A stretch of 64,000 bases of DNA. Source: Methanosarcina vacuolata Z-761 (GTDB lineage: Archaea; Halobacteriota; Methanosarcinia; Methanosarcinales; Methanosarcinaceae). The stretch covers positions 3,410,001 through 3,474,000 of the forward strand of contig NZ_CP009520.1 in assembly GCF_000969905.1 (NCBI RefSeq), given 5' to 3'. Positions 1 to 64,000 of this stretch are shown here, in pieces. The translations under genes and the position numbers were made by a program. The notes under the pieces are model-generated. The model searched no databases. It had not been told where the DNA came from and worked only from the letters and a program-made list of their open reading frames with translations. Position 1 is the stretch's first letter; each line of letters starts with the position of its first letter.

Positions 1-4
1 TAAA

Positions 5-244
5 ATGTCAGAAGAATCAGATGATCCAGACAGTAGTGATAGTAGCAGTCGTCAAAAAATGTTCACAGTAACCGGAGTGGTTCTGTGTGCTATACAGCTT
101 ACGTTCTTCGTAGGCATGATTTTAAAATTTATCGAGACGGATTTCCTCGGTGGTTTTACATTCATGCTGCTTGCTTACTCTTCAGCATTCGTTTACAGGA
201 ATCTGGAGAATTCCGGGAAAATTCCCAGCCTAGCCGAGAACTGA
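5..244 (+). CDS. small two-helix membrane protein, function unknown
   Basis: This 79-residue protein has an acidic, serine-rich N-terminus (about residues 1-20) followed by two hydrophobic segments (about 22-42 and 47-66) and a short polar tail. That pattern predicts a two-pass membrane protein. The ATG lies only four bases from the window edge, so the ribosome binding site cannot be judged and a start further upstream cannot be excluded. I recognise no family. It stands alone, with more than 400 bases of non-coding DNA after it. Confidence 0.55.
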   Translation: MSEESDDPDSSDSSSRQKMFTVTGVVLCAIQLTFFVGMILKFIETDFLGGFTFMLLAYSSAFVYRNLENSGKIPSLAEN

Positions 245-680
245 TGACTGTGTGGCTTTGATCTGAAAACCACATTCTATAGTAACTATCTGTTCTGAAT
301 TTTTCCTTTTTCCTTTTTCCTTTTTCTTTTTCTTTTTCCTATTTTTTGTCCTTTGTCTTTTACCTTTCACCTATTGAAATTATTTAATGCTTTATTGTTT
401 TCCATTTCAGACCCTTCACTTTAAATTGATCATGATTTTTAAATGTAGATAATATAAAGTTTTTAGTTATATTTTCTGCTCAAAAGAGGTAAAAGGTTAT
501 TAATTGTGAAAACGTAGGGTACAAATAAGCCTCAGGCACGAAAAAAGGAATTAATTGAATTTTTCAGGCCAGAAGAAATGGCTTGACTAATAAACTTGAC
601 TAATAAGCTTGACTGATAAAATAGAAAAAGAAATATAGGATTATTTTTTAGTACCAGCAATAACTTTCAATGGGATAAAC
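245..680. other. non-coding stretch with pyrimidine tract and 13-bp tandem repeat
   Basis: No gene is seen. A C/T-rich tract of repeated TTTTTCC-like units lies at about 298-360. Three tandem 13-bp units of the form GCTTGACTAATAA occupy 581-619, just before the next gene. Confidence 0.6.
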
Positions 681-971
681 ATGGAGTTGACTTTGCAGAT
701 TGATACCGATTACTCGCTTCAGGAAGCAAGCGAGATTATTCGCTCGGCTCTGGAACATGAGAAACATCTTGCAAAATACAAAATAGATCGCTACGCTATG
801 ATCTGCGATGAATTCGAAGATCGTTACGACCTGATCTCTACCGAATTCATACAAAAATTCGAAGCCGGAGAACTTATCGCTGAGGATAAATATCTTGAGT
901 GGTATGCTGCAAAGCGAGGGCTTGATCACTGGAAGAAAAAGCTGGCTCTCCTTAAAGGCATCAGAATGTAA
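681..971 (+). CDS. hypothetical protein, paralogue of the gene at 2695-2985
   Basis: This 96-residue soluble protein has unknown function. It shares clear blocks with the protein at 2695-2985: SALEHEKH near residue 27, a Y-K-I...Y..IC..FE stretch, and the C-terminal WYAAKRGLDHW followed by a K/R-L...L.GI tail. Both have the same length. The two paralogues flank a winged-helix regulator on the same strand. The conserved Trp/Tyr/His-rich C-terminus suggests a folded helical domain or interaction surface, but no catalytic motif is visible. The leader (CAATAACTTTCAATGGGATAA) resembles the leader of the paralogue, supporting a duplication that included upstream DNA. No known family is recognised. 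Confidence 0.7.
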   Translation: MELTLQIDTDYSLQEASEIIRSALEHEKHLAKYKIDRYAMICDEFEDRYDLISTEFIQKFEAGELIAEDKYLEWYAAKRGLDHWKKKLALLKGIRM

Positions 972-1510
972 CTGCTCTAAAAGCTTATCAACAAACTTCT
1001 CAAAAGCAAGAATATTCAAAAGCTTCTAGAAAATTAATCGACAATTTCAATTTTGTATCCTTTTCAAATTCAATGGAGAATATTCCAACCTGAGAAATGC
1101 ACAACAACTTTATCATATAGTTGGGAAGTGGACTGCATTGCTTGACATTGTTTTTCAGATTTGATTAAATTATTAAATTTTCAGCAAAGACATGAAATTT
1201 ACTTTTACCCATACAATTTGAGAAGGATATACAATTTTTAAAAAATGAATTGATAACTTTTAAAAAGTTAATCTACAACTCTTTGAGAACTATTCTTTGA
1301 GAAACTATTCTTTTGAGAAACTGTTTGAGTTCTTTCCCAATTATTACTTGGTTTTTAAATTTAAAATGTTTTCACATCAGTCTGAGGTTGATCTAACCCC
1401 TTAATTTTGATATAAGGCATTTTTGTATCTGGCACTCATTTTTAAGTGTATAAAATAAATGGAAATGTATTTATAACTGTCGTACTATATTTTCATGTTA
1501 AGCTTTTTTA
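972..1510. other. non-coding stretch before the DUF1724-type regulator
   Basis: AT-rich DNA without a supportable gene. A short repeated phrase, GAGAAACTATTCTTTGAGAAACT-like, occurs at about 1283-1325. A TATA-like stretch (AAAATAAATGGAAATGTATTTATAA) at 1450-1475 could be the promoter of the downstream regulator. Confidence 0.4.
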
Positions 1511-2332
1511 ATGGTGATCTGGATGGGCTCAAAAATCGGGTTAATGGAACTGGTCTTTCGGTCGGAGAGACGCAGAACCCTCCTGATTTACCTCAAAGAT
1601 GGGCCCAGATCCATAGATGAAATTCAGGAACACCTGTCGGTAGATTCTGTCTCTATCCTCCCCCAGCTTAAAAGACTTAAGGACAGAGAACTAATTATAC
1701 AGAAGGGTCACACTTATGAGCTTTCCATTATGGGAAAAGCAATTGTAGATAAGATGTTGCCTCTTCTGGGTACTCTGGAAGTGTTCGAAGATAATTTTGA
1801 TTACTGGTCACGACGGAGTTTCGATGGAATCCCCTTTTTTTTACGAAGTAGAATCCTGGAGTTAAAAAGCTGCAAAATTATCCGTCCGGATCTGAGCCAT
1901 ATGTTTGAACTGGACCCCAAGTTTGTGGAAAATCTCCTTCTTTCAAGGCAGGTTATCAGCTTCAGTTCCTATTTTCATCCCTCACTTGTTTCTCTCTACC
2001 TGGAAATCGCAAAGAAAGAAACTCAAACTTCTTTAATTCTGACCGAGCCTGTGTTAAAGAGGTTTAAAGCTGATTACAGCGAAAGTTTCCAAACTCTGGC
2101 TCAGTTTGAACATGTCAGTTTGTCTCTTTTTCCGAAAAACTCTAAACTCGCAGGAGTTACAGTTACAGATAGGTTCTTCCTGCTCACCATTCTTCCTCAA
2201 GTAAAGTTTTTTGAGCATGAAAGCCTGTTCAGCTCCGAGCCTCAAGCTCTCAAATGGGGTACCGATCTATTTTCATACTTACAAAAGGAAGCCGTTCCGG
2301 TTTCAGTCAAAACGAATGCAATAATTCTTTAG
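1511..2332 (+). CDS. winged-helix transcriptional regulator, DUF1724 (FilR1/Msr-type)
   Basis: The 273-residue protein has an N-terminal ArsR-like winged helix-turn-helix (about residues 15-80: R-R-T-L-L-I-Y-L..GP.SIDEIQ..L, then PQLKRLKDRELI) and a C-terminal domain of the DUF1724 type. In Methanosarcina this architecture includes the Msr regulators of methyltransferase genes (family knowledge). An internal ATG at 1523 (MGSKIGLMELVF) is an alternative start, because alignable sequence begins around there. It ends in TAG, which shows that amber is used as an ordinary terminator here. It lies between two paralogous 96-residue proteins on the same strand, which are plausible targets or partners (inference). 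Confidence 0.8.
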   Translation: MVIWMGSKIGLMELVFRSERRRTLLIYLKDGPRSIDEIQEHLSVDSVSILPQLKRLKDRELIIQKGHTYELSIMGKAIVDKMLPLLGTLEVFEDNFDYWSRRSFDGIPFFLRSRILELKSCKIIRPDLSHMFELDPKFVENLLLSRQVISFSSYFHPSLVSLYLEIAKKETQTSLILTEPVLKRFKADYSESFQTLAQFEHVSLSLFPKNSKLAGVTVTDRFFLLTILPQVKFFEHESLFSSEPQALKWGTDLFSYLQKEAVPVSVKTNAIIL

Positions 2333-2694
2333 ATTTTACTTCATCTCGAGTTAAATGTAGATGAGTTAAATGTAGATAATAGTGAGTAGGGTCGCGTCAA
2401 TTTTCAAGGATTCACTGATTCCAAATAATTGTAATTGATTTTATACGACATTTTGTGGTTGACTCGACGGTAGAGCATATAACAGTTCGATCTTTGTATA
2501 AAAGTTATAAAAGCTCAAAATATAAAAAGCTCAATATAGATAAAATTTGAAGTATATAAAATGCTAAATATTTAGGTTTTCAGGTTGTTCGAAAAGCTTA
2601 AAATACAGAGGTTTTCAGGTATCAAGCGTGTCTAACCATTTACCTTCAATAACTGTTTAATGGAATAAGAGGCTAATATTAGTGGGGGATAACT
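2333..2694. other. non-coding stretch
   Basis: No gene is seen. It holds short local duplications (GAGTTAAATGTAGAT twice at about 2347-2377; ATAAAAGCTCAAAATATAAAAAGCTCAATATA at 2508-2540) and the leader of the next gene, with a GTGGGGG purine block at 2682-2688 that can serve as ribosome binding site. Confidence 0.45.
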
Positions 2695-2985
2695 ATGAGT
2701 TTCACGCTTAATATCGAAACTAATTTCTCGCCTCAGGAAGTGACTGAGGCTATTCGCTCGGCTCTTGAACATGAAAAGCACGTTGCCAGGTATAAGATCA
2801 AAAGTTATTCTGCAATCTGCAGGGATTTCGAAACAAAATTCGGGTTCAGTTCTGCTGAACTCCAGGCAAAGCCCGAAACTCCAAATAAAAATAAAGACAG
2901 CAGTTTTTTCGACTGGTATGCAGCAAAAAGAGGGCTGGACCACTGGAACAAAAGACTTGAAATCCTTTCAGGTATTTCTTTTTGA
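2695..2985 (+). CDS. hypothetical protein, paralogue of the gene at 681-971
   Basis: A 96-residue protein of unknown function. It is the second member of the local paralogous pair, with the same length as the other copy. It shares SALEHEKH, YKI..Y..IC..FE and the C-terminal WYAAKRGLDHW block, while the central linker (about residues 60-72, Lys/Asn/Pro-rich) diverges. A GTGGGGGATAACT leader places a purine-rich ribosome binding site directly upstream of the ATG. It follows the winged-helix regulator after 362 bases, so a shared promoter is not required. No signal peptide, membrane segment or metal motif is evident. Confidence 0.7.
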   Translation: MSFTLNIETNFSPQEVTEAIRSALEHEKHVARYKIKSYSAICRDFETKFGFSSAELQAKPETPNKNKDSSFFDWYAAKRGLDHWNKRLEILSGISF

Positions 2986-3352
2986 ACCGAGACTTTAAGT
3001 TTCCAGTCATTACATTGAAGCTGTATCGGCATAGTTTTGCCTTTTGAAGCTTTATTTGAACATTTCTGTTTTTCTGTATAATTTACTTATTCCCTTTTGC
3101 GCCTGGATTTCAAACTCCTGTTTTCGTTTCCCTATTTAATCCAGAATTGGCAAATTATTTATGTATGTGTATAAGTATTAACAGGGTTAATCATTCTCCC
3201 TAAGGAGTAATCATGCTTAATAACTAATTCGCCATCATATCCCATTGATGATATGAAAATTGATTCTCTTCTCTCTGGCGATTTTGGGTATTAAGTCTTT
3301 GGTTGTAAAATATGCTGAGGTGTTAAATCTGGTCAAAAATATCCTAAAAAGT
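2986..3352. other. fae leader region with two mini-ORFs
   Basis: An archaeal TATA-like box (AATTATTTATGTA, about 3150-3163) precedes a strong Shine-Dalgarno AAGGAG (3202-3207) and an ATG at 3213 that opens only MLNN before a stop. A second short frame at 3253 reads 13 codons. The open frame from 3260 continues into fae, but its first 31 residues do not look like Fae. Confidence 0.45.
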
Positions 3353-3835
3353 ATGGTAGGAGAAGCTCTCATAGGCTCCGGTCCGGAAGTTGCACACATA
3401 GACCTGGTTATCGGGCCTAGAGGAGGCCCAGTTGAAGCAGCGTTTATGAATTCGCTTGCAATGCCCAAACAGGGTCATACCCCACTTCTTGCAGTCCTGG
3501 AACCAAATCTCCAGCCCAAACCTGTAACCTTGCTCGTAAATAAGGTAACGATAAAAAACGTATCGCAAGCTGCTCTTATGTTCGGACCGGCTCAGGCTGC
3601 AGTCGCAAAGGCAGTTATGGATTCTGTAGCTGATGGAGTGCTTCCTGAAGAACAGGCGGATGACACTTTTATTATCGTTTCCGTATTTATTGAATGGGAT
3701 GCGAAAGATAAGGACAAAGTTTACGAATTTAATTATGAAGCAACAAAGCTTGCAATAGCAAGAGCTATGGAAGGCAGTCCTACTGTCGAAGAAGCGCTTG
3801 CTAAAAAAGATTCAGCAAAACACCCGTTTGCCTGA
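3353..3835 (+). CDS. fae: formaldehyde-activating enzyme (Fae)
   Basis: Fae condenses formaldehyde with tetrahydromethanopterin to methylene-H4MPT, linking formaldehyde to the methanogenic C1 pathway. The 160-residue core begins MVGEALIG, as in the family, and carries the conserved histidine in [10 protein letters not shown] (corresponding to the catalytic His of characterised Fae), the GHTPLLAV and KVT.KN blocks, the [12 protein letters not shown] helix and the C-terminal [15 protein letters not shown]. The reading frame is open back to 3260, with possible GTG (3320) and ATG (3260) starts, giving a hydrophobic 31-residue extension not seen in the family. I prefer 3353 by homology, although no good Shine-Dalgarno precedes it. 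Methanosarcina also has Fae-Hps fusions; this one is a stand-alone Fae. Confidence 0.88.
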
Positions 3836-5001
3836 ATTATAATTTAGTGCAATTTAAACTTCAAAAGCAATTTGTTTCAGGTTGAAACTTGACTTCTTAA
3901 ACTGCAGACAGTGGGATCTCAGATTTTTTATTTACTCTAAGAGAGACTCTGCCTGCAGTCTTTTCTAAATAATCCTGGCATATTTAGGATAGAGATGCCT
4001 GCATATATCTCTCCATCCCTTTGTATTATTTTCCTGTGCAGTACAGAACCATTTTCCTGTGCATTACAGAACCAGAACTCAGTATAGACTGCAATATTTG
4101 TGGATTGCAGTATCTCTGAAAGCTGGTCCTTCCAGAGTAAATAGTGCCTGACATATACAGCACGTTATACTACAGCACGTTATACTACCCCACTTCAACG
4201 ACAGGCTCTAATGCTATATCTCTAGCCTCAATTCCCAATATATGTCTCTCAGAAGCTAAAGAAGCCTGTAAGGAATAGAAACCCAATCTGATTTGAAAAC
4301 AGAATCAGAAAACCATATTATTAGCTCAGGATTCTAAAGTGATAACACATTCAACTGACCAAATGCCGAATCTACTAATTATTTTTTAGTTAAAAGAAGC
4401 CCGAAACTAAAAGTTTATTGTAAAGTTTGTGTTAATAGTTAATCGGAAAATATATACGCAGTAGGCTGATACCTTGCTTTTTCCGGTAGTAGGTAACCTC
4501 AGTCCTTATTATTCCCTTTGGTGACAATTGTATTTCTCAAAGAATATCTTTCTCCCAAAATTATTTCCTGTTTTTTGTTTTTAATTTCTGGATTTTATCT
4601 CTCTTCCTCTTAAGTACAAAGCTGCCAGATGATCTGACATCAAGATTATATGACAGCAGGCTGGCTTTTTCGTTCAGGGTTTTGCAGTACTATATGGTTA
4701 TACGCACAATGTTGTATTGCCATAATATTTCTCAAATTTTATGAGTATAGTATCTCTGTGTTTGGAGTCTTTCAGGAGTACATTTAAGAGTGCTTAAAGG
4801 AGCGCGTCCAGGGACACGTTCAGAGACAGTTTCTTGTTTTTTTCTATTAGTTCCTTGCTGAGAAAGTTCTCGCTAGAACTAAAATTTCTGAGTTATGATT
4901 ATTTTTGCAGGTCTTATTCTTTCCAGGCTTTTACCGGCCTTTATGAGGACCGAAACGGATATTGGAGACTTAATGACTGCGTAAAAAATAAAAGCGCGGG
5001 C
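3836..5001. other. long non-coding stretch
   Basis: More than 1.1 kb without a supportable gene on either strand. Local direct duplications are visible: TTTTCCTGTGCAGTACAGAACC-like twice (about 4029-4073) and CAGCACGTTATACTAC-like twice (4160-4190). I see no RNA gene or mobile-element end in it. Confidence 0.5.
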
Positions 5002-5016
5002 AGATAAATATTTATA
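5002..5016 (+). promoter_or_regulatory. TATA-type promoter of the first DUF1699 gene
   Basis: AGATAAATATTTATA is matched by AGATAAACATTTATA at 45721-45735 in front of the second DUF1699 paralogue. Both are followed by ...AAGTAGTTT and, about 45 bases later, the same TAGTGGGGGAA ribosome-binding block. Conservation of spacing between the two copies marks this as a real promoter. Confidence 0.6.
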
Positions 5017-5080
5017 ATAAGTATAAGTAGTTTATATTGAGGTAAAAAAATAAGAACTTTATAGTGGGGGAATTACATAC

Positions 5081-5488
5081 ATGAAGATTAGAGTAGTTAG
5101 TTCCAGAGAGGAAATATTCACTCTCAATCCTAATGAGCGTGTTGTTCATCTGGCCTTCAGACCTTCGAACAAAGACATTTTTGCACTCGTTGAAACCTGT
5201 CCGAAAATTGAGGTAATTCAGTTGCCCAAATCTTATAGGCGCACGGTTTCGAAATCTATAGAAATGTTCCTTGAGATGCAGAGGATCCAGCTTATCGAAG
5301 GTGATGTCTGGGGTCACAGGAAGGATATTAACGAATACTACAGTATTCCTTCTTCAGTCATTGACAAAATAAGGGAGCTAAAATCGGAGGGAACACCTGC
5401 TGAAAGAATCGAAGAAAAGGTCGCAAGGGAAAGCAAACTAAATCCTGAGATGGTTGCATATATCCTGACCAAGGAAGCTTCTGCCTGA
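5081..5488 (+). CDS. DUF1699 family protein
   Basis: This 135-residue protein belongs to DUF1699, a family of unknown function known from Methanosarcina. It is about 80% identical by eye to the protein at 45795-46202. The N-terminal two thirds (MKIRVVSSREEIF, AFRPSNKD, CPKIEVIQLPKSY, IQLIEGDVWGHRKDINEYY) are nearly invariant, and most differences lie in the charged C-terminal helix (about residues 95-120). The GHRKDINEYY block and preceding helix look like a nucleic-acid-binding surface, but that is inference only. A GTGGGGG Shine-Dalgarno-like block and promoter are shared with the paralogue. No membrane segment. Confidence 0.85.
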   Translation: MKIRVVSSREEIFTLNPNERVVHLAFRPSNKDIFALVETCPKIEVIQLPKSYRRTVSKSIEMFLEMQRIQLIEGDVWGHRKDINEYYSIPSSVIDKIRELKSEGTPAERIEEKVARESKLNPEMVAYILTKEASA

Positions 5489-5931
5489 ATAAGTATCAGC
5501 CCAGAAATTTTCACTAGATTCTTGAGTGCAGATAAAGCCATATGAATAGTCTCAAATCTTTGAGAATATCCTTTATCATCCAGATTCCAGCTTAAACCTT
5601 CAATTTTTAAGGAGCCTTAATAGGTTCCCTGATCCTGGACAGTAGCGTGAGCTTTCCGGGGCAGGGAGACTCCATCTGTTTTTTTAATTATTGTGCAATT
5701 GTTGTGCATTTTTGATGATCCGTTTGTATTTGATTTGAATTATATATATGGAGATCATATGTTTATATATGGGATAAAACGCCATCCACAAATAAATAAT
5801 CGTAAAGTTATAACTCGAAAGAAAAAAGCCAGTGATAAAAGGCTTACAGAAGAAAATTTAAAAAATCGTTGTTTGGAAAGTTAAGAAATAATAGAAATTG
5901 GATAAACCGGAATAAAATAAAGCCTGAAATT
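5489..5931. other. non-coding stretch between convergent genes
   Basis: No gene is supported. A short GC stem (GGAGCC...GGTTCC, 5611-5628) lies downstream of the DUF1699 gene and may mark its 3' end. A 63-codon frame at 5693 has unconvincing composition and no recognisable start signal. Confidence 0.4.
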
Positions 5932-7131
5932 TCAGGCTTCGTAGTATCCAATTTCTTCTTTTGTAAGATAACATGCAGGGTCATCTGCCCATACATTTCC
6001 ATATACAGCTTCGGCACGTACCCTGAAATTCCCATTGCAAACATCGAGCCATTTGCACCTGGCACAACGGTCTCCGTGAACTTTTATAAGGGGTTTTCGG
6101 TTTTTAAGCCCTGCCATGATTTCATCGCTCAGGTCAGTCCAGATTTCACTGAATGGGCGTTCCCGCACATTTCCAAAGGAATAGTGCCTCCAGAACTGGT
6201 CGGCATGTACCGCCCCGTCCCAGGATACGCAGCCTATACCTATCCCTGAAGAATTTCCCTGGTTCATGGAAAGAAGTTCAAATACCTTGGCAGCCCTTTC
6301 AGGATTTTCTTTGAGGAGCTTCATGTACAGGTAGGGGCCGTCACAATGGTTATCCACTGTCAGGACTTCGGCAGGAAAACCTTTTTCGTGAAGTTTTCTT
6401 GTCCTCTCGAGTATCAGGTCTACAGCCTGCCTGGATTCCTCAAGGGAAAGGTCTTCATTTACCATTTTTGAGCCCCGGCCTGCATAAACCAGATGATAGA
6501 AACATATTCTTGGAATTTTTTCTTTTTCAAGCAGGTCAAAGATTGCAGGAATATCCCTTACATTTTGCTTGTTGATGGTAAAACGCAGGCCAACCTTTAT
6601 GCCTTCTTCCTGGCAATTGTGAAGCCCTCTTAGAGCTGCATCGAACGCCCCTTTCATGCCCCTGAATTTGTCATTCGTTTCTCTGATCCCATCAAGAGAA
6701 ACTCCTACGTAAGAGAGACCGACATCCTTTAGCTTTTTTGCCAGATCCCGGTCTATGAGCGTCCCGTTTGTAGAAATTACAGCCCTCATCCCTTTTTCAC
6801 GCGCGTAGGCTGCAAGTTCAGGCAGGTCTTTTCTCATGGTTGGTTCCCCTCCGGAAAAAAGTATTACCGGGCTTCCGAAACTCGCAAGGTCATCGATAAG
6901 AGCTTTGCCTTCTTCAGTTGAAAGCTCATTTTCAAATTCTATGTCCTTTGCCTGGGCATAACAATGGACACATTTCAGGTTGCAGCGGCGGGTCATGTTC
7001 CAGACTACAACTGGCTTTTTATCCTTTGAAAACTGCAGCAAGTGAGAGGGAAGCTTTTTTGATTCCCTTCCATAGCGGAGGGCATCTGAGGGTTCCACGG
7101 TTCCACAGTAAAGTTTTGAAATGCCTATCAT
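5932..7131 (-). CDS. ahbC: radical SAM AhbC, didecarboxysiroheme deacetylase of alternative haem pathway
   Basis: AhbC removes the acetate side chains of 12,18-didecarboxysiroheme to give iron-coproporphyrin III in the siroheme-dependent haem pathway. The 399-residue protein starts with the family signature MIGISKLYCGTVEPSDALRY, followed by the radical-SAM cluster CNLKCVHC (Cys50, Cys54, Cys57), the SAM-binding FSGGEPTMR and STNG motifs, and a C-terminal auxiliary-cluster region with CARCKWLDVC and a final Cys. The N-terminal signature favours AhbC over the sister enzyme AhbD (haem synthase). cobA and hemD lie upstream on the same strand, consistent with tetrapyrrole synthesis, but a 1.8 kb decayed region separates them, so this gene probably has its own promoter. 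Confidence 0.85.
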   Translation of the reverse strand: MIGISKLYCGTVEPSDALRYGRESKKLPSHLLQFSKDKKPVVVWNMTRRCNLKCVHCYAQAKDIEFENELSTEEGKALIDDLASFGSPVILFSGGEPTMRKDLPELAAYAREKGMRAVISTNGTLIDRDLAKKLKDVGLSYVGVSLDGIRETNDKFRGMKGAFDAALRGLHNCQEEGIKVGLRFTINKQNVRDIPAIFDLLEKEKIPRICFYHLVYAGRGSKMVNEDLSLEESRQAVDLILERTRKLHEKGFPAEVLTVDNHCDGPYLYMKLLKENPERAAKVFELLSMNQGNSSGIGIGCVSWDGAVHADQFWRHYSFGNVRERPFSEIWTDLSDEIMAGLKNRKPLIKVHGDRCARCKWLDVCNGNFRVRAEAVYGNVWADDPACYLTKEEIGYYEA

Positions 7132-7384
7132 GTCGATCCGTCAAAATTGAGATTGTTTTACAGAAATAAGTAAACAATTTGAGATTGTTGTCTACTTTAA
7201 CTTAGCCTTCTGATTGTTTTGTATTTGTAGAGACAGGGTGAGTATATGACATTCACGATTATAAAACTAAGGTCCGAATGTCCGGACTTGAGGATATGAC
7301 CAGAAAAGCCGAATATCCGGAAGTCAACCGAGAAAAATATTCTCAATTACATATTTTCGATTTGTAAAATTATCTATTTGCCAA

Positions 7385-8005
7385 TGACATAAAACCTCTT
7401 CGAATTTGATATATATTTGATATATCTGACTGTTTCTTCGACCCTATAAGTATCATACCCTGCTTTCCATCTATTTCAAAGTGGTAAATCCATCCGGGAG
7501 GCCTGCATTGTCAGGTTATCAGGAGTTGTTACCATCCTGCTGTCGCCAAAATATTCAATCCGCTTTCCTTTTCGCCGGTTAATTTGATCGGTCATGGTTT
7601 CATCTCATGAACGGTATACTGTTGTTGAAAAGGCATAATTAAAAACGTCGGTATCGTGGTCGATCATCGCAAAGACTTGAGTTTTCTTTCGGGATAGAAG
7701 GGCCGGAAGTCCCGACGAATGGAGTTTCTCATCTCGCAATAATATCCATGATTTTGATTGCTATCGCTTCAACCAGCCGGCTTGCGAATGACAGCGCAGT
7801 TTGACAAGATCTTCGTTACGGAATGACAGTGCAGTTTGACAAGGTTTTCGTTACGAGATGCCATCGCAGATAACGATTGATGCAGGAATGGCTTTGAAAA
7901 TCTCTTTTTTCCAGGTATTAGCAACGATTCTGGAAAAGCAGAGTTTTTTTCCTCAGAGTAGTCAAAGGCGTGTGTGTTCCGCAGGAAGGTTTGAAAAAAG
8001 AGCAT
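7385..8005 (-). pseudogene. decayed coding region between hemD and ahbC, identity unknown
   Basis: On the minus strand several stretches read like protein but in different frames: RKGKRIEYFGDSRM (about 7540-7590), then PGWIYHFEIDGKQGMILIG (about 7435-7490), and further upstream SRKKTQVFAMIDHDTDVFNY (about 7640-7700) and SRLVEAIAIKIMDIIAR (about 7737-7787). Frames change between blocks, and a 30-40 bp segment is duplicated in tandem at about 7788-7856. This looks like an inactivated gene with small indels. I do not recognise the family. Confidence 0.35.
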
Positions 8006-8054
8006 ATTTTGAAAGAGGGTATATAAAAGAAAGTCGAGGTTTAAAAAAGAGGTC

Positions 8055-8178
8055 GGACTTACGCAGTTGAACTAAAAAATCAACAGCATCAGACCGGTAA
8101 CTGTTTAAAACATGAATTACATGAATTTAATCCACATTCTTTGACGTAATTGATTTTGTTCTTCAAGTGCGTAAGTCC
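8055..8178. mobile_element. 124-bp MITE with 16-bp terminal inverted repeats
   Basis: The ends are GGACTTACGCAGTTGA (8055-8070) and the inverted GGACTTACGCACTTGA (8163-8178), with one mismatch. The interior has no coding potential. A related solitary end (CAACTGCGTAAGTC) occurs at about 60189-60202. A target duplication is not obvious. Confidence 0.6.
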
Positions 8179-8981
8179 TGAGATAAAGAGCTCAAAAACA
8201 CTTATTTTGAAGTGTTAAAAACCACCCTGTCCCGGGACAGTTTTACGTTTCAGGCATCTGAAATCAGTTTCTTTTGGAGAAACATATTCCATTATCCTCA
8301 TGCAAAATCCATAGGATCTGCTGTACATTTCGCATTCTCCACATCTTACTGGCATCTGTTCCGTTAGCTTTTCCTCCCGTATATTACATTTTAATTATAT
8401 TTTGTTCTTAAAGTGAATAATTTTTTAAAGTTATATACTTTACCCATAATTTTAGATTTGTTTTAATTCATCTATGACTATTTTTCATCCCTTTCATAAC
8501 GGATTTCAGAATTACTTAAAGGAAAGATGCGGGGTCGATTGCAACTTAAAGTACACGGATTGAGAACATTATTATGAAGGAATTCCTTTAGACTGTTTTT
8601 TAATTTAGACTGTCTCTTAAATATAATATTAAATATAATATTTAATATGAGAAGTAAAGAATTCACATTCGGTGTGCTTAATGATGACAAACGTGGAGAT
8701 ATACCCGTCACCTGACCTGCAAAAAAGGGACTACTGGATTATGAGAAGCAAATTTGACATGTATTAAAGGTTTATTTGAACCATTCCAGAAATTCGTACA
8801 TTGGTACGACAAAAGACCTCGGGGGCTTTTAAGTATTGTTATTTCGAACCGGTTTTATGAGAAAAGCATGGTTTTATGAGAAGAGCCCGGTTTTATGAAC
8901 TCATTCCCATATAACGTTGTTCTCAAAACGATTTGAGTCATACTTTTAGAGCAGTTCTTCAGTTACTTTTAAGCTGACTTT
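8179..8981. other. non-coding stretch with transposase remnant and 17-bp repeats
   Basis: No intact gene. Besides the transposase-like remnant at about 8769-8835, three imperfect tandem units of about 18 bp (GGTTTTATGAGAAAAGC-like) lie at 8850-8898. Confidence 0.45.
8769..8835 (+). pseudogene. short remnant resembling a DDE transposase C-terminus
   Basis: One frame reads GLFEPFQKFVHWYDKRPRGLL, resembling the F..F..WYN..RPH..L motif near the C-terminus of integrase-core transposases. Only about 22 codons survive, without a start or inverted repeats, so this is a weak remnant call. Confidence 0.3.
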
Positions 8982-9773
8982 TCATAGCTCTTTTTTCATA
9001 GCCTTTATCAGGGCTTCGAAGGTAAACTCTTCAGGGATCACGTCCGCATTGACACCATATTTTTTCAGGGTATTTCCTGTAGGCGTTCCTATAGCTCCTA
9101 CCACGGCCCTGCTGAGAGATTCTTTTATGGTTTCCTCTGCTCCCAGCTCTTTAGCATGCTTCATAAAGCCTTTAACCATCATCGAACTTGTAAAAGCAAA
9201 AGCATCCACTTCCCCTGCGAGCGTGCGCTCTATCAACTCTCTCTGGATCGCTCCTTCAGGAATACTGAGAGTGTATACGTGGGTCTCATAAACCGTAGCT
9301 CCGCACTTTTCAAGCCCTTCTATTAAGACTTTAGCCCCAAAAGAGCTCCTGGCAAGGTCCACCGTCTTTCCTGCGACCTCGGGACAGAGAGCTTCTACAA
9401 TTCCTTTGGAACTGTAATCTCCCGGCAAAAAAGAGTTGTCAATTCCTATTTTTATGAGTTCTTTTTCCGTATTAGGCCCGATGGCAATTACCTTGATTTT
9501 TTTAAGCGCTGTAATGAAATCTTTCTTTTCAGTTTCAGAAAGCTTGTCTAGAGTAAAACTTATTCCGTTTGCACTGGTAAAGACTACATAATCCGAAGAT
9601 CCCTCAAGGACTCTTTGGATAAAGGGCTCAAACCCTTCATCTTTTATGCCTTCAAGCTGGATCATGGAGGCATATAAGGGCTCAAAACCGTAATCTTGCG
9701 CAAGCGCCTCTGATTTTTCCCTGTAGCTTTCCGGCCTCATAATTGCGAGAACAGGTCTTTTTTCTTCTGCCAT
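8982..9773 (-). CDS. hemD: uroporphyrinogen-III synthase
   Basis: HemD closes the linear hydroxymethylbilane into uroporphyrinogen III, inverting ring D. The 263-residue length is normal. Family features include an N-terminal LAIMRPE, VVFTSANGISF, a central AIGPNTEKEL, SSKGIVEAL, DLARSSFGAKVL and a C-terminal domain with FAFTSSMMVKGF and AIGTPTGNTLKKYGV. It lies 40 bases downstream of cobA on the same strand, so the two probably form an operon supplying siroheme, cobalamin, F430 and haem precursors. hemD sequences are poorly conserved, but the SSx(V/M) and AIG.PT.. motifs and the cobA neighbour make the call secure. Confidence 0.9.
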   Translation of the reverse strand: MAEEKRPVLAIMRPESYREKSEALAQDYGFEPLYASMIQLEGIKDEGFEPFIQRVLEGSSDYVVFTSANGISFTLDKLSETEKKDFITALKKIKVIAIGPNTEKELIKIGIDNSFLPGDYSSKGIVEALCPEVAGKTVDLARSSFGAKVLIEGLEKCGATVYETHVYTLSIPEGAIQRELIERTLAGEVDAFAFTSSMMVKGFMKHAKELGAEETIKESLSRAVVGAIGTPTGNTLKKYGVNADVIPEEFTFEALIKAMKKEL

Positions 9774-9813
9774 ATTCCTCTCTCCTGTTATATCCCGTTA
9801 TTTCCGCGCCGGG

Positions 9814-10581
9814 TTAAAAGTCAGCTCCTGTCCGCTGTTCCCCGAGAATATCGTGCAGGCGTACAACATCCCCTACAACCGTAATAGCTGGAGCCTTTAC
9901 TTTCCTTTCTTCTGCTAGGCTGGCGATGTTTGCAAGGGTCCCTATAGTTACTCTCTGGTCGGCCCTGGTTCCTCTCTCAATGACTGCAACAGGAGTATCC
10001 GGGGCTTTGCCGTGCTTCATGAGTTCTTCTGCATTCCGGCCGAGCATCTTCACACCCATAAGGATTACAATTGTTCCGCCGAATTTTGCCAGGGTTTCCC
10101 AGTCAAGTCCGCTTTCTTCTTTTGTAGGATCTTCATGCCCTGTGATGAAAGTAACCATAGAGGTGCTTTCCCTGTGAGTTACAGGAATTCCGGCATAAGC
10201 AGGCACTGCTATCGCAGAAGTAATCCCAGGCACAACTTCAAACTCAATTCCTTCGGCTACAAGCACTTCGGCTTCTTCTCCGCCTCTTCCGAAGACATAG
10301 GGATCTCCTCCTTTAAGCCTGACTACCATCTTTCCTTCTTTTGCTTTCTGCACAAGCACTTCATTAATCTCAGCCTGGGTCATGGTATGGTTGCCGGCGT
10401 ATTTCCCAACATCAATTTTTTCCGCACTTGTCGGCATTGAGTCAAGAATAGCTTTTCCAGGAAGCTGGTCAAAAACAATTACTTCAGCACTGTCAATTAG
10501 CCGGCGGGCTTTCAGGGTAAGGAGCTCAGGGTCGCCTGGACCAGAACCCACAAGATAGACTTTTCCGTAATTTTCTGACAT
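9814..10581 (-). CDS. cobA: uroporphyrinogen-III C-methyltransferase (SUMT)
   Basis: SUMT adds methyl groups at C2 and C7 of uroporphyrinogen III using S-adenosylmethionine, giving precorrin-2, the branch point to siroheme, haem (Ahb route), cobalamin and F430. The 255 residues show the tetrapyrrole methylase hallmarks: VYLVGSGPGDPELLTLKA near the N-terminus, VVRLKGGDPYVFGRGGEE in the middle, EVVPGITSAIAVPAYAGIP, THR, and the C-terminal AVIERGTRADQR. Length fits the stand-alone SUMT rather than the CysG fusion. First gene of a cobA-hemD unit. Its ATG is preceded by AACCGTCGTCAC without a strong Shine-Dalgarno. Confidence 0.93.
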   Translation of the reverse strand: MSENYGKVYLVGSGPGDPELLTLKARRLIDSAEVIVFDQLPGKAILDSMPTSAEKIDVGKYAGNHTMTQAEINEVLVQKAKEGKMVVRLKGGDPYVFGRGGEEAEVLVAEGIEFEVVPGITSAIAVPAYAGIPVTHRESTSMVTFITGHEDPTKEESGLDWETLAKFGGTIVILMGVKMLGRNAEELMKHGKAPDTPVAVIERGTRADQRVTIGTLANIASLAEERKVKAPAITVVGDVVRLHDILGEQRTGADF

Positions 10582-10967
10582 GTGACGACGGTTCCTTTAT
10601 GTTTTTTGGATAGAAATGTGTAATCTGGAGAAGGTTAACGAGTTTTTAGAATATATAATATCCTGAAAATCAAGCCAGAAATAATGCACTTGAATCGCAC
10701 TTGTTTGTATTGTTGTACCTGTTTATCTTTGTGTTTGAAACTTAATATATCCAGAATCCCTGTATCCTTACTAACAACCTGAAAATTTTCAGCCATTTTG
10801 TTGTCATTTGCTGGAATCTGCAGTTTGGGGACATTATCAGAAGCATTTTTCCGAAATATTGTTTCACAAGTTATATGGAGTCTTATTCTTAATTGTATAT
10901 TTATATATTTATTATGTGACCTTTATTATATGACTTTAATCATTTTTTTTATATATTATGTTCTAAT

Positions 10968-11058
10968 GTATATGAAGTCGGTATATGAACTTTGTATATG
11001 AACTCGGTATATGAACTTTGTATATGAACTTTGTATATGAACTTTGTATATGAACTCA
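10968..11058 (+). repeat. seven tandem 13-bp repeats upstream of GH13 gene
   Basis: Seven head-to-tail units of GTATATGAAC(T/A)(T/C)(T/G/A), with the first unit GTATATGAAGTCG. The array fills exactly 91 bp and ends 54 bp before the annotated GTG. Every unit contains GTATATG, so the array may interfere with, or supply, TATA-like boxes. Confidence 0.85.
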
Positions 11059-11120
11059 AATGTACACTTTAATTCTAAAATATAAGCCATAGTTTCTAAA
11101 ATAATCAAGGAGTGGAAAAC

Positions 11121-12995
11121 TTGCCAAATGAACCTGAACTTCTGCCGCTCCATAAGCTTGGGGCACGGAAAGATGAACAAACTTTTGGGAAAATAAATTT
11201 TGGGCTTTTTTTACCAGGTATTTCGGAAGAGGGAGAATATGAACTCTTTGTGAGAGTTATTCATGAAAAGGACCAGTTCCTTCAGGATATACCTCCAATG
11301 GACTTTGAAATGGAACATTCGATAGACCCAGATTACGGGGACTACTGGTCTGCAACGATAAATATTGAAGCTAAAGATAAGCTAAAGCCATTTTCTGCGT
11401 GGGGAACCCCTGGAAAATATGTCTATCGATATTGCCTTAAAACTCCAAAAAATCCAGAGCTTATTGACTGGATTATCGACCCCTTTGCCAGGGAATTCGG
11501 GGTTGGGAAATTATCTGCTTTCACTCTCGGGTACGAACACTATACGTGGGACAAAAATGAACTGGAATGGAAAACCCCTTTCATAAATGACATTGTCCTT
11601 TACGAACTCATGATCAACGAGTTTGGGGATGATATAAAAGGGACGATTGACCATCTGGATTACCTCGCAGACCTCGGAATTAATTGTATAGAACTGATGC
11701 CTCTTTCAAACGTTGAGAAAAGGATAGACTGGGGATTTGCACCGATTGGGTATTTCGGGGTGGACGAACGTTTCGGAAATCGAAAAGATATGCAAGAATT
11801 GATCGATAAGGCTCACCAGAAAGGCATCGCGGTCATAGTAGATTCGGTTTACGCACATACAAGCCATCTTTTTCCGTATTACTATGTTTACAACCAACTT
11901 GGATACCCTCAGAATGAAAATCCCTTCATGGGCCCTTTTGCTGAAAACGCTTTTGGAATAAGTACAGACTTTAATCAGAAATTTACCAGGGATTTCTTTT
12001 TAACAGTCAACAATCACTGGCTTGACCGTTATCATGTAGATGGTTTTAGATACGACTACGTTCCCGGTTACTGGCTGGAGAATGAGGAAAATGGCTACAC
12101 CAAACTTGTAAGGGATACATACCAGCTTGTTAAGGCAAAAAAAGGCTCTTCTGATCACTGGCAGCGATTTTTTGAAGGAGAGTTTGTAAACCTAATCCAG
12201 TGCGCTGAGCAGCTTCAGAAACCTGTTGAAATCCTGAATAAAACCTATAGTAACTGTACCTGGCAAAACGAAACCCTGGATGCGGCCAGAGGAATATATG
12301 GAAATTGTGAAAAATTGACCAAGCTTGGTTCCCTCTTCGGACTCTCAGGCTATCCAGGAGAAATTCCGAACAATGGAGATAAGATTACAAAAACCGCTCT
12401 TCAGTATCTGGAAAATCACGATCATTCCCGGTTTATCTGTAATTTTGGAACAATAGCCAGTGATAATGAGCTTTTGAAGGAAGGCTATCGCGCCCTCTGG
12501 TATAAGGTACAGCCTTATCTGATAGGCATGTTTGCAGCAAAGGGCATTCCAATGTTATGGCAGGGGCAAGAGTTTGGGGAAAACTACTGGCTTCCTCAAG
12601 AAGGATGGGGAAGAGTGCTTTTGTACAGACCTGTGCGCTGGGAATATTTTTATACGTCTGAAGGTCGGTCCCTAGTTAATCTTGTCAGGAGACTGGTTAA
12701 GCTTCGCAGGAATAACCCTCAGTTTACCAGAGGAGAGCATTATTTCTACAATGATTATACCTTATATCAGTCCCGAAATGTCATGATGTTTTCCCGGACT
12801 TACAAAGGTGTTTTCAGCCTGGTTGCATTGAACTTCGGAGCCCAGGATCAGGTGGTTTATTTCAAGTTTCCATCTAATGGTAATTACCGGGAAGAACTTC
12901 ATGGTCAGGATAATTTAAAAGGGGTTTCTGCAGGAAAGGACGTACAGCTTAGCATTCCCAGCAACTATGGAAAAATATGGACATTGGCAGTTTGA
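11121..12995 (+). CDS. glycoside hydrolase family 13 (alpha-amylase superfamily) protein
   Basis: A 624-residue GH13 enzyme acting on alpha-glucans; exact specificity is not clear. It has an N-terminal beta-sandwich (about 1-150), then the catalytic barrel with all four GH13 regions: DSVYAHTS (region I), GFRYDYV with the nucleophile Asp (II), a candidate acid Glu in KPVEILN (III) and YLENHDHS (IV). A C-terminal beta domain follows. The N-terminal domain plus barrel resembles branching enzymes and maltooligosyl-trehalose hydrolases. Start choice: an open GTG exists at 11112, but the Shine-Dalgarno AAGGAG (11107-11112) overlaps it and sits 8 bases before a TTG at 11121, which I take as the start. 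It lacks a signal peptide, so it is probably cytoplasmic. No linked glycogen genes. Confidence 0.85.
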   Translation: MPNEPELLPLHKLGARKDEQTFGKINFGLFLPGISEEGEYELFVRVIHEKDQFLQDIPPMDFEMEHSIDPDYGDYWSATINIEAKDKLKPFSAWGTPGKYVYRYCLKTPKNPELIDWIIDPFAREFGVGKLSAFTLGYEHYTWDKNELEWKTPFINDIVLYELMINEFGDDIKGTIDHLDYLADLGINCIELMPLSNVEKRIDWGFAPIGYFGVDERFGNRKDMQELIDKAHQKGIAVIVDSVYAHTSHLFPYYYVYNQLGYPQNENPFMGPFAENAFGISTDFNQKFTRDFFLTVNNHWLDRYHVDGFRYDYVPGYWLENEENGYTKLVRDTYQLVKAKKGSSDHWQRFFEGEFVNLIQCAEQLQKPVEILNKTYSNCTWQNETLDAARGIYGNCEKLTKLGSLFGLSGYPGEIPNNGDKITKTALQYLENHDHSRFICNFGTIASDNELLKEGYRALWYKVQPYLIGMFAAKGIPMLWQGQEFGENYWLPQEGWGRVLLYRPVRWEYFYTSEGRSLVNLVRRLVKLRRNNPQFTRGEHYFYNDYTLYQSRNVMMFSRTYKGVFSLVALNFGAQDQVVYFKFPSNGNYREELHGQDNLKGVSAGKDVQLSIPSNYGKIWTLAV

Positions 12996-13146
12996 GACAT
13001 ATGCAGACATAAACATCTTTCTGAAGATGGATATTAAATATAAACAATTTTAATTCACGATGGGTTTCTCGGATACATTAGGTGGTAATTAATAAATACC
13101 TCTTGAGCACTAGTGAATTCAACATTTGAGTACTAGTGAGTTCAAC

Positions 13147-14064
13147 ATGCTTCGTATAATTTTTCTTGGTACTGGAGGTTCTCTTCCAACCCGCAACAGA
13201 AACCCATCGGCAGTAATGGTTAATAGGGAAGGAGAGCTTATCCTGTTCGACTGTGGAGAAGGAACCCAGCAGCAGATGATGAGGGCAAAGACAGGGATGA
13301 TGAACCTGTCCTCTATTTTTGTCAGTCATTTCCATGCGGACCATTTTCTGGGAATTCCTGGCCTGATCCAGACTATGTCTTTTATGGGAAGGAAAGACCC
13401 CCTTCTGATTTATGGCCCTGAGGGAACAAGGGAATTTACTGAGCTTTTTAAAGCCCTTGGCTACTTCAACCTTAAGTACGAAGTCCAGGGCATCCAGTTG
13501 AAACCCGGAGATGTTGTTGAAAGAGAACAATATGTGATCCGGGCTTTAAAAACCGAACACAGCATCTCAAGCCTCGGATACGCCCTTATAGAAAAACCTC
13601 GCCCAGGGCGTTTCAACAGGGAAAAGGCGATAGAACTGGGGATTCCTCCAGGTCCTCTTTTCGCAAAATTGCAAAAAGGAAACAAGGTAGAAGTCAATGG
13701 AAAGACCGTAAAACCTGAGGATGTAATGGGGAATTTACGGCCGGGGCGAACTGTTGTATATAGTGGAGATACCAGGCCCTGCAAGCCCGTTCTCGAAGCC
13801 AGCCGGGATGCAGATGTGCTGATACATGACGGAAGTTTTGCGGACGATATGGCAGATTGGGCTGAAGAGTCAAAACATTCGACAGCAGGAGAAGTTGCAG
13901 CTCTTGCAAAGGAGGCAAAAGTCAGGAGTTTGGTCCTTACCCATATCAGCTCCCGGTATACTGATGATGTTGAACCTCTTCTGACCGATTCGAAGAAAGT
14001 GTTTGAAAATGTAATTATAGCCGAAGACCTGATGGAAATTGAAGTCCCGTACATGTCGAAATAA
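13147..14064 (+). CDS. rnz: ribonuclease Z (tRNA 3' endonuclease)
   Basis: RNase Z cuts the 3' trailer from precursor tRNAs. The 305-residue protein shows the ELAC1-type metallo-beta-lactamase fold: MLRIIFLGTGGSLPT at the N-terminus, the zinc motif SHFHADHFLG, the exosite-like GRFNREKAIELGIPPGPLF segment, VVYSGDTRPC and the C-terminal histidine in LTHIS. The frame is open from a TTG at 13126, but the ATG at 13147 matches the family start. The upstream sequence holds a direct repeat, GAGCACTAGTGAATTCAACAT followed by a near copy that runs into the ATG, so the true leader was partly duplicated. Confidence 0.93.
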   Translation: MLRIIFLGTGGSLPTRNRNPSAVMVNREGELILFDCGEGTQQQMMRAKTGMMNLSSIFVSHFHADHFLGIPGLIQTMSFMGRKDPLLIYGPEGTREFTELFKALGYFNLKYEVQGIQLKPGDVVEREQYVIRALKTEHSISSLGYALIEKPRPGRFNREKAIELGIPPGPLFAKLQKGNKVEVNGKTVKPEDVMGNLRPGRTVVYSGDTRPCKPVLEASRDADVLIHDGSFADDMADWAEESKHSTAGEVAALAKEAKVRSLVLTHISSRYTDDVEPLLTDSKKVFENVIIAEDLMEIEVPYMSK

Positions 14065-14087
14065 GGCTTAACTCTTATATTCAAAAT

Positions 14088-14245
14088 GGCTCTTCGCTGT
14101 TTTGTATGGGTTGAAAATAATTGTTTAGTTAGAAAGCATTGAGATCAAAATTCAAAGTACCTTCCAAAAAGACTCTAAATGGCCTTTAGAGAAAGACTAA
14201 AAAATTTCCAAAGATATACACCCGGACGTTTTAGTGAAAAGAAGT
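14088..14245. mobile_element. degenerate copy of GGCTCTTCG-ended element (B-type)
   Basis: The left 66 bases (GGCTCTTCGCTGTTTTGTAT, then GGGTTGAAAATAATTGTTTA and onward) match the element at 49844-50022 almost exactly. The right end is decayed: only AGTGAAAAGAAG at about 14233-14244 resembles the expected AGTGAAGAGCC. Non-coding. Confidence 0.5.
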
Positions 14246-14285
14246 TGTCGCAGATATAATCTGCCCACAACAGAATTAGAATAGT

Positions 14286-14546
14286 TTAGACGAGAGTCCA
14301 ATCCAGTTTTTTATTTTCGGCATCGTAAAGTGTCACCTGCATGGTTTTGTCTTCGACTTCATAGACAGGCCTGATACCTAAATAAAGAGTGTCTCCATGA
14401 TTAATATTGAGTTCACCATTCACTCTTCCGAAGTATACTCTACCTTTTGTACCATTTTCTTCTACTGTTATACCTTTCCACACAAGGTTTTGAATTACAT
14501 TTACAACTTTACACTCAAACCGGTCGACTTCACGTATCTCATTCAT
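14286..14546 (-). CDS. small hypothetical protein, predicted beta-rich domain
   Basis: An 86-residue protein with a well-formed start: AAAAGGGATCCCC precedes the ATG. The sequence alternates polar and hydrophobic residues in short segments (KVVNVIQNLVWKGITVEE, GRVYFGRVNGEL, TLYLGIRPVYEV, QVTLYDAENK), which suggests a compact beta barrel or PilZ/OB-like fold; this is inference only. No Cys pairs, signal peptide or membrane segment. It is isolated, with a MITE remnant on one side and 550 non-coding bases on the other. Function unknown. Confidence 0.6.
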   Translation of the reverse strand: MNEIREVDRFECKVVNVIQNLVWKGITVEENGTKGRVYFGRVNGELNINHGDTLYLGIRPVYEVEDKTMQVTLYDAENKKLDWTLV

Positions 14547-15099
14547 GGGGATCCCTTTTAATTATTATTTAAGATATGGTGACTCAGTACCAAAATCCAG
14601 TGATAAACGTGAAATTGAAAATCACTAGACTTTATAATTGGTTATAATCCATTAAATACGTCCTCTCGATGGAAGTCTTTCGATATCAAATATTGAGTTT
14701 GATTGAAGAACGAATTCTTCCTGCAAGTTCATGATTTCAATCGAAAAATACAAAAATCACTAGATTTTGGACCAGAGTCGATATGGTTAAGAGTTTATAA
14801 AACTCGTTCCGTTAGAAAATAACGATTTTTATACATAAAATTATTCCTGTTCTTCATAAAGAAGAAAAATATGTAAAAGTGTTATACTGAAGCAGGTAAA
14901 AGCATTACATTAAAGCAAGTAAAAGTATCATACCGAAAGCAGGTAAAACACTGGTACTCTAAAAAGCTAGATATTAAAAACAATTATTTTTTAAAATTAT
15001 TTTTTAAAATTAGTTTTTAAAGTTAGCAATCAAAAAGTCGGTACTTATTTTAAAGTACCTTAAAATTTCATAATTTAGCAGTAATGTACCTCCTTCGGA
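14547..15099. other. non-coding stretch with short tandem repeats
   Basis: No gene. About three degenerate 26-bp units of the form GAAGCAGGTAAAAGCATTACA lie at 14872-14950, and a smaller AATTATTTTTTAAA repeat at 14982-15022 follows. Confidence 0.5.
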
Positions 15100-16218
15100 T
15101 CAAACGTAAAGCTCAGAAGGGCCTTGAGGTGTGTCTTTCCTGCCAAGTTTTGCAAGCGCATTTTCAAGATCCTTGTTTGTTACTATTTCACGCTCTTCTA
15201 TAATTGCCTGGTGAAGAGCAGTTTTTAAAACCTTTTCAACAAGGTCTCTGCCCGAAAGTCCATTTGCTTTCTTTGCAAGTGCCCGGAAGTTACAGTCCTC
15301 TACCTGCAATGGGAAGGTTTTTACATTTGACTCGAATATCATGATGACTTCTTCTTCTCCAGGAAGAACAAACTCAATTTCTTCTTCGAACCTGCTTCTT
15401 ATAGCTGAGTCCAGGGAATAGATCCTGTTTGTAGAGCAGATAGTACATACTCCATCGCGTTCTACTATGCCATCCATTTCGGTCAGAAGAGCGTTTACAA
15501 TTTCACTAACATCTCCTCTCAACTCCTGGAATTTTCGATCCAGGGCTATGGCATCGAGCTCGTCAATAAAGATTATACAGGGAGCCATCTCTTCTGCTCG
15601 GTCATAAAGCTGATGAATCTGGCGGGCTCCATCTCCCACATATTCCCCTATCAGCTGTGTAGCTTTAACAGGAATGATGGGGACATCGGTTTTGTTCGCA
15701 AGACCCTTTGCAAGCATGGTCTTTCCGGTGCCGGAAGGCCCGAAAAAGAGGATATTTCTTGGCGCCCATTTCCCAAAGCGTTCGGGCTCTTCAAGGAAAC
15801 GTTCAATCAGCCTGCACTTTTGCTTTGCAAGTTCCTGCCCGATTATGTCTTCAAATTTAACGCTACTCTTTATTTCTGCCGAGGAGGGAAGCCCATTTTC
15901 TTCTTCAGTTACAATAATTGAGGTTGAAGTTCCTATTATGGATTCTGCAGGTTCCACATCTATGATACGGTAAGCAAAATCCGGGAACATCCGCCGATCA
16001 AAGAGATAATCTCCTTTACGAGCAACATATCCATTCCACTGTTCTCGGGCATAGAATTCAAAAACATCCCGATTTTCAATAACAGGATATTCGTCCATCA
16101 TGCCGCTTAACGGATAACCTTCAGGCTTCAGAATCAGAAGCTCAGAGGTAGATCTCCCAAACTCGGTATTACTTTCATGAGTCTTTTTCGCGTTCACTCT
16201 TTGTGAGACTGGTCGCAC
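15100..16218 (-). CDS. AAA family ATPase with unique N-terminal domain
   Basis: A 372-residue single-ring AAA+ ATPase. Residues 1-115 form an uncharacterised N-domain. From about 118 (SVKFEDIIGQELAKQKCRLI) the AAA module follows: Walker A FFGPSGTGKT, pore-loop-like YVGDGARQI, Walker B IIFIDELDAIA, sensor-1 region CSTNR, and the second region of homology SAIRSRFEEEIEF, then the small lid domain (LSGRDLVEKVL). Close in organisation to Cdc48/proteasome-activating-like archaeal AAA proteins but with only one ring and no protease. The start is a GTG; a second GTG nine codons on or the ATG pair near residue 40 are alternatives. Substrate unknown; no operon partner. Confidence 0.82.
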   Translation of the reverse strand: MRPVSQRVNAKKTHESNTEFGRSTSELLILKPEGYPLSGMMDEYPVIENRDVFEFYAREQWNGYVARKGDYLFDRRMFPDFAYRIIDVEPAESIIGTSTSIIVTEEENGLPSSAEIKSSVKFEDIIGQELAKQKCRLIERFLEEPERFGKWAPRNILFFGPSGTGKTMLAKGLANKTDVPIIPVKATQLIGEYVGDGARQIHQLYDRAEEMAPCIIFIDELDAIALDRKFQELRGDVSEIVNALLTEMDGIVERDGVCTICSTNRIYSLDSAIRSRFEEEIEFVLPGEEEVIMIFESNVKTFPLQVEDCNFRALAKKANGLSGRDLVEKVLKTALHQAIIEEREIVTNKDLENALAKLGRKDTPQGPSELYV

Positions 16219-16714
16219 TTTGTAATCAACTCGAATACTTTTCTATGCCTCTATAGTACTATAGTACTATAGTACTCAGAAGAGCTAATAAAATTAACCC
16301 CATAAACAAGGCAAAATATTCGACTGCGAAAGGCTCGCTCACTTTATGAAGATGAGAAAGGTCTTCTAAAAGCCCTGTCTTTAAGTTGCTCCTGGAGTAA
16401 CTATCGGGTTAGGTTTCTTTTCAGGATTCAGGTAATTGTTATATATTCAGATATTCAATGTAACAATGTATAAATCCTGTAGAACCCCATATAAGTGTAA
16501 AATATTTATATGAGTAGCCAAATAGGTTATTTGTTGTTTGAAATATGTTTGAATTAATGGTTGTGTAATATAACATATAACAGGCTTTCTAAAGATTCTG
16601 ATATTAGAATTTTGAGGTTGTGTTTCTATTATAGTACACATGAAGGTCTGATGTAAAAGACAAAGCTAATATATAAGGTAAATAATATAAAACTTATAAT
16701 TATTGAATGAAACG
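16219..16714. other. non-coding stretch with ATAGTACT repeats
   Basis: No gene. A short perfect repeat of CTATAGTA units lies at 16251-16276. The rest is AT-rich, without coding signal, up to the MITE at 16715. Confidence 0.45.
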
Positions 16715-16816
16715 GGCTCTTCGCTATTACGTATGGATAAGATGATTTTCAACTCAAGACCGCATCGGTTTTCATAAGAATATTATGAGAATATCCACAC
16801 AAAACAACGAAGAGCC
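16715..16816 (-). mobile_element. 102-bp MITE (A-type, GGCTCTTCG ends) with perfect 8-bp target duplication
   Basis: Ends GGCTCTTCG...CGAAGAGCC with about 25-bp imperfect terminal inverted repeats. The flanks carry the perfect direct repeat ATGAAACG (16707-16714 and 16817-16824). In reverse complement it aligns over its whole 102 bp with the copy at 39658-39759. It has no coding capacity. An 8-bp duplication fits mobilisation by an IS1-like transposase (family knowledge, inference). Confidence 0.85.
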
Positions 16817-17019
16817 ATGAAACGTATGTTCAAACTGTTTGAAAATCTATCAATAATGTTGAGTAAATTACCTGACTAATATATTTATGTATAGAATATT
16901 TAGAGATCAAGTATTAAATTAGCAGCAATAAATATTATGTCGGTAATACAGCAGACTAACGACTTAAAAATGTAGTGCCTAATTAAGGCCAGTTTCAGAG
17001 TATGATTTTTATGTTTACT

Positions 17020-17199
17020 ATGGAGAACACGGAAGGTTTCGACCAGAAAACTCTTGATAAGATGAATGCTGAAGTCAAGAAAACTATGAGCAAGCACGAT
17101 CCTAAATCGAAAGATTACAAAAAGTTATTCGAGCAGGTTGAAGACCAGATCTTCGACAAATATTGTTCTGAGGTATTTAGACCCTCTCTCAAACTTTAA
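17020..17199 (+). CDS. small charged hypothetical protein
   Basis: A 59-residue protein, or 65 residues if the ATG at 17002 is used. I prefer the third ATG (MENTEGFDQKTLDKMNAEV), since the first six residues are hydrophobic and unlike the rest. It is helical and highly charged (KKTMSKHDPKSKDYKKLFEQVEDQIFDKY), without Cys motifs or membrane segments. A T-rich stretch follows the stop and could terminate transcription. Function unknown. Its codon use resembles that of true genes in the window, which is the main support. Confidence 0.55.
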   Translation: MENTEGFDQKTLDKMNAEVKKTMSKHDPKSKDYKKLFEQVEDQIFDKYCSEVFRPSLKL

Positions 17200-17656
17200 T
17201 AATTTACCTTTTTGGATTTAATTGCTAATTAAATCCAAAACGACAAATTCTTTTTTTTATTTTGCTTGATGAATCCATATTAATAAGTTGATATTTTTAT
17301 AGTCTATAATTTAGTAATTTTTTAATAGCCATTTCTTTTTTGTAAGTTAAGATTTTATTCAGGCGTCTTTTTTGAGGATTACTAATGATTCTTCAGTCCC
17401 AACTTTTGAGACGTTAAGTTCTTTCATCAGATCTTCGTTTACCTTCTCACATTACCCCATTGTACAAAACACCCGGTTACCAACCATGAAAAAAGAGAAG
17501 GAAAAAGTAATGGAAAGAAGAGAAGGAAAAAGTACCAGAATATAAACAGAGAAAACAAAATAGAACTATCAACGTAAAATTGTCACTGGAAAAAGACATA
17601 AAATTAATCAAAAACCAATTAAAAACAGATCATGAAAAGTAAAGTATTATAAGGTG
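17200..17656. other. stretch downstream of 5S rRNA, possible coding remnant
   Basis: No intact gene. On the minus strand at about 17362-17448 a frame reads EKVNEDLMKELNVSKVG and continues to a TGA, with natural codon use but only about 30 codons. It may be the tail of a lost gene. Two local repeats, GAAGAGAAGGAAAAAGTA, follow at 17500-17535. Confidence 0.35.
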
Positions 17657-17778
17657 AGTATGGCAGCGATCCAGAGTTCCCGAAGGCTCGCACACTTCAG
17701 TACAGTAAGGAACGCGGGCAGGCTTATCTACTGTGTTCGGGATGGGTACAGGAGTTACACTGCCGCTATGGCCGCCAG
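17657..17778 (-). rRNA. rrf: 5S ribosomal RNA
   Basis: The minus strand reads the typical archaeal 5S: GGCGGCCATAGCGGCAGTG at the 5' end, then ACTCCTGTACCCATCCCGAA, and CGAGCCTTCGGGAACTCTGG followed by ATCGCTGCCATAC at the 3' end. The ends can pair to close the molecule. It is the last gene of the 16S-23S-5S unit; boundaries are accurate to a few bases. Confidence 0.93.
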
Positions 17779-17806
17779 ACTCAACCTATAAGTGGGATTA
17801 TGAAAT

Positions 17807-17834
17807 GAAGTCATGTATAGTGCTGCATACTGGA
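17807..17834 (-). other. 23S precursor processing stem, 3' arm
   Basis: GAAGTCATGTATAG...TGCATACTGGA is complementary to 20779-20807, with about 27 of 29 positions paired. It flanks the 23S rRNA, as expected of the stem cut by the archaeal tRNA-splicing-type endonuclease during pre-rRNA maturation. Confidence 0.75.
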
Positions 17835-17842
17835 TTTCGCCT

Positions 17843-20770
<2,928 letters not shown>

Positions 20771-20778
20771 AGAAAGCG

Positions 20779-20807
20779 TCCAGTATACAGCACCTATACA
20801 TGACTTC
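20779..20807 (-). other. 23S precursor processing stem, 5' arm
   Basis: Partner of 17807-17834 (see there). The 177-220 bp spacer between 16S and 23S contains only this arm and the 16S 3' arm; no tRNA-Ala is visible in it. Confidence 0.7.
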
Positions 20808-20924
20808 ATGTACCTGCGTGTCAACGCAGGCAATCCGCCCTTCCCCGAAAATTTACTTTCCGGGTGCATTTGATGAGTTTGAGTTGATCATGAGATTATG
20901 ATCGATGATTTTAATGGTGAGGAT

Positions 20925-20955
20925 TTTGTTCGGTTTATCGGCATCTGGGCAGTGG
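20925..20955 (-). other. 16S precursor processing stem, 3' arm
   Basis: GAGGATTTTGTTCGGTTTA...CTGGG on the plus strand is complementary to the CCCAG...AACCGAACCGACAAAATCCTC stretch at 22558-22588. The two arms enclose the 16S gene and form the usual pre-16S stem. Confidence 0.7.
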
Positions 20956-20966
20956 GTTTTTTGCTT

Positions 20967-22444
<1,478 letters not shown>

Positions 22445-22557
22445 TGTTAATGTATCGCACACTTCAAAATAAAGGTCTTGGTCGCAGAAACTTGCACTAA
22501 CAACTATCAATTCAGTTATTTCAGTTTCGCGATGATATGTTATGAAAACTCTCACCG

Positions 22558-22588
22558 CCCAGAATTAACCGAACCGACAAAATCCTCG
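22558..22588 (-). other. 16S precursor processing stem, 5' arm
   Basis: Partner of 20925-20955: the sequence is complementary over about 25 positions with small bulges, as expected for a bulge-helix-bulge substrate. Confidence 0.7.
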
Positions 22589-22675
22589 TCAGTCAGGAAA
22601 CAACTCCTGACTCCATTATAAATGAATCGTAATTGCTGCATTTATGATGCAGGAAATTATAGTTATGTGCTCATA

Positions 22676-22806
22676 GTATTTAAAGGTATCTATTTCCTTC
22701 CAAATTAAGAAGGAACCTTAACCAGATGGCTATGAGAAAAACCGCCCAGCACAAGAAATTCATGCTGAAACAGGGAACATATATACATCATTTTTAGTAT
22801 ATAAAG
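22676..22806 (-). promoter_or_regulatory. candidate rRNA operon promoters
   Basis: Two archaeal TATA-like boxes face the 16S gene: CTTTATATACT (22796-22806) and CCTTTAAATACTA (22675-22688). Start sites about 25 bases downstream would give pre-rRNA leaders of roughly 200-330 bases, upstream of the processing stem. Which one is used cannot be told from sequence. Confidence 0.45.
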
Positions 22807-23168
22807 CTTTTTGTTCAGGAACATTTGTGAAAAACAAATTAAATAAATAATGAAAATCTGTTTTGTAAAATTCCTGATTTTCACTCTCAAATCACAAATT
22901 CAAGAGCAATCCACGCTTGTTTTGCGCGTGGAACATACAAAGGAATATCCGATATATATACCTGTCGCCTGTTCAACTACTTAGAAAAAAATAAAAATAA
23001 GAGAAGAGAAAAAGAGAATAGAAAAGCGCAGCATTAAAATATTAGCAGAAAGTTGAAAGCTGCAAGACAAATAACCTTAAAACTCGAAAAAACGATATAT
23101 AAGGGATTTAAATGTATAAAAATAAAAAATATAACTATAATATAAACTACACATAATGAGGTATCAAA
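22807..23168. other. divergent non-coding region between rRNA operon and aIF1A operon
   Basis: No gene. A GATATATATACC box at 22951-22963 and an AACGATATATAAGGG box at 23091-23105 are possible promoters for the leftward rRNA or rightward aIF1A transcripts, respectively. Confidence 0.4.
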
Positions 23169-23498
23169 CTGGCAGACTTAAAGAAACCTACATCTAAAGC
23201 CAAGCCCGCAACTGAAGAAACCGTTACAAGAGTACGCACACCGCGCATGGAGAATAACGAAATCCTGGCAACCGTTGAGAGTCTACTGGGTGCAAACCGG
23301 CTGAGACTCCGTTGCATGGATGGGGTCGTTCGTATGGGGAGGATTCCAGGTTCAATGAAGAAAAAAACCTGGATAAGAGAAGGAGACGTCGTTATTGTCG
23401 TGCCCTGGGAGTTCCAGAACGAAAAGGCAGATGTGATCTGGAAGTATACAAGGCCGCAGGTAGACTGGCTTGAGAGAAAAGGGTACCTGAAAGGATAA
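23169..23498 (+). CDS. eif1A: translation initiation factor aIF1A, probable CTG start
   Basis: aIF1A is an OB-fold factor that binds the 30S A site during initiation. The ATG at 23247 gives only 83 residues and would remove the basic N-terminal tail that precedes [10 protein letters not shown] in the family. The frame stays open upstream through [12 protein letters not shown] to a TGA at 23157, and the only plausible start in that stretch is CTG at 23169, 6 bases after GAGGT (23158-23162). This gives 109 residues, a normal length. Core motifs: [48 protein letters not shown]. It is followed immediately by RIO1 kinase and a KH protein, forming a translation/ribosome-assembly operon. Confidence 0.82.
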
Positions 23499-23499
23499 T

Positions 23500-24282
23500 A
23501 TGGGAATGGATCAGGAAAAGAAGATAAGGCGCATAGATAGCGCTAAAGATAAATCCAGGGCCAGGGAGAAGGACTCCGACCGGCTGAAAGTAGAAGAAAA
23601 CGTATTCGATGTACCCACCCTTAAAATTCTTTATACCCTTTCCAACAAGGGCGTAATAAAAGCAATGGGGGGATCTATCAGTACTGGAAAGGAAGCAAAC
23701 GTATTCTATGCCGAAGGCCCAGATAAAGAGCTGGCTATAAAAATATACAGGATTGCAAGCAGCACCTTCAGGGCCATGGATGCCTACATTATGAAGGACC
23801 CTCGCTTCACAAACATCCGAAATAAAAAGCGAGACATTATTTTTGCATGGACACGCAAGGAACTTCAGAACCTGAAACGTGCGAAAAGTGCAGGAGTACG
23901 AGTTCCGGAGCCCATACTTGCCGAAAAGAATATTCTTATAATGGAATTTATGGGGGAAAAAGAGGCACCTTACCCGCTCCTCAAAAACACGCATCTTGAA
24001 AACGAGGAAGCAAAGAGTATTTTTGATATCATCGTTGAATACATGCGTCTTCTATATAAAAAAGCAAATCTTGTACATGCCGATCTAAGTGAATACAATA
24101 TCCTGATCGACCCGAATAACCTGACTCCCATATTTATCGATATGGGGCAATCCGTAACCCTGGAGCATCCTAATGCCCGGGAGTTCCTTTACAGGGACGT
24201 GCAAAATATACTCAGGTTCTTCAGCCGCTATGGGATAAAGGACAAACCTGAAGATCTATTTAAAAAAATACAGGCGGAATAA
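23500..24282 (+). CDS. rio1: RIO1-type serine/threonine protein kinase
   Basis: RIO1 is an atypical kinase/ATPase acting in late small-subunit maturation. The 260-residue protein has a charged N-terminus (about 1-40), the flexible ATP-binding loop SISTGKEANVFYA, the catalytic Lys in LAIKIYRI, the RIO1-typical STFRAMD and YI..DPRF segment, the catalytic loop HADLSEYNIL and the metal-binding FIDMGQSV, ending with YRDVQNILRFF. The insert and DPRF segment favour RIO1 over RIO2, which would have an N-terminal winged helix. It starts one base after the aIF1A stop and overlaps functionally with the KH protein downstream (Dim2/Pno1-like), a known partner type in pre-18S/16S maturation. Confidence 0.93.
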   Translation: MGMDQEKKIRRIDSAKDKSRAREKDSDRLKVEENVFDVPTLKILYTLSNKGVIKAMGGSISTGKEANVFYAEGPDKELAIKIYRIASSTFRAMDAYIMKDPRFTNIRNKKRDIIFAWTRKELQNLKRAKSAGVRVPEPILAEKNILIMEFMGEKEAPYPLLKNTHLENEEAKSIFDIIVEYMRLLYKKANLVHADLSEYNILIDPNNLTPIFIDMGQSVTLEHPNAREFLYRDVQNILRFFSRYGIKDKPEDLFKKIQAE

Positions 24283-24283
24283 C

Positions 24284-24832
24284 ATGACCCAGTATGTCAA
24301 AATCCCCAAAGAAAGAGTCGGAGTAATAATAGGCCCGAAAGGAGAAACAAAAAAGTTTATCGAGGACAAAACTGCGTGCCAGCTTGAAATCGATAGCGAA
24401 AGCGGAAAGATAGACATTACCTGTGAAGAAGATCCACTAAAAGAGTTCAGGGTTCTCGAAACTATAAAAGCGATAGGAAGAGGATTCAGTCCAGAAAAAG
24501 CTCTTGAACTTCTGGATGATGAGATGCTTATGCTTGAGATCATGGATCTTTCCGACGTTGCTACAACTCCAAAAGAACTTCAGCGGATAAAGGGCCGGAT
24601 AATAGGAAGAAACGGAAGAACCAGAGAACTTGCAGAAACCCTGATAAACGTTAAGATCTCAGTCTACGGAAAAACCGTATCCATACTTGGGCACCCTGAG
24701 CAGAACACTATAATTCGGACAGCTATAAGGATGCTGCTCGACGGAGCTACCCACGGTGCAGTCTACAAATTCCTGGAAAAAAAGCATCAGGAACTGTTGC
24801 AGTCACAGTTAGACTCGGTTGACTTTTTTTAA
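24284..24832 (+). CDS. KH-domain RNA-binding protein (Dim2/Pno1-like)
   Basis: The 182-residue protein contains two KH-type folds. The first (about residues 5-75) has the GXXG loop in IIGPKGETKKFI; the second (about 95-165) has IIGRNGRTRELAE. Archaeal homologues resemble eukaryotic Dim2/Pno1, which binds the 3' end of small-subunit rRNA during maturation. One base separates it from rio1, and the operon order aIF1A-RIO1-KH is widespread in euryarchaea. The stop is followed by a T run (CTTTTTTT, 24824-24831 spans the stop region), a likely terminator. Confidence 0.9.
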   Translation: MTQYVKIPKERVGVIIGPKGETKKFIEDKTACQLEIDSESGKIDITCEEDPLKEFRVLETIKAIGRGFSPEKALELLDDEMLMLEIMDLSDVATTPKELQRIKGRIIGRNGRTRELAETLINVKISVYGKTVSILGHPEQNTIIRTAIRMLLDGATHGAVYKFLEKKHQELLQSQLDSVDFF

Positions 24833-25010
24833 AAGAATAATATGAAATCTGCAGGACCTTAGAATAGTATATAAATATTTCAAGGTCCCTATAATATTAT
24901 TTTAACTTTTCTGGAAAACTGATTTGCAGTTTTCCGCTTTTGCTGAACCTTCTCAGCTAAAGCTTCTCACTCGAAGTTTCTCACTTAAAATATCTCACCT
25001 AAAATTTAGC

Positions 25011-25074
25011 ATGAAAGTACTGCCATCTGCAAGCACTTTCTTTGATTGTGCATGTTATTCGAAGAATATCATGT
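25011..25074 (-). repeat. 64-bp double-hairpin intergenic repeat, copy C
   Basis: On the minus strand this reads ACATGATATTCTTCGAATAACAT (first hairpin, broken here by a TTC loop) and then a second hairpin with arms GAAAGTGC and GTACTTTC around TTGCAGATGGCA. It is the third copy of the element at 38075-38138 and 44052-44115. Relative to those copies the second stem shows one A-T to G-C compensatory change and one G-U wobble. It lies 50 bases downstream of pyrC, on the same strand. Confidence 0.75.
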
Positions 25075-25122
25075 GCGTTTTTCATGTAAAGTATCTCACC
25101 AGGCTTTTTCAAAATCTGTTTC

Positions 25123-26529
25123 TTAGTCCTGAGTTTCACCAGTTTCTTCCAGGTCTTCTTCGTCCTCTTCGGATCGTTCTCCTCTGCCTTCGAGGAAGTT
25201 ACCCCGCCCAGGTTTTGCATTAATTGACTCCTCAATCCAGATAACTTCACCCCTGGAGAGAGTATACTCAGGGAAAACTCCTTCCATACCTTCAAAGGGA
25301 GTCCAGCCCGCTTTACTGTGAAGGAATTCGGCCTTTATAGGACGAAGCTCGCGGGGATTTACAATAATCAGATCTGCATCAAAACCTACCTCAAGCCGTC
25401 CTTTGGATTTGCGGTCCAGCCCAAAGGCTTTTGCCGGATTCCAGCTTGTAAGCATGATCATCCGTGAAAGCGGCAGGATGTTTTTTCTTACTGCAGCAAG
25501 CATAAGAGGCATAAGGGTCTCAACTCCGGGAACTCCCGAAGGAGCAACTCGTATATCGACATCTTTTTCAGATTCCAGATGCGGGGCATGATCCGAAGCC
25601 ACCATGTCAATAGTGCCATCGTTAATCCCATTTACGAGAGCTTTAATACTGTTGCTTCCCCGGAGAGGAGGATTCATTTTTCCAAAAGACCTGAGCCTTT
25701 CCCAGTCTCGTGTAGAAAGGAAAAGGTGATGAGGAGTAACCTCACAGGTGAAAAGGGGTTCTTTATTTTCCCTCCTTGCAAGGTATTTTTCCTTTCGTAT
25801 AATACCTGTAGCTTCAAGCGTGCTCATGTGACAAAGATGAGCCCTTACTTTTAGTTTGGAAACAAGCTCCAGGGCTTTTTGAACAGCAATCGCCTCACAA
25901 GCATTAGGGCGTACCCTTGAATGGTACTCATAAGAAATGTCTCCTTTTAATAGCCCTTCCAGCTCAAGGCGCATTTTCTCGTCTTCAGCATGGATAGTTG
26001 CAAGCGCCCCAAGACGTTTAATTTCAGCAAGTGATTCTTCAAGGGTTTCTTCATTAATATTTAGCCCGCCTGTAGACTCGGCCATAAAGATTTCCCCAAA
26101 AGCCGTGATCCCCAGTTTCCATAGTTCTTCTAATTTCTCAATATTGCCTGTTACCCCACCATTGATTCCAAAATCAACGATAGACTTTCCTCTGGCAAGT
26201 TTAAGTTTCTGTTCGAACGCCCGCCGGTCTGTTGTGGGAGGCACAGTATTAGGCTGATCAATAACAGTTGTAACTCCCCCAGCCGCTGCCGCACACGAAC
26301 CTGTATACCAGTTTTCCTTTGAGGTCATGCCAGGTTCCCTGAAGTGGACATGAACGTCAATCCCGGCAGGTAAAGTAAGAGCGTCGCCTGCATCTATTAT
26401 CATATCCGAGCTTGAGACCCTGAGATCTTTTCCTATCCTGGTAACTTTGCCGTCTTCAATAATGATCTCGGCAGACTGAAGCGAATTATTGTGATAAATC
26501 CTTGTATTTTTGATAAGAATATCAGGCAT
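25123..26529 (-). CDS. pyrC: dihydroorotase
   Basis: Dihydroorotase closes carbamoyl-aspartate to dihydroorotate in pyrimidine synthesis. The 468-residue protein is an amidohydrolase barrel: the metal-binding IDVHVHFREPGMTSKE, the DQPNTVPPTT loop, IHAED, HLCHMST, CEVTPHHLFL and the catalytic ASDHAPH near residue 300. The C-terminal 35 residues (after INAKPGRGNFL) are a very acidic tail (GERSEEDEEDLEETGETQD) absent from typical enzymes. Allantoinase is the main alternative, but the methanogen context and the HFREPG and TPHH motifs favour PyrC. It is not in an operon with other pyr genes here; a double-hairpin repeat lies just downstream. Confidence 0.9.
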   Translation of the reverse strand: MPDILIKNTRIYHNNSLQSAEIIIEDGKVTRIGKDLRVSSSDMIIDAGDALTLPAGIDVHVHFREPGMTSKENWYTGSCAAAAGGVTTVIDQPNTVPPTTDRRAFEQKLKLARGKSIVDFGINGGVTGNIEKLEELWKLGITAFGEIFMAESTGGLNINEETLEESLAEIKRLGALATIHAEDEKMRLELEGLLKGDISYEYHSRVRPNACEAIAVQKALELVSKLKVRAHLCHMSTLEATGIIRKEKYLARRENKEPLFTCEVTPHHLFLSTRDWERLRSFGKMNPPLRGSNSIKALVNGINDGTIDMVASDHAPHLESEKDVDIRVAPSGVPGVETLMPLMLAAVRKNILPLSRMIMLTSWNPAKAFGLDRKSKGRLEVGFDADLIIVNPRELRPIKAEFLHSKAGWTPFEGMEGVFPEYTLSRGEVIWIEESINAKPGRGNFLEGRGERSEEDEEDLEETGETQD

Positions 26530-26619
26530 GGGCGTCTATATGCTTATAAACGTACTTAAAACCTGACATCAGATAGAACAGGAAATGGTTAGTTAAAAAA
26601 GAAAAAGAAAAAAGCCTGT

Positions 26620-27270
26620 TCAGTTCAGTTTGACTCTCTCAGCCGTAGCAAGATAAACTACACTTTCACAGATATTGCAGCAGTGGTCTGCAATTCTTTC
26701 AAGATAACGGATCAGGAAAAGTAAATTTGTGGCTCTCGAAATGATACTTGTATCTTTTGCCATCATTTCGAGCAGCTCAACCCAGACTGCGTAAAAGAGT
26801 TTATCGACCTCTTCGTCCCTTCTTGCTGCTGCTCTTGCAAGTTCGACATCCTGAGTCTCAAAAGCCTTGAGAGAATTTTCAAGCATGAATGCGGCAATAT
26901 CTGCCATTTTTTTTGTATCTATGAGTGGTTTTACATGTTCGCCCTCTATTCTTCCCGGAATTTTGGCGATATTTATTGATAACCCCACAATTCTCCTCAG
27001 ATCTGCCGTGATCTTCAGAGTAGATACTACAAGCCGGAGATCACTGGCCATCGGCTGCTGAAGTGCAAGCAGATCAAAAACCGAGACCTCGATACCTTCC
27101 TCAAGTTTATCCACTTCAGGCTCAAGGGCAAGTGTCTTTTCAGCAAGCTTGACATCGAGATTTATAACTGAAGTCATCGAGTCCCGGAAAATTAGTTCTA
27201 CCGTTTCTCCAAGAGAAAGTACAGACTCCTTAAGCAGATCCAACTGCTTCACATATTGTTCTCGAGTCAT
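26620..27270 (-). CDS. phoU: phosphate transport system regulatory protein PhoU
   Basis: PhoU is a cytoplasmic all-helical protein that couples the Pst transporter to control of phosphate uptake. The 216 residues form two three-helix bundles, each with the metal-binding E/DxxxD pattern (for example ARRDEEVDKLF and EPEVDKLEEGI), and include the characteristic ASDLRLVVSTLKITADLRRIVGL and YLERIADHCCNICE segments. It is the last gene of pstSCAB-phoU and starts 5 bases after pstB. Methanogens lack the bacterial PhoR/PhoB partners, so here it probably modulates Pst directly or acts through unknown regulators (inference). Confidence 0.93.
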   Translation of the reverse strand: MTREQYVKQLDLLKESVLSLGETVELIFRDSMTSVINLDVKLAEKTLALEPEVDKLEEGIEVSVFDLLALQQPMASDLRLVVSTLKITADLRRIVGLSINIAKIPGRIEGEHVKPLIDTKKMADIAAFMLENSLKAFETQDVELARAAARRDEEVDKLFYAVWVELLEMMAKDTSIISRATNLLFLIRYLERIADHCCNICESVVYLATAERVKLN

Positions 27271-27275
27271 TTAAA

Positions 27276-28052
27276 TCACCCAAACCTGCCTGTAATATAA
27301 TCCTCAGTACTCTTTTCCCCTGGATTTTGAAAAATCTGCCTGGTCTGGCCAAACTCAATCAATTTTCCCATTAGGAAAAATCCGGTATAATCTGAGATCC
27401 TCGCTGCCTGCTGCATATTATGAGTTACTATTACTATAGTATAATATTTTTTAAGATTCATGATAAGGTCTTCAATCCTTAAGGTGGAAATAGGATCAAG
27501 AGCGCTTGTGGGTTCATCAAAAAGAATTGTCTTTGGCTTTACTGCTAGGGTTCTGGCAATGCAAAGTCTTTGTTGTTGCCCTCCGCTTAGAGAGAGAGCA
27601 GGAGACTTAATCCTGTCTGAAATTTCATCCCAGATCGCAGCCGAACGAAGGGCCTGTTCAACAATGCCGTCAAGATCTTTTCTGTTTGCACCGTGAATAC
27701 GCGGCCCATACGCAACATTATCATAAATCGACATAGGAAAGGGGTTGGGTTTCTGGAAAACCATGCCCACATCTTTTCTAAGCTCAACAACATCCACATC
27801 TGGTCCGTAGATATCCTTGCCTTCTATCGTAACTTTACCTTCGATTCTGCAGTTATTAATAAGATCATTCATCCTGTTTAAGCAACGAATAAAGGTGGAC
27901 TTGCCACAGCCTGAAGGGCCTATAAGGGCAGTTACACTGTTTTTAGGGATCTGCATGGAGACGTTAATAAGCGCCTGCTTCTCCCCGTACCACAGATTAA
28001 GGTTTTCTATTTTTATCTGAGGTTGAGATACGTTTTGAATACCTTCAGTCAT
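27276..28052 (-). CDS. pstB: phosphate ABC transporter ATP-binding protein PstB
   Basis: PstB powers the high-affinity phosphate transporter from the cytoplasmic face. The 258 residues contain Walker [20 protein letters not shown], the PstB-typical Q-loop [22 protein letters not shown], the ABC signature [16 protein letters not shown], Walker [13 protein letters not shown] and the H-loop [11 protein letters not shown]. The FPMSIYDNV segment is diagnostic of PstB. It lies about 55 bases downstream of pstA and 5 bases upstream of phoU. Confidence 0.96.
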
Positions 28053-28107
28053 TTAGGAACCTCATTATCATATAAATCCTGATAGATTACTAGTAACAAA
28101 ACTCTAG

Positions 28108-29037
28108 TTAAATTTTCAATTTGTTTTTGTAGTGCCTGCGAATCAGAACAGCTATAAGATTCAAACACAGGACGAGAAGTAACAGAACCAGAGCTGTCCC
28201 ATATTGAATAGGCCTGGTTTTTGCAATATTTGTCCCTGCCGTTGCAAGCACGAAAAGGTGGTAAGGGAGCGCCATAAACTGCGAATAGATCGAATCGGGC
28301 AGCCTGGGCAAGAAGTAAGCCACACCAGTAAAAAGAATTGGAGCCGTTTCCCCTGCAACCCTTCCGATACTCAGGATAGAACCTGTAATGATTCCAGGAA
28401 TAGCAGCCGGCAGTACCGCATGTCTGATTGTCTGCCATTTACTGACCCCAAGTGCAAGGGATGATTCCCGGTATTCCTTAGGAACCGCAATCAATGCCTC
28501 TTCAGTGGAACGGATAATCACTGGAATGATCAGGAGTGAAAGTGTAAGGGAAGACGAAAGTAGGGAAGGACCAAAACCAAAATATTTAACAAATAGTGCC
28601 AGTCCGAAAAGCCCAAAGACCACAGAAGGAGTTCCTGCAAGGTTGTTGATTGCCATTTCAATTAACCAGGTTGTGCGGGTTTCTCCTGCATACTCATTAA
28701 GGTATATAGCAGCCATAACTCCCACGGGAAGGGCCACGCTCATGGAGCCTATGATGAGGTATAAGGTACCTACAATTGCTGGATAGATTCCGCCTTGAGT
28801 CATCATAAGTCTGGGCATTTCAGTAAGGAACTCAATGTTGATTGCACTATACCCATTGTAAATAATATAACCAAGAATGACTAGCACAAACCCCATTACT
28901 GTCAATGCTGAGAGGCCAAGCAGCGCAAAGGCGATTTTTTCACTGTTCTTTGCGTTTAATCTCATACTTAGTCCTCCTTGAATCCTGGCCACTTTACTAT
29001 CGGTTTCTTTTACTTCTGCGTTTAGCTCCATGCTCAA
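28108..29037 (-). CDS. pstA: phosphate ABC transporter permease PstA
   Basis: PstA is one of the two membrane subunits of the phosphate importer. The 309-residue protein has a soluble N-terminus of about 30 residues and six hydrophobic spans, with the permease motif ESSLALGVSKWQTIRHAVLPAAIPGIITG that contacts PstB. The gene overlaps the pstC stop by four bases (ATGA), so the two are translationally coupled. An internal start at residue 26 (MRLNAKNSEKIAF) is possible, since the first 25 residues are not typical and a GGAGGACTAAGTATG leader precedes that Met. Confidence 0.93.
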   Translation of the reverse strand: MSMELNAEVKETDSKVARIQGGLSMRLNAKNSEKIAFALLGLSALTVMGFVLVILGYIIYNGYSAINIEFLTEMPRLMMTQGGIYPAIVGTLYLIIGSMSVALPVGVMAAIYLNEYAGETRTTWLIEMAINNLAGTPSVVFGLFGLALFVKYFGFGPSLLSSSLTLSLLIIPVIIRSTEEALIAVPKEYRESSLALGVSKWQTIRHAVLPAAIPGIITGSILSIGRVAGETAPILFTGVAYFLPRLPDSIYSQFMALPYHLFVLATAGTNIAKTRPIQYGTALVLLLLVLCLNLIAVLIRRHYKNKLKI

Positions 29038-29924
29038 TCCACCTTGAATCTGTACCTTTTTTTGATTGAATCCGCAATCAGGTTAATCAGGAAAGTTATG
29101 ATGAAAAGTACAGACCCGACCGCAAAGAGAGCATGGAAATGTGTACTTCCCTGAGGGACCTCTCCCATTTCAAGCGCAACTGTGGCAGTCATTGTCCTTA
29201 CCGAAGCAAAAAAGCCTCCTGAAAAAGAAGGAATAACCGCAGTATTTCCAGTAACCATCATAAGGGTCATAGTCTCCCCTATAGCTCTTCCTATGCCCAG
29301 CATTACCGCCGCTGAGATTCCCGATAGTGCCGCAGGAACTATGACTTTATATATTGTCTGCCATTTTGTAGCTCCAAGAGCTAGAGAACCCTGTTCGAGA
29401 GTACTGGGAACAGAACTTATGGCATCCTCTGAAATAGTGATAATCGTAGGAAGTGCCATGATTCCCAGCATAATAGAACCTGTAAGAGCAGTTTGGCCAG
29501 TTGGCAGGTTAAAGCTCTTCTGTATAAGTGGAACCAGTACAACAAGTCCAAAGAATCCAAATACAACAGAAGGAATTCCTGCAAGAATTTCAATAAATGG
29601 CTTCAGGAAATCTGCAACCTTTGGATTAGCAATTTCAGAAATATATATAGCAGTAGCAATTCCCAGAGGCACAGCAAAAAGAATAGCTCCGACAGTAACA
29701 ATGAGAGATCCGAAAAATAGAGGTAATAACCCAAACTGCATGTTTATAGACGTTGGATACCAGAACTTTCCTGTAAGAAAATCCATAAGAGACGTATCTT
29801 TAAAAAGAAGTAAACCGTCTCTAAATAAAAAAAGGCATATAAGGAAGATAATTACAACCGTAAGGACACTGACTGAAAACAGTATCCATTCGATTGTTTT
29901 TTCCTTATAATTTCTGCTTAGCAT
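29034..29924 (-). CDS. pstC: phosphate ABC transporter permease PstC
   Basis: PstC pairs with PstA in the membrane channel of the phosphate importer. The 296 residues include an N-terminal span (about 12-35), five further spans, the ABC-permease loop EQGSLALGATKWQTIYKVIVP and the PstC-typical SVVFGFFGLVVLVPLIQ and GIGRAIGETMTLMMVTGN. It follows pstS by about 56 bases and overlaps pstA, matching the canonical pstSCAB order. Confidence 0.94.
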   Translation of the reverse strand: MLSRNYKEKTIEWILFSVSVLTVVIIFLICLFLFRDGLLLFKDTSLMDFLTGKFWYPTSINMQFGLLPLFFGSLIVTVGAILFAVPLGIATAIYISEIANPKVADFLKPFIEILAGIPSVVFGFFGLVVLVPLIQKSFNLPTGQTALTGSIMLGIMALPTIITISEDAISSVPSTLEQGSLALGATKWQTIYKVIVPAALSGISAAVMLGIGRAIGETMTLMMVTGNTAVIPSFSGGFFASVRTMTATVALEMGEVPQGSTHFHALFAVGSVLFIITFLINLIADSIKKRYRFKVD

Positions 29925-29980
29925 TTTACCCCTTAGATAAGTATATAATTTATTTTAGAAGTCGTTTTTTAGAAGTTGTT

Positions 29981-30871
29981 TTACTTCTTTAGTGGAATAT
30001 ACCCGACAGTGCTCACAATGCTCTGCCCATTCTCGCTCAACACAAAATCGGTGAATTCCTTTGTTAAGCCCGAGGGTTCCCCATTGGTGTAGAAGTAGAG
30101 AGACCTTGAAAGAGGATATGAGCCATTAAGTATAGCTTCGGCAGTTGGAGCTACAGATCCATTACCTTTGTCCAGGCTTAATGCCTTTACACTGCTGTCA
30201 AGGTATGCAAAACCAATATAGCCTATCGCATTGGTATTCTGAGATACCTCAGTAACTATGCCTCCAGTAGCAGGCTGAGTAAGAGCATCAGGTCGGTATT
30301 CATCGCCTTGCAAAACGTCTTTCTGGAAGTCTTTATAGGTTCCGGAACTGCTGTCTCGTGAAATTACAGCAATTTGCGCATCTGCTCCGCCAACGTCTTT
30401 CCAGTTGCTAATGCTTCCGTTATAGATACCACGTAGCTGGTCAAAGGTAAGGTTAGAAACAGAATTAGAAGGGTTTACAATTACAGTAATACCGTCATAA
30501 GCAATAGTAGTTTTAACAGGATTGATTCCTTTTGCTTCAGCAGATTTAATTTCGTCATCAGTCATTTCTCTGGATGCCGAAGCAATATTTACTTCACCAT
30601 CAATGAGCGCAGCAATCCCTACACCGGACCCGCCTCCAGTTACTGTTACGCTTTTTCCAGAGTTTTCAGCCATGAATTCTTCAGATTCAGCCTGTGCAAG
30701 AGGCAAAACCGTATCCGAACCCTTCAAGAAAATGCTTCCAGATTCCGCACCAGTAACGTTTTCTGCAGAAGATCCTTCGTTATTTTTAGTTCCGGTACAC
30801 CCAATTCCCAGGAACACAAGCCCGATGATCAATAGCAAAAGAATTGTATACTTTTTTAACTTATTTGCCAT
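29981..30871 (-). CDS. pstS: phosphate-binding lipoprotein PstS
   Basis: PstS is the extracytoplasmic phosphate receptor. The 296-residue protein begins MANKLKKYTILLLLIIGLVF and then LGIGCTG, a lipobox with Cys25 as anchor. Phosphate-binding elements follow: LKGSDTVLPLAQAESEEF, GGGSGVGIAALIDG, IASASREMTD and ISRDSSSGTY. The frame is open far upstream, but the upstream part is low-complexity and hydrophobic; the ATG at 30871 is preceded by TGGAG at 12 bases and gives a canonical signal. First gene of pstSCAB-phoU. Confidence 0.94.
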   Translation of the reverse strand: MANKLKKYTILLLLIIGLVFLGIGCTGTKNNEGSSAENVTGAESGSIFLKGSDTVLPLAQAESEEFMAENSGKSVTVTGGGSGVGIAALIDGEVNIASASREMTDDEIKSAEAKGINPVKTTIAYDGITVIVNPSNSVSNLTFDQLRGIYNGSISNWKDVGGADAQIAVISRDSSSGTYKDFQKDVLQGDEYRPDALTQPATGGIVTEVSQNTNAIGYIGFAYLDSSVKALSLDKGNGSVAPTAEAILNGSYPLSRSLYFYTNGEPSGLTKEFTDFVLSENGQSIVSTVGYIPLKK

Positions 30872-30950
30872 GTGTACAGATACTCCATTATTAAATAATT
30901 TAAATTTACATTTGTCTAAGTTGTTTTCAGCATAATGCACAATAAATGAA

Positions 30951-30963
30951 AAATATATAAAGA
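30951..30963 (-). promoter_or_regulatory. TATA box of the pst operon
   Basis: On the minus strand TCTTTATATATTT lies about 80 bases before the pstS ATG, a normal distance for an archaeal promoter with a leader of roughly 55 bases. A second AT-rich candidate lies near 31021-31045. Confidence 0.5.
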
Positions 30964-31162
30964 TTCGCCTGGTAGAATATAGAGAAGTACATATAAATAA
31001 AAAATATGAAAGAAAGTAGTATAGTATATACAATCTATATAAAGTATGGAGAAACAGAGAGAAGAGAGGGTAGACAAAGAGAAAAATATCATTAAGAAAA
31101 ATCAGTATAAGAGACCAATCGCAGGCAAAAAATTGATTGAAGCCCGGAAACTGCCTTTCCAC

Positions 31163-31423
31163 AGATTTCCATTCAAATCTTCAACTTAATTCTCTTTTTG
31201 AGCATTGACCAATATAAGATAATATAAACAGAGGACAAGCACCATCGTCAAATCGTTGGCTATGTCAATTCACCTCCTGGGTCGCAGTGACCAATTTCTT
31301 AGACTTTATGGCAACCAACCAGAGCAACAGAAAATCCAGTATTAATTGGAATCTTTCCTAAAAATATACCTGTGCAAACTCAGAAGTTATCAAAAAAGTT
31401 GCTGAATCGAAGAGCTATCCGGA
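31163..31423. other. non-coding stretch
   Basis: No gene. On the minus strand a strong AGGAGGTGAATTGA (31263-31276) looks like a ribosome binding site but is followed by immediate stops in each frame, so it may be the relic of a lost gene. Confidence 0.35.
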
Positions 31424-31614
31424 GACTGGAAAAAAAAGACGGGAAAAAAAGACAGGAAAAAAGAGACTGGAAAAAAGAGACAGGAAAAAAAAGACGGGAA
31501 AAAAAAGACGGGAAAAAAAGACGGGAAAAAAAGACGGGAAAAAAAAGACGGGAAAAAAAAGACGGGAAAAAAAGACGGGAAAAAAAGACAGGGAAAAAAG
31601 ATAGGAAAAAAACA
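31424..31614 (+). repeat. 13-14 bp purine-rich tandem repeat (GACGGGAAAAAAA)
   Basis: About 14 units of GACGGGAAAAAAA or GACAGGAAAAAA, with unit length varying by one A. The strand is almost purely purine apart from one C (occasionally CT) per unit. All frames through it are open because it lacks stops, which creates spurious Lys/Arg-rich ORFs; I do not call a gene. Confidence 0.85.
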
Positions 31615-31800
31615 GTGATATTTCATTGTTTACAACACAATATAACACTAAAAAGAACATCAATAGCTTAGAATTAGATAGAAAATACAGATGAAAATAC
31701 AGACTCTTACTAGCTAGAATTAGTAGAAACCTTTAAAAAAACTCAGTCCAAAGAAAAATACGGAAATTTAAATATGGAGAAATTTAGACAGAATGTCTGA

Positions 31801-32478
31801 TCATTCTTCAGGCCCTTTAAACAGGGCAGGATATTTTTCTCTTAATGGAATCAGGATCTCCTCGTCTAATTTTGCGTTATAAAGTGTTTTTACTTTAGAA
31901 GCTTGCTCAATGGATAAATCATGAACTCCAGTAAGGTTAGCCCCTTCAAGGTTAGCTTTCTCAAGATCAGCTCTCATAAGATGAGCTTTGTGAAGGTCTG
32001 CTCCATAGAGGTTAGCGCCTCTAAGGTTGGCTTCTTGAAGGTTTGCCTCTTGAAGGCCAGCTCCATACAGGTCAGCCTCTTCAAGGATAGCTCCCTGTAG
32101 ATTAGCTCCCTCAAGATTAGCCACTTGCAAGTTAGCCTTTTTAAGGTTAGCTCCTTTAAGATTAGCCAGATGAAGGTTAGCCAGTTGAAGATTAGCTCTT
32201 TCAAGGTTAGCCTGTTCAAGATTAGTTTTTACAAGGCTGGCTCCCTGTAGATTAGCTTCTTGAAGATTAGCCCCTTGAAGATTAGCTCCCTTACCTTCAA
32301 GAAGGTGAGTATCTGAAAGGTTGGACCCTCGAAGATCTGCTTTTTTAAGGTTAGCCCCTCGAAGGTCAGCCCCTTCAAGGTTAGTTTTTACAAGGTCAGC
32401 TTCTTGAAAGTCCGCTCCTTGAAGTTTAGCTCCTATAAGATTAGCTCCCCTAAGGTGTGTTCTCCCCGGTATACCCAT
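31801..32478 (-). CDS. pentapeptide-repeat protein
   Basis: The 225-residue protein consists almost entirely of pentapeptide repeats A(N/D)LXX (for example LRGANLIGAKLQGADFQEA), about 36 copies from residue 8 to 190, followed by a 30-residue tail (VKTLYNAKLDEEILIPLREKYPALF). Such proteins fold into a right-handed quadrilateral beta helix. Some mimic DNA and protect topoisomerases; most have unknown roles. The tail resembles that of other prokaryotic cytoplasmic repeat proteins. No signal peptide. Internal duplication at the DNA level is evident (AAGGTTAGCTCC-type units). Confidence 0.88.
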   Translation of the reverse strand: MGIPGRTHLRGANLIGAKLQGADFQEADLVKTNLEGADLRGANLKKADLRGSNLSDTHLLEGKGANLQGANLQEANLQGASLVKTNLEQANLERANLQLANLHLANLKGANLKKANLQVANLEGANLQGAILEEADLYGAGLQEANLQEANLRGANLYGADLHKAHLMRADLEKANLEGANLTGVHDLSIEQASKVKTLYNAKLDEEILIPLREKYPALFKGPEE

Positions 32479-32721
32479 GAAAGTAAATCTGCTCTAAATT
32501 AAAATAAACATTGCTATTCTGGAGAAATATTTGAGAAATATTTTATACTTCTCAAAGTATGGTCCGTAATTTTTTACTCAGAAACTTGTATGTTCACAGT
32601 TACACACGGTTCGTGTATACCTGAAGTTACACATGGTTACTGTATTCCTAAACAGAGTAACTTAAGAACCCTCCACTCCTTTTTAGATTTGCCCTCTTTT
32701 ACTGTTTCTTATTTAAGCTGC

Positions 32722-34329
32722 TCATTTTTTGGCTACTACGATATATCCAGATATTGTTTTAGTGTTACTTCCTTTTGCATTCTTTACCGTCAAACTGACA
32801 GTATATTTTCCGGCTTTACTGTAGGTATGTGAAGGGTTCTGGGATGTTGAATACGTTTTATCTCCAAAGCTCCATTTCCATGAAGTTGGACTATTGCTAC
32901 TTTTATCAGTAAACTGCACCTTAAGTGGGGCTTTTCCGGAGGTCGGTTTTGCAGAAAAAGCAGCAACCGGAGCTTTCAGCGCGTTTACAACAATATAGTT
33001 CTTTATTGTTTTCGTACTGCTTCCTGCAGCATTCTTTACTGTTAAGCTGACAGTGTATTTTCCTGCTTTACTATATGTGTGTACAGGATTTTTAACTGTT
33101 GAAGTTTTTCCGTCTCCAAAAGTCCATTTCCATGAAGTTGGACTATTGCTACTTTTATCAGTAAACTGAACCTTCAGTGGGACTTTTCCAGACGTAGGTT
33201 TCGCAGAGAATACAGCAACAGGTCGTTTTGGTTGTGATACTTCAATAGTAGCCATGTAAATGTCGCTGTTTTCACTATATCCCTCCCCATATTGCCATAC
33301 TATCTTGTTACCGTAAATAGCAGGCTGGTATGCTGATCCTTTGGCGCTAATTTTCATTTTCTGGTTAGTGGAAATATCGTACATGTAGATGCCATGATTT
33401 TCCCAACCATCATCATCACCACCATCATCCTCCCACACTATCCTATTTTCATAGATAGCAGGAGATCTCTGCCAATCTGGACTGCTAGTTATCTGAGTTT
33501 CCTTTTTAGTAGAAAGATCATACATATAGATATCAGCGTTTCCGCTACGTTCATCTGCCCATACTATTCTGTTACCATATATCGCAGGTTTTCCCGCCGA
33601 TCCACTGGTGGTTATCCGAGTTTCCTTTTTAGTGGAAAGATCATACATGTAAATGTCAGGGGCGGAGTTTTCATTGCGATAGGCATAATATACTATCCTG
33701 TTACCGTAGATATCAGGAGAGTATGCATCGGTGGTGATGACAGATTCCTCTTTAGTAGAAAGATCATACACAGAAACACCCGAATCCTCATCGTAAAGAT
33801 CTTGCCACACAATTTTGTCACTGTAGATTACAGGTGCGACCTCAGCCACCATTCCTTCAAAATTGGGGGGAATCTGAGTTTCCTTTTTTGTAGAGAGATC
33901 GTACATATGTATATCGGATAAGTCCCAATAGGGAAGCATGTGGCTATCGTCTTCCCACACGATCTTATTCCCGTAGATTGCAGGAAAACGCTGACTTGAT
34001 TCGTTTGTAGATATATGAGTTTCCTTTTTAGTGGAGATATCATACATGTAGATACTCCAATTTCCATTGCGCCCATCTTCCCACACTATCCTGTTATTGT
34101 AGATCTTAGGATATTGTGCATGCCTACTGGTGGTTATTCGGGTTTCAGTGATCATGGGTGAAACGCTTTTCTCAGTAGTTACCGACTCTGTAGACAATGT
34201 GTAATTATCTTTTATGGTGGAGTTTCCGGTATCATTTTCAGTAGCTGCCAATGCTATAGATGAAACTAAAAGCAAGATTAAAGCTATTGAAACTAAACTT
34301 ATCTTAAACATAGTCTTCTTTTTATTCAT
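32722..34329 (-). CDS. secreted beta-propeller protein with two PKD domains
   Basis: A 535-residue surface protein. A signal peptide (about 1-29, MNKKKTMFKISLVSIALILL then a second hydrophobic part ending ALAA) is followed by about seven propeller blades, each with the pattern PAIYGN(R/K)IVW.D...(N)..DIYMYDLSTKKET (TolB-like), at residues 65-365. Two PKD domains (about 370-450 and 455-535) then share PVA.FSAKPTSGK.PLKVQFTD and WKW(T/S)FGD motifs. Proteins of this type are common Methanosarcina envelope or adhesin components. No membrane anchor or sorting signal is obvious at the C-terminus. Confidence 0.9.
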   Translation of the reverse strand: MNKKKTMFKISLVSIALILLLVSSIALAATENDTGNSTIKDNYTLSTESVTTEKSVSPMITETRITTSRHAQYPKIYNNRIVWEDGRNGNWSIYMYDISTKKETHISTNESSQRFPAIYGNKIVWEDDSHMLPYWDLSDIHMYDLSTKKETQIPPNFEGMVAEVAPVIYSDKIVWQDLYDEDSGVSVYDLSTKEESVITTDAYSPDIYGNRIVYYAYRNENSAPDIYMYDLSTKKETRITTSGSAGKPAIYGNRIVWADERSGNADIYMYDLSTKKETQITSSPDWQRSPAIYENRIVWEDDGGDDDGWENHGIYMYDISTNQKMKISAKGSAYQPAIYGNKIVWQYGEGYSENSDIYMATIEVSQPKRPVAVFSAKPTSGKVPLKVQFTDKSSNSPTSWKWTFGDGKTSTVKNPVHTYSKAGKYTVSLTVKNAAGSSTKTIKNYIVVNALKAPVAAFSAKPTSGKAPLKVQFTDKSSNSPTSWKWSFGDKTYSTSQNPSHTYSKAGKYTVSLTVKNAKGSNTKTISGYIVVAKK

Positions 34330-34774
34330 TATTTCCCATCTCTATTTTTTAAACTCAGAAATTTAATTTCATTAATCAAGTTTTGTATATTATAATTAAA
34401 GTTTTTCTTTTAATTCATATATGTATAAATTTAAATTTATAGTTATAAGAAAAGTTGGCTTCGTCGACCAGAAAAATTAGGAGGCAAAGAAACCAAAACA
34501 AGTTTATCTGTAATGGAAAATACTTGAGGACAGAAATGTTATAAAAATTAAAAGTGGCTCGCCGAATTTCAATAAAGAGATTCACGAAAAATTACTAAAA
34601 AGTGACTGGAGAGAGTTGAAGGAGCCTAAAAGTCTGATGGGCCAGGTAGTTTTATAGATACTGTTTATTATCATTAATCTTTTAATTGGACAGTTGATGA
34701 TGAGAATACCAACCCTACAAGCAAAAAGTTGCTGGCTATTAAATAACTGTCTTCGTTAAGTGGAAAGTGTGGCT
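34330..34774. other. non-coding stretch
   Basis: No gene is seen on either strand. A purine-rich AGGAGGCAAAG at 34479-34489 on the plus strand is not followed by a usable frame. Confidence 0.4.
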
Positions 34775-36889
34775 TCATATCCCGATATTGTTAAACCATA
34801 TAGTGAATTGCGTACCTTTACCACTTTTAATTTCTAAACAACCGTCTATTTGCTCAACAAGAATGTGTACTAGCTGGAGCCCAAGGGAATTTGAACCCTT
34901 AGTGTCTATCTCTTCTGGAATTCCTTTTCCATTATCCGATATTTCTAATATGTAACTGAAGCTATCTTTGCAACCTTCATCTAGACCGGACATCTCACTC
35001 TGGGCAATAGAAGTTTCATTTCTGCGAAGATTTACCTGGATTTCTCCTTTCCTTCCTGCAGGGAAAGCATGTTTAAAAGAATTTGTAACCAGCTCATTTA
35101 CAATAATTCCAAGAGGGATCGCAGTATCCATGCCAAGATATATCTGATCAAGGTTCAACTTCAACCTGATACTTTTATTTCCGAGATTATATGAATTAAA
35201 AAGGTCTTCAGTTAATTTATTTAAATAAGCTGCAAAGTCAAGGGTATCGATATTATCGCCTTTATACAGCTCTTCGTGAATAAGAGCCATTGAAGCTACA
35301 CGATCCTGACTTTCTCTAAAAGCCTCAACAACTTCCTGAGTTTTACAAATTTTACGGTTAAAGAATGTTTCTGATTGAAGGTCGAGCAAGGATGAAATTA
35401 CCTGCAGATTATTCTTAATCCTGTGATGAATTTCCTTTATGCGGATTTGTTCTACCTTTGCAAGAGCCTCTTCTGCCTTTTTATGCTCTGTTATATCTTG
35501 AGTTGTCCCTCTGACCCTCACAGGACTGTTTTTCTCATCGAAAACAACTTCAGATTTCGCATGAACTATGCGTTCTTCTCCATTTGCTAGAATTATCCTG
35601 AAATTAATATCAGCAGGCTTTCCGTTTAATGCATCTTTAGCGGCATTATCCATACAATCTTGATCATCCGGATGCACGTAACTTAAGAAGATATCGTAAT
35701 TTACTTTTAGTTCTTGTGGATTAAGTCCAAAAATACGGTACATTTCGTCAGACCAACGAAATTCATTGCTTTCAAAGTCCATTTCCCAGTTTCCAAGGTG
35801 AGCTATTTCTTGAGCTTCCGCAAGACTTTTTTCACTCTTTTTCAAAGAATCATAAGCATGTTGAAGTTCTACTGTACGTTCTTTAACAAGTTTATCCAAA
35901 TTGTCGAGCGTGTCTTTCAGTTTTGCTTCCACTTTTTTGCGCTCTGTGATGTCACTGGCGGTACCAAACCATTCAACAATTTCGCCATTCGTATCCAGCA
36001 TAGGAACCGCACGCGAAAAAATCCATCCTAAACTGCCGTCTGCTAGACGGACCCTGTGTTCCAGTTCGTAAGTGCTCTTTGTCAGGATAGCTTCATTGAT
36101 AACGGCCATCACATTCATCTGATCTTCCGGAGGAACATATTCCTGAAGCCAGTTACGATTTGGGCTTTCCGTATTGACAAGAAACCCTCGGCCATAGAGA
36201 TAACGCATCTCGCTCCAGTCCGGGCTCACCCGGTATACCATTTCTGAGCTGGCCGTTACCAGAGTACGAAACCGCTCTTCACTTACACTCAGTGCTTTCT
36301 CAACCTGCTCGCATTCCTTATTATTTTTATGACAGGAGCATCCTATCTGCTCCCATTTGCCTTCTTTTTTAGTCAAAGCAAACTGGTGATTTGCAATAAT
36401 GTCCAGAATTTCAAATGCATTGTACCTGTCAATTGGATAGGTGCAAAGAGCTATCATTTGGTACTTGCCTACTACAGAATCCAGTAATTTTTCGTGACCC
36501 GAAAAATTGTTTCCACTATACCTCAAACCATCGTATCCACTGGCGAGAGCCTTACCAGTTTTTTCAGTCAAGCAGTTTAATACTGTTTGTGGATCTAAAA
36601 AATCCGTTTCTACATGCCAGTAAGTATAGGGAACAATTTCGACTTGCCCATTCTTTAAATAAACGTCAATATTGGGAATGGCCACTTTCAAAGCTTTTTT
36701 TGCGCATTCTTCATTTACAGGTTTCGATATGACCCATAAGCAATACTCATTATCTTCAAGTCCTGCTTTGAAATAGGGGACAAGTATGTCCATTAAATCT
36801 TCTTTTGTCCTGTAGAACTGACAAAAATGTACTCCCCACGGTACATTCCCAATAATATCAATACCAGAAATTCTGCTGCTGTTACTCAT
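34775..36889 (-). CDS. MEDS/PAS sensor histidine kinase (HisKA_2 type)
   Basis: A 704-residue cytoplasmic sensor kinase without membrane segments. Domains: MEDS sensory domain (about 1-180, with GVHFCQFYRTKEDLMDIL and YCLWVISKP), PAS 1 (about 200-320, ending FGTASDITERK), a coiled coil (320-360), PAS 2 (about 360-475, ending RGTTQDITEHKKAEE), the HisKA_2 phosphoacceptor IKEIHHRIKNNLQVISSLLD (about 485-560) and an HATPase with N-box NELVTNSFKHAF and G-box DNGKGIPEE. MEDS occurs in methanogen and methylotroph sensors; the ligand is unknown. A CSCHKNNKEC cluster of cysteines at about 183-192, between MEDS and PAS 1, could bind a metal or sense redox (inference). No response regulator is adjacent. 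Confidence 0.92.
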   Translation of the reverse strand: MSNSSRISGIDIIGNVPWGVHFCQFYRTKEDLMDILVPYFKAGLEDNEYCLWVISKPVNEECAKKALKVAIPNIDVYLKNGQVEIVPYTYWHVETDFLDPQTVLNCLTEKTGKALASGYDGLRYSGNNFSGHEKLLDSVVGKYQMIALCTYPIDRYNAFEILDIIANHQFALTKKEGKWEQIGCSCHKNNKECEQVEKALSVSEERFRTLVTASSEMVYRVSPDWSEMRYLYGRGFLVNTESPNRNWLQEYVPPEDQMNVMAVINEAILTKSTYELEHRVRLADGSLGWIFSRAVPMLDTNGEIVEWFGTASDITERKKVEAKLKDTLDNLDKLVKERTVELQHAYDSLKKSEKSLAEAQEIAHLGNWEMDFESNEFRWSDEMYRIFGLNPQELKVNYDIFLSYVHPDDQDCMDNAAKDALNGKPADINFRIILANGEERIVHAKSEVVFDEKNSPVRVRGTTQDITEHKKAEEALAKVEQIRIKEIHHRIKNNLQVISSLLDLQSETFFNRKICKTQEVVEAFRESQDRVASMALIHEELYKGDNIDTLDFAAYLNKLTEDLFNSYNLGNKSIRLKLNLDQIYLGMDTAIPLGIIVNELVTNSFKHAFPAGRKGEIQVNLRRNETSIAQSEMSGLDEGCKDSFSYILEISDNGKGIPEEIDTKGSNSLGLQLVHILVEQIDGCLEIKSGKGTQFTIWFNNIGI

Positions 36890-37082
36890 ATTATTCTTTG
36901 ATAATCGGGTGTAAAGTCAAAAGTTTCTCTCAACATTATTGCTTTATTTAGTGTATTTACCTGGCTCAAAAATGCTCGAAATTCTTTTTGCAGGAATAAT
37001 TTCTATGATTCTATTAGTAATATAAAGATTTATTTATATAAACGTAATCTTATAATTAATTGCCTGTCTTTATTTATATAAA

Positions 37083-37940
37083 GAGCCTATCCCAAAAGCT
37101 CATTTACTCTAATTATTGCTGCTACCATTACAACTCCTAAATATGATGTCTCTTTAATTTCATATCTTGGAAATACTTTCTTGCATGACTCTATCCAGCT
37201 AAAGAACCTTTCTACTATGCTTTTCTTTTTGTATTCTTCTTGATCTACTTTTATTGGTCTTCCTCTCTTCTTTTTCTTCCTATTTCTTTTATTTACTGGT
37301 ATATTGGACTTTATTCCTCTTCTCCTGTTATATTTTCTAATTTTAGCTGTATCATACATTGCATCAGCTGTTACTTTGGAAGGCCTGTTAACAGGCCTTC
37401 CTACAGGTCTCTTTATATTGAAATTTTTAAGTGTAGGTATATAAAGTGTAGAATCATTCTTATTTGCAGGAACAATAATAATCGAGAGAGGTAAACCTTG
37501 CAAATCTACTAAAACGCTTATTTTTATTCCTTTTATTTTTTTGTGGCCATCGTAGCCGATATCCCCCCTTTTTTAGCCGGAACATCCTTTGTATCAGTAA
37601 AGCAGTGAGAAAGATCTATTTTATTCAAATCGTAACCTTTGTTTAAAAGTTCATTGAAAATCTTCTGATATATGCCATGTTCACACAGATATAGATGGAA
37701 TCTATGTACTGTTGACTTAGATCCATATTTCCTGGGAACGTCTTTCCACGTACAACCTGTCATAACAACGTACAAAATACCGTTCATTAACTTCCTCAGA
37801 TTTGCACGTGGCCTTCCTGTAGGCGGTTTCTGTGGAGGAAGATAAGGTTCCATGGATTCCCATAGAACATCATCGATTTCACGAAATGACATAAAGGTAA
37901 ATTTATAATTTCAACATAATATTGCTTTTGGGATAGGCTC
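37083..37940 (-). mobile_element. complete IS5-type insertion sequence, 858 bp
   Basis: The element has 17-bp perfect terminal inverted repeats GAGCCTATCCCAAAAGC (37083-37099 and inverted 37924-37940) and is flanked by AAA on both sides, a possible 3-bp target duplication. It encodes one transposase split over two frames. The overall layout matches the IS427-like branch of IS5. It sits in non-coding DNA and does not visibly interrupt a gene. Confidence 0.9.
37087..37892 (-). CDS. IS5-type transposase, expressed by -1 frameshift
   Basis: ORF A (37533-37892) carries the N-terminal domain MSFREIDDVLWESMEPYLPP and ends soon after the first catalytic Asp region (KIDLSHCFTDTKD). ORF B, without its own good start, continues with GYDGHKKIKGIKISVLVD, the second Asp (VTADAMYDTAKIR) and the Glu (KKSIVERFFSWIESCKKVF), plus Y(E)IKETSYLGVV. 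The frames join by a -1 shift on the slippery AAAAAAGGGGGG (complement of 37563-37574), restoring PAKKGG-DIGYDGHKK. The fusion is about 268 residues, a normal length, so this is probably an active element. Confidence 0.87.
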
Positions 37941-38074
37941 AAATAATAACTTCGTCAGGCATATTTCGTTATCAAGGTAACCTGACTGAAGGAATAATCT
38001 GCCAAGAAGTCCGCAGGAACCTTAGGCTTACACAAAAATTATCACATTTTGTAATTGTCTGTTATTAAAAACAA
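37941..38074. other. non-coding stretch
   Basis: Only a weak hairpin (GTCAGG...CCTGAC, about 37954-37986) is visible between the insertion sequence and the double-hairpin repeat. Confidence 0.35.
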
Positions 38075-38138
38075 ACATGATATTCTTTGAATAACATGCA
38101 CAACCAATGAAAATGCTTGCAGATGGCAGCATTTTCAT
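38075..38138 (+). repeat. 64-bp double-hairpin intergenic repeat, copy A
   Basis: The first hairpin has arms ATGATATTC and GAATAACAT around TTT; after GCACAACCA the second has arms ATGAAAATGC and GCATTTTCAT around TTGCAGATGGCA. It is nearly identical to 44052-44115, and its reverse complement matches 25011-25074. It could be a small structured RNA or a palindromic mobile unit. Confidence 0.75.
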
Positions 38139-38189
38139 GTTAATATAAAAAAGGCTTAGAAGTTATCACAAAACTTTCAGCGATGGAGG

Positions 38190-38251
38190 GGTTCAGCCAT
38201 TACGTTTTTCAATAGACTTTCTTAAATATTACTCAGATATTTGGCTGAACC
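38190..38251. repeat. 62-bp fold-back with GGTTCAGCCA arms
   Basis: GGTTCAGCCA (38190-38199) and its inverse TGGCTGAACC (38242-38251) enclose 42 AT-rich bases. It may be a decayed miniature element or a terminator-like structure; no second copy was noticed. Confidence 0.45.
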
Positions 38252-38308
38252 TTATCACGGAGGTATAATTTAGTATTCAACAATACTGCAAAATTTAGGT
38301 GTAATTTT

Positions 38309-38521
38309 CTGGGATTTATCATTGGTTATTTAAGATGGTATTCGAGATATTTTATATCATCTCCTTGATTTTTTGGGATTTATTGTAGGTTGTTTTGAAA
38401 GAGGAATGGTAGAGATGCTTCATATCGTCTCCTTTATTTTTTTGGGATCTATTGTAAGTTGCTTTGAAAGAGGAGTGGTAGAGATGCTTCATATCATCTG
38501 ATGCTTCATATCATCTCCTTT
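38309..38521 (+). repeat. three degenerate tandem repeats of about 70 bp
   Basis: Units begin TTTTGGGAT(T/C)TATTGTA(G/A)GTTG, continue with TTTGAAAGAGGA(A/G)TGGTAGAGATG and end CTTCATATC(G/A)TCTCCTT. The second and third units are about 90% alike; the first is more divergent. The last unit ends in a further 17-bp duplication (TGATGCTTCATATCATC). Confidence 0.7.
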
Positions 38522-38657
38522 TTAATTTTCGGTCTCCTATTTTTATCAATTTCATCTCACTTTTTAATCAGTCTGTCAACTATGTCTAAGTTTAAGCTTC
38601 AATACTGTTCTCAGCACTGTTTTCAAGCATCCATTCGGGGTTCATTGGGAAGTTGCC

Positions 38658-39455
38658 TTAGTGATGCATCGGGCTTCCAGCTCCCATTCCGGGCATTCCC
38701 TGAGCAGAAGATATGATTTCCTGAAGGTCTTCGAGGGACTCTGCTCCGCTGATATCTTCCATTAGGCCATTGAGTTCTGTGATCCTGCTGCTAAGGCCCT
38801 CACTCATATTCTCATCAGTTGTGTTCCCGCTCTCACTTGCCATCTCTTCAAGGTGTTCGATTTCCATTTTGAGTGAGTCAGTAGCCTGAGTTTGCAAATA
38901 GGTGAATACAACGTTTTGCAGTTCTTCTGCACTGGAAGCTGAACTTATTTCGCTGGATAGATTTTCAAGATCAGTTACCTGTTCGCTGAGCATCGCAGTC
39001 ATATTTTCATCAGTCGTATTATCCAGCTGACCGTTAAGTGTTTCAGTCATATTTCCAAGGACATTAACCATTTCAGCCTGAACCTCAGTGTAATTATCAT
39101 CAGTTACGTTCTCAACCTCGGCGAAGTCAAATAATCCGGGCATTCCACCAGGTCCCATATTCATTCCATTAGGCATACCCGCAAATTTCTGATTTGATAA
39201 GACTTCCTGAAGGTCAGATGCACTGGAAGCTTCGCTTACATTAGTATAGAAGCTCTGAAGTTCAGAAATTTGTTCACTAATGGAATCAAGCATTTCCGCC
39301 TGGACAACAGTAAAATTTTCATCAGTTATGTTCTCTCCAGGAGTAAATGCAGATTTGTTTTCTGAAGCAAAAGCTCCTACAGGAAGGATGCATAATACTA
39401 TCATTACCGCTGTAAAACGGTAAATTGAGTTTAACACTTTTGTTTTTACTTTCAT
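38658..39455 (-). CDS. secreted protein with three internal repeats, function unknown
   Basis: A 265-residue exported protein: signal peptide about 1-30 (ending GAFASENKS), then three copies of a helical module of about 75 residues, each built on the pattern (N)(V/I)TD(E/D)N(Y/F)T.VQAEM and SSASSAEELQ.V(V/L). The modules lie at about 40-95, 115-190 and 190-255. The middle has a Gly/Met/Pro-rich linker (MPNGMNMGPGGMPG) and the end a GMPGMGAGSPMHH tail; Met/His richness could bind metal such as copper (inference). Potential N-glycosylation sequons are numerous (NFT, NYT, NMT, NTT). No family recognised. A MITE-interrupted minisatellite lies upstream. Confidence 0.7.
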   Translation of the reverse strand: MKVKTKVLNSIYRFTAVMIVLCILPVGAFASENKSAFTPGENITDENFTVVQAEMLDSISEQISELQSFYTNVSEASSASDLQEVLSNQKFAGMPNGMNMGPGGMPGLFDFAEVENVTDDNYTEVQAEMVNVLGNMTETLNGQLDNTTDENMTAMLSEQVTDLENLSSEISSASSAEELQNVVFTYLQTQATDSLKMEIEHLEEMASESGNTTDENMSEGLSSRITELNGLMEDISGAESLEDLQEIISSAQGMPGMGAGSPMHH

Positions 39456-39539
39456 AGTATACTTCCGTTATTGACTTCAATCTCTATTTTTTTCGTTGGT
39501 TTTGTTTTTCGAGATACTTACCTTGTGGTGAATTGTTCT

Positions 39540-39900
39540 ATTGTCTGGCTTTTACTGGTTTTCTTGCCTGGTTTTATAGAGGGTTTCTTGCCTGGTTTTT
39601 AGTGGTTTTCTTGCCTGGTTTTTAGTGGTTTTCTTGCCTGGTTTTATAGTGGGTTTTGGCTCTTCGTTATTTTGTGTGGATATCCTCATAATGTCTTCAT
39701 AAAAACCAATGAGGTATCGAATGGAAAATCGTCTTATCCACAGGAAATGACGAAGAGCCGTGGTTTTTCTTGCCTAGTTTTTAGTGGTTTTCTTGCCTGG
39801 TTTTATAGTGGTTTCTTGCCTAGTTTTTAGTGGTTTTCTTGCCTAGTTTTTAGTGGTTTTTCTTGACTGGTTTTGTAGTGGTGTTTCTTGACTGGATTTT
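39540..39900 (+). repeat. 25-bp minisatellite interrupted by a MITE
   Basis: About ten imperfect units of TTCTTGCCTGGTTTTTAGTGG-like sequence (C/T, CTGG/CTAG and TAG/ATAG variants) extend on both sides of the MITE at 39658-39759. The array lies 85-445 bases upstream of the secreted-protein gene. Confidence 0.8.
39658..39759 (+). mobile_element. 102-bp MITE (A-type) inserted in the minisatellite
   Basis: GGCTCTTCGTTATTTTGTGT...TGACGAAGAGCC. Length and sequence match the inverted copy at 16715-16816. The flanks GTGG(G)TTTT and GTGGTTTT agree with an 8-bp target duplication, blurred by the repeat context. Confidence 0.82.
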
Positions 39901-40258
39901 TTATTGTTCCATTTTTTACGTATTTTCGGTTGTCTTCAGACTATTGATCTGCTGACAGTCACTAAATGAGCTGGCAAAAATATAAAGTTACTTTCAAAAA
40001 TTGAGGGTTTAAAGAGATTTAATTTAAAAAAGAAGCTTTATTATAACTTTAAAATCTTAAAGAACCTTAATGTAATGAATGAATACTTATCAAAGCCCTT
40101 AAAACTTAATGTTTTAATTAAAAAAGGTTCTTTATATATTTCACAGGAACTTCCAATGCTGGCATACCTATAAAATGTGCTTATCTCCAAGTAATCCTGC
40201 AAAAATTTATGAAAAAACCTGCAAAATCGCGACAGGTATGTGACAGGCATATTTTCAG

Positions 40259-41065
40259 TTATTCGAGAACAAGCCCTTTATTCGGTTTCAAAACGACAAT
40301 ACCTTTCGACATGATGACCGTAGCTATTTCAAACATGGGAAGCTCTGCCAGCGCCTTTATTATATGCCACTGGCCAGGGTTCTGTTCCCAGCTCAGTGGA
40401 GTCCATTTGATAGTACCGCTACCTGTCCAGGCGCTATGGATCTCGGCCCCCTGGGGATATAGAATGGGCTGGCTTAAGTCTGCTCCAGGACTTCCAACTT
40501 TGGGAATATAGCGCCATCCAAGGGCATTGATCGTGGCTGCAGAAGCCTGCATTTTCGATAACATTTGCCCTTCCACAGGCTTTACCCCTAGCATTTCCAG
40601 GCGGAGAAATGTGTTTCCTTCATAACTTGCACTTGTATAGTAGTTAGGTTGAATGATGTGCAGGTCCTCTATGTCAGCATAAATTTTTGGTATACCCGTT
40701 TCCTCTCTTCCCCCAAGAATCGGCCAGGTTTTATTTTCCCAGACCACCAGAATAAATTGTCCTTCCACCTGGTCACGCTTACCGTTGAAACGAGCTGGAA
40801 CACTGACCTGAACTAAATTATATCCTCCTCCTGCCATCCAGTCGATCTCTCTGAATTAACTGTAGGAAATGTTCAGTTCAGGACGTAACAGCTCAAAACC
40901 CTCGGGCACGTAGTTTTCCAGCTGGTTTTCATCCGTGGTATATGCAAAAGTTATAGAAACTGCATCCCTGTAATACAGTGCAGCTTCAGGACCAGGGCAG
41001 TCAAAACCGCCAAAATGAGCTGGCATCCTGTAACATTTATTTTCTTCAAACCGAAACATAGTCAA
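40259..41065 (-). pseudogene. acetoacetate decarboxylase-like gene with in-frame TAA
   Basis: Both halves lie in the same frame and together make one 268-codon gene of the acetoacetate decarboxylase-like fold. The N-terminal part has MPAHFGGFDCPGP...TFAYTTDENQLENYVPEGFEL. It is cut by TAA (complement of 40856-40858), then continues FREIDWMAGGGYNLVQVSV, GQFILVVWENKTWPILGGREETGIPK and ends normally. The Lys expected of the decarboxylase active site is not evident, so these may have another activity. A single nonsense mutation (for example AAA or CAA to TAA) explains it. TAA is not the pyrrolysine codon, so readthrough is unlikely. The downstream half could reinitiate at the ATG at 40837. Confidence 0.8.
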
Positions 41066-41467
41066 ACCCCCCAGGTATTCAGATTATAATTCTGAGATTA
41101 TAATATAATAATATGCATAATATATGTAATCTAATCTGACAGGCATATGATACGTTATAGTGTTTATTTTAAGTTGAGATTATTATCTAATATTAGGCAT
41201 ATATCTAATATTAGTTATATATTATTAGGAATAATCGATCTCCAGATATGCAGCAATAAAGGGTCAAAAAGAGTTTCACAGTAAGTAACAGAAAGACTGC
41301 AGTCTGTCGTTTTATTGGGGAATTTTGAGGGATATTTATCATTTTACAGACATGCTTTGAGACAGGTTTTGATGCTTAATCCGCTTTGCATGAATGGGGG
41401 GAAATGATTGCCATAAATTAAGAATCTTCAAAAGGTTCACTGCTTATTTTGGTAGTGGAGAGGAGAT
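41066..41467. other. non-coding stretch
   Basis: Very AT-rich DNA with TATTAG-type repeats (41190-41235). It probably contains divergent promoters for the flanking genes. No gene is seen. Confidence 0.4.
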
Positions 41468-41938
41468 ATGGTAAACCTGAGCTCAATTGATTCATATATT
41501 CATAAACAGGCTCTTGTGGCTGCCCTGATTAACATGGTGATAAATCCTCTTCTGGCATTTTACATCAACAGGAGTGTGGACAGCGTTGCTTTCTCCGGGA
41601 TTATAATTGATACAATAATCACCTCAATCGTGATGACGTGGCTTGTGACGGTTTTCTCCGCAGCTGATATTAATCGCCAGCTTCACGCCGGCAGTTTCAA
41701 AAATGAAAATCTGCCCCATCCGGGACCAGTACTGTCACGGTTACCCAGGCGAGGATTACTGCTGGGTACTGTACTGTTCATTTTCACGGTATTGATTATG
41801 ATGATTTTAACTATCTTGATTTCCTCTCTATTTGGCATTAAAGAGCTTTCTGCTGAGAAACTGGCATTGTTCAAGCTGATTTATACCGGGCCGGTCGCCT
41901 ATTTTGTAGCCCGTATGGCAATACTTCGCCAGTTGTAA
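41468..41938 (+). CDS. four-helix membrane protein, function unknown
   Basis: The 156-residue protein has four hydrophobic segments (about 15-33, 42-65, 97-121 and 135-152), with a polar loop of 30 residues after the second (AADINRQLHAGSFKNENLPHPG). The ATG follows a GGAGAGGAG Shine-Dalgarno (41457-41465). It resembles small integral membrane proteins of unknown function found in several prokaryotes. The neighbouring ADC-like pseudogene is divergent and the SDR gene lies downstream after 385 bases, so no operon is implied. Confidence 0.7.
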   Translation: MVNLSSIDSYIHKQALVAALINMVINPLLAFYINRSVDSVAFSGIIIDTIITSIVMTWLVTVFSAADINRQLHAGSFKNENLPHPGPVLSRLPRRGLLLGTVLFIFTVLIMMILTILISSLFGIKELSAEKLALFKLIYTGPVAYFVARMAILRQL

Positions 41939-41975
41939 CTCTACTGGAAAATGCATGAGAGAAGTTTGTATTTCA

Positions 41976-42046
41976 AGAAAATCTTATTTTATCCTGGCAG
42001 AAATCTTATTTTTATCCTGGCAGAAATCTTATTTTTATCCTGGCAG
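41976..42046 (+). repeat. three tandem 23-bp repeats
   Basis: Three units of AAATCTTATTTTTATCCTGGCAG, differing by one T, in the non-coding stretch 41939-42323. Nothing else is seen there. Confidence 0.8.
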
Positions 42047-42323
42047 TGTGCCAATTTTTCTATAAAATCATAAATCTCAAGAAGTTATTGGGTAGAAAAT
42101 CACATATTGAAAGATTAATTTTCTCCATAGTACGCAAAAACTTGACTTCAAATTACAGCAAATTTGAGACACTGTGTTTATGCCTGAAAAGATCGACAAA
42201 AATCTTATCGATAATACAATGGTATATTTAACCGGAAAGTAAATCCTTACTGGTTCTTCCATCTGGATATACAGGAAAATTAGTCAAAAATACAAGCTGT
42301 GAAAAGGAAAAGGGGAAGTGAAA

Positions 42324-43157
42324 ATGGGGGTTGAAGATTACTTCAAGGATAAGTGTTGCCTGGTAACCGGTGCAAATTCTGGAATCGGTTATGCTATAAG
42401 TGAAGCACTGTTGGAGAAAAGAGCAATAGTCTTCATGGCTGGTCGGAATGAGGAAAGCCTGGAATCCGCGGCTAAGAATCTTGATGCATATGCCGGACAG
42501 ATTCGAATTCTGCTTGTTGATGTGACAAAACAGCCTGAGGTGGATAAAGCTATTCAGGACACCATTGCTGCGGAAGGTAGAATTGACTTTCTATTTAATA
42601 ATGCGGGTATTGGAGGTACGATGCCGACTGTTGACGCTACGCTTGAACACTGGCGATCCATTATTGATGTTAATCTCTGGAGTGTTATATACGGCATTAA
42701 TGCCGCGTTGCCAGTTATGCGTCTTCAGGGTGGAGGGCATATTGTTAACACGGCTTCCCTTGCAGGAATTATACCTTTTCCATTCCAGGCTCTTTATTGC
42801 GCTACCAAGTACGCAGTTGTTGGGATGAGTGAAAGTATGCGGTACGAATTTGCTGAAGAAGGCATTCATTTCTCAGTTACATGTCCTGCAGCGGTCGTTT
42901 CACGGATATGGAAAAAGCCCATAATGGGCCCAGTTCATGAAGAGATTAAAGTCCCTGAGGACGCAATTCCAGCTGAAGAAGCCGCAAATATAATCCTTCA
43001 GGGCGTTGCGGATAAAAAAGGAATAATTGTGGTTCCGGAGCAGCCAGGTGGGTGGCTCTGGCATGAATACTCTAGTTCCTCTGAAGTCGCAGAAGACTTT
43101 CTGTTGAAAATGGCTCATGATCGACGGATAGAGTGGTCAAAAAGACAGAAGATATGA
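42324..43157 (+). CDS. short-chain dehydrogenase/reductase
   Basis: A 277-residue SDR oxidoreductase. It has the classical cofactor motif TGANSGIG, the NNAG motif (FLFNNAGIGG), the active Ser in NTASLAGI and the YCATKYAV catalytic Tyr/Lys. Substrate-binding residues after 190 do not identify a substrate. Met at 42324 is preceded by AAGGGGAAG at 6 bases, better than the GTG at 42318. The acidic residue after the second strand (about FMAGRNEE) includes an Arg, which suggests NADP(H) (inference). No operon partner. Confidence 0.87.
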   Translation: MGVEDYFKDKCCLVTGANSGIGYAISEALLEKRAIVFMAGRNEESLESAAKNLDAYAGQIRILLVDVTKQPEVDKAIQDTIAAEGRIDFLFNNAGIGGTMPTVDATLEHWRSIIDVNLWSVIYGINAALPVMRLQGGGHIVNTASLAGIIPFPFQALYCATKYAVVGMSESMRYEFAEEGIHFSVTCPAAVVSRIWKKPIMGPVHEEIKVPEDAIPAEEAANIILQGVADKKGIIVVPEQPGGWLWHEYSSSSEVAEDFLLKMAHDRRIEWSKRQKI

Positions 43158-43329
43158 GGGAGTTGAATCAGTGAGTGGGACTTTACAACGCTCAATGAGA
43201 ATAATCTGTCTCCGGGCATAGGCAAGACTATAAAAGTAATAGATTTTTAAGGGTCGCTTAGCTGGACAAATTATAGAGCTTAAGCCCTCACTGATGATTT
43301 TATTTCTTTTGTTCTTATTTAGTTTGTTT

Positions 43330-43827
43330 TTATTTCTTTTGTTCGAGATATCGATCTTTAGCTTCCTGAAGTACAGCGACTGCTGTTTCGAGGTCTTTCC
43401 AACCGATAACCTTCACGCGTTTTTCTTCTAAATTCTTATAAGTTTGGAAAAAGTTAGTAATCTCCTTAAATAGATGAGGTGGAACCTGCTCAACGGTCTC
43501 AATATAATTCCACATAGGGTCATTCTTTGGAACACAGAGTATTTTTTGATCTCTTCCTTTATCATCTTCCATGTCAAAAAGTGCCACAAGATGTACCTCT
43601 ATTATACATCCCGGAAATGTAGGTTCCCAGGTTAAAACCATGGCATCTAAAGGATCACCGTCAAGGGCCAGGGTGTCTGGGAAAAAACCATAGTCCGAGG
43701 GATATACCATTGAAGAAAAAAGCATTCTGTCGTATTTAATTACTTTTTTTTCTTTATCGTATTCATATTTGTTTCGGCTTCCTTTCGGGATCTCGATAAG
43801 TACACTTTCAACCGGTCTTTCCGTCAT
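43330..43827 (-). CDS. ppa: inorganic pyrophosphatase (family I)
   Basis: A soluble Mg-dependent pyrophosphatase that hydrolyses PPi released by biosynthesis. The 165-residue length is typical. Signature residues: EIPKGSRNKYEYDK, the YPSDYGFFPDT block and the active-site DGDPLDAMVL (D-x-D-P-x-D), then VPKNDPMWN and FFQTYKNLEEKRVKVIGW. Monocistronic. The upstream leader has GAGTAAAAAGGAAGTGACGGT before ATG, with AGGAAGTGA as ribosome binding site. It ends close to a T-rich stretch (TTTATTTCTTTTG repeated twice at 43303-43340). Confidence 0.95.
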   Translation of the reverse strand: MTERPVESVLIEIPKGSRNKYEYDKEKKVIKYDRMLFSSMVYPSDYGFFPDTLALDGDPLDAMVLTWEPTFPGCIIEVHLVALFDMEDDKGRDQKILCVPKNDPMWNYIETVEQVPPHLFKEITNFFQTYKNLEEKRVKVIGWKDLETAVAVLQEAKDRYLEQKK

Positions 43828-44051
43828 ACCGTCACTTCCTTTTTACTCCTGCTTGCTAATTGCTTTTTATGATTGTAATAATTTATTAGTTCATAGATCA
43901 TGTTCCCTGATAGAGTCATACTATTAAAACATGACCTCATGAGGTTAATTTTCTTAATATGAAAGGAGAAACTGAAAAAAAAGATTCTAAATAAAAAGAC
44001 ACATAAATGACACCAATTTTAGTTGGTAAAAAATAATTATTCAAAAAACGA
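43828..44051. other. non-coding stretch upstream of ppa
   Basis: ppa promoter region; nothing else is recognised before the double-hairpin repeat at 44052. The remainder, 44116-44316, is non-coding as well. Confidence 0.35.
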
Positions 44052-44115
44052 ACATGATATTCTTTGAATAACATGCACAAAGAGATGAAAATGCTTGCAG
44101 ATGGCACATTTTCAT
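44052..44115 (+). repeat. 64-bp double-hairpin intergenic repeat, copy B
   Basis: It matches copy A at 38075-38138 in about 58 of 64 positions. The first hairpin is identical. The second stem ATGAAAATG...CATTTTCAT is perfect over 9 pairs around CTTGCAGATGGCA. It lies between ppa and the beta-helix protein, both on the other strand. Confidence 0.75.
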
Positions 44116-44316
44116 TCCAAATAAGGCAAGATATAATCGCAAATTTTGCTTTAAGTACAAATATCGTTGAGAAAAGCCCTTATGGGTAAGAAGGATCTAC
44201 TGTATTTGCTTTTAATACGTGATCCTCTTACCTAAACTTAATATTCTAATTTGATTTCAATTTGCATGTTCATATTAATATTTTTCACTTTTTTGTTAGC
44301 AACTACGTTTTCAAAG

Positions 44317-45210
44317 TTACTCTTCCTGGGCAGGAGGTTCCGAAAAAACAATAAAAGAGGCGTTCAACGGTATAAGAGGTAGATAATCAACATAATTAGA
44401 ACCTTCCAATTTATAAGGTTCATCTGCAAAACCATCCCTGTTTTTATCGGAATGGGTCTGTGAGAAACCGTCGCCTGAAGGGGTTGCCCAGCAGTTACCA
44501 CCCAGATAAGAGCCGCCTACAATGTTTACACCACTTGTTTTCGTAGTGTTGAAGATGTTTTCGGTTCCATCAGAGATATTTACATTCACTGTATTGTTAA
44601 AATTATTATTAGTAACGGTACATGGAGCATCAACAAGATATAGTCCATTGTCACAGCCTGTAATTTTATTTCCACTAACTGTCATGTCTTGAAACATGAG
44701 ATCAAAGGCGTATACTCCCGTTTCGCAGTTGTAAATCTCATTATTGAGAATATACTCGCTTCCGCTGTACATATAAAAACCAACATCTGCCGCCATATTA
44801 AAGTTATATATCTTGTTATCTTGAACCGTACAGTAAAAAGCACCGTTTGTACCTTCATTGCGGCCAAACGAAAAACAAATACCTGAAGATCTCCCTGGGC
44901 CTCTTATGTCAAAGTCTTTTATTGTAACATTCTTTTCATAAATATTGAAGGCATTGTTTTCAGCTTTAATTATTGCTTTATATGGACTGCTTGACATTAC
45001 GGTTATATTCGCAGTTGAGATTTCAATATCTCCACTGTATGTTCCCGGGTTTACAATTATTGTATCTCCGGAATTAGAACTATCTATTGCTTTTTGAATT
45101 GAGTTTCCAGACTCTACATAAATAGTTTTAGCAGAAGCATTGCAAGTAATAGCTTGAAGTGAAAGTAATACTGCTAATATCACCAACATAACTTTTTTTG
45201 TATCCCGCAA
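44317..45210 (-). CDS. secreted right-handed beta-helix (NosD-like) protein
   Basis: A 297-residue exported protein. The signal peptide spans about 1-27 (LVILAVLLSLQAITCNASA). The mature part opens with the pectate-lyase-like SIQKAIDSSNSGDTIIVNPGTYSG and contains repeated parallel beta-helix coils (NIYEKNVTIKDFDIRG, NKIYNFNM, NEIYNCETGVYAF, NKITGCDNGLYLV). The C-terminal GGNCWATPSGDGFS...DGFADEPYKLEGSNYVDYLPL block is typical of NosD-like Methanosarcina surface proteins. These often bind carbohydrates or form part of the envelope; function is inferred only from fold. Confidence 0.87.
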   Translation of the reverse strand: MRDTKKVMLVILAVLLSLQAITCNASAKTIYVESGNSIQKAIDSSNSGDTIIVNPGTYSGDIEISTANITVMSSSPYKAIIKAENNAFNIYEKNVTIKDFDIRGPGRSSGICFSFGRNEGTNGAFYCTVQDNKIYNFNMAADVGFYMYSGSEYILNNEIYNCETGVYAFDLMFQDMTVSGNKITGCDNGLYLVDAPCTVTNNNFNNTVNVNISDGTENIFNTTKTSGVNIVGGSYLGGNCWATPSGDGFSQTHSDKNRDGFADEPYKLEGSNYVDYLPLIPLNASFIVFSEPPAQEE

Positions 45211-45720
45211 GACAAAACCCCGATAAAGTTCTCTAGTATTGATGAAATTTCTTAGTCTGTTCTTTTGTTTAGCTGATTATCAAATAACTAGTTATCCAGA
45301 ATTTAATTAATTATCAAGAGATTAATACTCAGAGAATTCAATTTTTGAACTAACTCGATTAGATTCTATTTTCAAATTAATTTGACTATTATCTAAGCTA
45401 CAGTATTTTATTTAGAAAGGTATACGTATTAAGCTGTTAACCATATATAATAACTTAAGTCTGTAAGATTGAAATAATATATAATTTTTCCTATTTATTC
45501 ATGTATATTTACTAATATTTTCTTAAATATTCTGAAATACATATTATTTCATTACCTTTTCATGAACTAACATCAGTTTTAATCTAACAATTATCTCAGC
45601 TGGCTAATTCCAGTCTTTAAATCACAACAATTCTTTCAGTTGGTTCATTCATTCGTTTAATTGAAGGAAATTACGGAATCAAGAGAAACAGAAGACTGTA
45701 TGAAAAATAACTACACTGTA
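45211..45720. other. non-coding stretch
   Basis: Very AT-rich spacer between divergent genes; no gene or repeat family recognised. Confidence 0.4.
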
Positions 45721-45735
45721 AGATAAACATTTATA
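45721..45735 (+). promoter_or_regulatory. TATA-type promoter of the second DUF1699 gene
   Basis: AGATAAACATTTATA, 60 bases before the ATG, mirrors 5002-5016 of the paralogue and is followed by the same GTAGTTT and TAGTGGGGGAA elements. Confidence 0.6.
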
Positions 45736-45794
45736 GTCAGTGAAAGTAGTTTCTATTAATTAAAAACATAAAAATTTCATAGTGGGGGAAAAAC

Positions 45795-46202
45795 ATGAAA
45801 ATCAGAATAGTTAGTTCAAGAGAAGAAATCTTTACATTGAATCCTAATGAACGCATTGTTCACCTAGCTTTCAGGCCTTCGAACAAGGATGTATTTGGAC
45901 TGGTTGAAACCTGCCCTAAGATTGAGGTAGTTCAGTTACCAAAATCCTACATGGGCACGATCTCAAAGTCCATAGAGATGTTTCTTGAAATGCAAAAAAT
46001 CCAGCTTATCGAAGGTGATGTCTGGGGTCACAGGAAGGACATTAATGAATACTATACCGTTCCGTCCTCGGTTATTGAAAGAATAAAAGAAATGAAAATC
46101 GAAGGCAAATCCAATGAAGATATAGAAGCAAAAGTTTCAAGGGAAAGCAAAATCAATCCCGAAATGGTTGCTTATATCATGAACAAGGAAGCGCCTGCCT
46201 GA
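45795..46202 (+). CDS. DUF1699 family protein, second paralogue
   Basis: A 135-residue paralogue of the protein at 5081-5488, with the same length and no gap in alignment. The conserved N-terminal region (SSREEIFTLNPNER, AFRPSNKD) and GDVWGHRKDINEYY are kept; the C-terminal part differs mostly by charge-preserving substitutions (KEMKIEGKSNEDIEAKVSRESK). Promoter and Shine-Dalgarno are also conserved, implying that both copies are expressed under similar control. DUF1699 has no known role. Confidence 0.85.
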   Translation: MKIRIVSSREEIFTLNPNERIVHLAFRPSNKDVFGLVETCPKIEVVQLPKSYMGTISKSIEMFLEMQKIQLIEGDVWGHRKDINEYYTVPSSVIERIKEMKIEGKSNEDIEAKVSRESKINPEMVAYIMNKEAPA

Positions 46203-46520
46203 GTTGATACTAAGATATCTTTAACTCTTCACTGGAGATTTGACCATATTCAAAGATAGTCAGAAAAGTCTCAGGCCTTTCAGGGATCCACTTTATTCCC
46301 TGATCTCCAGTTTAAGTTTTCCATTTACAGAAGCTCTATAAAGTTATCGAGCTTAAAATTTAGCCTGTGTTTCCTACTTAAGGGAATTCACAGTGGTGTT
46401 TTTCTTTTTTATCACCGTAATGTTTACCTTTTTTGGTGGTACTATTTTTTGTTGGAACCCTTTTTTGTTGGAACCCTTTTTTGGTGGAACTTTTTAAGTG
46501 AATCTCCAAAATTTTAATAA
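46203..46520. other. non-coding stretch with GTTGGAACC repeats
   Basis: No gene. Three units of about 17 bp, TTTTTTGTTGGAACCC-like, lie at 46440-46492. A hairpin-like CTTTCAGGGATCC...GGGATC-type structure follows the DUF1699 stop. Confidence 0.45.
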
Positions 46521-46817
46521 ATGTTAAAAAATACTGTACCTGTTTATGAAAAAGTTTCGCAGATTTTGCCTGGAGAAGGTGCAATTGTCAAAATCGAAGG
46601 TGAAAAGGTTGCAGCATAAAGAAATGAGACAGGGACACTCCATACACCTGATCCTTTCTACAGGCACATGAGATGTATTGTTTCCGGGAATAATGCAGAA
46701 AAGACATGGGACTGTCCATGTCGCGGCTCCCGCTATAATGCAAATGGAGATGTAATTAAAAGTCCTGCAGTATATGGGCTTCCGGAAAAGAAAGTAAATA
46801 CGAAAATAAATAAGTAA
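46521..46817 (+). pseudogene. decayed Rieske [2Fe-2S] domain, C-terminal gene remnant
   Basis: One frame of 98 codons reads VSQILPGEGAIVKIEGEKVA, then TAA (46617-46619), then TGTLHTPDPFYRHMRCIVSG, AEKTWDCPCRGSRYN and NGDVIKSPAVYGLPEKK. This is the C-terminal Rieske domain of an oxidoreductase. The ligand motifs are damaged: C-T-H-x-G-C has become YRHMRC, and the second motif C-P-C-H-G-S has become CPCRGS, so no cluster could bind. The N-terminal (probably FAD-dependent) part is absent. A clear decaying pseudogene. Confidence 0.8.
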
Positions 46818-47067
46818 GATTGATATCATGGTAATTAAAAAACTTAAGCCAAAAAGGATAATGTGAGAAAAAGTAAGTAGTCCAGGCGGACTGAAATAAT
46901 TAACAGCAGAGCACTCAGCTTCTCAAACATCAAAATTTTTGAGCAGATACTTTGATTAACTCATAGGCAAATGCATGCTCAAAAGAGGAAAAGGACGTGT
47001 TTCTTCTTTTATTGGAAAAAAAGTACAGGACCTCAGGTAATTAGAAATAAATTCTACTTGACTGGAA

Positions 47068-47895
47068 ATGACTCCTACAGACCCCCTTTATCTTGGTATC
47101 CTAATTCTTACAGGATTTTTTACTGGTATTGTCTCGGGTATGCTTGGTATTGGTGGAGGCTTTATCATGTCTCCTGTTCAGTACTGGCTTCTGCAGGAGA
47201 CCGGGCTTCAGCATGACATTGCAATAAGAGTAGCTTTTGGGACAACTCTTTTTGTAGTTCTGATAAATGCTATAAATGTTGCTCACATTTACCATCAAAA
47301 GAATGCAGTACTCTGGAAACAGGCAACAATAATAGGGGTTTTCGGATCAATCTTCAGTTTTGTGGGAGCAGGCGTGGCTTCTTACTTACCGGCTTCCACC
47401 CTTAGCAGAATTTTCGGAATTGTAGTTTTAATTGGTGCAATAAGGACTTATTTTACTCCTGCTGTTGTAGAAAAGAAATATACCAGCTCTAATCCATTTC
47501 CTTATATTTTTTCAGGCATTCTCATAGGCTTTTTTTCCGGTCTTTTAGGACTTGGGGGAGGAGTTATTGGAATTCCAATCATGTTGATTTTTCTTCATTT
47601 AGATATGCGAAAAGCCATAGGGACATCAGCTGCAGTAATAATCTTTACCTCTTTTAGTGGATCTATTGGGTACATAATCAATGGCTGGGGAAAGGACGGA
47701 CTTCCTCCTTATTCTGTTGGATACGTAAATCTTCTAAATTGGATTTTACTTGCATTTCCATCGTTTCTTGCAGCAAAAAACGGAGCTAAAATTGCTCATC
47801 TTATGAATCCCGAGCATTTGAAGTATTTATTTATAGTTATAATGCTCTATGTCGGGCTGAAAATGATAGGAGTTGTTGATCGTATTTTATATTGA
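47068..47895 (+). CDS. TauE/SafE family membrane permease
   Basis: The 275-residue protein has about eight membrane spans arranged as two halves. Each half contains the family's Gly-rich motif: GIVSGMLGIGGGFIMSP near residue 16 and GFFSGLLGLGGGVIGIP near 155. Members export sulfite, sulfoacetate or other organic anions; the substrate here is unknown. A decayed Rieske gene lies 250 bases upstream and a 46-residue zinc ribbon 180 bases downstream, so no functional partner is obvious. The ATG is preceded by no strong Shine-Dalgarno, but its start agrees with the first helix. Confidence 0.87.
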   Translation: MTPTDPLYLGILILTGFFTGIVSGMLGIGGGFIMSPVQYWLLQETGLQHDIAIRVAFGTTLFVVLINAINVAHIYHQKNAVLWKQATIIGVFGSIFSFVGAGVASYLPASTLSRIFGIVVLIGAIRTYFTPAVVEKKYTSSNPFPYIFSGILIGFFSGLLGLGGGVIGIPIMLIFLHLDMRKAIGTSAAVIIFTSFSGSIGYIINGWGKDGLPPYSVGYVNLLNWILLAFPSFLAAKNGAKIAHLMNPEHLKYLFIVIMLYVGLKMIGVVDRILY

Positions 47896-48071
47896 ACTCA
47901 TTTGTTCTTTTTATAACCGCGAAATATAATCTTTAGACTGTATAGGACTTCTGTTCAATTTATGGCCCGTTTTCTAGTAAAATATTTATAGTATAAGGAG
48001 GAAATAGACTTCCATAGGGAAAAGTGAAAAGAAGAAATAGAAGAAAATAGAAGAAGAAAGTGGTTTTGTTC

Positions 48072-48212
48072 ATGAAACATCTCAAAATATGTCCAAAATG
48101 CCATTCAAAACTGAAATTGCACTCCGATGGTGAAACTCAGTATTGTAATACTTGCAGTTACTGGACAAAAATAGGTACTGTAAGACTCGATTCAATAATG
48201 ATTTACGGATAA
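48072..48212 (+). CDS. 46-residue zinc-ribbon protein
   Basis: ATG at 48072 opens a 46-codon gene with two CxxC knuckles, CPKC (7-10) and CNTC (25-28), in the layout MKHLKICPKCHSKLKLH...QYCNTCSYWTKIGTVRL. This is a typical zinc-ribbon micro-protein, common in archaea as a transcription or translation accessory, but the exact role is unknown. A GAAGAAAGTGG stretch 10-20 bases upstream could be its ribosome binding site. A short gene like this would be missed by length-based gene calling; the paired cysteines are the main support. Confidence 0.65.
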   Translation: MKHLKICPKCHSKLKLHSDGETQYCNTCSYWTKIGTVRLDSIMIYG

Positions 48213-48922
48213 GTAGCCTGCATAAAGAATGCTGAGATTTTTATATGGGATCGTAAAAATTGAGGACTTTTTTCAGAATTCAGTGGCTGAAATCAATAAA
48301 GACCCAGAAAACAAACTGATCCCTAAAACTGTTTTTAACCTTAATCAACGGGATTGTTAGAACTGCTTTCATTAGAAGAATTTGAGTAGTCACTAAAATA
48401 CTAAATCCAAAGAAGCAAATTTTGAGTATAGGGGTCATTTCATATCCAAATTTTGTTATTTATTGGTTTAAAATTATGGAATGCCACTCACTTTAGCCAT
48501 TTCTAATTTTGCCACGCGTTGATCCGTTATTGATTATATTATTAGTATGATCCTGCAGTAAGGACAAATTGTGTGCCTATACTTGAATTCTACGCTTTTA
48601 CCCTCTCCTGAATAAAAGAGATGTTCTGATAAGCTGGTTGACCATCAATAATGAATTGAGATTTTTCTAAATAATTCGCATACTCATGTCTGCTTTCTTG
48701 TAAATTTCATAAGAATAAGGAAAAACTGCAGGTACTTCCTCGTGCTTATCTCAAATTTTAAATTCCACGAATAGTGTTAGTATAATAGTTGATATTCAGT
48801 ATTAGGTTAGATTGACCTATATACTTGGAATAATAACGGCCATCAGGAAACCTTTAAAATAATTCAATCTAATTGAATGACTTTTTAATACAAGAAAATT
48901 AAGTTTTTAAAGGCAGATCAAA
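48213..48922. other. non-coding stretch containing a modC remnant
   Basis: No intact gene. A segment at 48474-48558 duplicates the 3' end of modC in decayed form (separate entry). Nothing else is recognised. Confidence 0.45.
48474..48558 (-). pseudogene. decayed duplicate of the modC 3' end
   Basis: TTATGGAATGCCACTCACTT and the following TAGCCATTTCTAATTTTGCCA correspond base for base, with a few changes, to the modC end at 50042-50090. After an internal deletion GTTATTGATTATATTATT matches 50197-50214. Read on the minus strand it gives (R)VAKLEMAKV, the counterpart of LAKLEMTKV at the ModC C-terminus. It marks an old duplication about 1.5 kb away. Confidence 0.65.
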
Positions 48923-49420
48923 ATGTGTAAAGTTATTTTTGATGAAATAAAGGAAGAACATCTGAATGATGTTTTGGAAATTTATACTCACTATGTTCTC
49001 AACACAAATGTAACCTTTCACGCGCATGCTTTCTCAAAAGATGAAATGCGAGAATTGGTATTCTTTGAAAATCCGAAATATAAAACTTTTGTCATAAAAT
49101 CTGCTGATAAAATTAATGGATATGTAATATTGACTCAGTACAAAAAGCGTGAAGCATACGATGGAACTGCTGAAGTAACTGTATACTTAAAGCCGGATTA
49201 CATCGGTAAAGGTATAGGCAGCCAGGCTGTTAAGTTCATTGAAGATGTTGCAAAAAAGCAAAATATTCACGTACTTATTGCGACAATATGCGGAGAAAAT
49301 TCTAAGAGTATTAATTTATTTGTAAGAAACGGCTTTAGCAAATGTGCGCATTATAAAGAAGTAGGAGAGAAATTTGGACAACTGCTAGATGTAATGGCAT
49401 ACCAAAAAATAATATTATAA
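48923..49420 (+). CDS. GNAT family N-acetyltransferase
   Basis: A 165-residue acetyl-CoA-dependent N-acetyltransferase of the GNAT superfamily, resembling phosphinothricin-type enzymes. Motifs: IKEEHLNDVLEIYTHYVLNTNVTF at the N-terminus (typical of that subgroup), AEVTVYLKPDYIGKGIGSQ as the acetyl-CoA binding motif A (x-x-G-x-G-x-G/A pattern), and NSKSINLFVRNGF. The substrate cannot be assigned. The ATG at 48923 has GGCAGATCAAA before it, a weak ribosome binding site. Neighbours are unrelated. Confidence 0.88.
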   Translation: MCKVIFDEIKEEHLNDVLEIYTHYVLNTNVTFHAHAFSKDEMRELVFFENPKYKTFVIKSADKINGYVILTQYKKREAYDGTAEVTVYLKPDYIGKGIGSQAVKFIEDVAKKQNIHVLIATICGENSKSINLFVRNGFSKCAHYKEVGEKFGQLLDVMAYQKIIL

Positions 49421-49623
49421 TGCTTACATCACAATGCTTTACACCATTGATAATATGTCCGTTATAATAACCAGCCAGAGGTTAAAGTTTTTCTGCATAT
49501 AGTCACAAGGCTAAATAATGCAACTGCCCAATGAGGTATAATGAAGTTTTTTGTTGCAACAAGTACAGGGTGACTACATCTAGTGCATCGATTCCAAAGT
49601 ATGTCAGAAATGAATTTTTTGAA

Positions 49624-49701
49624 AACCACGGAAAGCACGGAAGACACGGAGATCAGTAGTAAAGGCGTGTTTCTTCCGTGCTTTCCGTGTTTTCCGTGGT
49701 T
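49624..49701. repeat. hairpin built of 9-bp CACGGAAAG-type repeats
   Basis: Left arm AACCACGGAAAGCACGGAAG (49624-49643) and right arm CTTCCGTGCTTTCCGTG...TTTTCCGTGGTT (49674-49701) pair over about 26 bases. Each arm itself consists of 9-bp units (CCACGGAAA, GCACGGAAG, ACACGGA), and another isolated unit TTTTCCGTGTT lies at 49739-49749. Confidence 0.7.
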
Positions 49702-49843
49702 GAAATATCCAGATAGAATCACTCTGCGACAGGCTGCGTTTTCCGTGTTACAAAATTCCATGTGACTTTAAAATAATATTTGCGTCATGAACTGTGCTTA
49801 TTTTAGTATTATGTATGTATTTGAGAATCGATATACTAGTATT

Positions 49844-50022
49844 GGCCCTTCGCTGTTTTGTATGGGTTGAAAATAATTGTTTAATTAGAAAGCATTAAGA
49901 TCAAATATGAAAAAATCGAGCTTGAATGTGATTCTCAACAAAAACTGTTTTCATATCTGAGATATGCTACTTTAACATTTAGAAACTAAATGCAAGTTAC
50001 CCACTCGAAGTAGTGAAGAGCC
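49844..50022. mobile_element. 179-bp miniature element (B-type, GGCCCTTCG ends)
   Basis: The ends GGCCCTTCGCTGTTTTGTAT and ...AGTAGTGAAGAGCC share the outer 20 bases with the 102-bp A-type family, but the interior (GGGTTGAAAATAATTGTTTA onward) is unrelated and is shared with 14088-14154. Both types may use the same transposase. It abuts the 3' end of modC. Confidence 0.6.
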
Positions 50023-50035
50023 TAAATTTATTGAG

Positions 50036-51166
50036 TCATGATTTATGGAATGCCACTACTTTAGTCATTTCCAATTTTGCCAGGCATATATCACCTGCAT
50101 GCAGTTTAAGAGAATCAACAAACTGTGCAGGTACCTCTGCAGTCAGAGTCTTGTTGCATCTAACAAGTGTAAGTGTAATGCGCTTTTTTGGTCCCTTATT
50201 GATTATATTATTGATACGGACAGAGTAAGTATTTTCATTTTGATTTTCAGAGCTGGAGTCAGGTAAAAGAAGAGTTATGTTCTCAGGATGAATTCCCCAG
50301 GAAACTTTATCTCCAGGTTTGAATTTCTGGGTTTTTATCCTTAAACTCAGGTCTCCACTTTTTAACACTGCACATTTTGACTCCTCATCATGTTTTTCAA
50401 CATAAGCATCATCGAAAATATTGGAGATCCCAACTAATTCTGCCACATGCAGATTTTCAGGATGATAGAATATTTCTTCCGGAGCCCCGAACTGCTGAGC
50501 TTTTCCTTCGTATAAGATAAGAATCTTGTCGGCCAGATGGAAAGCTTCTTCCAGATTGTGAGTGATAAACAAAACAGGTATTCCAATTTTGGCTTGAAGG
50601 TCTTTTATTTTTTCTGCAAGCTCGGTTCTTATTTCCAGATCAAGTGCAGAGAAGGGCTCATCCAGAAGTAAAATTTCTGGTTTGGGAGCCAGCGCTCTTG
50701 CCAGAGCAACTCTCTGCTTCTGCCCGCCTGACAGCTGGGACGGATATCGAGTCTCTAACTCCTCAATATGAAGAAGATTAAGCATTTCCAGAACCCTTTT
50801 TTCCTTTGCTTCTTTCTCCCAACCTTTGAGCCCGCATTCTATGTTTTTTCTTACACTCATATGGGGAAAAAGAGTATAGTTCTGGAAAACATAACCCAGG
50901 TTGCGTTTCTGAATAGGTAGATTTATTTTTTGATCTTTATCGAAATAAACTTTATTCTCTACGGTTATTTTTCCCTCATCAAGATCCGTAATCCCGGAAA
51001 TGCATTTAAATAACGTGGTCTTTCCCGACCCTGAAGGCCCAAAAAGCACAACAAGTTCATTTTCCATTTCAAAGCTGACGTCTAACGTAAAGGATTTCTT
51101 AACGCTTTTTTTACCACTGTGAGCAGTATCATTATACTGTTTTTTAAGGTCAACTTTAATGCCCAA
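50036..51166 (-). CDS. modC: molybdate/tungstate ABC transporter ATP-binding protein
   Basis: The 376-residue ATPase of an oxyanion importer. Walker A FGPSGSGKTTLFKCISG, Q-loop GYVFQNYTLFPHMSV, signature LSGGQKQRVALARALA, Walker B ILLLDEPFSALD and H-loop FITHNLEEA fill residues 1-240. A linker and a C-terminal TOBE-like domain (about 300-376: RINNIINKGPKKRITLTL...AEVPAQFVDSLKL) follow, as in ModC and WtpC. Sequence alone does not separate Mo from W preference; the adjacent mop and the nearby Mo-type fmd operon favour molybdate. It starts three bases after the modB stop. Confidence 0.9.
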   Translation of the reverse strand: MGIKVDLKKQYNDTAHSGKKSVKKSFTLDVSFEMENELVVLFGPSGSGKTTLFKCISGITDLDEGKITVENKVYFDKDQKINLPIQKRNLGYVFQNYTLFPHMSVRKNIECGLKGWEKEAKEKRVLEMLNLLHIEELETRYPSQLSGGQKQRVALARALAPKPEILLLDEPFSALDLEIRTELAEKIKDLQAKIGIPVLFITHNLEEAFHLADKILILYEGKAQQFGAPEEIFYHPENLHVAELVGISNIFDDAYVEKHDEESKCAVLKSGDLSLRIKTQKFKPGDKVSWGIHPENITLLLPDSSSENQNENTYSVRINNIINKGPKKRITLTLVRCNKTLTAEVPAQFVDSLKLHAGDICLAKLEMTKVVAFHKS

Positions 51167-51168
51167 AA

Positions 51169-51846
51169 TTATGCCTCTAATTTTCCTACGAATCGTCCGG
51201 TTAGAGATATAGCCAGCAGGGATATAAAAATTAGGATTAAAACCAGAGCCTGAGCAAGTTCATCATTACCTGCCTGAAAAGCGCTGTATATTGAGATAGA
51301 CATTGTGTTTGTTTTCCCCGGAATATTCCCTGCCAGCATAAGGGTTGCTCCGAATTCTCCGACAGCCCTTGCAAAACTAAGTACCAGCCCTGCCAGTATG
51401 CCCCTTTTTGCAAGAGGAAAAGTTATAAGGAGAGCAGTTTCAATCTCACTTCTTCCAAGAATGTAGGCTGCATATTCAAGCTCTTTATCTACTGCTTCAA
51501 TGGCTGCCTGAGCAGCTCTAACCATAAGAGGAAGGGAAACTGTATAAGCCGCAATGACTGCTGCCTGCCAGGTAAACATGATCCCGGTGCCAAAAAAGTC
51601 GTAAATGAGGTGGCCAAGAAGTCCGTTTCTACCTACAAGAATAACCAGAAGATATCCAATTACTGTGGGTGGGAGAACTAGAGGAAGTGTTACTAAAAGC
51701 TCTGCAAGCTCTTTTCCCCGGAAATCATGCCTCGCAAATACATAAGCTATGATTACGCCAGTGCAAAGGACTAAAACTGATGATATGGTTGCTACCCAGA
51801 GCGTAAGAGATAAAGGAAACCATACCTTGTCCAACATAATGATCAT
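51169..51846 (-). CDS. modB: molybdate/tungstate ABC transporter permease
   Basis: A 225-residue permease with five or six membrane spans starting at MIIMLDKVWFPLSLTLWVA. Motifs: LPLVLPPTVIGYLLVILVGRNGLLG, characteristic of ModB/WtpB, and the ATPase-contact loop EYAAYILGRSEIETALLITFPLAKRGILAG. The frame is open to a TTG at 51942, adding 32 residues; I prefer the ATG at 51846 because it gives the usual ModB length and N-terminus. modC overlaps in operon fashion, but the binding protein modA is not found upstream, where only 380 non-coding bases separate modB from mop. Confidence 0.88.
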   Translation of the reverse strand: MIIMLDKVWFPLSLTLWVATISSVLVLCTGVIIAYVFARHDFRGKELAELLVTLPLVLPPTVIGYLLVILVGRNGLLGHLIYDFFGTGIMFTWQAAVIAAYTVSLPLMVRAAQAAIEAVDKELEYAAYILGRSEIETALLITFPLAKRGILAGLVLSFARAVGEFGATLMLAGNIPGKTNTMSISIYSAFQAGNDELAQALVLILIFISLLAISLTGRFVGKLEA

Positions 51847-51942
51847 GTCTTTTATTTTCGGGATAATCTTATTCAAGAGATAACTAAATGCCTGGAAATG
51901 ATTCAAGTATAATATCAGGGATATCAAGATATTTGTTGCCAA

Positions 51943-52323
51943 GAATCATTATTGGGATAATGAAATTATGGGTCAATTCCTGAACTGCAAATTTGAAGTT
52001 ATATTTTTAATATTCCTTATTTAATCAGGATATTTTGAGGTAAAGTTTTTTAGCAGAGCACTTTAGATTCTGGAAATTGAGTTTAGATTATGGAAATCGA
52101 GTATTCAAAATAAATCCGAACTAAATAAGGTCCCGCTAAAGACACAAACTGATTTAAACTGATTTAAAATTATTTTACACTCTGCAAATGTACGCTACAC
52201 TTACTTTTTTAAGCTACCGCTAACAAAATTGGGCAGCCATAATGGACTTCTGCAGAGTGGAATGACTCTATTTACAATTTTACTAATATTTTCATGCACA
52301 AAGCATGAAACGAAAATTGGGGA
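51943..52323. other. non-coding stretch where modA would be expected
   Basis: No trace of a ModA-like binding protein. A short direct duplication (TAGATTCTGGAAATTGAGTTTAGATTATGGAAATCGAG-type, 52066-52103) and a fold-back CATGCACAAAGCATG (52294-52308) are seen. I recognise no molybdenum-cofactor riboswitch. Confidence 0.4.
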
Positions 52324-52533
52324 TTAATCTGTACCAATCATCACATTTGAAGCCTTGATGATTGCGTATACTTCGCTTCCTTCTTTTAGCTTCAGGTTTT
52401 CAGCTGAGGCCTTTGTGATGATGGAAGTCATTTCTGCTCCGCCTGGCAATTCTATTACAATTTCAGAATTGACCATCCCCGTGACAATACTTTTAACCTT
52501 TCCTTTTAAAACATTGCGTGCACTTAATTTCAT
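52324..52533 (-). CDS. mop: molybdenum-pterin-binding protein (molbindin, Mop/TOBE)
   Basis: A 69-residue single Mop domain that binds molybdate or tungstate as a small oligomer, buffering oxyanions in the cytoplasm. Clear family motifs: MKLSARNVLKGKVKSIVTG at the N-terminus, NSEIVIELPGGAEMTSIIT and the C-terminal GSEVYAIIKASNVMIG. A GAAGGAGGAG ribosome binding site (52541-52550 on the minus strand) precedes the ATG by 7 bases. It is upstream of modBC on the same strand, with a palindrome between its promoter and start. Confidence 0.93.
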   Translation of the reverse strand: MKLSARNVLKGKVKSIVTGMVNSEIVIELPGGAEMTSIITKASAENLKLKEGSEVYAIIKASNVMIGTD

Positions 52534-52550
52534 TTCCTTGCTCCTCCTTC

Positions 52551-52571
52551 AAGTGTTCATAATAAACACTT
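52551..52571. promoter_or_regulatory. palindrome AAGTGTT-N7-AACACTT in the mop leader
   Basis: Perfect 7-bp arms around CATAATA lie 18 bases before the mop start and about 35 bases downstream of a TATA-like box (TATTATATATAC, complement of about 52605-52616). It may be an operator for the mop-mod unit or a hairpin in the leader next to the ribosome binding site. Confidence 0.45.
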
Positions 52572-52792
52572 GCGTTTTCACTTATGGCCTACTTGATAAT
52601 ATAGTTTGCGTATATATAATACAGCTTTATTCTATATGTTTGGTAACAATTTATAATCAACATCGAAAACCAGAATTTATATGGTTTGTTATGTACCGCA
52701 TACCATGATAGATTTTGCAAACTAATGCCAATTGATGCCGTTTTTATTTTTGCTGAAAATCTCCAATTGCTGCAAATTCCCAATATATATTT

Positions 52793-52988
52793 GGGTCTTC
52801 GTTATTTTGTGTGGATATCGTTATTTGTGTGGATATCGTTATTTTGTGCGGATATCGTTATTTTGTGTGGATATCGTTATTTTGTGCGGATATCGTTATT
52901 TTGTGCGGATATCCTCATAATGTCCTCATAAAACCCAATGCAGTCTTGAATTGAAAATCATTTTATCCATAAAGAATGGCTAAGAGCC
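52793..52988 (+). mobile_element. 196-bp A-type MITE with internal 19-bp expansion
   Basis: Ends GGGTCTTCG...GCTAAGAGCC (slightly decayed) and the interior match the 102-bp family, but the 19-bp segment CGTTATTTTGTGTGGATAT is present six times instead of once (one copy 18 bp). Removing the extra five units gives exactly 102 bp. Confidence 0.8.
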
Positions 52989-53431
52989 AGTTTTATTAAA
53001 TGAGGACCACAGAAATACAAGAACAACATATCCATTTCAAAATCCCAACATTTACATTCAAATTAAACCTTTTAAATTTATGAAGTAACTCTCGCCAAAC
53101 CAAGTCCAACCTTCTTTTTTGTGAGGTTTAACTTCCTCTCCTGTCCTTCTCTTTCAGGAAAATCCATTATTATATTTTATTTGGAGCAAGGATGTGAAAT
53201 AATGGATTTTATTTTCCCTGAAAATGGGAAAGTTTCTGGAATAGGGAATAATTTTCCTATGGCCTATTCTCTTATACATAAAGATAGGAGCTCATAGGTA
53301 GGGTGGTTCACAGGTTAATTTTCGGTATATTACTTTTGCCCAGTAAATACCTGAATTTTTTATGGGATTTGAAACTTTTTTGGATAAGATTTTATCTTCT
53401 GTGATCCTCAATAACCATGAAAGCATACAAA

Positions 53432-53465
53432 CTATATATAACGTTATGTTTCACAAAACATAACG
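53432..53465. promoter_or_regulatory. ModE-like palindrome overlapping a TATA box
   Basis: CTATATATA (53432-53440) is followed directly by the palindrome CGTTATGTTT-CACA-AAACATAACG (53442-53465, perfect 10-bp arms). The CGTTAT...ATAACG ends resemble ModE-type molybdate-responsive operators. A start 25 bases after the TATA box would lie inside the palindrome, an arrangement suited to repression. Its position between mod/mop and the Mo-dependent fmd operon supports a Mo/W-responsive role (inference). Confidence 0.55.
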
Positions 53466-53820
53466 ATGTTTCATCCCAAAAATGATTTTGCTTTTTTGAT
53501 TTTTTTTATTGCAGTCAAATATCGTATAAAGATGGCTCATTATTTGAGCTCAACTTTAAATTTGCTTCTTTAACATGATCATCCTGAGTACCAAAATAGA
53601 ATCAGAACAAAATAGAATCAAATAGAATCGGAATTGACTCAGTATTGAACTTTTTGCGTCACCTGATGTTGCATTGTGTATTGAACTTTCAAATGGATTT
53701 GAATCTGCGAAATCAATTCAGGATACAAAGATACAACCTGGAAAATTATAGAGATTCTTATGATACGGTTTTCTACAATTCATAGACAACACTTATTGAG
53801 AATAAGCATTGTTTAAAGAT

Positions 53821-53847
53821 AAATATATATTCTATTTATTATATAAA
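53821..53847 (+). promoter_or_regulatory. candidate promoter of fmdEFACDB
   Basis: AAATATATATTCTATTTATT followed by ATATAAA offers one or two TATA boxes, about 70-95 bases before the fmdE start. A transcript from here would have a leader of roughly 45-65 bases. Confidence 0.45.
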
Positions 53848-53917
53848 TGTACGCAATATCTTATCTGACGTTCCTGCTCAAAAATAAGAGCGTTTGAACC
53901 TGTGGGGGGTGTATGCA

Positions 53918-54526
53918 TTGCATAAAAGCTCGCAATTAGAGAAAGAAGCAATGGAAGCGATCATAAAGCAGATAAAAGACCCTGAACTGCTTTTACAGAT
54001 CGAATAGGTCGTTCCCTTTCACGGCTTCCTGACTTCCGGGGCATTAATTGACATCCAGATGCTCAATATCGCAAGACGAGAACTCGACGTCCATGATAGG
54101 GAACGCATATACGTGACCTGCAAAACGAAAAGCTGCATGCCGGATCCATTCCAGATCCTTGCCGGAGCAACCATCGGAAACAATGGGTTAAAGATCGTGA
54201 ATTTGGGGAAAATGGCTGTCACGGTAAACAAACAGGCGCCTGAAGGAGTGCACAGCATAAAAGGTGTCAGAATCATTCTCGACCCTGAAAAAACGAAATA
54301 TTATCCCAAACTCCACGCCTGGTTCCTGAACACTGAAAAGCTTCCTCATACAGAGGTTGTACCAATCCTTCTGGATGCAGGGGAAAAGGTCTATTCCTGG
54401 AAATTTATGGATGTAGAAGTTCCGGTACGCAAAAAAAAGTGAATTCAGTGCTGTGAAAGCTGTGGTGAAATGTTCATTCAACACGATAACGAACTGCTGT
54501 GCGGCGGTTGCACAGAACAATGTTGA
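53918..54526 (+). pseudogene. fmdE: fmdE with in-frame TAG and TGA (amber possibly read as pyrrolysine)
   Basis: FmdE is the first gene of Methanosarcina fmd operons: an FmdE domain followed by a zinc ribbon. Here a single frame runs from TTG (53918; GGGGGGT 8 bases upstream) as HKSSQLEKEAMEAIIKQIKD...LLLQIE, reaches TAG (54005-54007), and continues VVPFHGFLTSGALIDIQMLN with the His/Cys region intact (TCKTKSCMPDPFQIL) to TGA (54440-54442). Beyond it the same frame gives QCCESCGEMFIQHDNELLCG then GCTEQC, the zinc ribbon, ending in TGA at 54524. TAG can be decoded as pyrrolysine in this genus, which would give a protein of about 174 residues lacking the ribbon. Without suppression only the part from the ATG at 54059 might be made. 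Two stops make inactivation the simplest reading. Confidence 0.8.
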
Positions 54527-54538
54527 GAGGTAAGCAAA

Positions 54539-55579
54539 ATGCAAAAAGATATGCAATTGCCTGTCTTTGCTGAAAAAAAAGGCAAGCAGCTAATTTATTA
54601 CCCCGAAAAATGCATTGGCTGCGGGACCTGCGTACAGGCATGCCCAAAAGGTATACTGGCCATTGGGGCTGTTGGAGCTGTAGTAAGAGGGCTGTTGGAT
54701 GCGGATTTTTTGGAAATAACAGAAAGTGAAGCCTGCATTGCCTGTGGAATTTGTGCAAAAGTCTGCCCCACAGGTGCCCTTGAGTTGAAGCAGGAAGGAA
54801 AAACCCTCACTGACATGTCCTATCTTTTCAGGGCCATGAAGCCAACGGTAGTAAATGAAAGCTGTGTCCACTGCGGACTCTGTGAGGATATATGTCCCAG
54901 AGGCTGCATCGAGGTAACCCGTGGAATTTCAGGGGACGGAAATCTGAAACTCGTCGGAAAGACCAATATTGATTTGGAGTGTTGCATCCACTGTGGCTGG
55001 TGTGCAGCAGTCTGTCCGGTGAATGCTATTTCGGTAGAAAAGCCCTTTGAAGGGCGCTGGAACAGAGATGAGAATGTCTGCCAGACCTGCCATACCTGTG
55101 TGGAAACCTGTCCTGCAAATGCTATTTTCAATAAAAAAGCTAAACCTGGAGAAAGAGTAGAAAAAATAAGTCACCGCCCTGATGCCTGTATTTACTGCGG
55201 GGCCTGTGCGGTTGCCTGTCCTGTTAACGCCATTGATGTCAGAAAAACTGCAATTATCCCTAATGTGGAGAAAAAGAGCGTTCTTGAGAAAAAAGTGCTT
55301 GAAATCCCGGTTCCTAATGCTATATTACGCACCTGCCTGGAAGTGGATGAAAATGCATGTCTGGGCTGTGGAAATTGTGTGATTGTCTGCCCTGTAAATG
55401 CTCTTTATAGCTCTGAACTTGCTGCAGGATACCTGAATGACATGGACGAAAAAGCTCTCCTTGAGGTTAAGAATGGCAAAATTTCGGTCGTAAACCAGGA
55501 TGCGTGTGGAGCAGATGGAGCCTGCGCCATGATCTGTCCTGTGAATGCAATCTGGCTTGTGAAAAGAAAGGTGAAATAA
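54539..55579 (+). CDS. fmdF: polyferredoxin subunit FmdF of formylmethanofuran dehydrogenase
   Basis: FmdF delivers ferredoxin electrons to the Fmd complex. The 346 residues contain eight cysteine motif repeats of the ferredoxin type. Seven are complete (CIGCGTCVQACP, CIACGICAKVCP, CVHCGLCEDICP, CIHCGWCAAVCP, CQTCHTCVETCP, CIYCGACAVACP, CLGCGNCVIVCP). The last, CGADGACAMICP, has lost its second cysteine, so the final cluster may be missing or ligated otherwise. A GAGAGGTAAGC leader precedes the ATG, which lies 12 bases after the fmdE frame end. fmdA starts on the next base after the stop. Confidence 0.93.
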   Translation: MQKDMQLPVFAEKKGKQLIYYPEKCIGCGTCVQACPKGILAIGAVGAVVRGLLDADFLEITESEACIACGICAKVCPTGALELKQEGKTLTDMSYLFRAMKPTVVNESCVHCGLCEDICPRGCIEVTRGISGDGNLKLVGKTNIDLECCIHCGWCAAVCPVNAISVEKPFEGRWNRDENVCQTCHTCVETCPANAIFNKKAKPGERVEKISHRPDACIYCGACAVACPVNAIDVRKTAIIPNVEKKSVLEKKVLEIPVPNAILRTCLEVDENACLGCGNCVIVCPVNALYSSELAAGYLNDMDEKALLEVKNGKISVVNQDACGADGACAMICPVNAIWLVKRKVK

Positions 55580-57334
55580 ATGGCAGGAACAATTGCAATC
55601 AAGAACGGATACGTCTTTGATCCTCTCAACGAAATAAATGGAGAAACAATGGATGTTTTTATCAAAGACGGAAAAGTTGTAAGGGAGCTTTCTGCTGCCG
55701 AACTGAAAGACGCAAAGGTTATTGATGCCTCTGGTATGACGGTAATGCCCGGAGGAGTTGATTCTCACTCTCACATTGCAGGTGCAAAGGTTAACGCCGG
55801 CAGGTCGATGCGTCCAGAAGACCATTATAAATCAAATCTTCAGAAGACTTCACTTACCCATTCAGGCTCAGGTTACACTGTCCCCTCGGTCTATAAACAG
55901 GGATACGACTACGCAGCAATGGGTTATACAACTGTCTTTGAAGCTGCCATTCCTCCTCTTGAAGCACGTCACACCCATGAAGAGATGCGTGCTACTCCAC
56001 TCCTTGATATGGGAGGATATCTGGTACTCGGAAACAACTTTTTTTTGATGCGTTACCTTCGGAACGGGGACATTGAAAAAGCTGCGGCTTATGTAGCCTG
56101 GATGATGAAAACCCATAAGACCTATGGAATTAAATGCGTCAATCCTGCAGGAGTAGAAAACTGGGGCTGGGGTAAAAACATCAGCTCGCTCGATGAGGCT
56201 AATATCCATTTTGAAATTACCCCAAGAGAAACTATAAAAGGGCTTAGCGAGCTCAATGAGCGCCTGGGAATGCCAGCGCCTATCAACCTGCATGCAAACA
56301 ACCTGGGACACCCTGGATGCTATGCAATTACTAAGGATTCCCTCAAAATCCCGGATGGGGTAAAGACCAGTCAAAATATGGATGTGAACTGGGCTGAAAC
56401 AAAAATTAACCCTTTAAGGGACCGTTCCGTATATCTCGCCCATCTTATGTTCAACAGTTTTGCAGGCACCACCTGGGCAGACTGTGAATCTGGAGTAAAG
56501 GATATTGCCGACTACATTAACAACAAAGATCACGTAGTGATCGACAGTGGATGCACTCCTTTTGGGGAAGCCACAGTTATGACAGGAGATGGGCCTGCCA
56601 TTCATGACCTTTACACCCTTACAGGAAACAAATGGTCAAATACGGACGTTGAGATGGAGTGCGGTTCAGGTGTACTCCCTTTTACCTATTCCATGTCCAA
56701 TCCGGTACATAGCTTGCAGTGGGCGATGGGGCTTGAATGTCTCTTGCTAATCAATGACCCCTGGAAAACAATTATGACCACTGACAGTCCCAATGGTGGG
56801 CCGTTTACGAAATATCCTGAGGTTATGACCTGGATCATGTCCGAAGCTTTCAGGAAACAGACTTTCAGTGAATGCCATAAGTGGGCAAACGACAGGAGTG
56901 ACCTCGGAGGCATAAACCGGGAACTTTCCCTCTATGACCTTGCGATCCTGACAAGAGCAAATCCCGCTAAAACAATTGGCGTGTCCCACAGGAAAGGTTC
57001 TCTTGGATTGGGCGCTGATGGAGATGTCACAGTCTATAACATAAATCCACAGCAGCTTGACACAAATAACTATGAGGCTCTACTTCAGGCTTTCAGGAAG
57101 GCCGAATACACCGTAAAGGGTGGCGAAATTGTAGCTGTCAAGGGTGATATTGTTTCCGTACCTGAAAAGCGGACTTATTATTCTGAAGTACATGTAGAAG
57201 ACGAGCGAGAAAAGGAAATGCTGGCCGATGTGAAGGAGTGGTTCAGGTACTACACCCTGGGCTTTGCCAACTATCCAACTCCAGAAAAGTATCTGAAAAA
57301 TCCGACTCCCATACAGATTAATGTTGTGAGGTGA
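55580..57334 (+). CDS. fmdA: formylmethanofuran dehydrogenase subunit A
   Basis: FmdA hydrolyses/condenses formate with methanofuran at a binuclear zinc site of the amidohydrolase type, the second half-reaction of CO2 reduction to formyl-methanofuran. The 584-residue length is normal. Seen: the metal motif GGVDSHSHIAG near residue 60, EAAIPPLEARHTHEEM, INLHANNLGHPG, the TTDSPNGGPFTKYP block with the active Asp region, and AKTIGVSHRKGSLGLGADGDV near the C-terminus. It is in the centre of the fmdEFACDB operon, directly abutting fmdF and four bases before fmdC. Confidence 0.96.
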   Translation: MAGTIAIKNGYVFDPLNEINGETMDVFIKDGKVVRELSAAELKDAKVIDASGMTVMPGGVDSHSHIAGAKVNAGRSMRPEDHYKSNLQKTSLTHSGSGYTVPSVYKQGYDYAAMGYTTVFEAAIPPLEARHTHEEMRATPLLDMGGYLVLGNNFFLMRYLRNGDIEKAAAYVAWMMKTHKTYGIKCVNPAGVENWGWGKNISSLDEANIHFEITPRETIKGLSELNERLGMPAPINLHANNLGHPGCYAITKDSLKIPDGVKTSQNMDVNWAETKINPLRDRSVYLAHLMFNSFAGTTWADCESGVKDIADYINNKDHVVIDSGCTPFGEATVMTGDGPAIHDLYTLTGNKWSNTDVEMECGSGVLPFTYSMSNPVHSLQWAMGLECLLLINDPWKTIMTTDSPNGGPFTKYPEVMTWIMSEAFRKQTFSECHKWANDRSDLGGINRELSLYDLAILTRANPAKTIGVSHRKGSLGLGADGDVTVYNINPQQLDTNNYEALLQAFRKAEYTVKGGEIVAVKGDIVSVPEKRTYYSEVHVEDEREKEMLADVKEWFRYYTLGFANYPTPEKYLKNPTPIQINVVR

Positions 57335-57338
57335 GGTA

Positions 57339-58244
57339 ATGACAGAGGGAGTTCTTATTAATAAAAATGAAAGTGATAGTAAACTCGAAGCAGTTATAAA
57401 GCCTGCATCATCTGCCGGTAAAAGTGTCGAAGAAATGGGAGAAGTACTGCTTATTCCTAAAAAAGCTATTGACATTAAACTGGAAGCCGATGTTATAACT
57501 CCTGATGCCTTTGCAGGCAAAAGTGCCGAAGAAATTGGAAACCTGGCAATCTGGCAGGGGCCAAAGACCTATCCTCTCTCCGAATTTTTTGAAGTGATAG
57601 GCAATGCAGGTAGCTCTGCAGCTGAGACTCTGATCCGCATAAAAGGTGACGTAATGAGAGTAAAAAGGATAGGTGAAGGCATGAGTGCAGGAAAAATCGA
57701 AATTGAAGGTTCTGCAGGCATGCATGTAGGCACCGGGATGAAAGGGGGAGAGATCGTCGTTTACGGAGACGCAGATTCCTGGGCAGGTATGGAAATGACA
57801 GGCGGACTCCTGAACATAAAAGGCAACGCAGGAGACCATGTGGGCTGCGCTTACAGAGGTAAATGGCATGGAATGAAAGGTGGACGCATTGTTATTGAAG
57901 GTTCGGCGCGCCACCAGCTCGGAGGCGGCATGGACGGAGGCGAAATCCTGGTAGAAGGCAATGTTGAAAGCTTCTGCGGAATCCGTCAGAACGGCGGGCT
58001 AATCTTCGTAAAAGGCAACGCTCTTCGTGGAGTCGGTGCTGAAATGGCAGGAGGCATCATAGTAATTGGGGGCAAAATCGAGCGCTTCTCCCCGGGTTTC
58101 GAATTTGTATCCATGGAAAACAGCGTCACATCCGGAGAGGTTGAACTAATAGGCGAATTCAAGAAATTCACAGGGGACTATGCGATCAGCAAGCGGGCAA
58201 AAGGAGCGCTTTACGTGGTTGCAGACGCAAACCCGGAGCTTTGA
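57339..58244 (+). CDS. fmdC: formylmethanofuran dehydrogenase subunit C, with N-terminal duplication
   Basis: FmdC is a structural subunit with a GltB-like parallel beta helix. The 301-residue protein contains the repeated G-x-x-G-x-x-x-G coils (GSAGMHVGTGMKGGEIVVYG, GNAGDHVGCAYRGKWHGMKG, GSARHQLGGGMDGGEILVEG, GNALRGVGAEMAGGIIVIGG) at about 125-250. The first 70 residues hold an internal duplication not general in the family: KLEAVIKPASSAGKSVEEMG (residue 15 on) and KLEADVITPDAFAGKSAEEIG (about 48 on). fmdD follows after 10 bases. Confidence 0.94.
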   Translation: MTEGVLINKNESDSKLEAVIKPASSAGKSVEEMGEVLLIPKKAIDIKLEADVITPDAFAGKSAEEIGNLAIWQGPKTYPLSEFFEVIGNAGSSAAETLIRIKGDVMRVKRIGEGMSAGKIEIEGSAGMHVGTGMKGGEIVVYGDADSWAGMEMTGGLLNIKGNAGDHVGCAYRGKWHGMKGGRIVIEGSARHQLGGGMDGGEILVEGNVESFCGIRQNGGLIFVKGNALRGVGAEMAGGIIVIGGKIERFSPGFEFVSMENSVTSGEVELIGEFKKFTGDYAISKRAKGALYVVADANPEL

Positions 58245-58254
58245 GGTGAGAAGC

Positions 58255-58650
58255 ATGGAAGTATTACTCCTTACTGGAAGTACAATTGAAGAAGGCAGGC
58301 TTGCAAAAGGAGGGGACAAGTTTACGGATGAGTATACTCTGGAGTGCGCATCGTGCTGGATTTCTCCTGTGGATTTTGAATCGCTTTGCTCTCCTTCTAA
58401 AGTAAAAGTAACAAGCGAGAATGGAAAATATTCGATTGTAGTTTATACAAAATGTACAGATGCAGTCCAGCCAGGGCAGGTGTTTATGCCAAGGGCTATC
58501 TGGTCGAATGTTGTTATCGATCCCGATACCCTTTCTACGGGTTCCCCACTTTATAAGGGTGCCCCGGTAACGATTGAACCCACTGAAGAAGAGGTCCTTA
58601 GCGCCGAAGAGATAGTATTGAAAGTTTATATCGGGGGGCGGGGAGTATGA
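58255..58650 (+). CDS. fmdD: formylmethanofuran dehydrogenase subunit D
   Basis: FmdD is the molybdopterin-dinucleotide-binding domain that completes the active-site subunit FmdB. The 131 residues start MEVLLLTGSTIEEGRLAKGG, with GAGGTGAGAAGC as ribosome binding site. The conserved C-terminal part (GQVFMPRAIWSNVVIDPDTL...GSPLYKGAPVTIEP) holds the cofactor contacts. The frame is open further upstream to 58180 within fmdC, but that part is out of family. Its stop overlaps the fmdB ATG (ATGA), so the two are translationally coupled. Confidence 0.94.
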   Translation: MEVLLLTGSTIEEGRLAKGGDKFTDEYTLECASCWISPVDFESLCSPSKVKVTSENGKYSIVVYTKCTDAVQPGQVFMPRAIWSNVVIDPDTLSTGSPLYKGAPVTIEPTEEEVLSAEEIVLKVYIGGRGV

Positions 58651-60014
58651 TTTACAAAAACATAATATGTCCGGTCTGCGGGGCAGCCTGTGACGATATC
58701 CAGGTTGAACTCGGAGACGGAAAGATTGAAGCTAAAAACGCATGTAAGATGGGAAATGCCAAATTTCAGGAAATTGTAAGTTCCCACAGGATTATGCAGC
58801 CTCTTATAAAAGTTGAGGGAAAACTGGCCCCTGCCGCCTGGGATGAAGCTCTTGAGAAAACTGTCGATATCCTTGTTTCGGCAAAGCGTCCCCTGTTTTT
58901 CATGGGCAGTGAAACCTCCTGTGAAGCACATGAAATCGGGCTCAAGATAGGAGAATACCTTGGTGCGATTGTTGATTCTAATTCTACTGTCTGCCACGGG
59001 CCAACAGCTATGGGAATTCAGGAAGCCGGAAAAGTCGGTGCAACAGAAGGACAGAAGAAAAACAGAGGAGACCTCATAGTCTACTGGGGAACCAATCCTC
59101 TTGAATCCATGCCGAGACAGATGTCGAGGTACGCGGTTTTCCCGAGAGGTTACTGGACAAAACGCGGACGTTTCGACAGGACAGTTATTACTGTAGACCC
59201 GAGAAAAACCCCAACCACTGAAGCTTCTGATCTGCATGTTCAGCTCAAACCTAACTCGGATTTTGAACTGATAAGTGCACTTCTGACCCTGCTCCACGGA
59301 AAAACTCCCCATCCCTCAGTAGAAGAGATTACTGGAGTTCCCATCCCTGTTATGGAAGAGATGCTCGATATGATGAAGAACTGTACCTTCGGAGCCATCT
59401 CAGTGGGCCTCGGGCTTGCTTCTTCAATGGGGAAGTACAGAAACTCCGAGATTGCCATGAATTTCGTAAAGGAACTGAACAACTATGCCAAGTTCACCCT
59501 TGGAGCTCTCCGTGGCCACTGCAACGTGGCAGGCTTTAATCAGGTGGCTGCCTACATGTACGGCTACCCCTTCGGGATTGACTTCATGCGCGGGCACCCG
59601 CGTTATAACCCCGGAGAATTCACAACAGTAGACGTGCTTCGAGAAAAAGATGTTGACGCAGCTTTCGTTATGTGTGCTGACCTTGTGTCTCATATCCCTG
59701 CAGATTGTGCGGCTTACCTTGCCAAAATTCCAATGGTCTGTCTGGACATTGCTCCCTGCCCGACAGTATCTGCTTCGGATGTCGTACTTCCTGGAGTCAT
59801 TGATGCTATGGAATGTGAAGGAACCTTCTACAGGCTTGACGATGTGCCAGTATATTTTGAACCTTTCACGAGTTCACCTTTCGAGTTCACGAAGAGCAAT
59901 GAAGACACTTTAAAACAGCTCTTTGAGAAGATTAGAAAAAAAAGAGGTCAGGATATTCCTTTTCCTTCTCTAAATAAGGAACACGAAAACCTAACACCTG
60001 AAAATTTGCCTTGA
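58647..60014 (+). CDS. fmdB: formylmethanofuran dehydrogenase subunit B (Mo/W catalytic)
   Basis: FmdB reduces CO2 to formate at a molybdenum or tungsten bis-pterin site. The 455-residue protein has an N-terminal [4Fe-4S] ligand set (Cys8, Cys11, Cys15, Cys33), the metal-ligand Cys in NSTVCHGPTAMG (residue 116), and DMSOR-family motifs (VYWGTNPLESMPRQMSRY, TVDPRKTPT, GLASSMGKYRN, RGHCNVAGFNQV). Cys rather than selenocysteine occupies the metal-ligand position. The Mo (fmd) assignment over W (fwd) rests on the operon order E-F-A-C-D-B, which follows the Mo isoenzyme, and on the adjoining mod/mop genes. Confidence 0.95.
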   Translation: MIYKNIICPVCGAACDDIQVELGDGKIEAKNACKMGNAKFQEIVSSHRIMQPLIKVEGKLAPAAWDEALEKTVDILVSAKRPLFFMGSETSCEAHEIGLKIGEYLGAIVDSNSTVCHGPTAMGIQEAGKVGATEGQKKNRGDLIVYWGTNPLESMPRQMSRYAVFPRGYWTKRGRFDRTVITVDPRKTPTTEASDLHVQLKPNSDFELISALLTLLHGKTPHPSVEEITGVPIPVMEEMLDMMKNCTFGAISVGLGLASSMGKYRNSEIAMNFVKELNNYAKFTLGALRGHCNVAGFNQVAAYMYGYPFGIDFMRGHPRYNPGEFTTVDVLREKDVDAAFVMCADLVSHIPADCAAYLAKIPMVCLDIAPCPTVSASDVVLPGVIDAMECEGTFYRLDDVPVYFEPFTSSPFEFTKSNEDTLKQLFEKIRKKRGQDIPFPSLNKEHENLTPENLP

Positions 60015-60130
60015 TTTTCGGAGCTCTACAAGTAAGCAATTCGAAGTTATGCAATTGAGGACACAAAACCAAGTGCAGTCTATGTTAATCTGATAGACTT
60101 GATTTACTCGTTCAATGATTAAAGAACATT

Positions 60131-60195
60131 GATTTTAGTCCAACTGTATTTTAGTCCAACTGAATTTTAGTCCAACTGAATTTTAGTCCAACTGC
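60131..60195 (+). repeat. four tandem 16-bp repeats (ATTTTAGTCCAACTGA)
   Basis: Four units, the last running into GCGTAAGTC, a sequence also found as the end of the MITE at 8055-8178. Confidence 0.75.
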
Positions 60196-60215
60196 GTAAG
60201 TCTTAAACAAGCTAT

Positions 60216-60344
60216 GAGCTTATCCCAAAACCAATTTTACTCTCAAATTAGTAAAGTTTCGAATGATTTTCATGATAAGAAACTTGATAGATTATTTGGA
60301 ATCCAAAATTCTAAGAAATAATTTTGAGTCTTGGGATTAGTTTT
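60216..60344. mobile_element. degenerate 129-bp MITE with IS5-like ends
   Basis: The left end GAGCTTATCCCAAAACC resembles the terminal repeat of the IS5-type element at 37083 (GAGCCTATCCCAAAAGC). The right end, read inverted, is AAAACTAATCCCAAGAC. The interior shares AAGAAACTTGAT, in opposite orientation, with the MITE at 61737-61850. Confidence 0.5.
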
Positions 60345-60357
60345 AAGATAAAAATCA

Positions 60358-60416
60358 AGGGTTTGGATAAGAGTTTGGACAAGGGTTTGGACAAGGGTTT
60401 GGACAAGGACTTGGAG
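60358..60416 (+). repeat. 13-bp tandem repeats (GGGTTTGGACAAG)
   Basis: Four to five units of GGGTTTGGACAAG, with variants at both ends (GGATAA, GACTTGGAGAA). Confidence 0.75.
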
Positions 60417-60478
60417 AAAAAAAATTAATCCTTATAAAAATTAGTCATTCTCCTGGATAAAAAATTAAAAAGGGATTT

Positions 60479-61552
60479 TCAGAATTTTTCATTGCTCAGA
60501 AAGAAATTGAAAATCTCCGGAAGTCCCAGATTAAATTTACATTTTTGATAACTTGAAGCTTCAAGAATCTGCTGCTGTATATAGTATAGCGAATTCAGAA
60601 GGGTATCACTGTCTTCAGAATTCATATCTCCGGCATAAGGGTGGATATTTTCTTCAAGGGCATTTAGAAGCCCTGGATCAAGGTCGTTTACGAAGTAAGT
60701 ATCCAGAACCAGAAGGTTTGAAATCTGCTCGTAGAAAGCTATAAGTTTCCGAAGCCAATCTGGAACTCCGTAATCCCTTGCATACTTCTCTCTGTTCAGG
60801 AAAGCAAGGTATCCAGAGATAGTAGTTATGAGATCTTCAGTTAGCATGTTATCAGGAAACACGATTGGAAAACGTTTCATCGCTGCAGGAGCTACATAGC
60901 TCGGGTATATCATTTCAGAATTACAGACTGAAGGAAAGATCCTGGCAATCGAACTGTTAAGCACTGCAGTAATATAGGCACACCTGCCTGGATCTTTAAG
61001 AACAATGCCGCATCCGTTCTCAAATACATGGTTCCCTTCAGCGTCATATGCAGCTTGCAGATGATAGCCTTCAGTAGCAATAATCTTAGGAGTATTAAAA
61101 TATTCCAGAAATTGTCTGCCTTTTATGCTATAGTCTGCAGATTTAAGAGGAGAGGTATCGTGGAGGAACTTTTCTTTGAATTCCAGAATTCTCCCGTAAG
61201 CCATAGGGAATTTTGTCTTGAGTTCTTCGGGCGGAATTACATTGTATTCTTTCTTTTTCTCTATTGACAATTCATAAGGCAGCATGAACCGATAAGGTGA
61301 AGGGCGAAATGCAAATTTTTCGGAAGAAGCCCCTGAAACATACGGGTAAACAAGTTCAGGCTCTATAAATACAGGTTCGCACAAGCCTTCGCAAAGATAA
61401 TACGAATCTGAACCACCCTCTTCAGGAAGGTAAAGCCTGTTAAGCAGGCTATTTTTTGTGTTTATACCCTCAAAGATGCTCTCGGAAACATCTCCAAGTG
61501 TAACCGGGATTTCATAAATCTTTTCTACTATTTCGCTTTGTTTAAGAGACAT
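60479..61552 (-). CDS. orphan TaqI-like specificity domain protein
   Basis: The 357-residue protein matches the C-terminal target-recognition region of Eco57I/TaqI-type restriction-modification enzymes (TaqI_C-like). Features include PVFIEPELVYPYVSG, SPYRFMLPYELS, PEELKTKFPMAYGRILEFKEKFL, NTPKIIATEGYHLQAAYDAEG and AYITAVLNSSIARIFPS, then a helical tail. Methyltransferase motifs (NPPY, AdoMet-binding Gly loop) and nuclease motifs are absent, and no methylase gene is adjacent in the window. It is therefore a remnant or stand-alone DNA-recognition protein. The start ATG lies after a GAAGTGAAAAATAG leader. Confidence 0.75.
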   Translation of the reverse strand: MSLKQSEIVEKIYEIPVTLGDVSESIFEGINTKNSLLNRLYLPEEGGSDSYYLCEGLCEPVFIEPELVYPYVSGASSEKFAFRPSPYRFMLPYELSIEKKKEYNVIPPEELKTKFPMAYGRILEFKEKFLHDTSPLKSADYSIKGRQFLEYFNTPKIIATEGYHLQAAYDAEGNHVFENGCGIVLKDPGRCAYITAVLNSSIARIFPSVCNSEMIYPSYVAPAAMKRFPIVFPDNMLTEDLITTISGYLAFLNREKYARDYGVPDWLRKLIAFYEQISNLLVLDTYFVNDLDPGLLNALEENIHPYAGDMNSEDSDTLLNSLYYIQQQILEASSYQKCKFNLGLPEIFNFFLSNEKF

Positions 61553-61736
61553 CTATTTTTCACTTCTTAGAGGTACATTATGAAATATATTCTCATGTAC
61601 TTTTTATTTTTCAGGCCACACTTATCCGGATGGAGTCTATCATTTGAATGATCATCCCTGAATCCTGGACTTTTGGATTCCAATAAATTGTCAAACCCTG
61701 CCAGAAATGTAGGTACGATCGGATCACTTATACAGA

Positions 61737-61850
61737 GATCTCATTCCCAAAATCAAAATTGGTTCACTAAATCTAGAAATTTAAACAGCCAATCAAGTTT
61801 CTTGTCATTGAATACTGACTTAAGAAGAAACCTGATTTTGGAATGAGCTC
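61737..61850. mobile_element. 114-bp MITE with (G)AGCTCATTCCCAAAATC ends
   Basis: GATCTCATTCCCAAAATC (61737-61754) and the inverted GAGCTCATTCCAAAATC (61834-61850) bound a non-coding interior that includes ATCAAGTTTCTT. That motif and the ends relate it to the element at 60216-60344 and more distantly to the IS5-type ends. Confidence 0.6.
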
Positions 61851-61914
61851 AAAGATTTGTTTAACTCTTTGGAGATCTTGGAGGTTGTCTAAAGGTTGTT
61901 TCTGGATAAATTTA

Positions 61915-62092
61915 TAATATGTCTCATTTTCATTTTAATATGTCTCATTTTCATTTTAATATGTCTCATTTTCATTTTAATATGTCTCATTTTAATGTTA
62001 ATAGGCCTCTAATTTTAATAGGCCTCTAATTTTAATAGGTCTCATTTTCATTTTGATATGTCTCATTTTCAGATTCAGTTTTAAGTTTAGAT
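61915..62092 (+). repeat. 20-21 bp minisatellite (ATATGTCTCATTTTCATTTTA)
   Basis: About eight units, of which two central ones have changed to AGGCCTCTAATTTTAAT. The array ends before a region without features. Confidence 0.85.
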
Positions 62093-62648
62093 TAGTGTTG
62101 TATGAATAAATCGAAAATTTTCCATAATTTCAATTTTATCAGGAGTTAAAGGCATATCGTTGCCGAACAAAAATCCACGTGAAATTTAGTTTGAAAGCTT
62201 TTACTCTGTCATTTTATTGATTAACTGGTTCTCCTATGTCCTGAGTTTTATTTTTTTCTCTTTTAATACACGGTAATCAGTTTCCTAGTAATAATATAAA
62301 TAACTTTGTATTGAGTGAATAAATTAAACGAATGTTCCACATAGTATAAAGAATCCAGGTAAAAAATGAGTAACTGAAAAAGCCTGAACAAATACCTTCA
62401 AAACAAGCGTGGAGAATAATACGAGTGATAAGTATGCGAAAGTATGTTAGCGAGAAATACGTTGCGAATAAAAAAGTTGTAAAGAAAAAGGTTAATTAGT
62501 TGGTACAGAGGGTCTTAGATTTACTATATCACAAAATACAAAAGGTCATAAAATTATGGGCTCATGAGTCATAACTGTATAACTCTAAGTAATATTAGTT
62601 TTGGGATTGTCTCAATGTGTGTTTATCCAGCATTTTGTTGCTAACTTG

Positions 62649-63362
62649 TTATTTTTCTCCCATAAGTGTTATTTTCGTTTCCAGAAGATATCTTTTAAAC
62701 CATTCTCCAGCCAGATTTGCAACTTCTTCTAGCGTGCCCGGTTCTTCAAAAAGATGGGTTGCTCCGGGAACAATCTGAAGTTCTTTTTGTTCCGTCTTCA
62801 ATTGGTCTAACGCCCATTGATTCATTTCTATTACCTGATAATCCTCCCCACCCACAATGAGTAATGTTGGTGCCTTTACGTCCGGCAGGGCTTTTTCAGC
62901 CAGATCGGGCCGTCCTCCTCTGGAAACTACCGCTTTTATAATATTTACATGCTCTTTTGCAGCTATAAGTGCGGCTGCAGCTCCCGTACTGGCACCAAAG
63001 TAACCGATACTGAGTTTTTTAGTATAAGGATTGCTTAAAAGCCAGTTTGTTACGTTAACAAGCCGATTTGCAAGCAGGTCAATATCAAACCTGAGGCGAG
63101 CAGTTATCATATCAATTCTCTCTTCCTCAGCCGTCAACAGATCAAATAACAGTGTTCCAAGACCTTCTTTCTGAAGTTCCTGCGCAACATACCGGTTCCG
63201 AGGACTGAAACGACTGCTCCCGCTTCCGTGTGCAAAAACAACAATTCCTTTTGCTCCTTCAGGAATTGTGAGGTTTCCTTCAAGTGTAATAGAATCAATT
63301 GGAATTTGGATTTCACTACTGCTTTTACCTTTACTTGATAATTCTCTCATGCCGACCCCCAA
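62649..63362 (-). CDS. alpha/beta hydrolase, dienelactone hydrolase-like
   Basis: A 237-residue alpha/beta-hydrolase. Visible: the oxyanion-region VVFAHGSGSSRFSPRN, nucleophile elbow GYFGASTGAAAAL (Ser in G-x-S-x-G), the acid region APTLLIVGGEDYQVIEMN and the catalytic histidine in VPGATHLFEEPG. This set is typical of the dienelactone-hydrolase-like proteins often linked to phosphoribosyltransferases in archaea. The neighbouring upstream gene on the same strand is a phosphoribosyltransferase, 90 bases away, so the pair probably forms a unit. The start could be the ATG at residue 5 (MRELSSKGK). Substrate unknown. Confidence 0.87.
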   Translation of the reverse strand: MGVGMRELSSKGKSSSEIQIPIDSITLEGNLTIPEGAKGIVVFAHGSGSSRFSPRNRYVAQELQKEGLGTLLFDLLTAEEERIDMITARLRFDIDLLANRLVNVTNWLLSNPYTKKLSIGYFGASTGAAAALIAAKEHVNIIKAVVSRGGRPDLAEKALPDVKAPTLLIVGGEDYQVIEMNQWALDQLKTEQKELQIVPGATHLFEEPGTLEEVANLAGEWFKRYLLETKITLMGEK

Positions 63363-63452
63363 AATGGCCTTCCCCCCAAATGGCTTTACAATTAATTATA
63401 AATCTGCATATGAAAAATCTCAAATATTATTTTAAAATATTAAACATTACTA

Positions 63453-64000
63453 TCATCTTGCCGGAAGGGCTCTTGCTTTATCCAGAAGTTCGCAGACCTC
63501 TTCATCGGTGGTTTGACTGAAGTTTCCGTACCAGGCTCCAACCCCATAGAACGGTTCAGGGGTAGCTATACATATTACTTCATCTACCTCCCTTCCGAAA
63601 AGCTCACATGTATCGCGTGCACCAGTCGGCACTGCAACCACTATTTTCGCCGGGTTTTTAGTTTTAATGGCAGATGCAGCTGCACGCATTGTCGCACCTG
63701 TAGCAAGCCCGTCATCTATTAAAATCACAATCGAGCCGCTAATCTCAGGCTTGGGACTATCTCCACGGTAAGTGCGTTCCCTGCGTTCAAGTTCTTTGAG
63801 CTCGTTCTCAGCTACCATATTAATTACCCGTTCAGGTATCTGAAAAGACCTGACAATGTCTTCATTCAACACACGGATATTATCAGAAGAAATTGCTCCC
63901 ATTGCCAGCTCTTCATTTCCCGGAACCCCCAGTTTCCTTACTATAAACACATCCATTTTTACATTAAGTTCCTTTGCAACTTCAAACGCCACCGGAACCC
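63453..64000 (-). CDS. phosphoribosyltransferase, N-terminus beyond window
   Basis: The last 179 residues and a few codons of a type I phosphoribosyltransferase. The frame stays open through ATG-63992 to the window end (GVPVAFEVAKEL), so the true start lies beyond 64000. The PRPP-binding motif IVILIDDGLATGATMRAAA and the flexible loop region (KLGVPGNEELAMGAI) identify the family; the WYGNFSQTTDEEV tail is typical of proteins annotated as PRTases fused or paired with alpha/beta hydrolases. The nucleobase substrate is unknown. It is upstream of the hydrolase gene on the same strand. Confidence 0.87.
   Translation of the reverse strand, partial: VPVAFEVAKELNVKMDVFIVRKLGVPGNEELAMGAISSDNIRVLNEDIVRSFQIPERVINMVAENELKELERRERTYRGDSPKPEISGSIVILIDDGLATGATMRAAASAIKTKNPAKIVVAVPTGARDTCELFGREVDEVICIATPEPFYGVGAWYGNFSQTTDEEVCELLDKARALPAR

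Follow-up and report, generated by a model that had tools for sequence, protein, structure and literature searches.

Results

An Interrupted fmdE Gene at the Head of a Second fmd Operon

The window (the whole stretch of 64,000 nucleotides analysed here) comes from the genome of Methanosarcina vacuolata Z-761, whose assembly (G000) comprises 4.56 Mb in two contigs. It contains a second, molybdate-transporter-linked fmd operon, fmd2, which is headed by fmdE2 (Table 1). The divergent mop, modB-like and modC-like genes are found beside fmd2 in the window and, where the contig extends far enough, in the genomes designated G003, G004, G022, G027 and G029. All five of the genes downstream of fmdE2 are free of stops, in agreement with an earlier reading of the sequence alone (the sequence-only reading), which had judged the other subunits to be functional and had proposed that fmdE2 might be dying in an otherwise intact operon. 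As described below, that appears to be so.

The sequence-only reading had also recognized all of FmdE in a single frame, and translation bears this out. The frame consists of 202 codons and a final stop, and runs from a TTG start through the TAG, the FmdE domain, the TGA and a four-cysteine stretch to a final TGA (54524-54526). With both stops translated as residues, the product matches the Pfam FmdE family (PF02663, E=7.5e-29), and it aligns without gaps to intact Methanosarcina fmdE genes over 200 codons. Under the standard code, however, fmdE2 is not an open reading frame, since codon 30 is TAG and codon 175 is TGA. Following the suggestion that both sites be compared among Methanosarcina genomes, we found that codon 30 is a lysine codon (AAA or AAG) in most other fmdE genes and AGA in two genomes, and that codon 175 is CGA in all of the closest open fmdE2 relatives. 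The usual terminator has changed from TAA to CAA at codon 201, and the window frame consequently runs two codons further, to TGA. The TGA 5' of the ribbon, the lost terminator and the TAG are disabling changes of the kind seen in pseudogenes, and residues that are invariant among the Methanosarcina FmdE copies have not been kept (G45D and E69K).

Table 1. Features of the fmd2 locus (positions in the window)
Feature	Position	Strand	Evidence
modC-like ABC ATPase; conserved fmd2 neighbour	50036..51166	-	
modB-like ABC permease; conserved fmd2 neighbour	51169..51942	-	
mop, encoding a small protein with a TOBE domain (molybdate-binding type); conserved divergent neighbour of fmd2	52324..52533	-	
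AT-rich TATA-like stretch 5' of fmdE2, conserved in six genomes; probable operon promoter	53820..53848	+	
G-rich stretch resembling a ribosome-binding site, conserved 5' of the TTG start	53902..53909	+	alignment
fmdE2, second-copy fmdE with two in-frame stops	53918..54526	+	translation, Pfam match, alignment to intact copies
TAG, codon 30, replacing Lys; common to G003 fmdE2	54005..54007	+	codon alignment
TGA, codon 175, replacing CGA (Arg); private to the window genome; removes the zinc ribbon	54440..54442	+	codon alignment
C-terminal four-cysteine zinc ribbon region, 3' of the TGA	54443..54520	+	translation, structure alignment
CAA, codon 201, terminator TAA in almost all other intact copies; stop loss common to G003 fmdE2	54518..54520	+	codon alignment
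fmdF2 (polyferredoxin), open	54539..55579	+	ORF, domain search
fmdA2 (amidohydrolase subunit), open	55580..57334	+	ORF, domain search
fmdC2, open	57339..58244	+	ORF, domain search
fmdD2 (molybdopterin dinucleotide binding), open	58255..58650	+	domain search
fmdB2 (molybdopterin catalytic subunit), open; paralogue-specific tree	58647..60014	+	domain search, tree

The same genome contains an intact fmdE1 (G000:C2:4250617-4251219) that is 85% identical to fmdE2 and heads a complete fmdEFACDB operon; an fmdE1 of this kind is present in most of the Methanosarcina genomes searched. The intact paralogue that would be expected to accompany a pseudogene is therefore present in the sequence, and it is presumably functional. 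Because fmdE1 is uninterrupted and belongs to a second full operon, the fmdE2 of the window is a redundant copy. It does not follow from the state of fmdE2, as had been suggested, that the cell may be able to do without FmdE or its ribbon, since the fmdE1 that heads the other operon bears an intact ribbon.

The Two Stops Appear to Differ in Age

The fmdE2 gene is open in G004, G022, G027 and G029 (M. spelaei), where codon 30 reads AAG and codon 175 reads CGA. The copy in G003, which is probably M. barkeri MS, has the TAG at codon 30 and the change from TAA to CAA as in the window, yet it has CGA at codon 175. It also contains about five indels and further stops, and the FACDB genes of its fmd2 operon are open. 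In a tree, the window and G003 copies of fmdE2 cluster with 99% support, and their neutral-scale branch lengths (0.32 and 0.41, respectively) are similar to those of fmdE1 in these two genomes (0.26 and 0.27). The most plausible reading is that the TAG and the loss of the terminator were inherited from a common ancestor of the window species and G003, in which case the TAG, being common to both, predates the species split. The codon 175 TGA, in contrast, is best read as a later change that is private to the window genome.

Constraint on the Frame and Decoding of the TAG

We fitted to 200 codons a purpose-written codon model with a separate omega for each branch, for which p-values are asymptotic. 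Omega was 0.14 for the background, 0.11 for the stem before the split, 0.26 for the window branch (likelihood-profile interval of approximately 95%, 0.1-0.65) and 0.50 for the G003 branch. On the window branch, omega = 1 was rejected (2dlnL 7.8, p about 0.005) and equality with the background was not (2dlnL 1.8); on the G003 branch, omega = 1 was not rejected and equality with the background was. A count after ancestral reconstruction yielded 13 nonsynonymous and 11 synonymous codons on the window branch, where neutral evolution would produce 17.4 nonsynonymous codons on average (P=0.045). For the segment from TAG to TGA alone, 2dlnL was only 4.1, and codons 31-47 give no power. The changes on the window branch include S26L, G45D, G61R, E69K and D128Y, and Gly45 and Glu69 are invariant among the copies compared, with Gly and Glu also present at these positions in PDB 3d00. 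Meanwhile, no nonsynonymous change was inferred in the zinc ribbon on this branch, and the window copy has no indel in 200 codons. We considered gene conversion from fmdE1 as a source of the low omega and rejected it: the fmdE2 state is retained at 32 sites, and just four match the genome's own fmdE1 alone.

We read these values as a time average, with constraint over part of the window branch and recent relaxation. They lend modest support to a frame that was still useful while it bore the TAG, and they do not prove decoding.

The sequence-only reading had held that the TAG could be decoded in this host, and the genome does encode both PylS, which scored above the curated cut-off, and tRNA-Pyl with the anticodon CTA. 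Along with these decoding genes, homologous sequence on either side of an in-frame UAG is characteristic of pyrrolysine proteins and is found here. The UAG is not, however, conserved in orthologues that stay open: the decayed G003 copy alone has TAG, and the four intact fmdE2 genes have AAG. In M. acetivorans, an amber codon introduced into a reporter gave 20-30% UAG read-through (PMC2933860), and a cis element is not strictly required for the decoding of UAG as pyrrolysine (PMC8211752). Pyrrolysine may in the past have been inserted in part at the TAG of fmdE2, where it would take the place of Lys; that UAG in the fmdE2 mRNA was actually decoded is what we infer. Decoding of the TGA as selenocysteine was rejected: relatives have Arg (CGA) at this codon, and the host lies outside the Methanococcales and Methanopyrales, the only archaeal orders from which selenocysteine was known (PMC2933860).

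Loss of fmdE from Second-Copy Operons

The loss of fmdE from second-copy operons of Methanosarcina appears to recur, and a comparison of the loci suggests that E tends to go early and that B stays longest. In M. acetivorans (G001), only the last ~10 codons of fmdE2 are left before fmdF2. Indeed, the operon of that species is described as fmdF2A2C2D2B2, with no E in the list, and its fmd2 transcripts amount to <5% of those of fmd1 (PMC2838876). Unlike at the fmd2 operon of the window, mod-mop genes were not detected in the fmd2 region of M. acetivorans that we examined. The fmd2 operon of G005 (G005:C2:3895001-3912000, 7910-10442) is in mid-erosion: fmdB is open and its product is 94% identical to FmdB2 of the window, fmdA, fmdC and fmdD are eroded, and fmdE and fmdF were not found beside fmdB.

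A lone fmdB3, a gene listed for Methanosarcina (PMC2838876), stands beside another mod-mop cluster both in the window's own genome (C2:3496043) and in M. acetivorans (L106 5314-7241). Both loci contain scars of the fmdE tail and the fmdF start, and the locus in the window's own genome (L105 5432-7341 = G000:C2:3495432-3497341) also has a scar of the fmdD end. These loci look like remnants of full fmdEFACDB operons.

M. spelaei is an exception to the order of loss in that its E2 is open and its F2 is frameshifted, but on a short contig, and the frameshift could be due to misassembly. In G018 (92% complete), one fmdFACDB set is open but has a wrecked fmdE (C30:1-12000, 925-6702), and a second operon (C80) has decayed through E, F and A. 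We found no intact close fmdE in this 92% complete assembly, only a 23% paralogue being left; if the assembly is complete there, FmdE may really be dispensable or have been replaced in that organism. In G012 (99% complete), we found no close fmdE or fmdF and an FmdB match of only 39%, and it seems to be without a Mo-type fmd operon of this kind. G030 has an isolated, frameshifted second fmdE with no adjoining fmd operon (G030:C1:948488-949059; L059 8488-9059).

In G003, A, C and D are near identical between the two operons and F clusters with the paralogue from the same genome, whereas E and B keep paralogue-specific trees. The near-identical region occupies the middle of the operon (L061 10161-14263 and L062 4983-9085). 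This pattern is a sign of gene conversion between the operon copies, which spoiled the use of fmdF, fmdA, fmdC and fmdD as branch controls. Because of it, only E and B carry the history of the paralogues.

Discussion

In our view, fmdE2 is very probably a redundant copy that is being lost, in which the TAG came first and was tolerated and the TGA came later, with FmdE being supplied by fmdE1. According to this proposal, codon 30 would have changed from Lys to TAG, and the terminator from TAA to CAA, in the common ancestor of the window species and G003. The TAG would have been tolerated, probably through partial decoding of UAG as pyrrolysine in Methanosarcina together with the cover provided by the intact fmdE1 of the second, complete fmdEFACDB operon. 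The G003 gene would then have collapsed with indels, and the window copy would have retained its frame and then acquired several changes at conserved sites and the private change from CGA to TGA, which removes the zinc ribbon. The genes fmdF2 through fmdB2 remain open. Both the supply of FmdE1 in trans and the present lack of fmdE2 function are what we infer.

Certain observations argue against free drift of fmdE2 since the TAG, namely an omega of 0.26 with neutrality rejected, the lack of indels and a ribbon without nonsynonymous change. These signals fit a gene that was useful for part of the time since the TAG. Nor is fmdE2 useless everywhere, as four copies in other species are intact.

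An alternative that we regard as unlikely, but worth weighing, is that fmdE2 long worked as a pyrrolysine-containing gene through a neutral change from Lys to Pyl (Thg1 being a precedent), that the loss of its ribbon is recent, and that a ribbon-less Pyl-FmdE2 may persist. The first half of this alternative is compatible with our preferred explanation too. It draws strength from a TAG that is older than the species split on a branch whose omega is still indistinguishable from the background, from the absence of indels, from the identity of the replaced residue (Lys being the parent of its derivative Pyl), from the decoding genes in the genome and from the existence of ribbon-less FmdE relatives, such as PDB 2glz, whose 153 residues align to the domain only. 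On the other hand, the simple count reaches only p about 0.045 against neutrality, the statistic between TAG and TGA is small and has no power in codons 31-47, G45D and E69K strike invariant positions, and similar numbers would result if translation began within the gene at Met48 (54059) or if constraint was early and relaxation late. A functional ribbon-less Pyl-FmdE today, as entertained by the sequence-only reading, is not supported, given the changes at codons 45 and 69. It is conceivable, if doubtful, that a redundant fmdE gained an in-frame UAG in an ancestral Methanosarcina, crossed a speciation as a selected Pyl protein and has only now begun to disappear through an ordinary nonsense change; if true, pyrrolysine decoding acts as a buffer, so that a gene's first nonsense mutation does almost no harm.

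Much less probable is that ribosomes initiate anew at the internal ATG (54059) and produce an FmdE fragment between the stops. An ATG-started frame of 127 residues is present, but Met48 is conserved in all copies, and hence the ATG is no evidence for a start; moreover, no ribosome-binding-like sequence lies upstream of it, and the product would be without the conserved PFHG segment. We give still less credence to a sequencing or assembly error at the stops, which the sequence-only reading had named as grounds for refutation. The TGA is seen in the window genome only and might be such an error, but it is accompanied by other changes at conserved sites, and the presence of the TAG (like that of the stop loss) in a second assembly makes an error at the TAG unlikely. 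It is just as improbable that the TAG arose twice in two decaying copies: the G003 copy is decaying and has gained many changes, but a given A-to-T change at one site on its branch is expected ~2-3% of the time (an estimate from branch length and kappa), and the change from TAA to CAA is also common to the two copies.

To our knowledge, FmdE has no settled function, and no paper in the collection searched links fmdB, Methanosarcina and pseudogene. The early loss of E and the long retention of B suggest that FmdE acts in trans and that second-copy loci are retained for their FmdB isoform. A cell probably requires only a single source of FmdE, which can act in trans, and by a further step of reasoning the loci are likely to be kept for a distinct FmdB isoform. 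A trans-acting FmdE and FmdB-kept loci would provide a testable hint as to the role of FmdE. In itself, fmdE2 says nothing on whether FmdE is dispensable. The analysis replaces two tempting readings, a dispensable FmdE and a new Pyl protein, with an order of events: a first stop that is old, common to two species and possibly softened by pyrrolysine decoding, and a second that is new and truncating.

Among known structures, PDB 3d00 and 2glz contain the same PF02663 domain as the window FmdE, and 3d00 aligns through the C-terminal ribbon. It differs in having Lys at the position of the TAG and Gly and Glu at codons 45 and 69, whereas the window gene has its stops, Asp and Lys. A parallel to the TAG is found in thg1 of M. 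acetivorans, a Pyl-decoding Methanosarcina, in which an in-frame UAG was gained in a gene whose product does not need Pyl for activity (PMC2933860). The thg1 UAG is translatable as Pyl, whereas decoding in fmdE2 is only predicted, and fmdE2 has the later TGA. As for the operon, fmdF2A2C2D2B2 of M. acetivorans is likewise a second Mo-type operon that has retained five structural genes and is missing fmdE (PMC2838876), but there fmdE2 has been deleted to a ~10-codon scar, whereas the window gene retains its full length and is interrupted by point nonsense changes. Finally, the mod-mop-flanked fmdB3 loci, with their fmdE and fmdF scars, represent a further advanced reduction, with an FmdB that is separate from FmdB2 in the tree.
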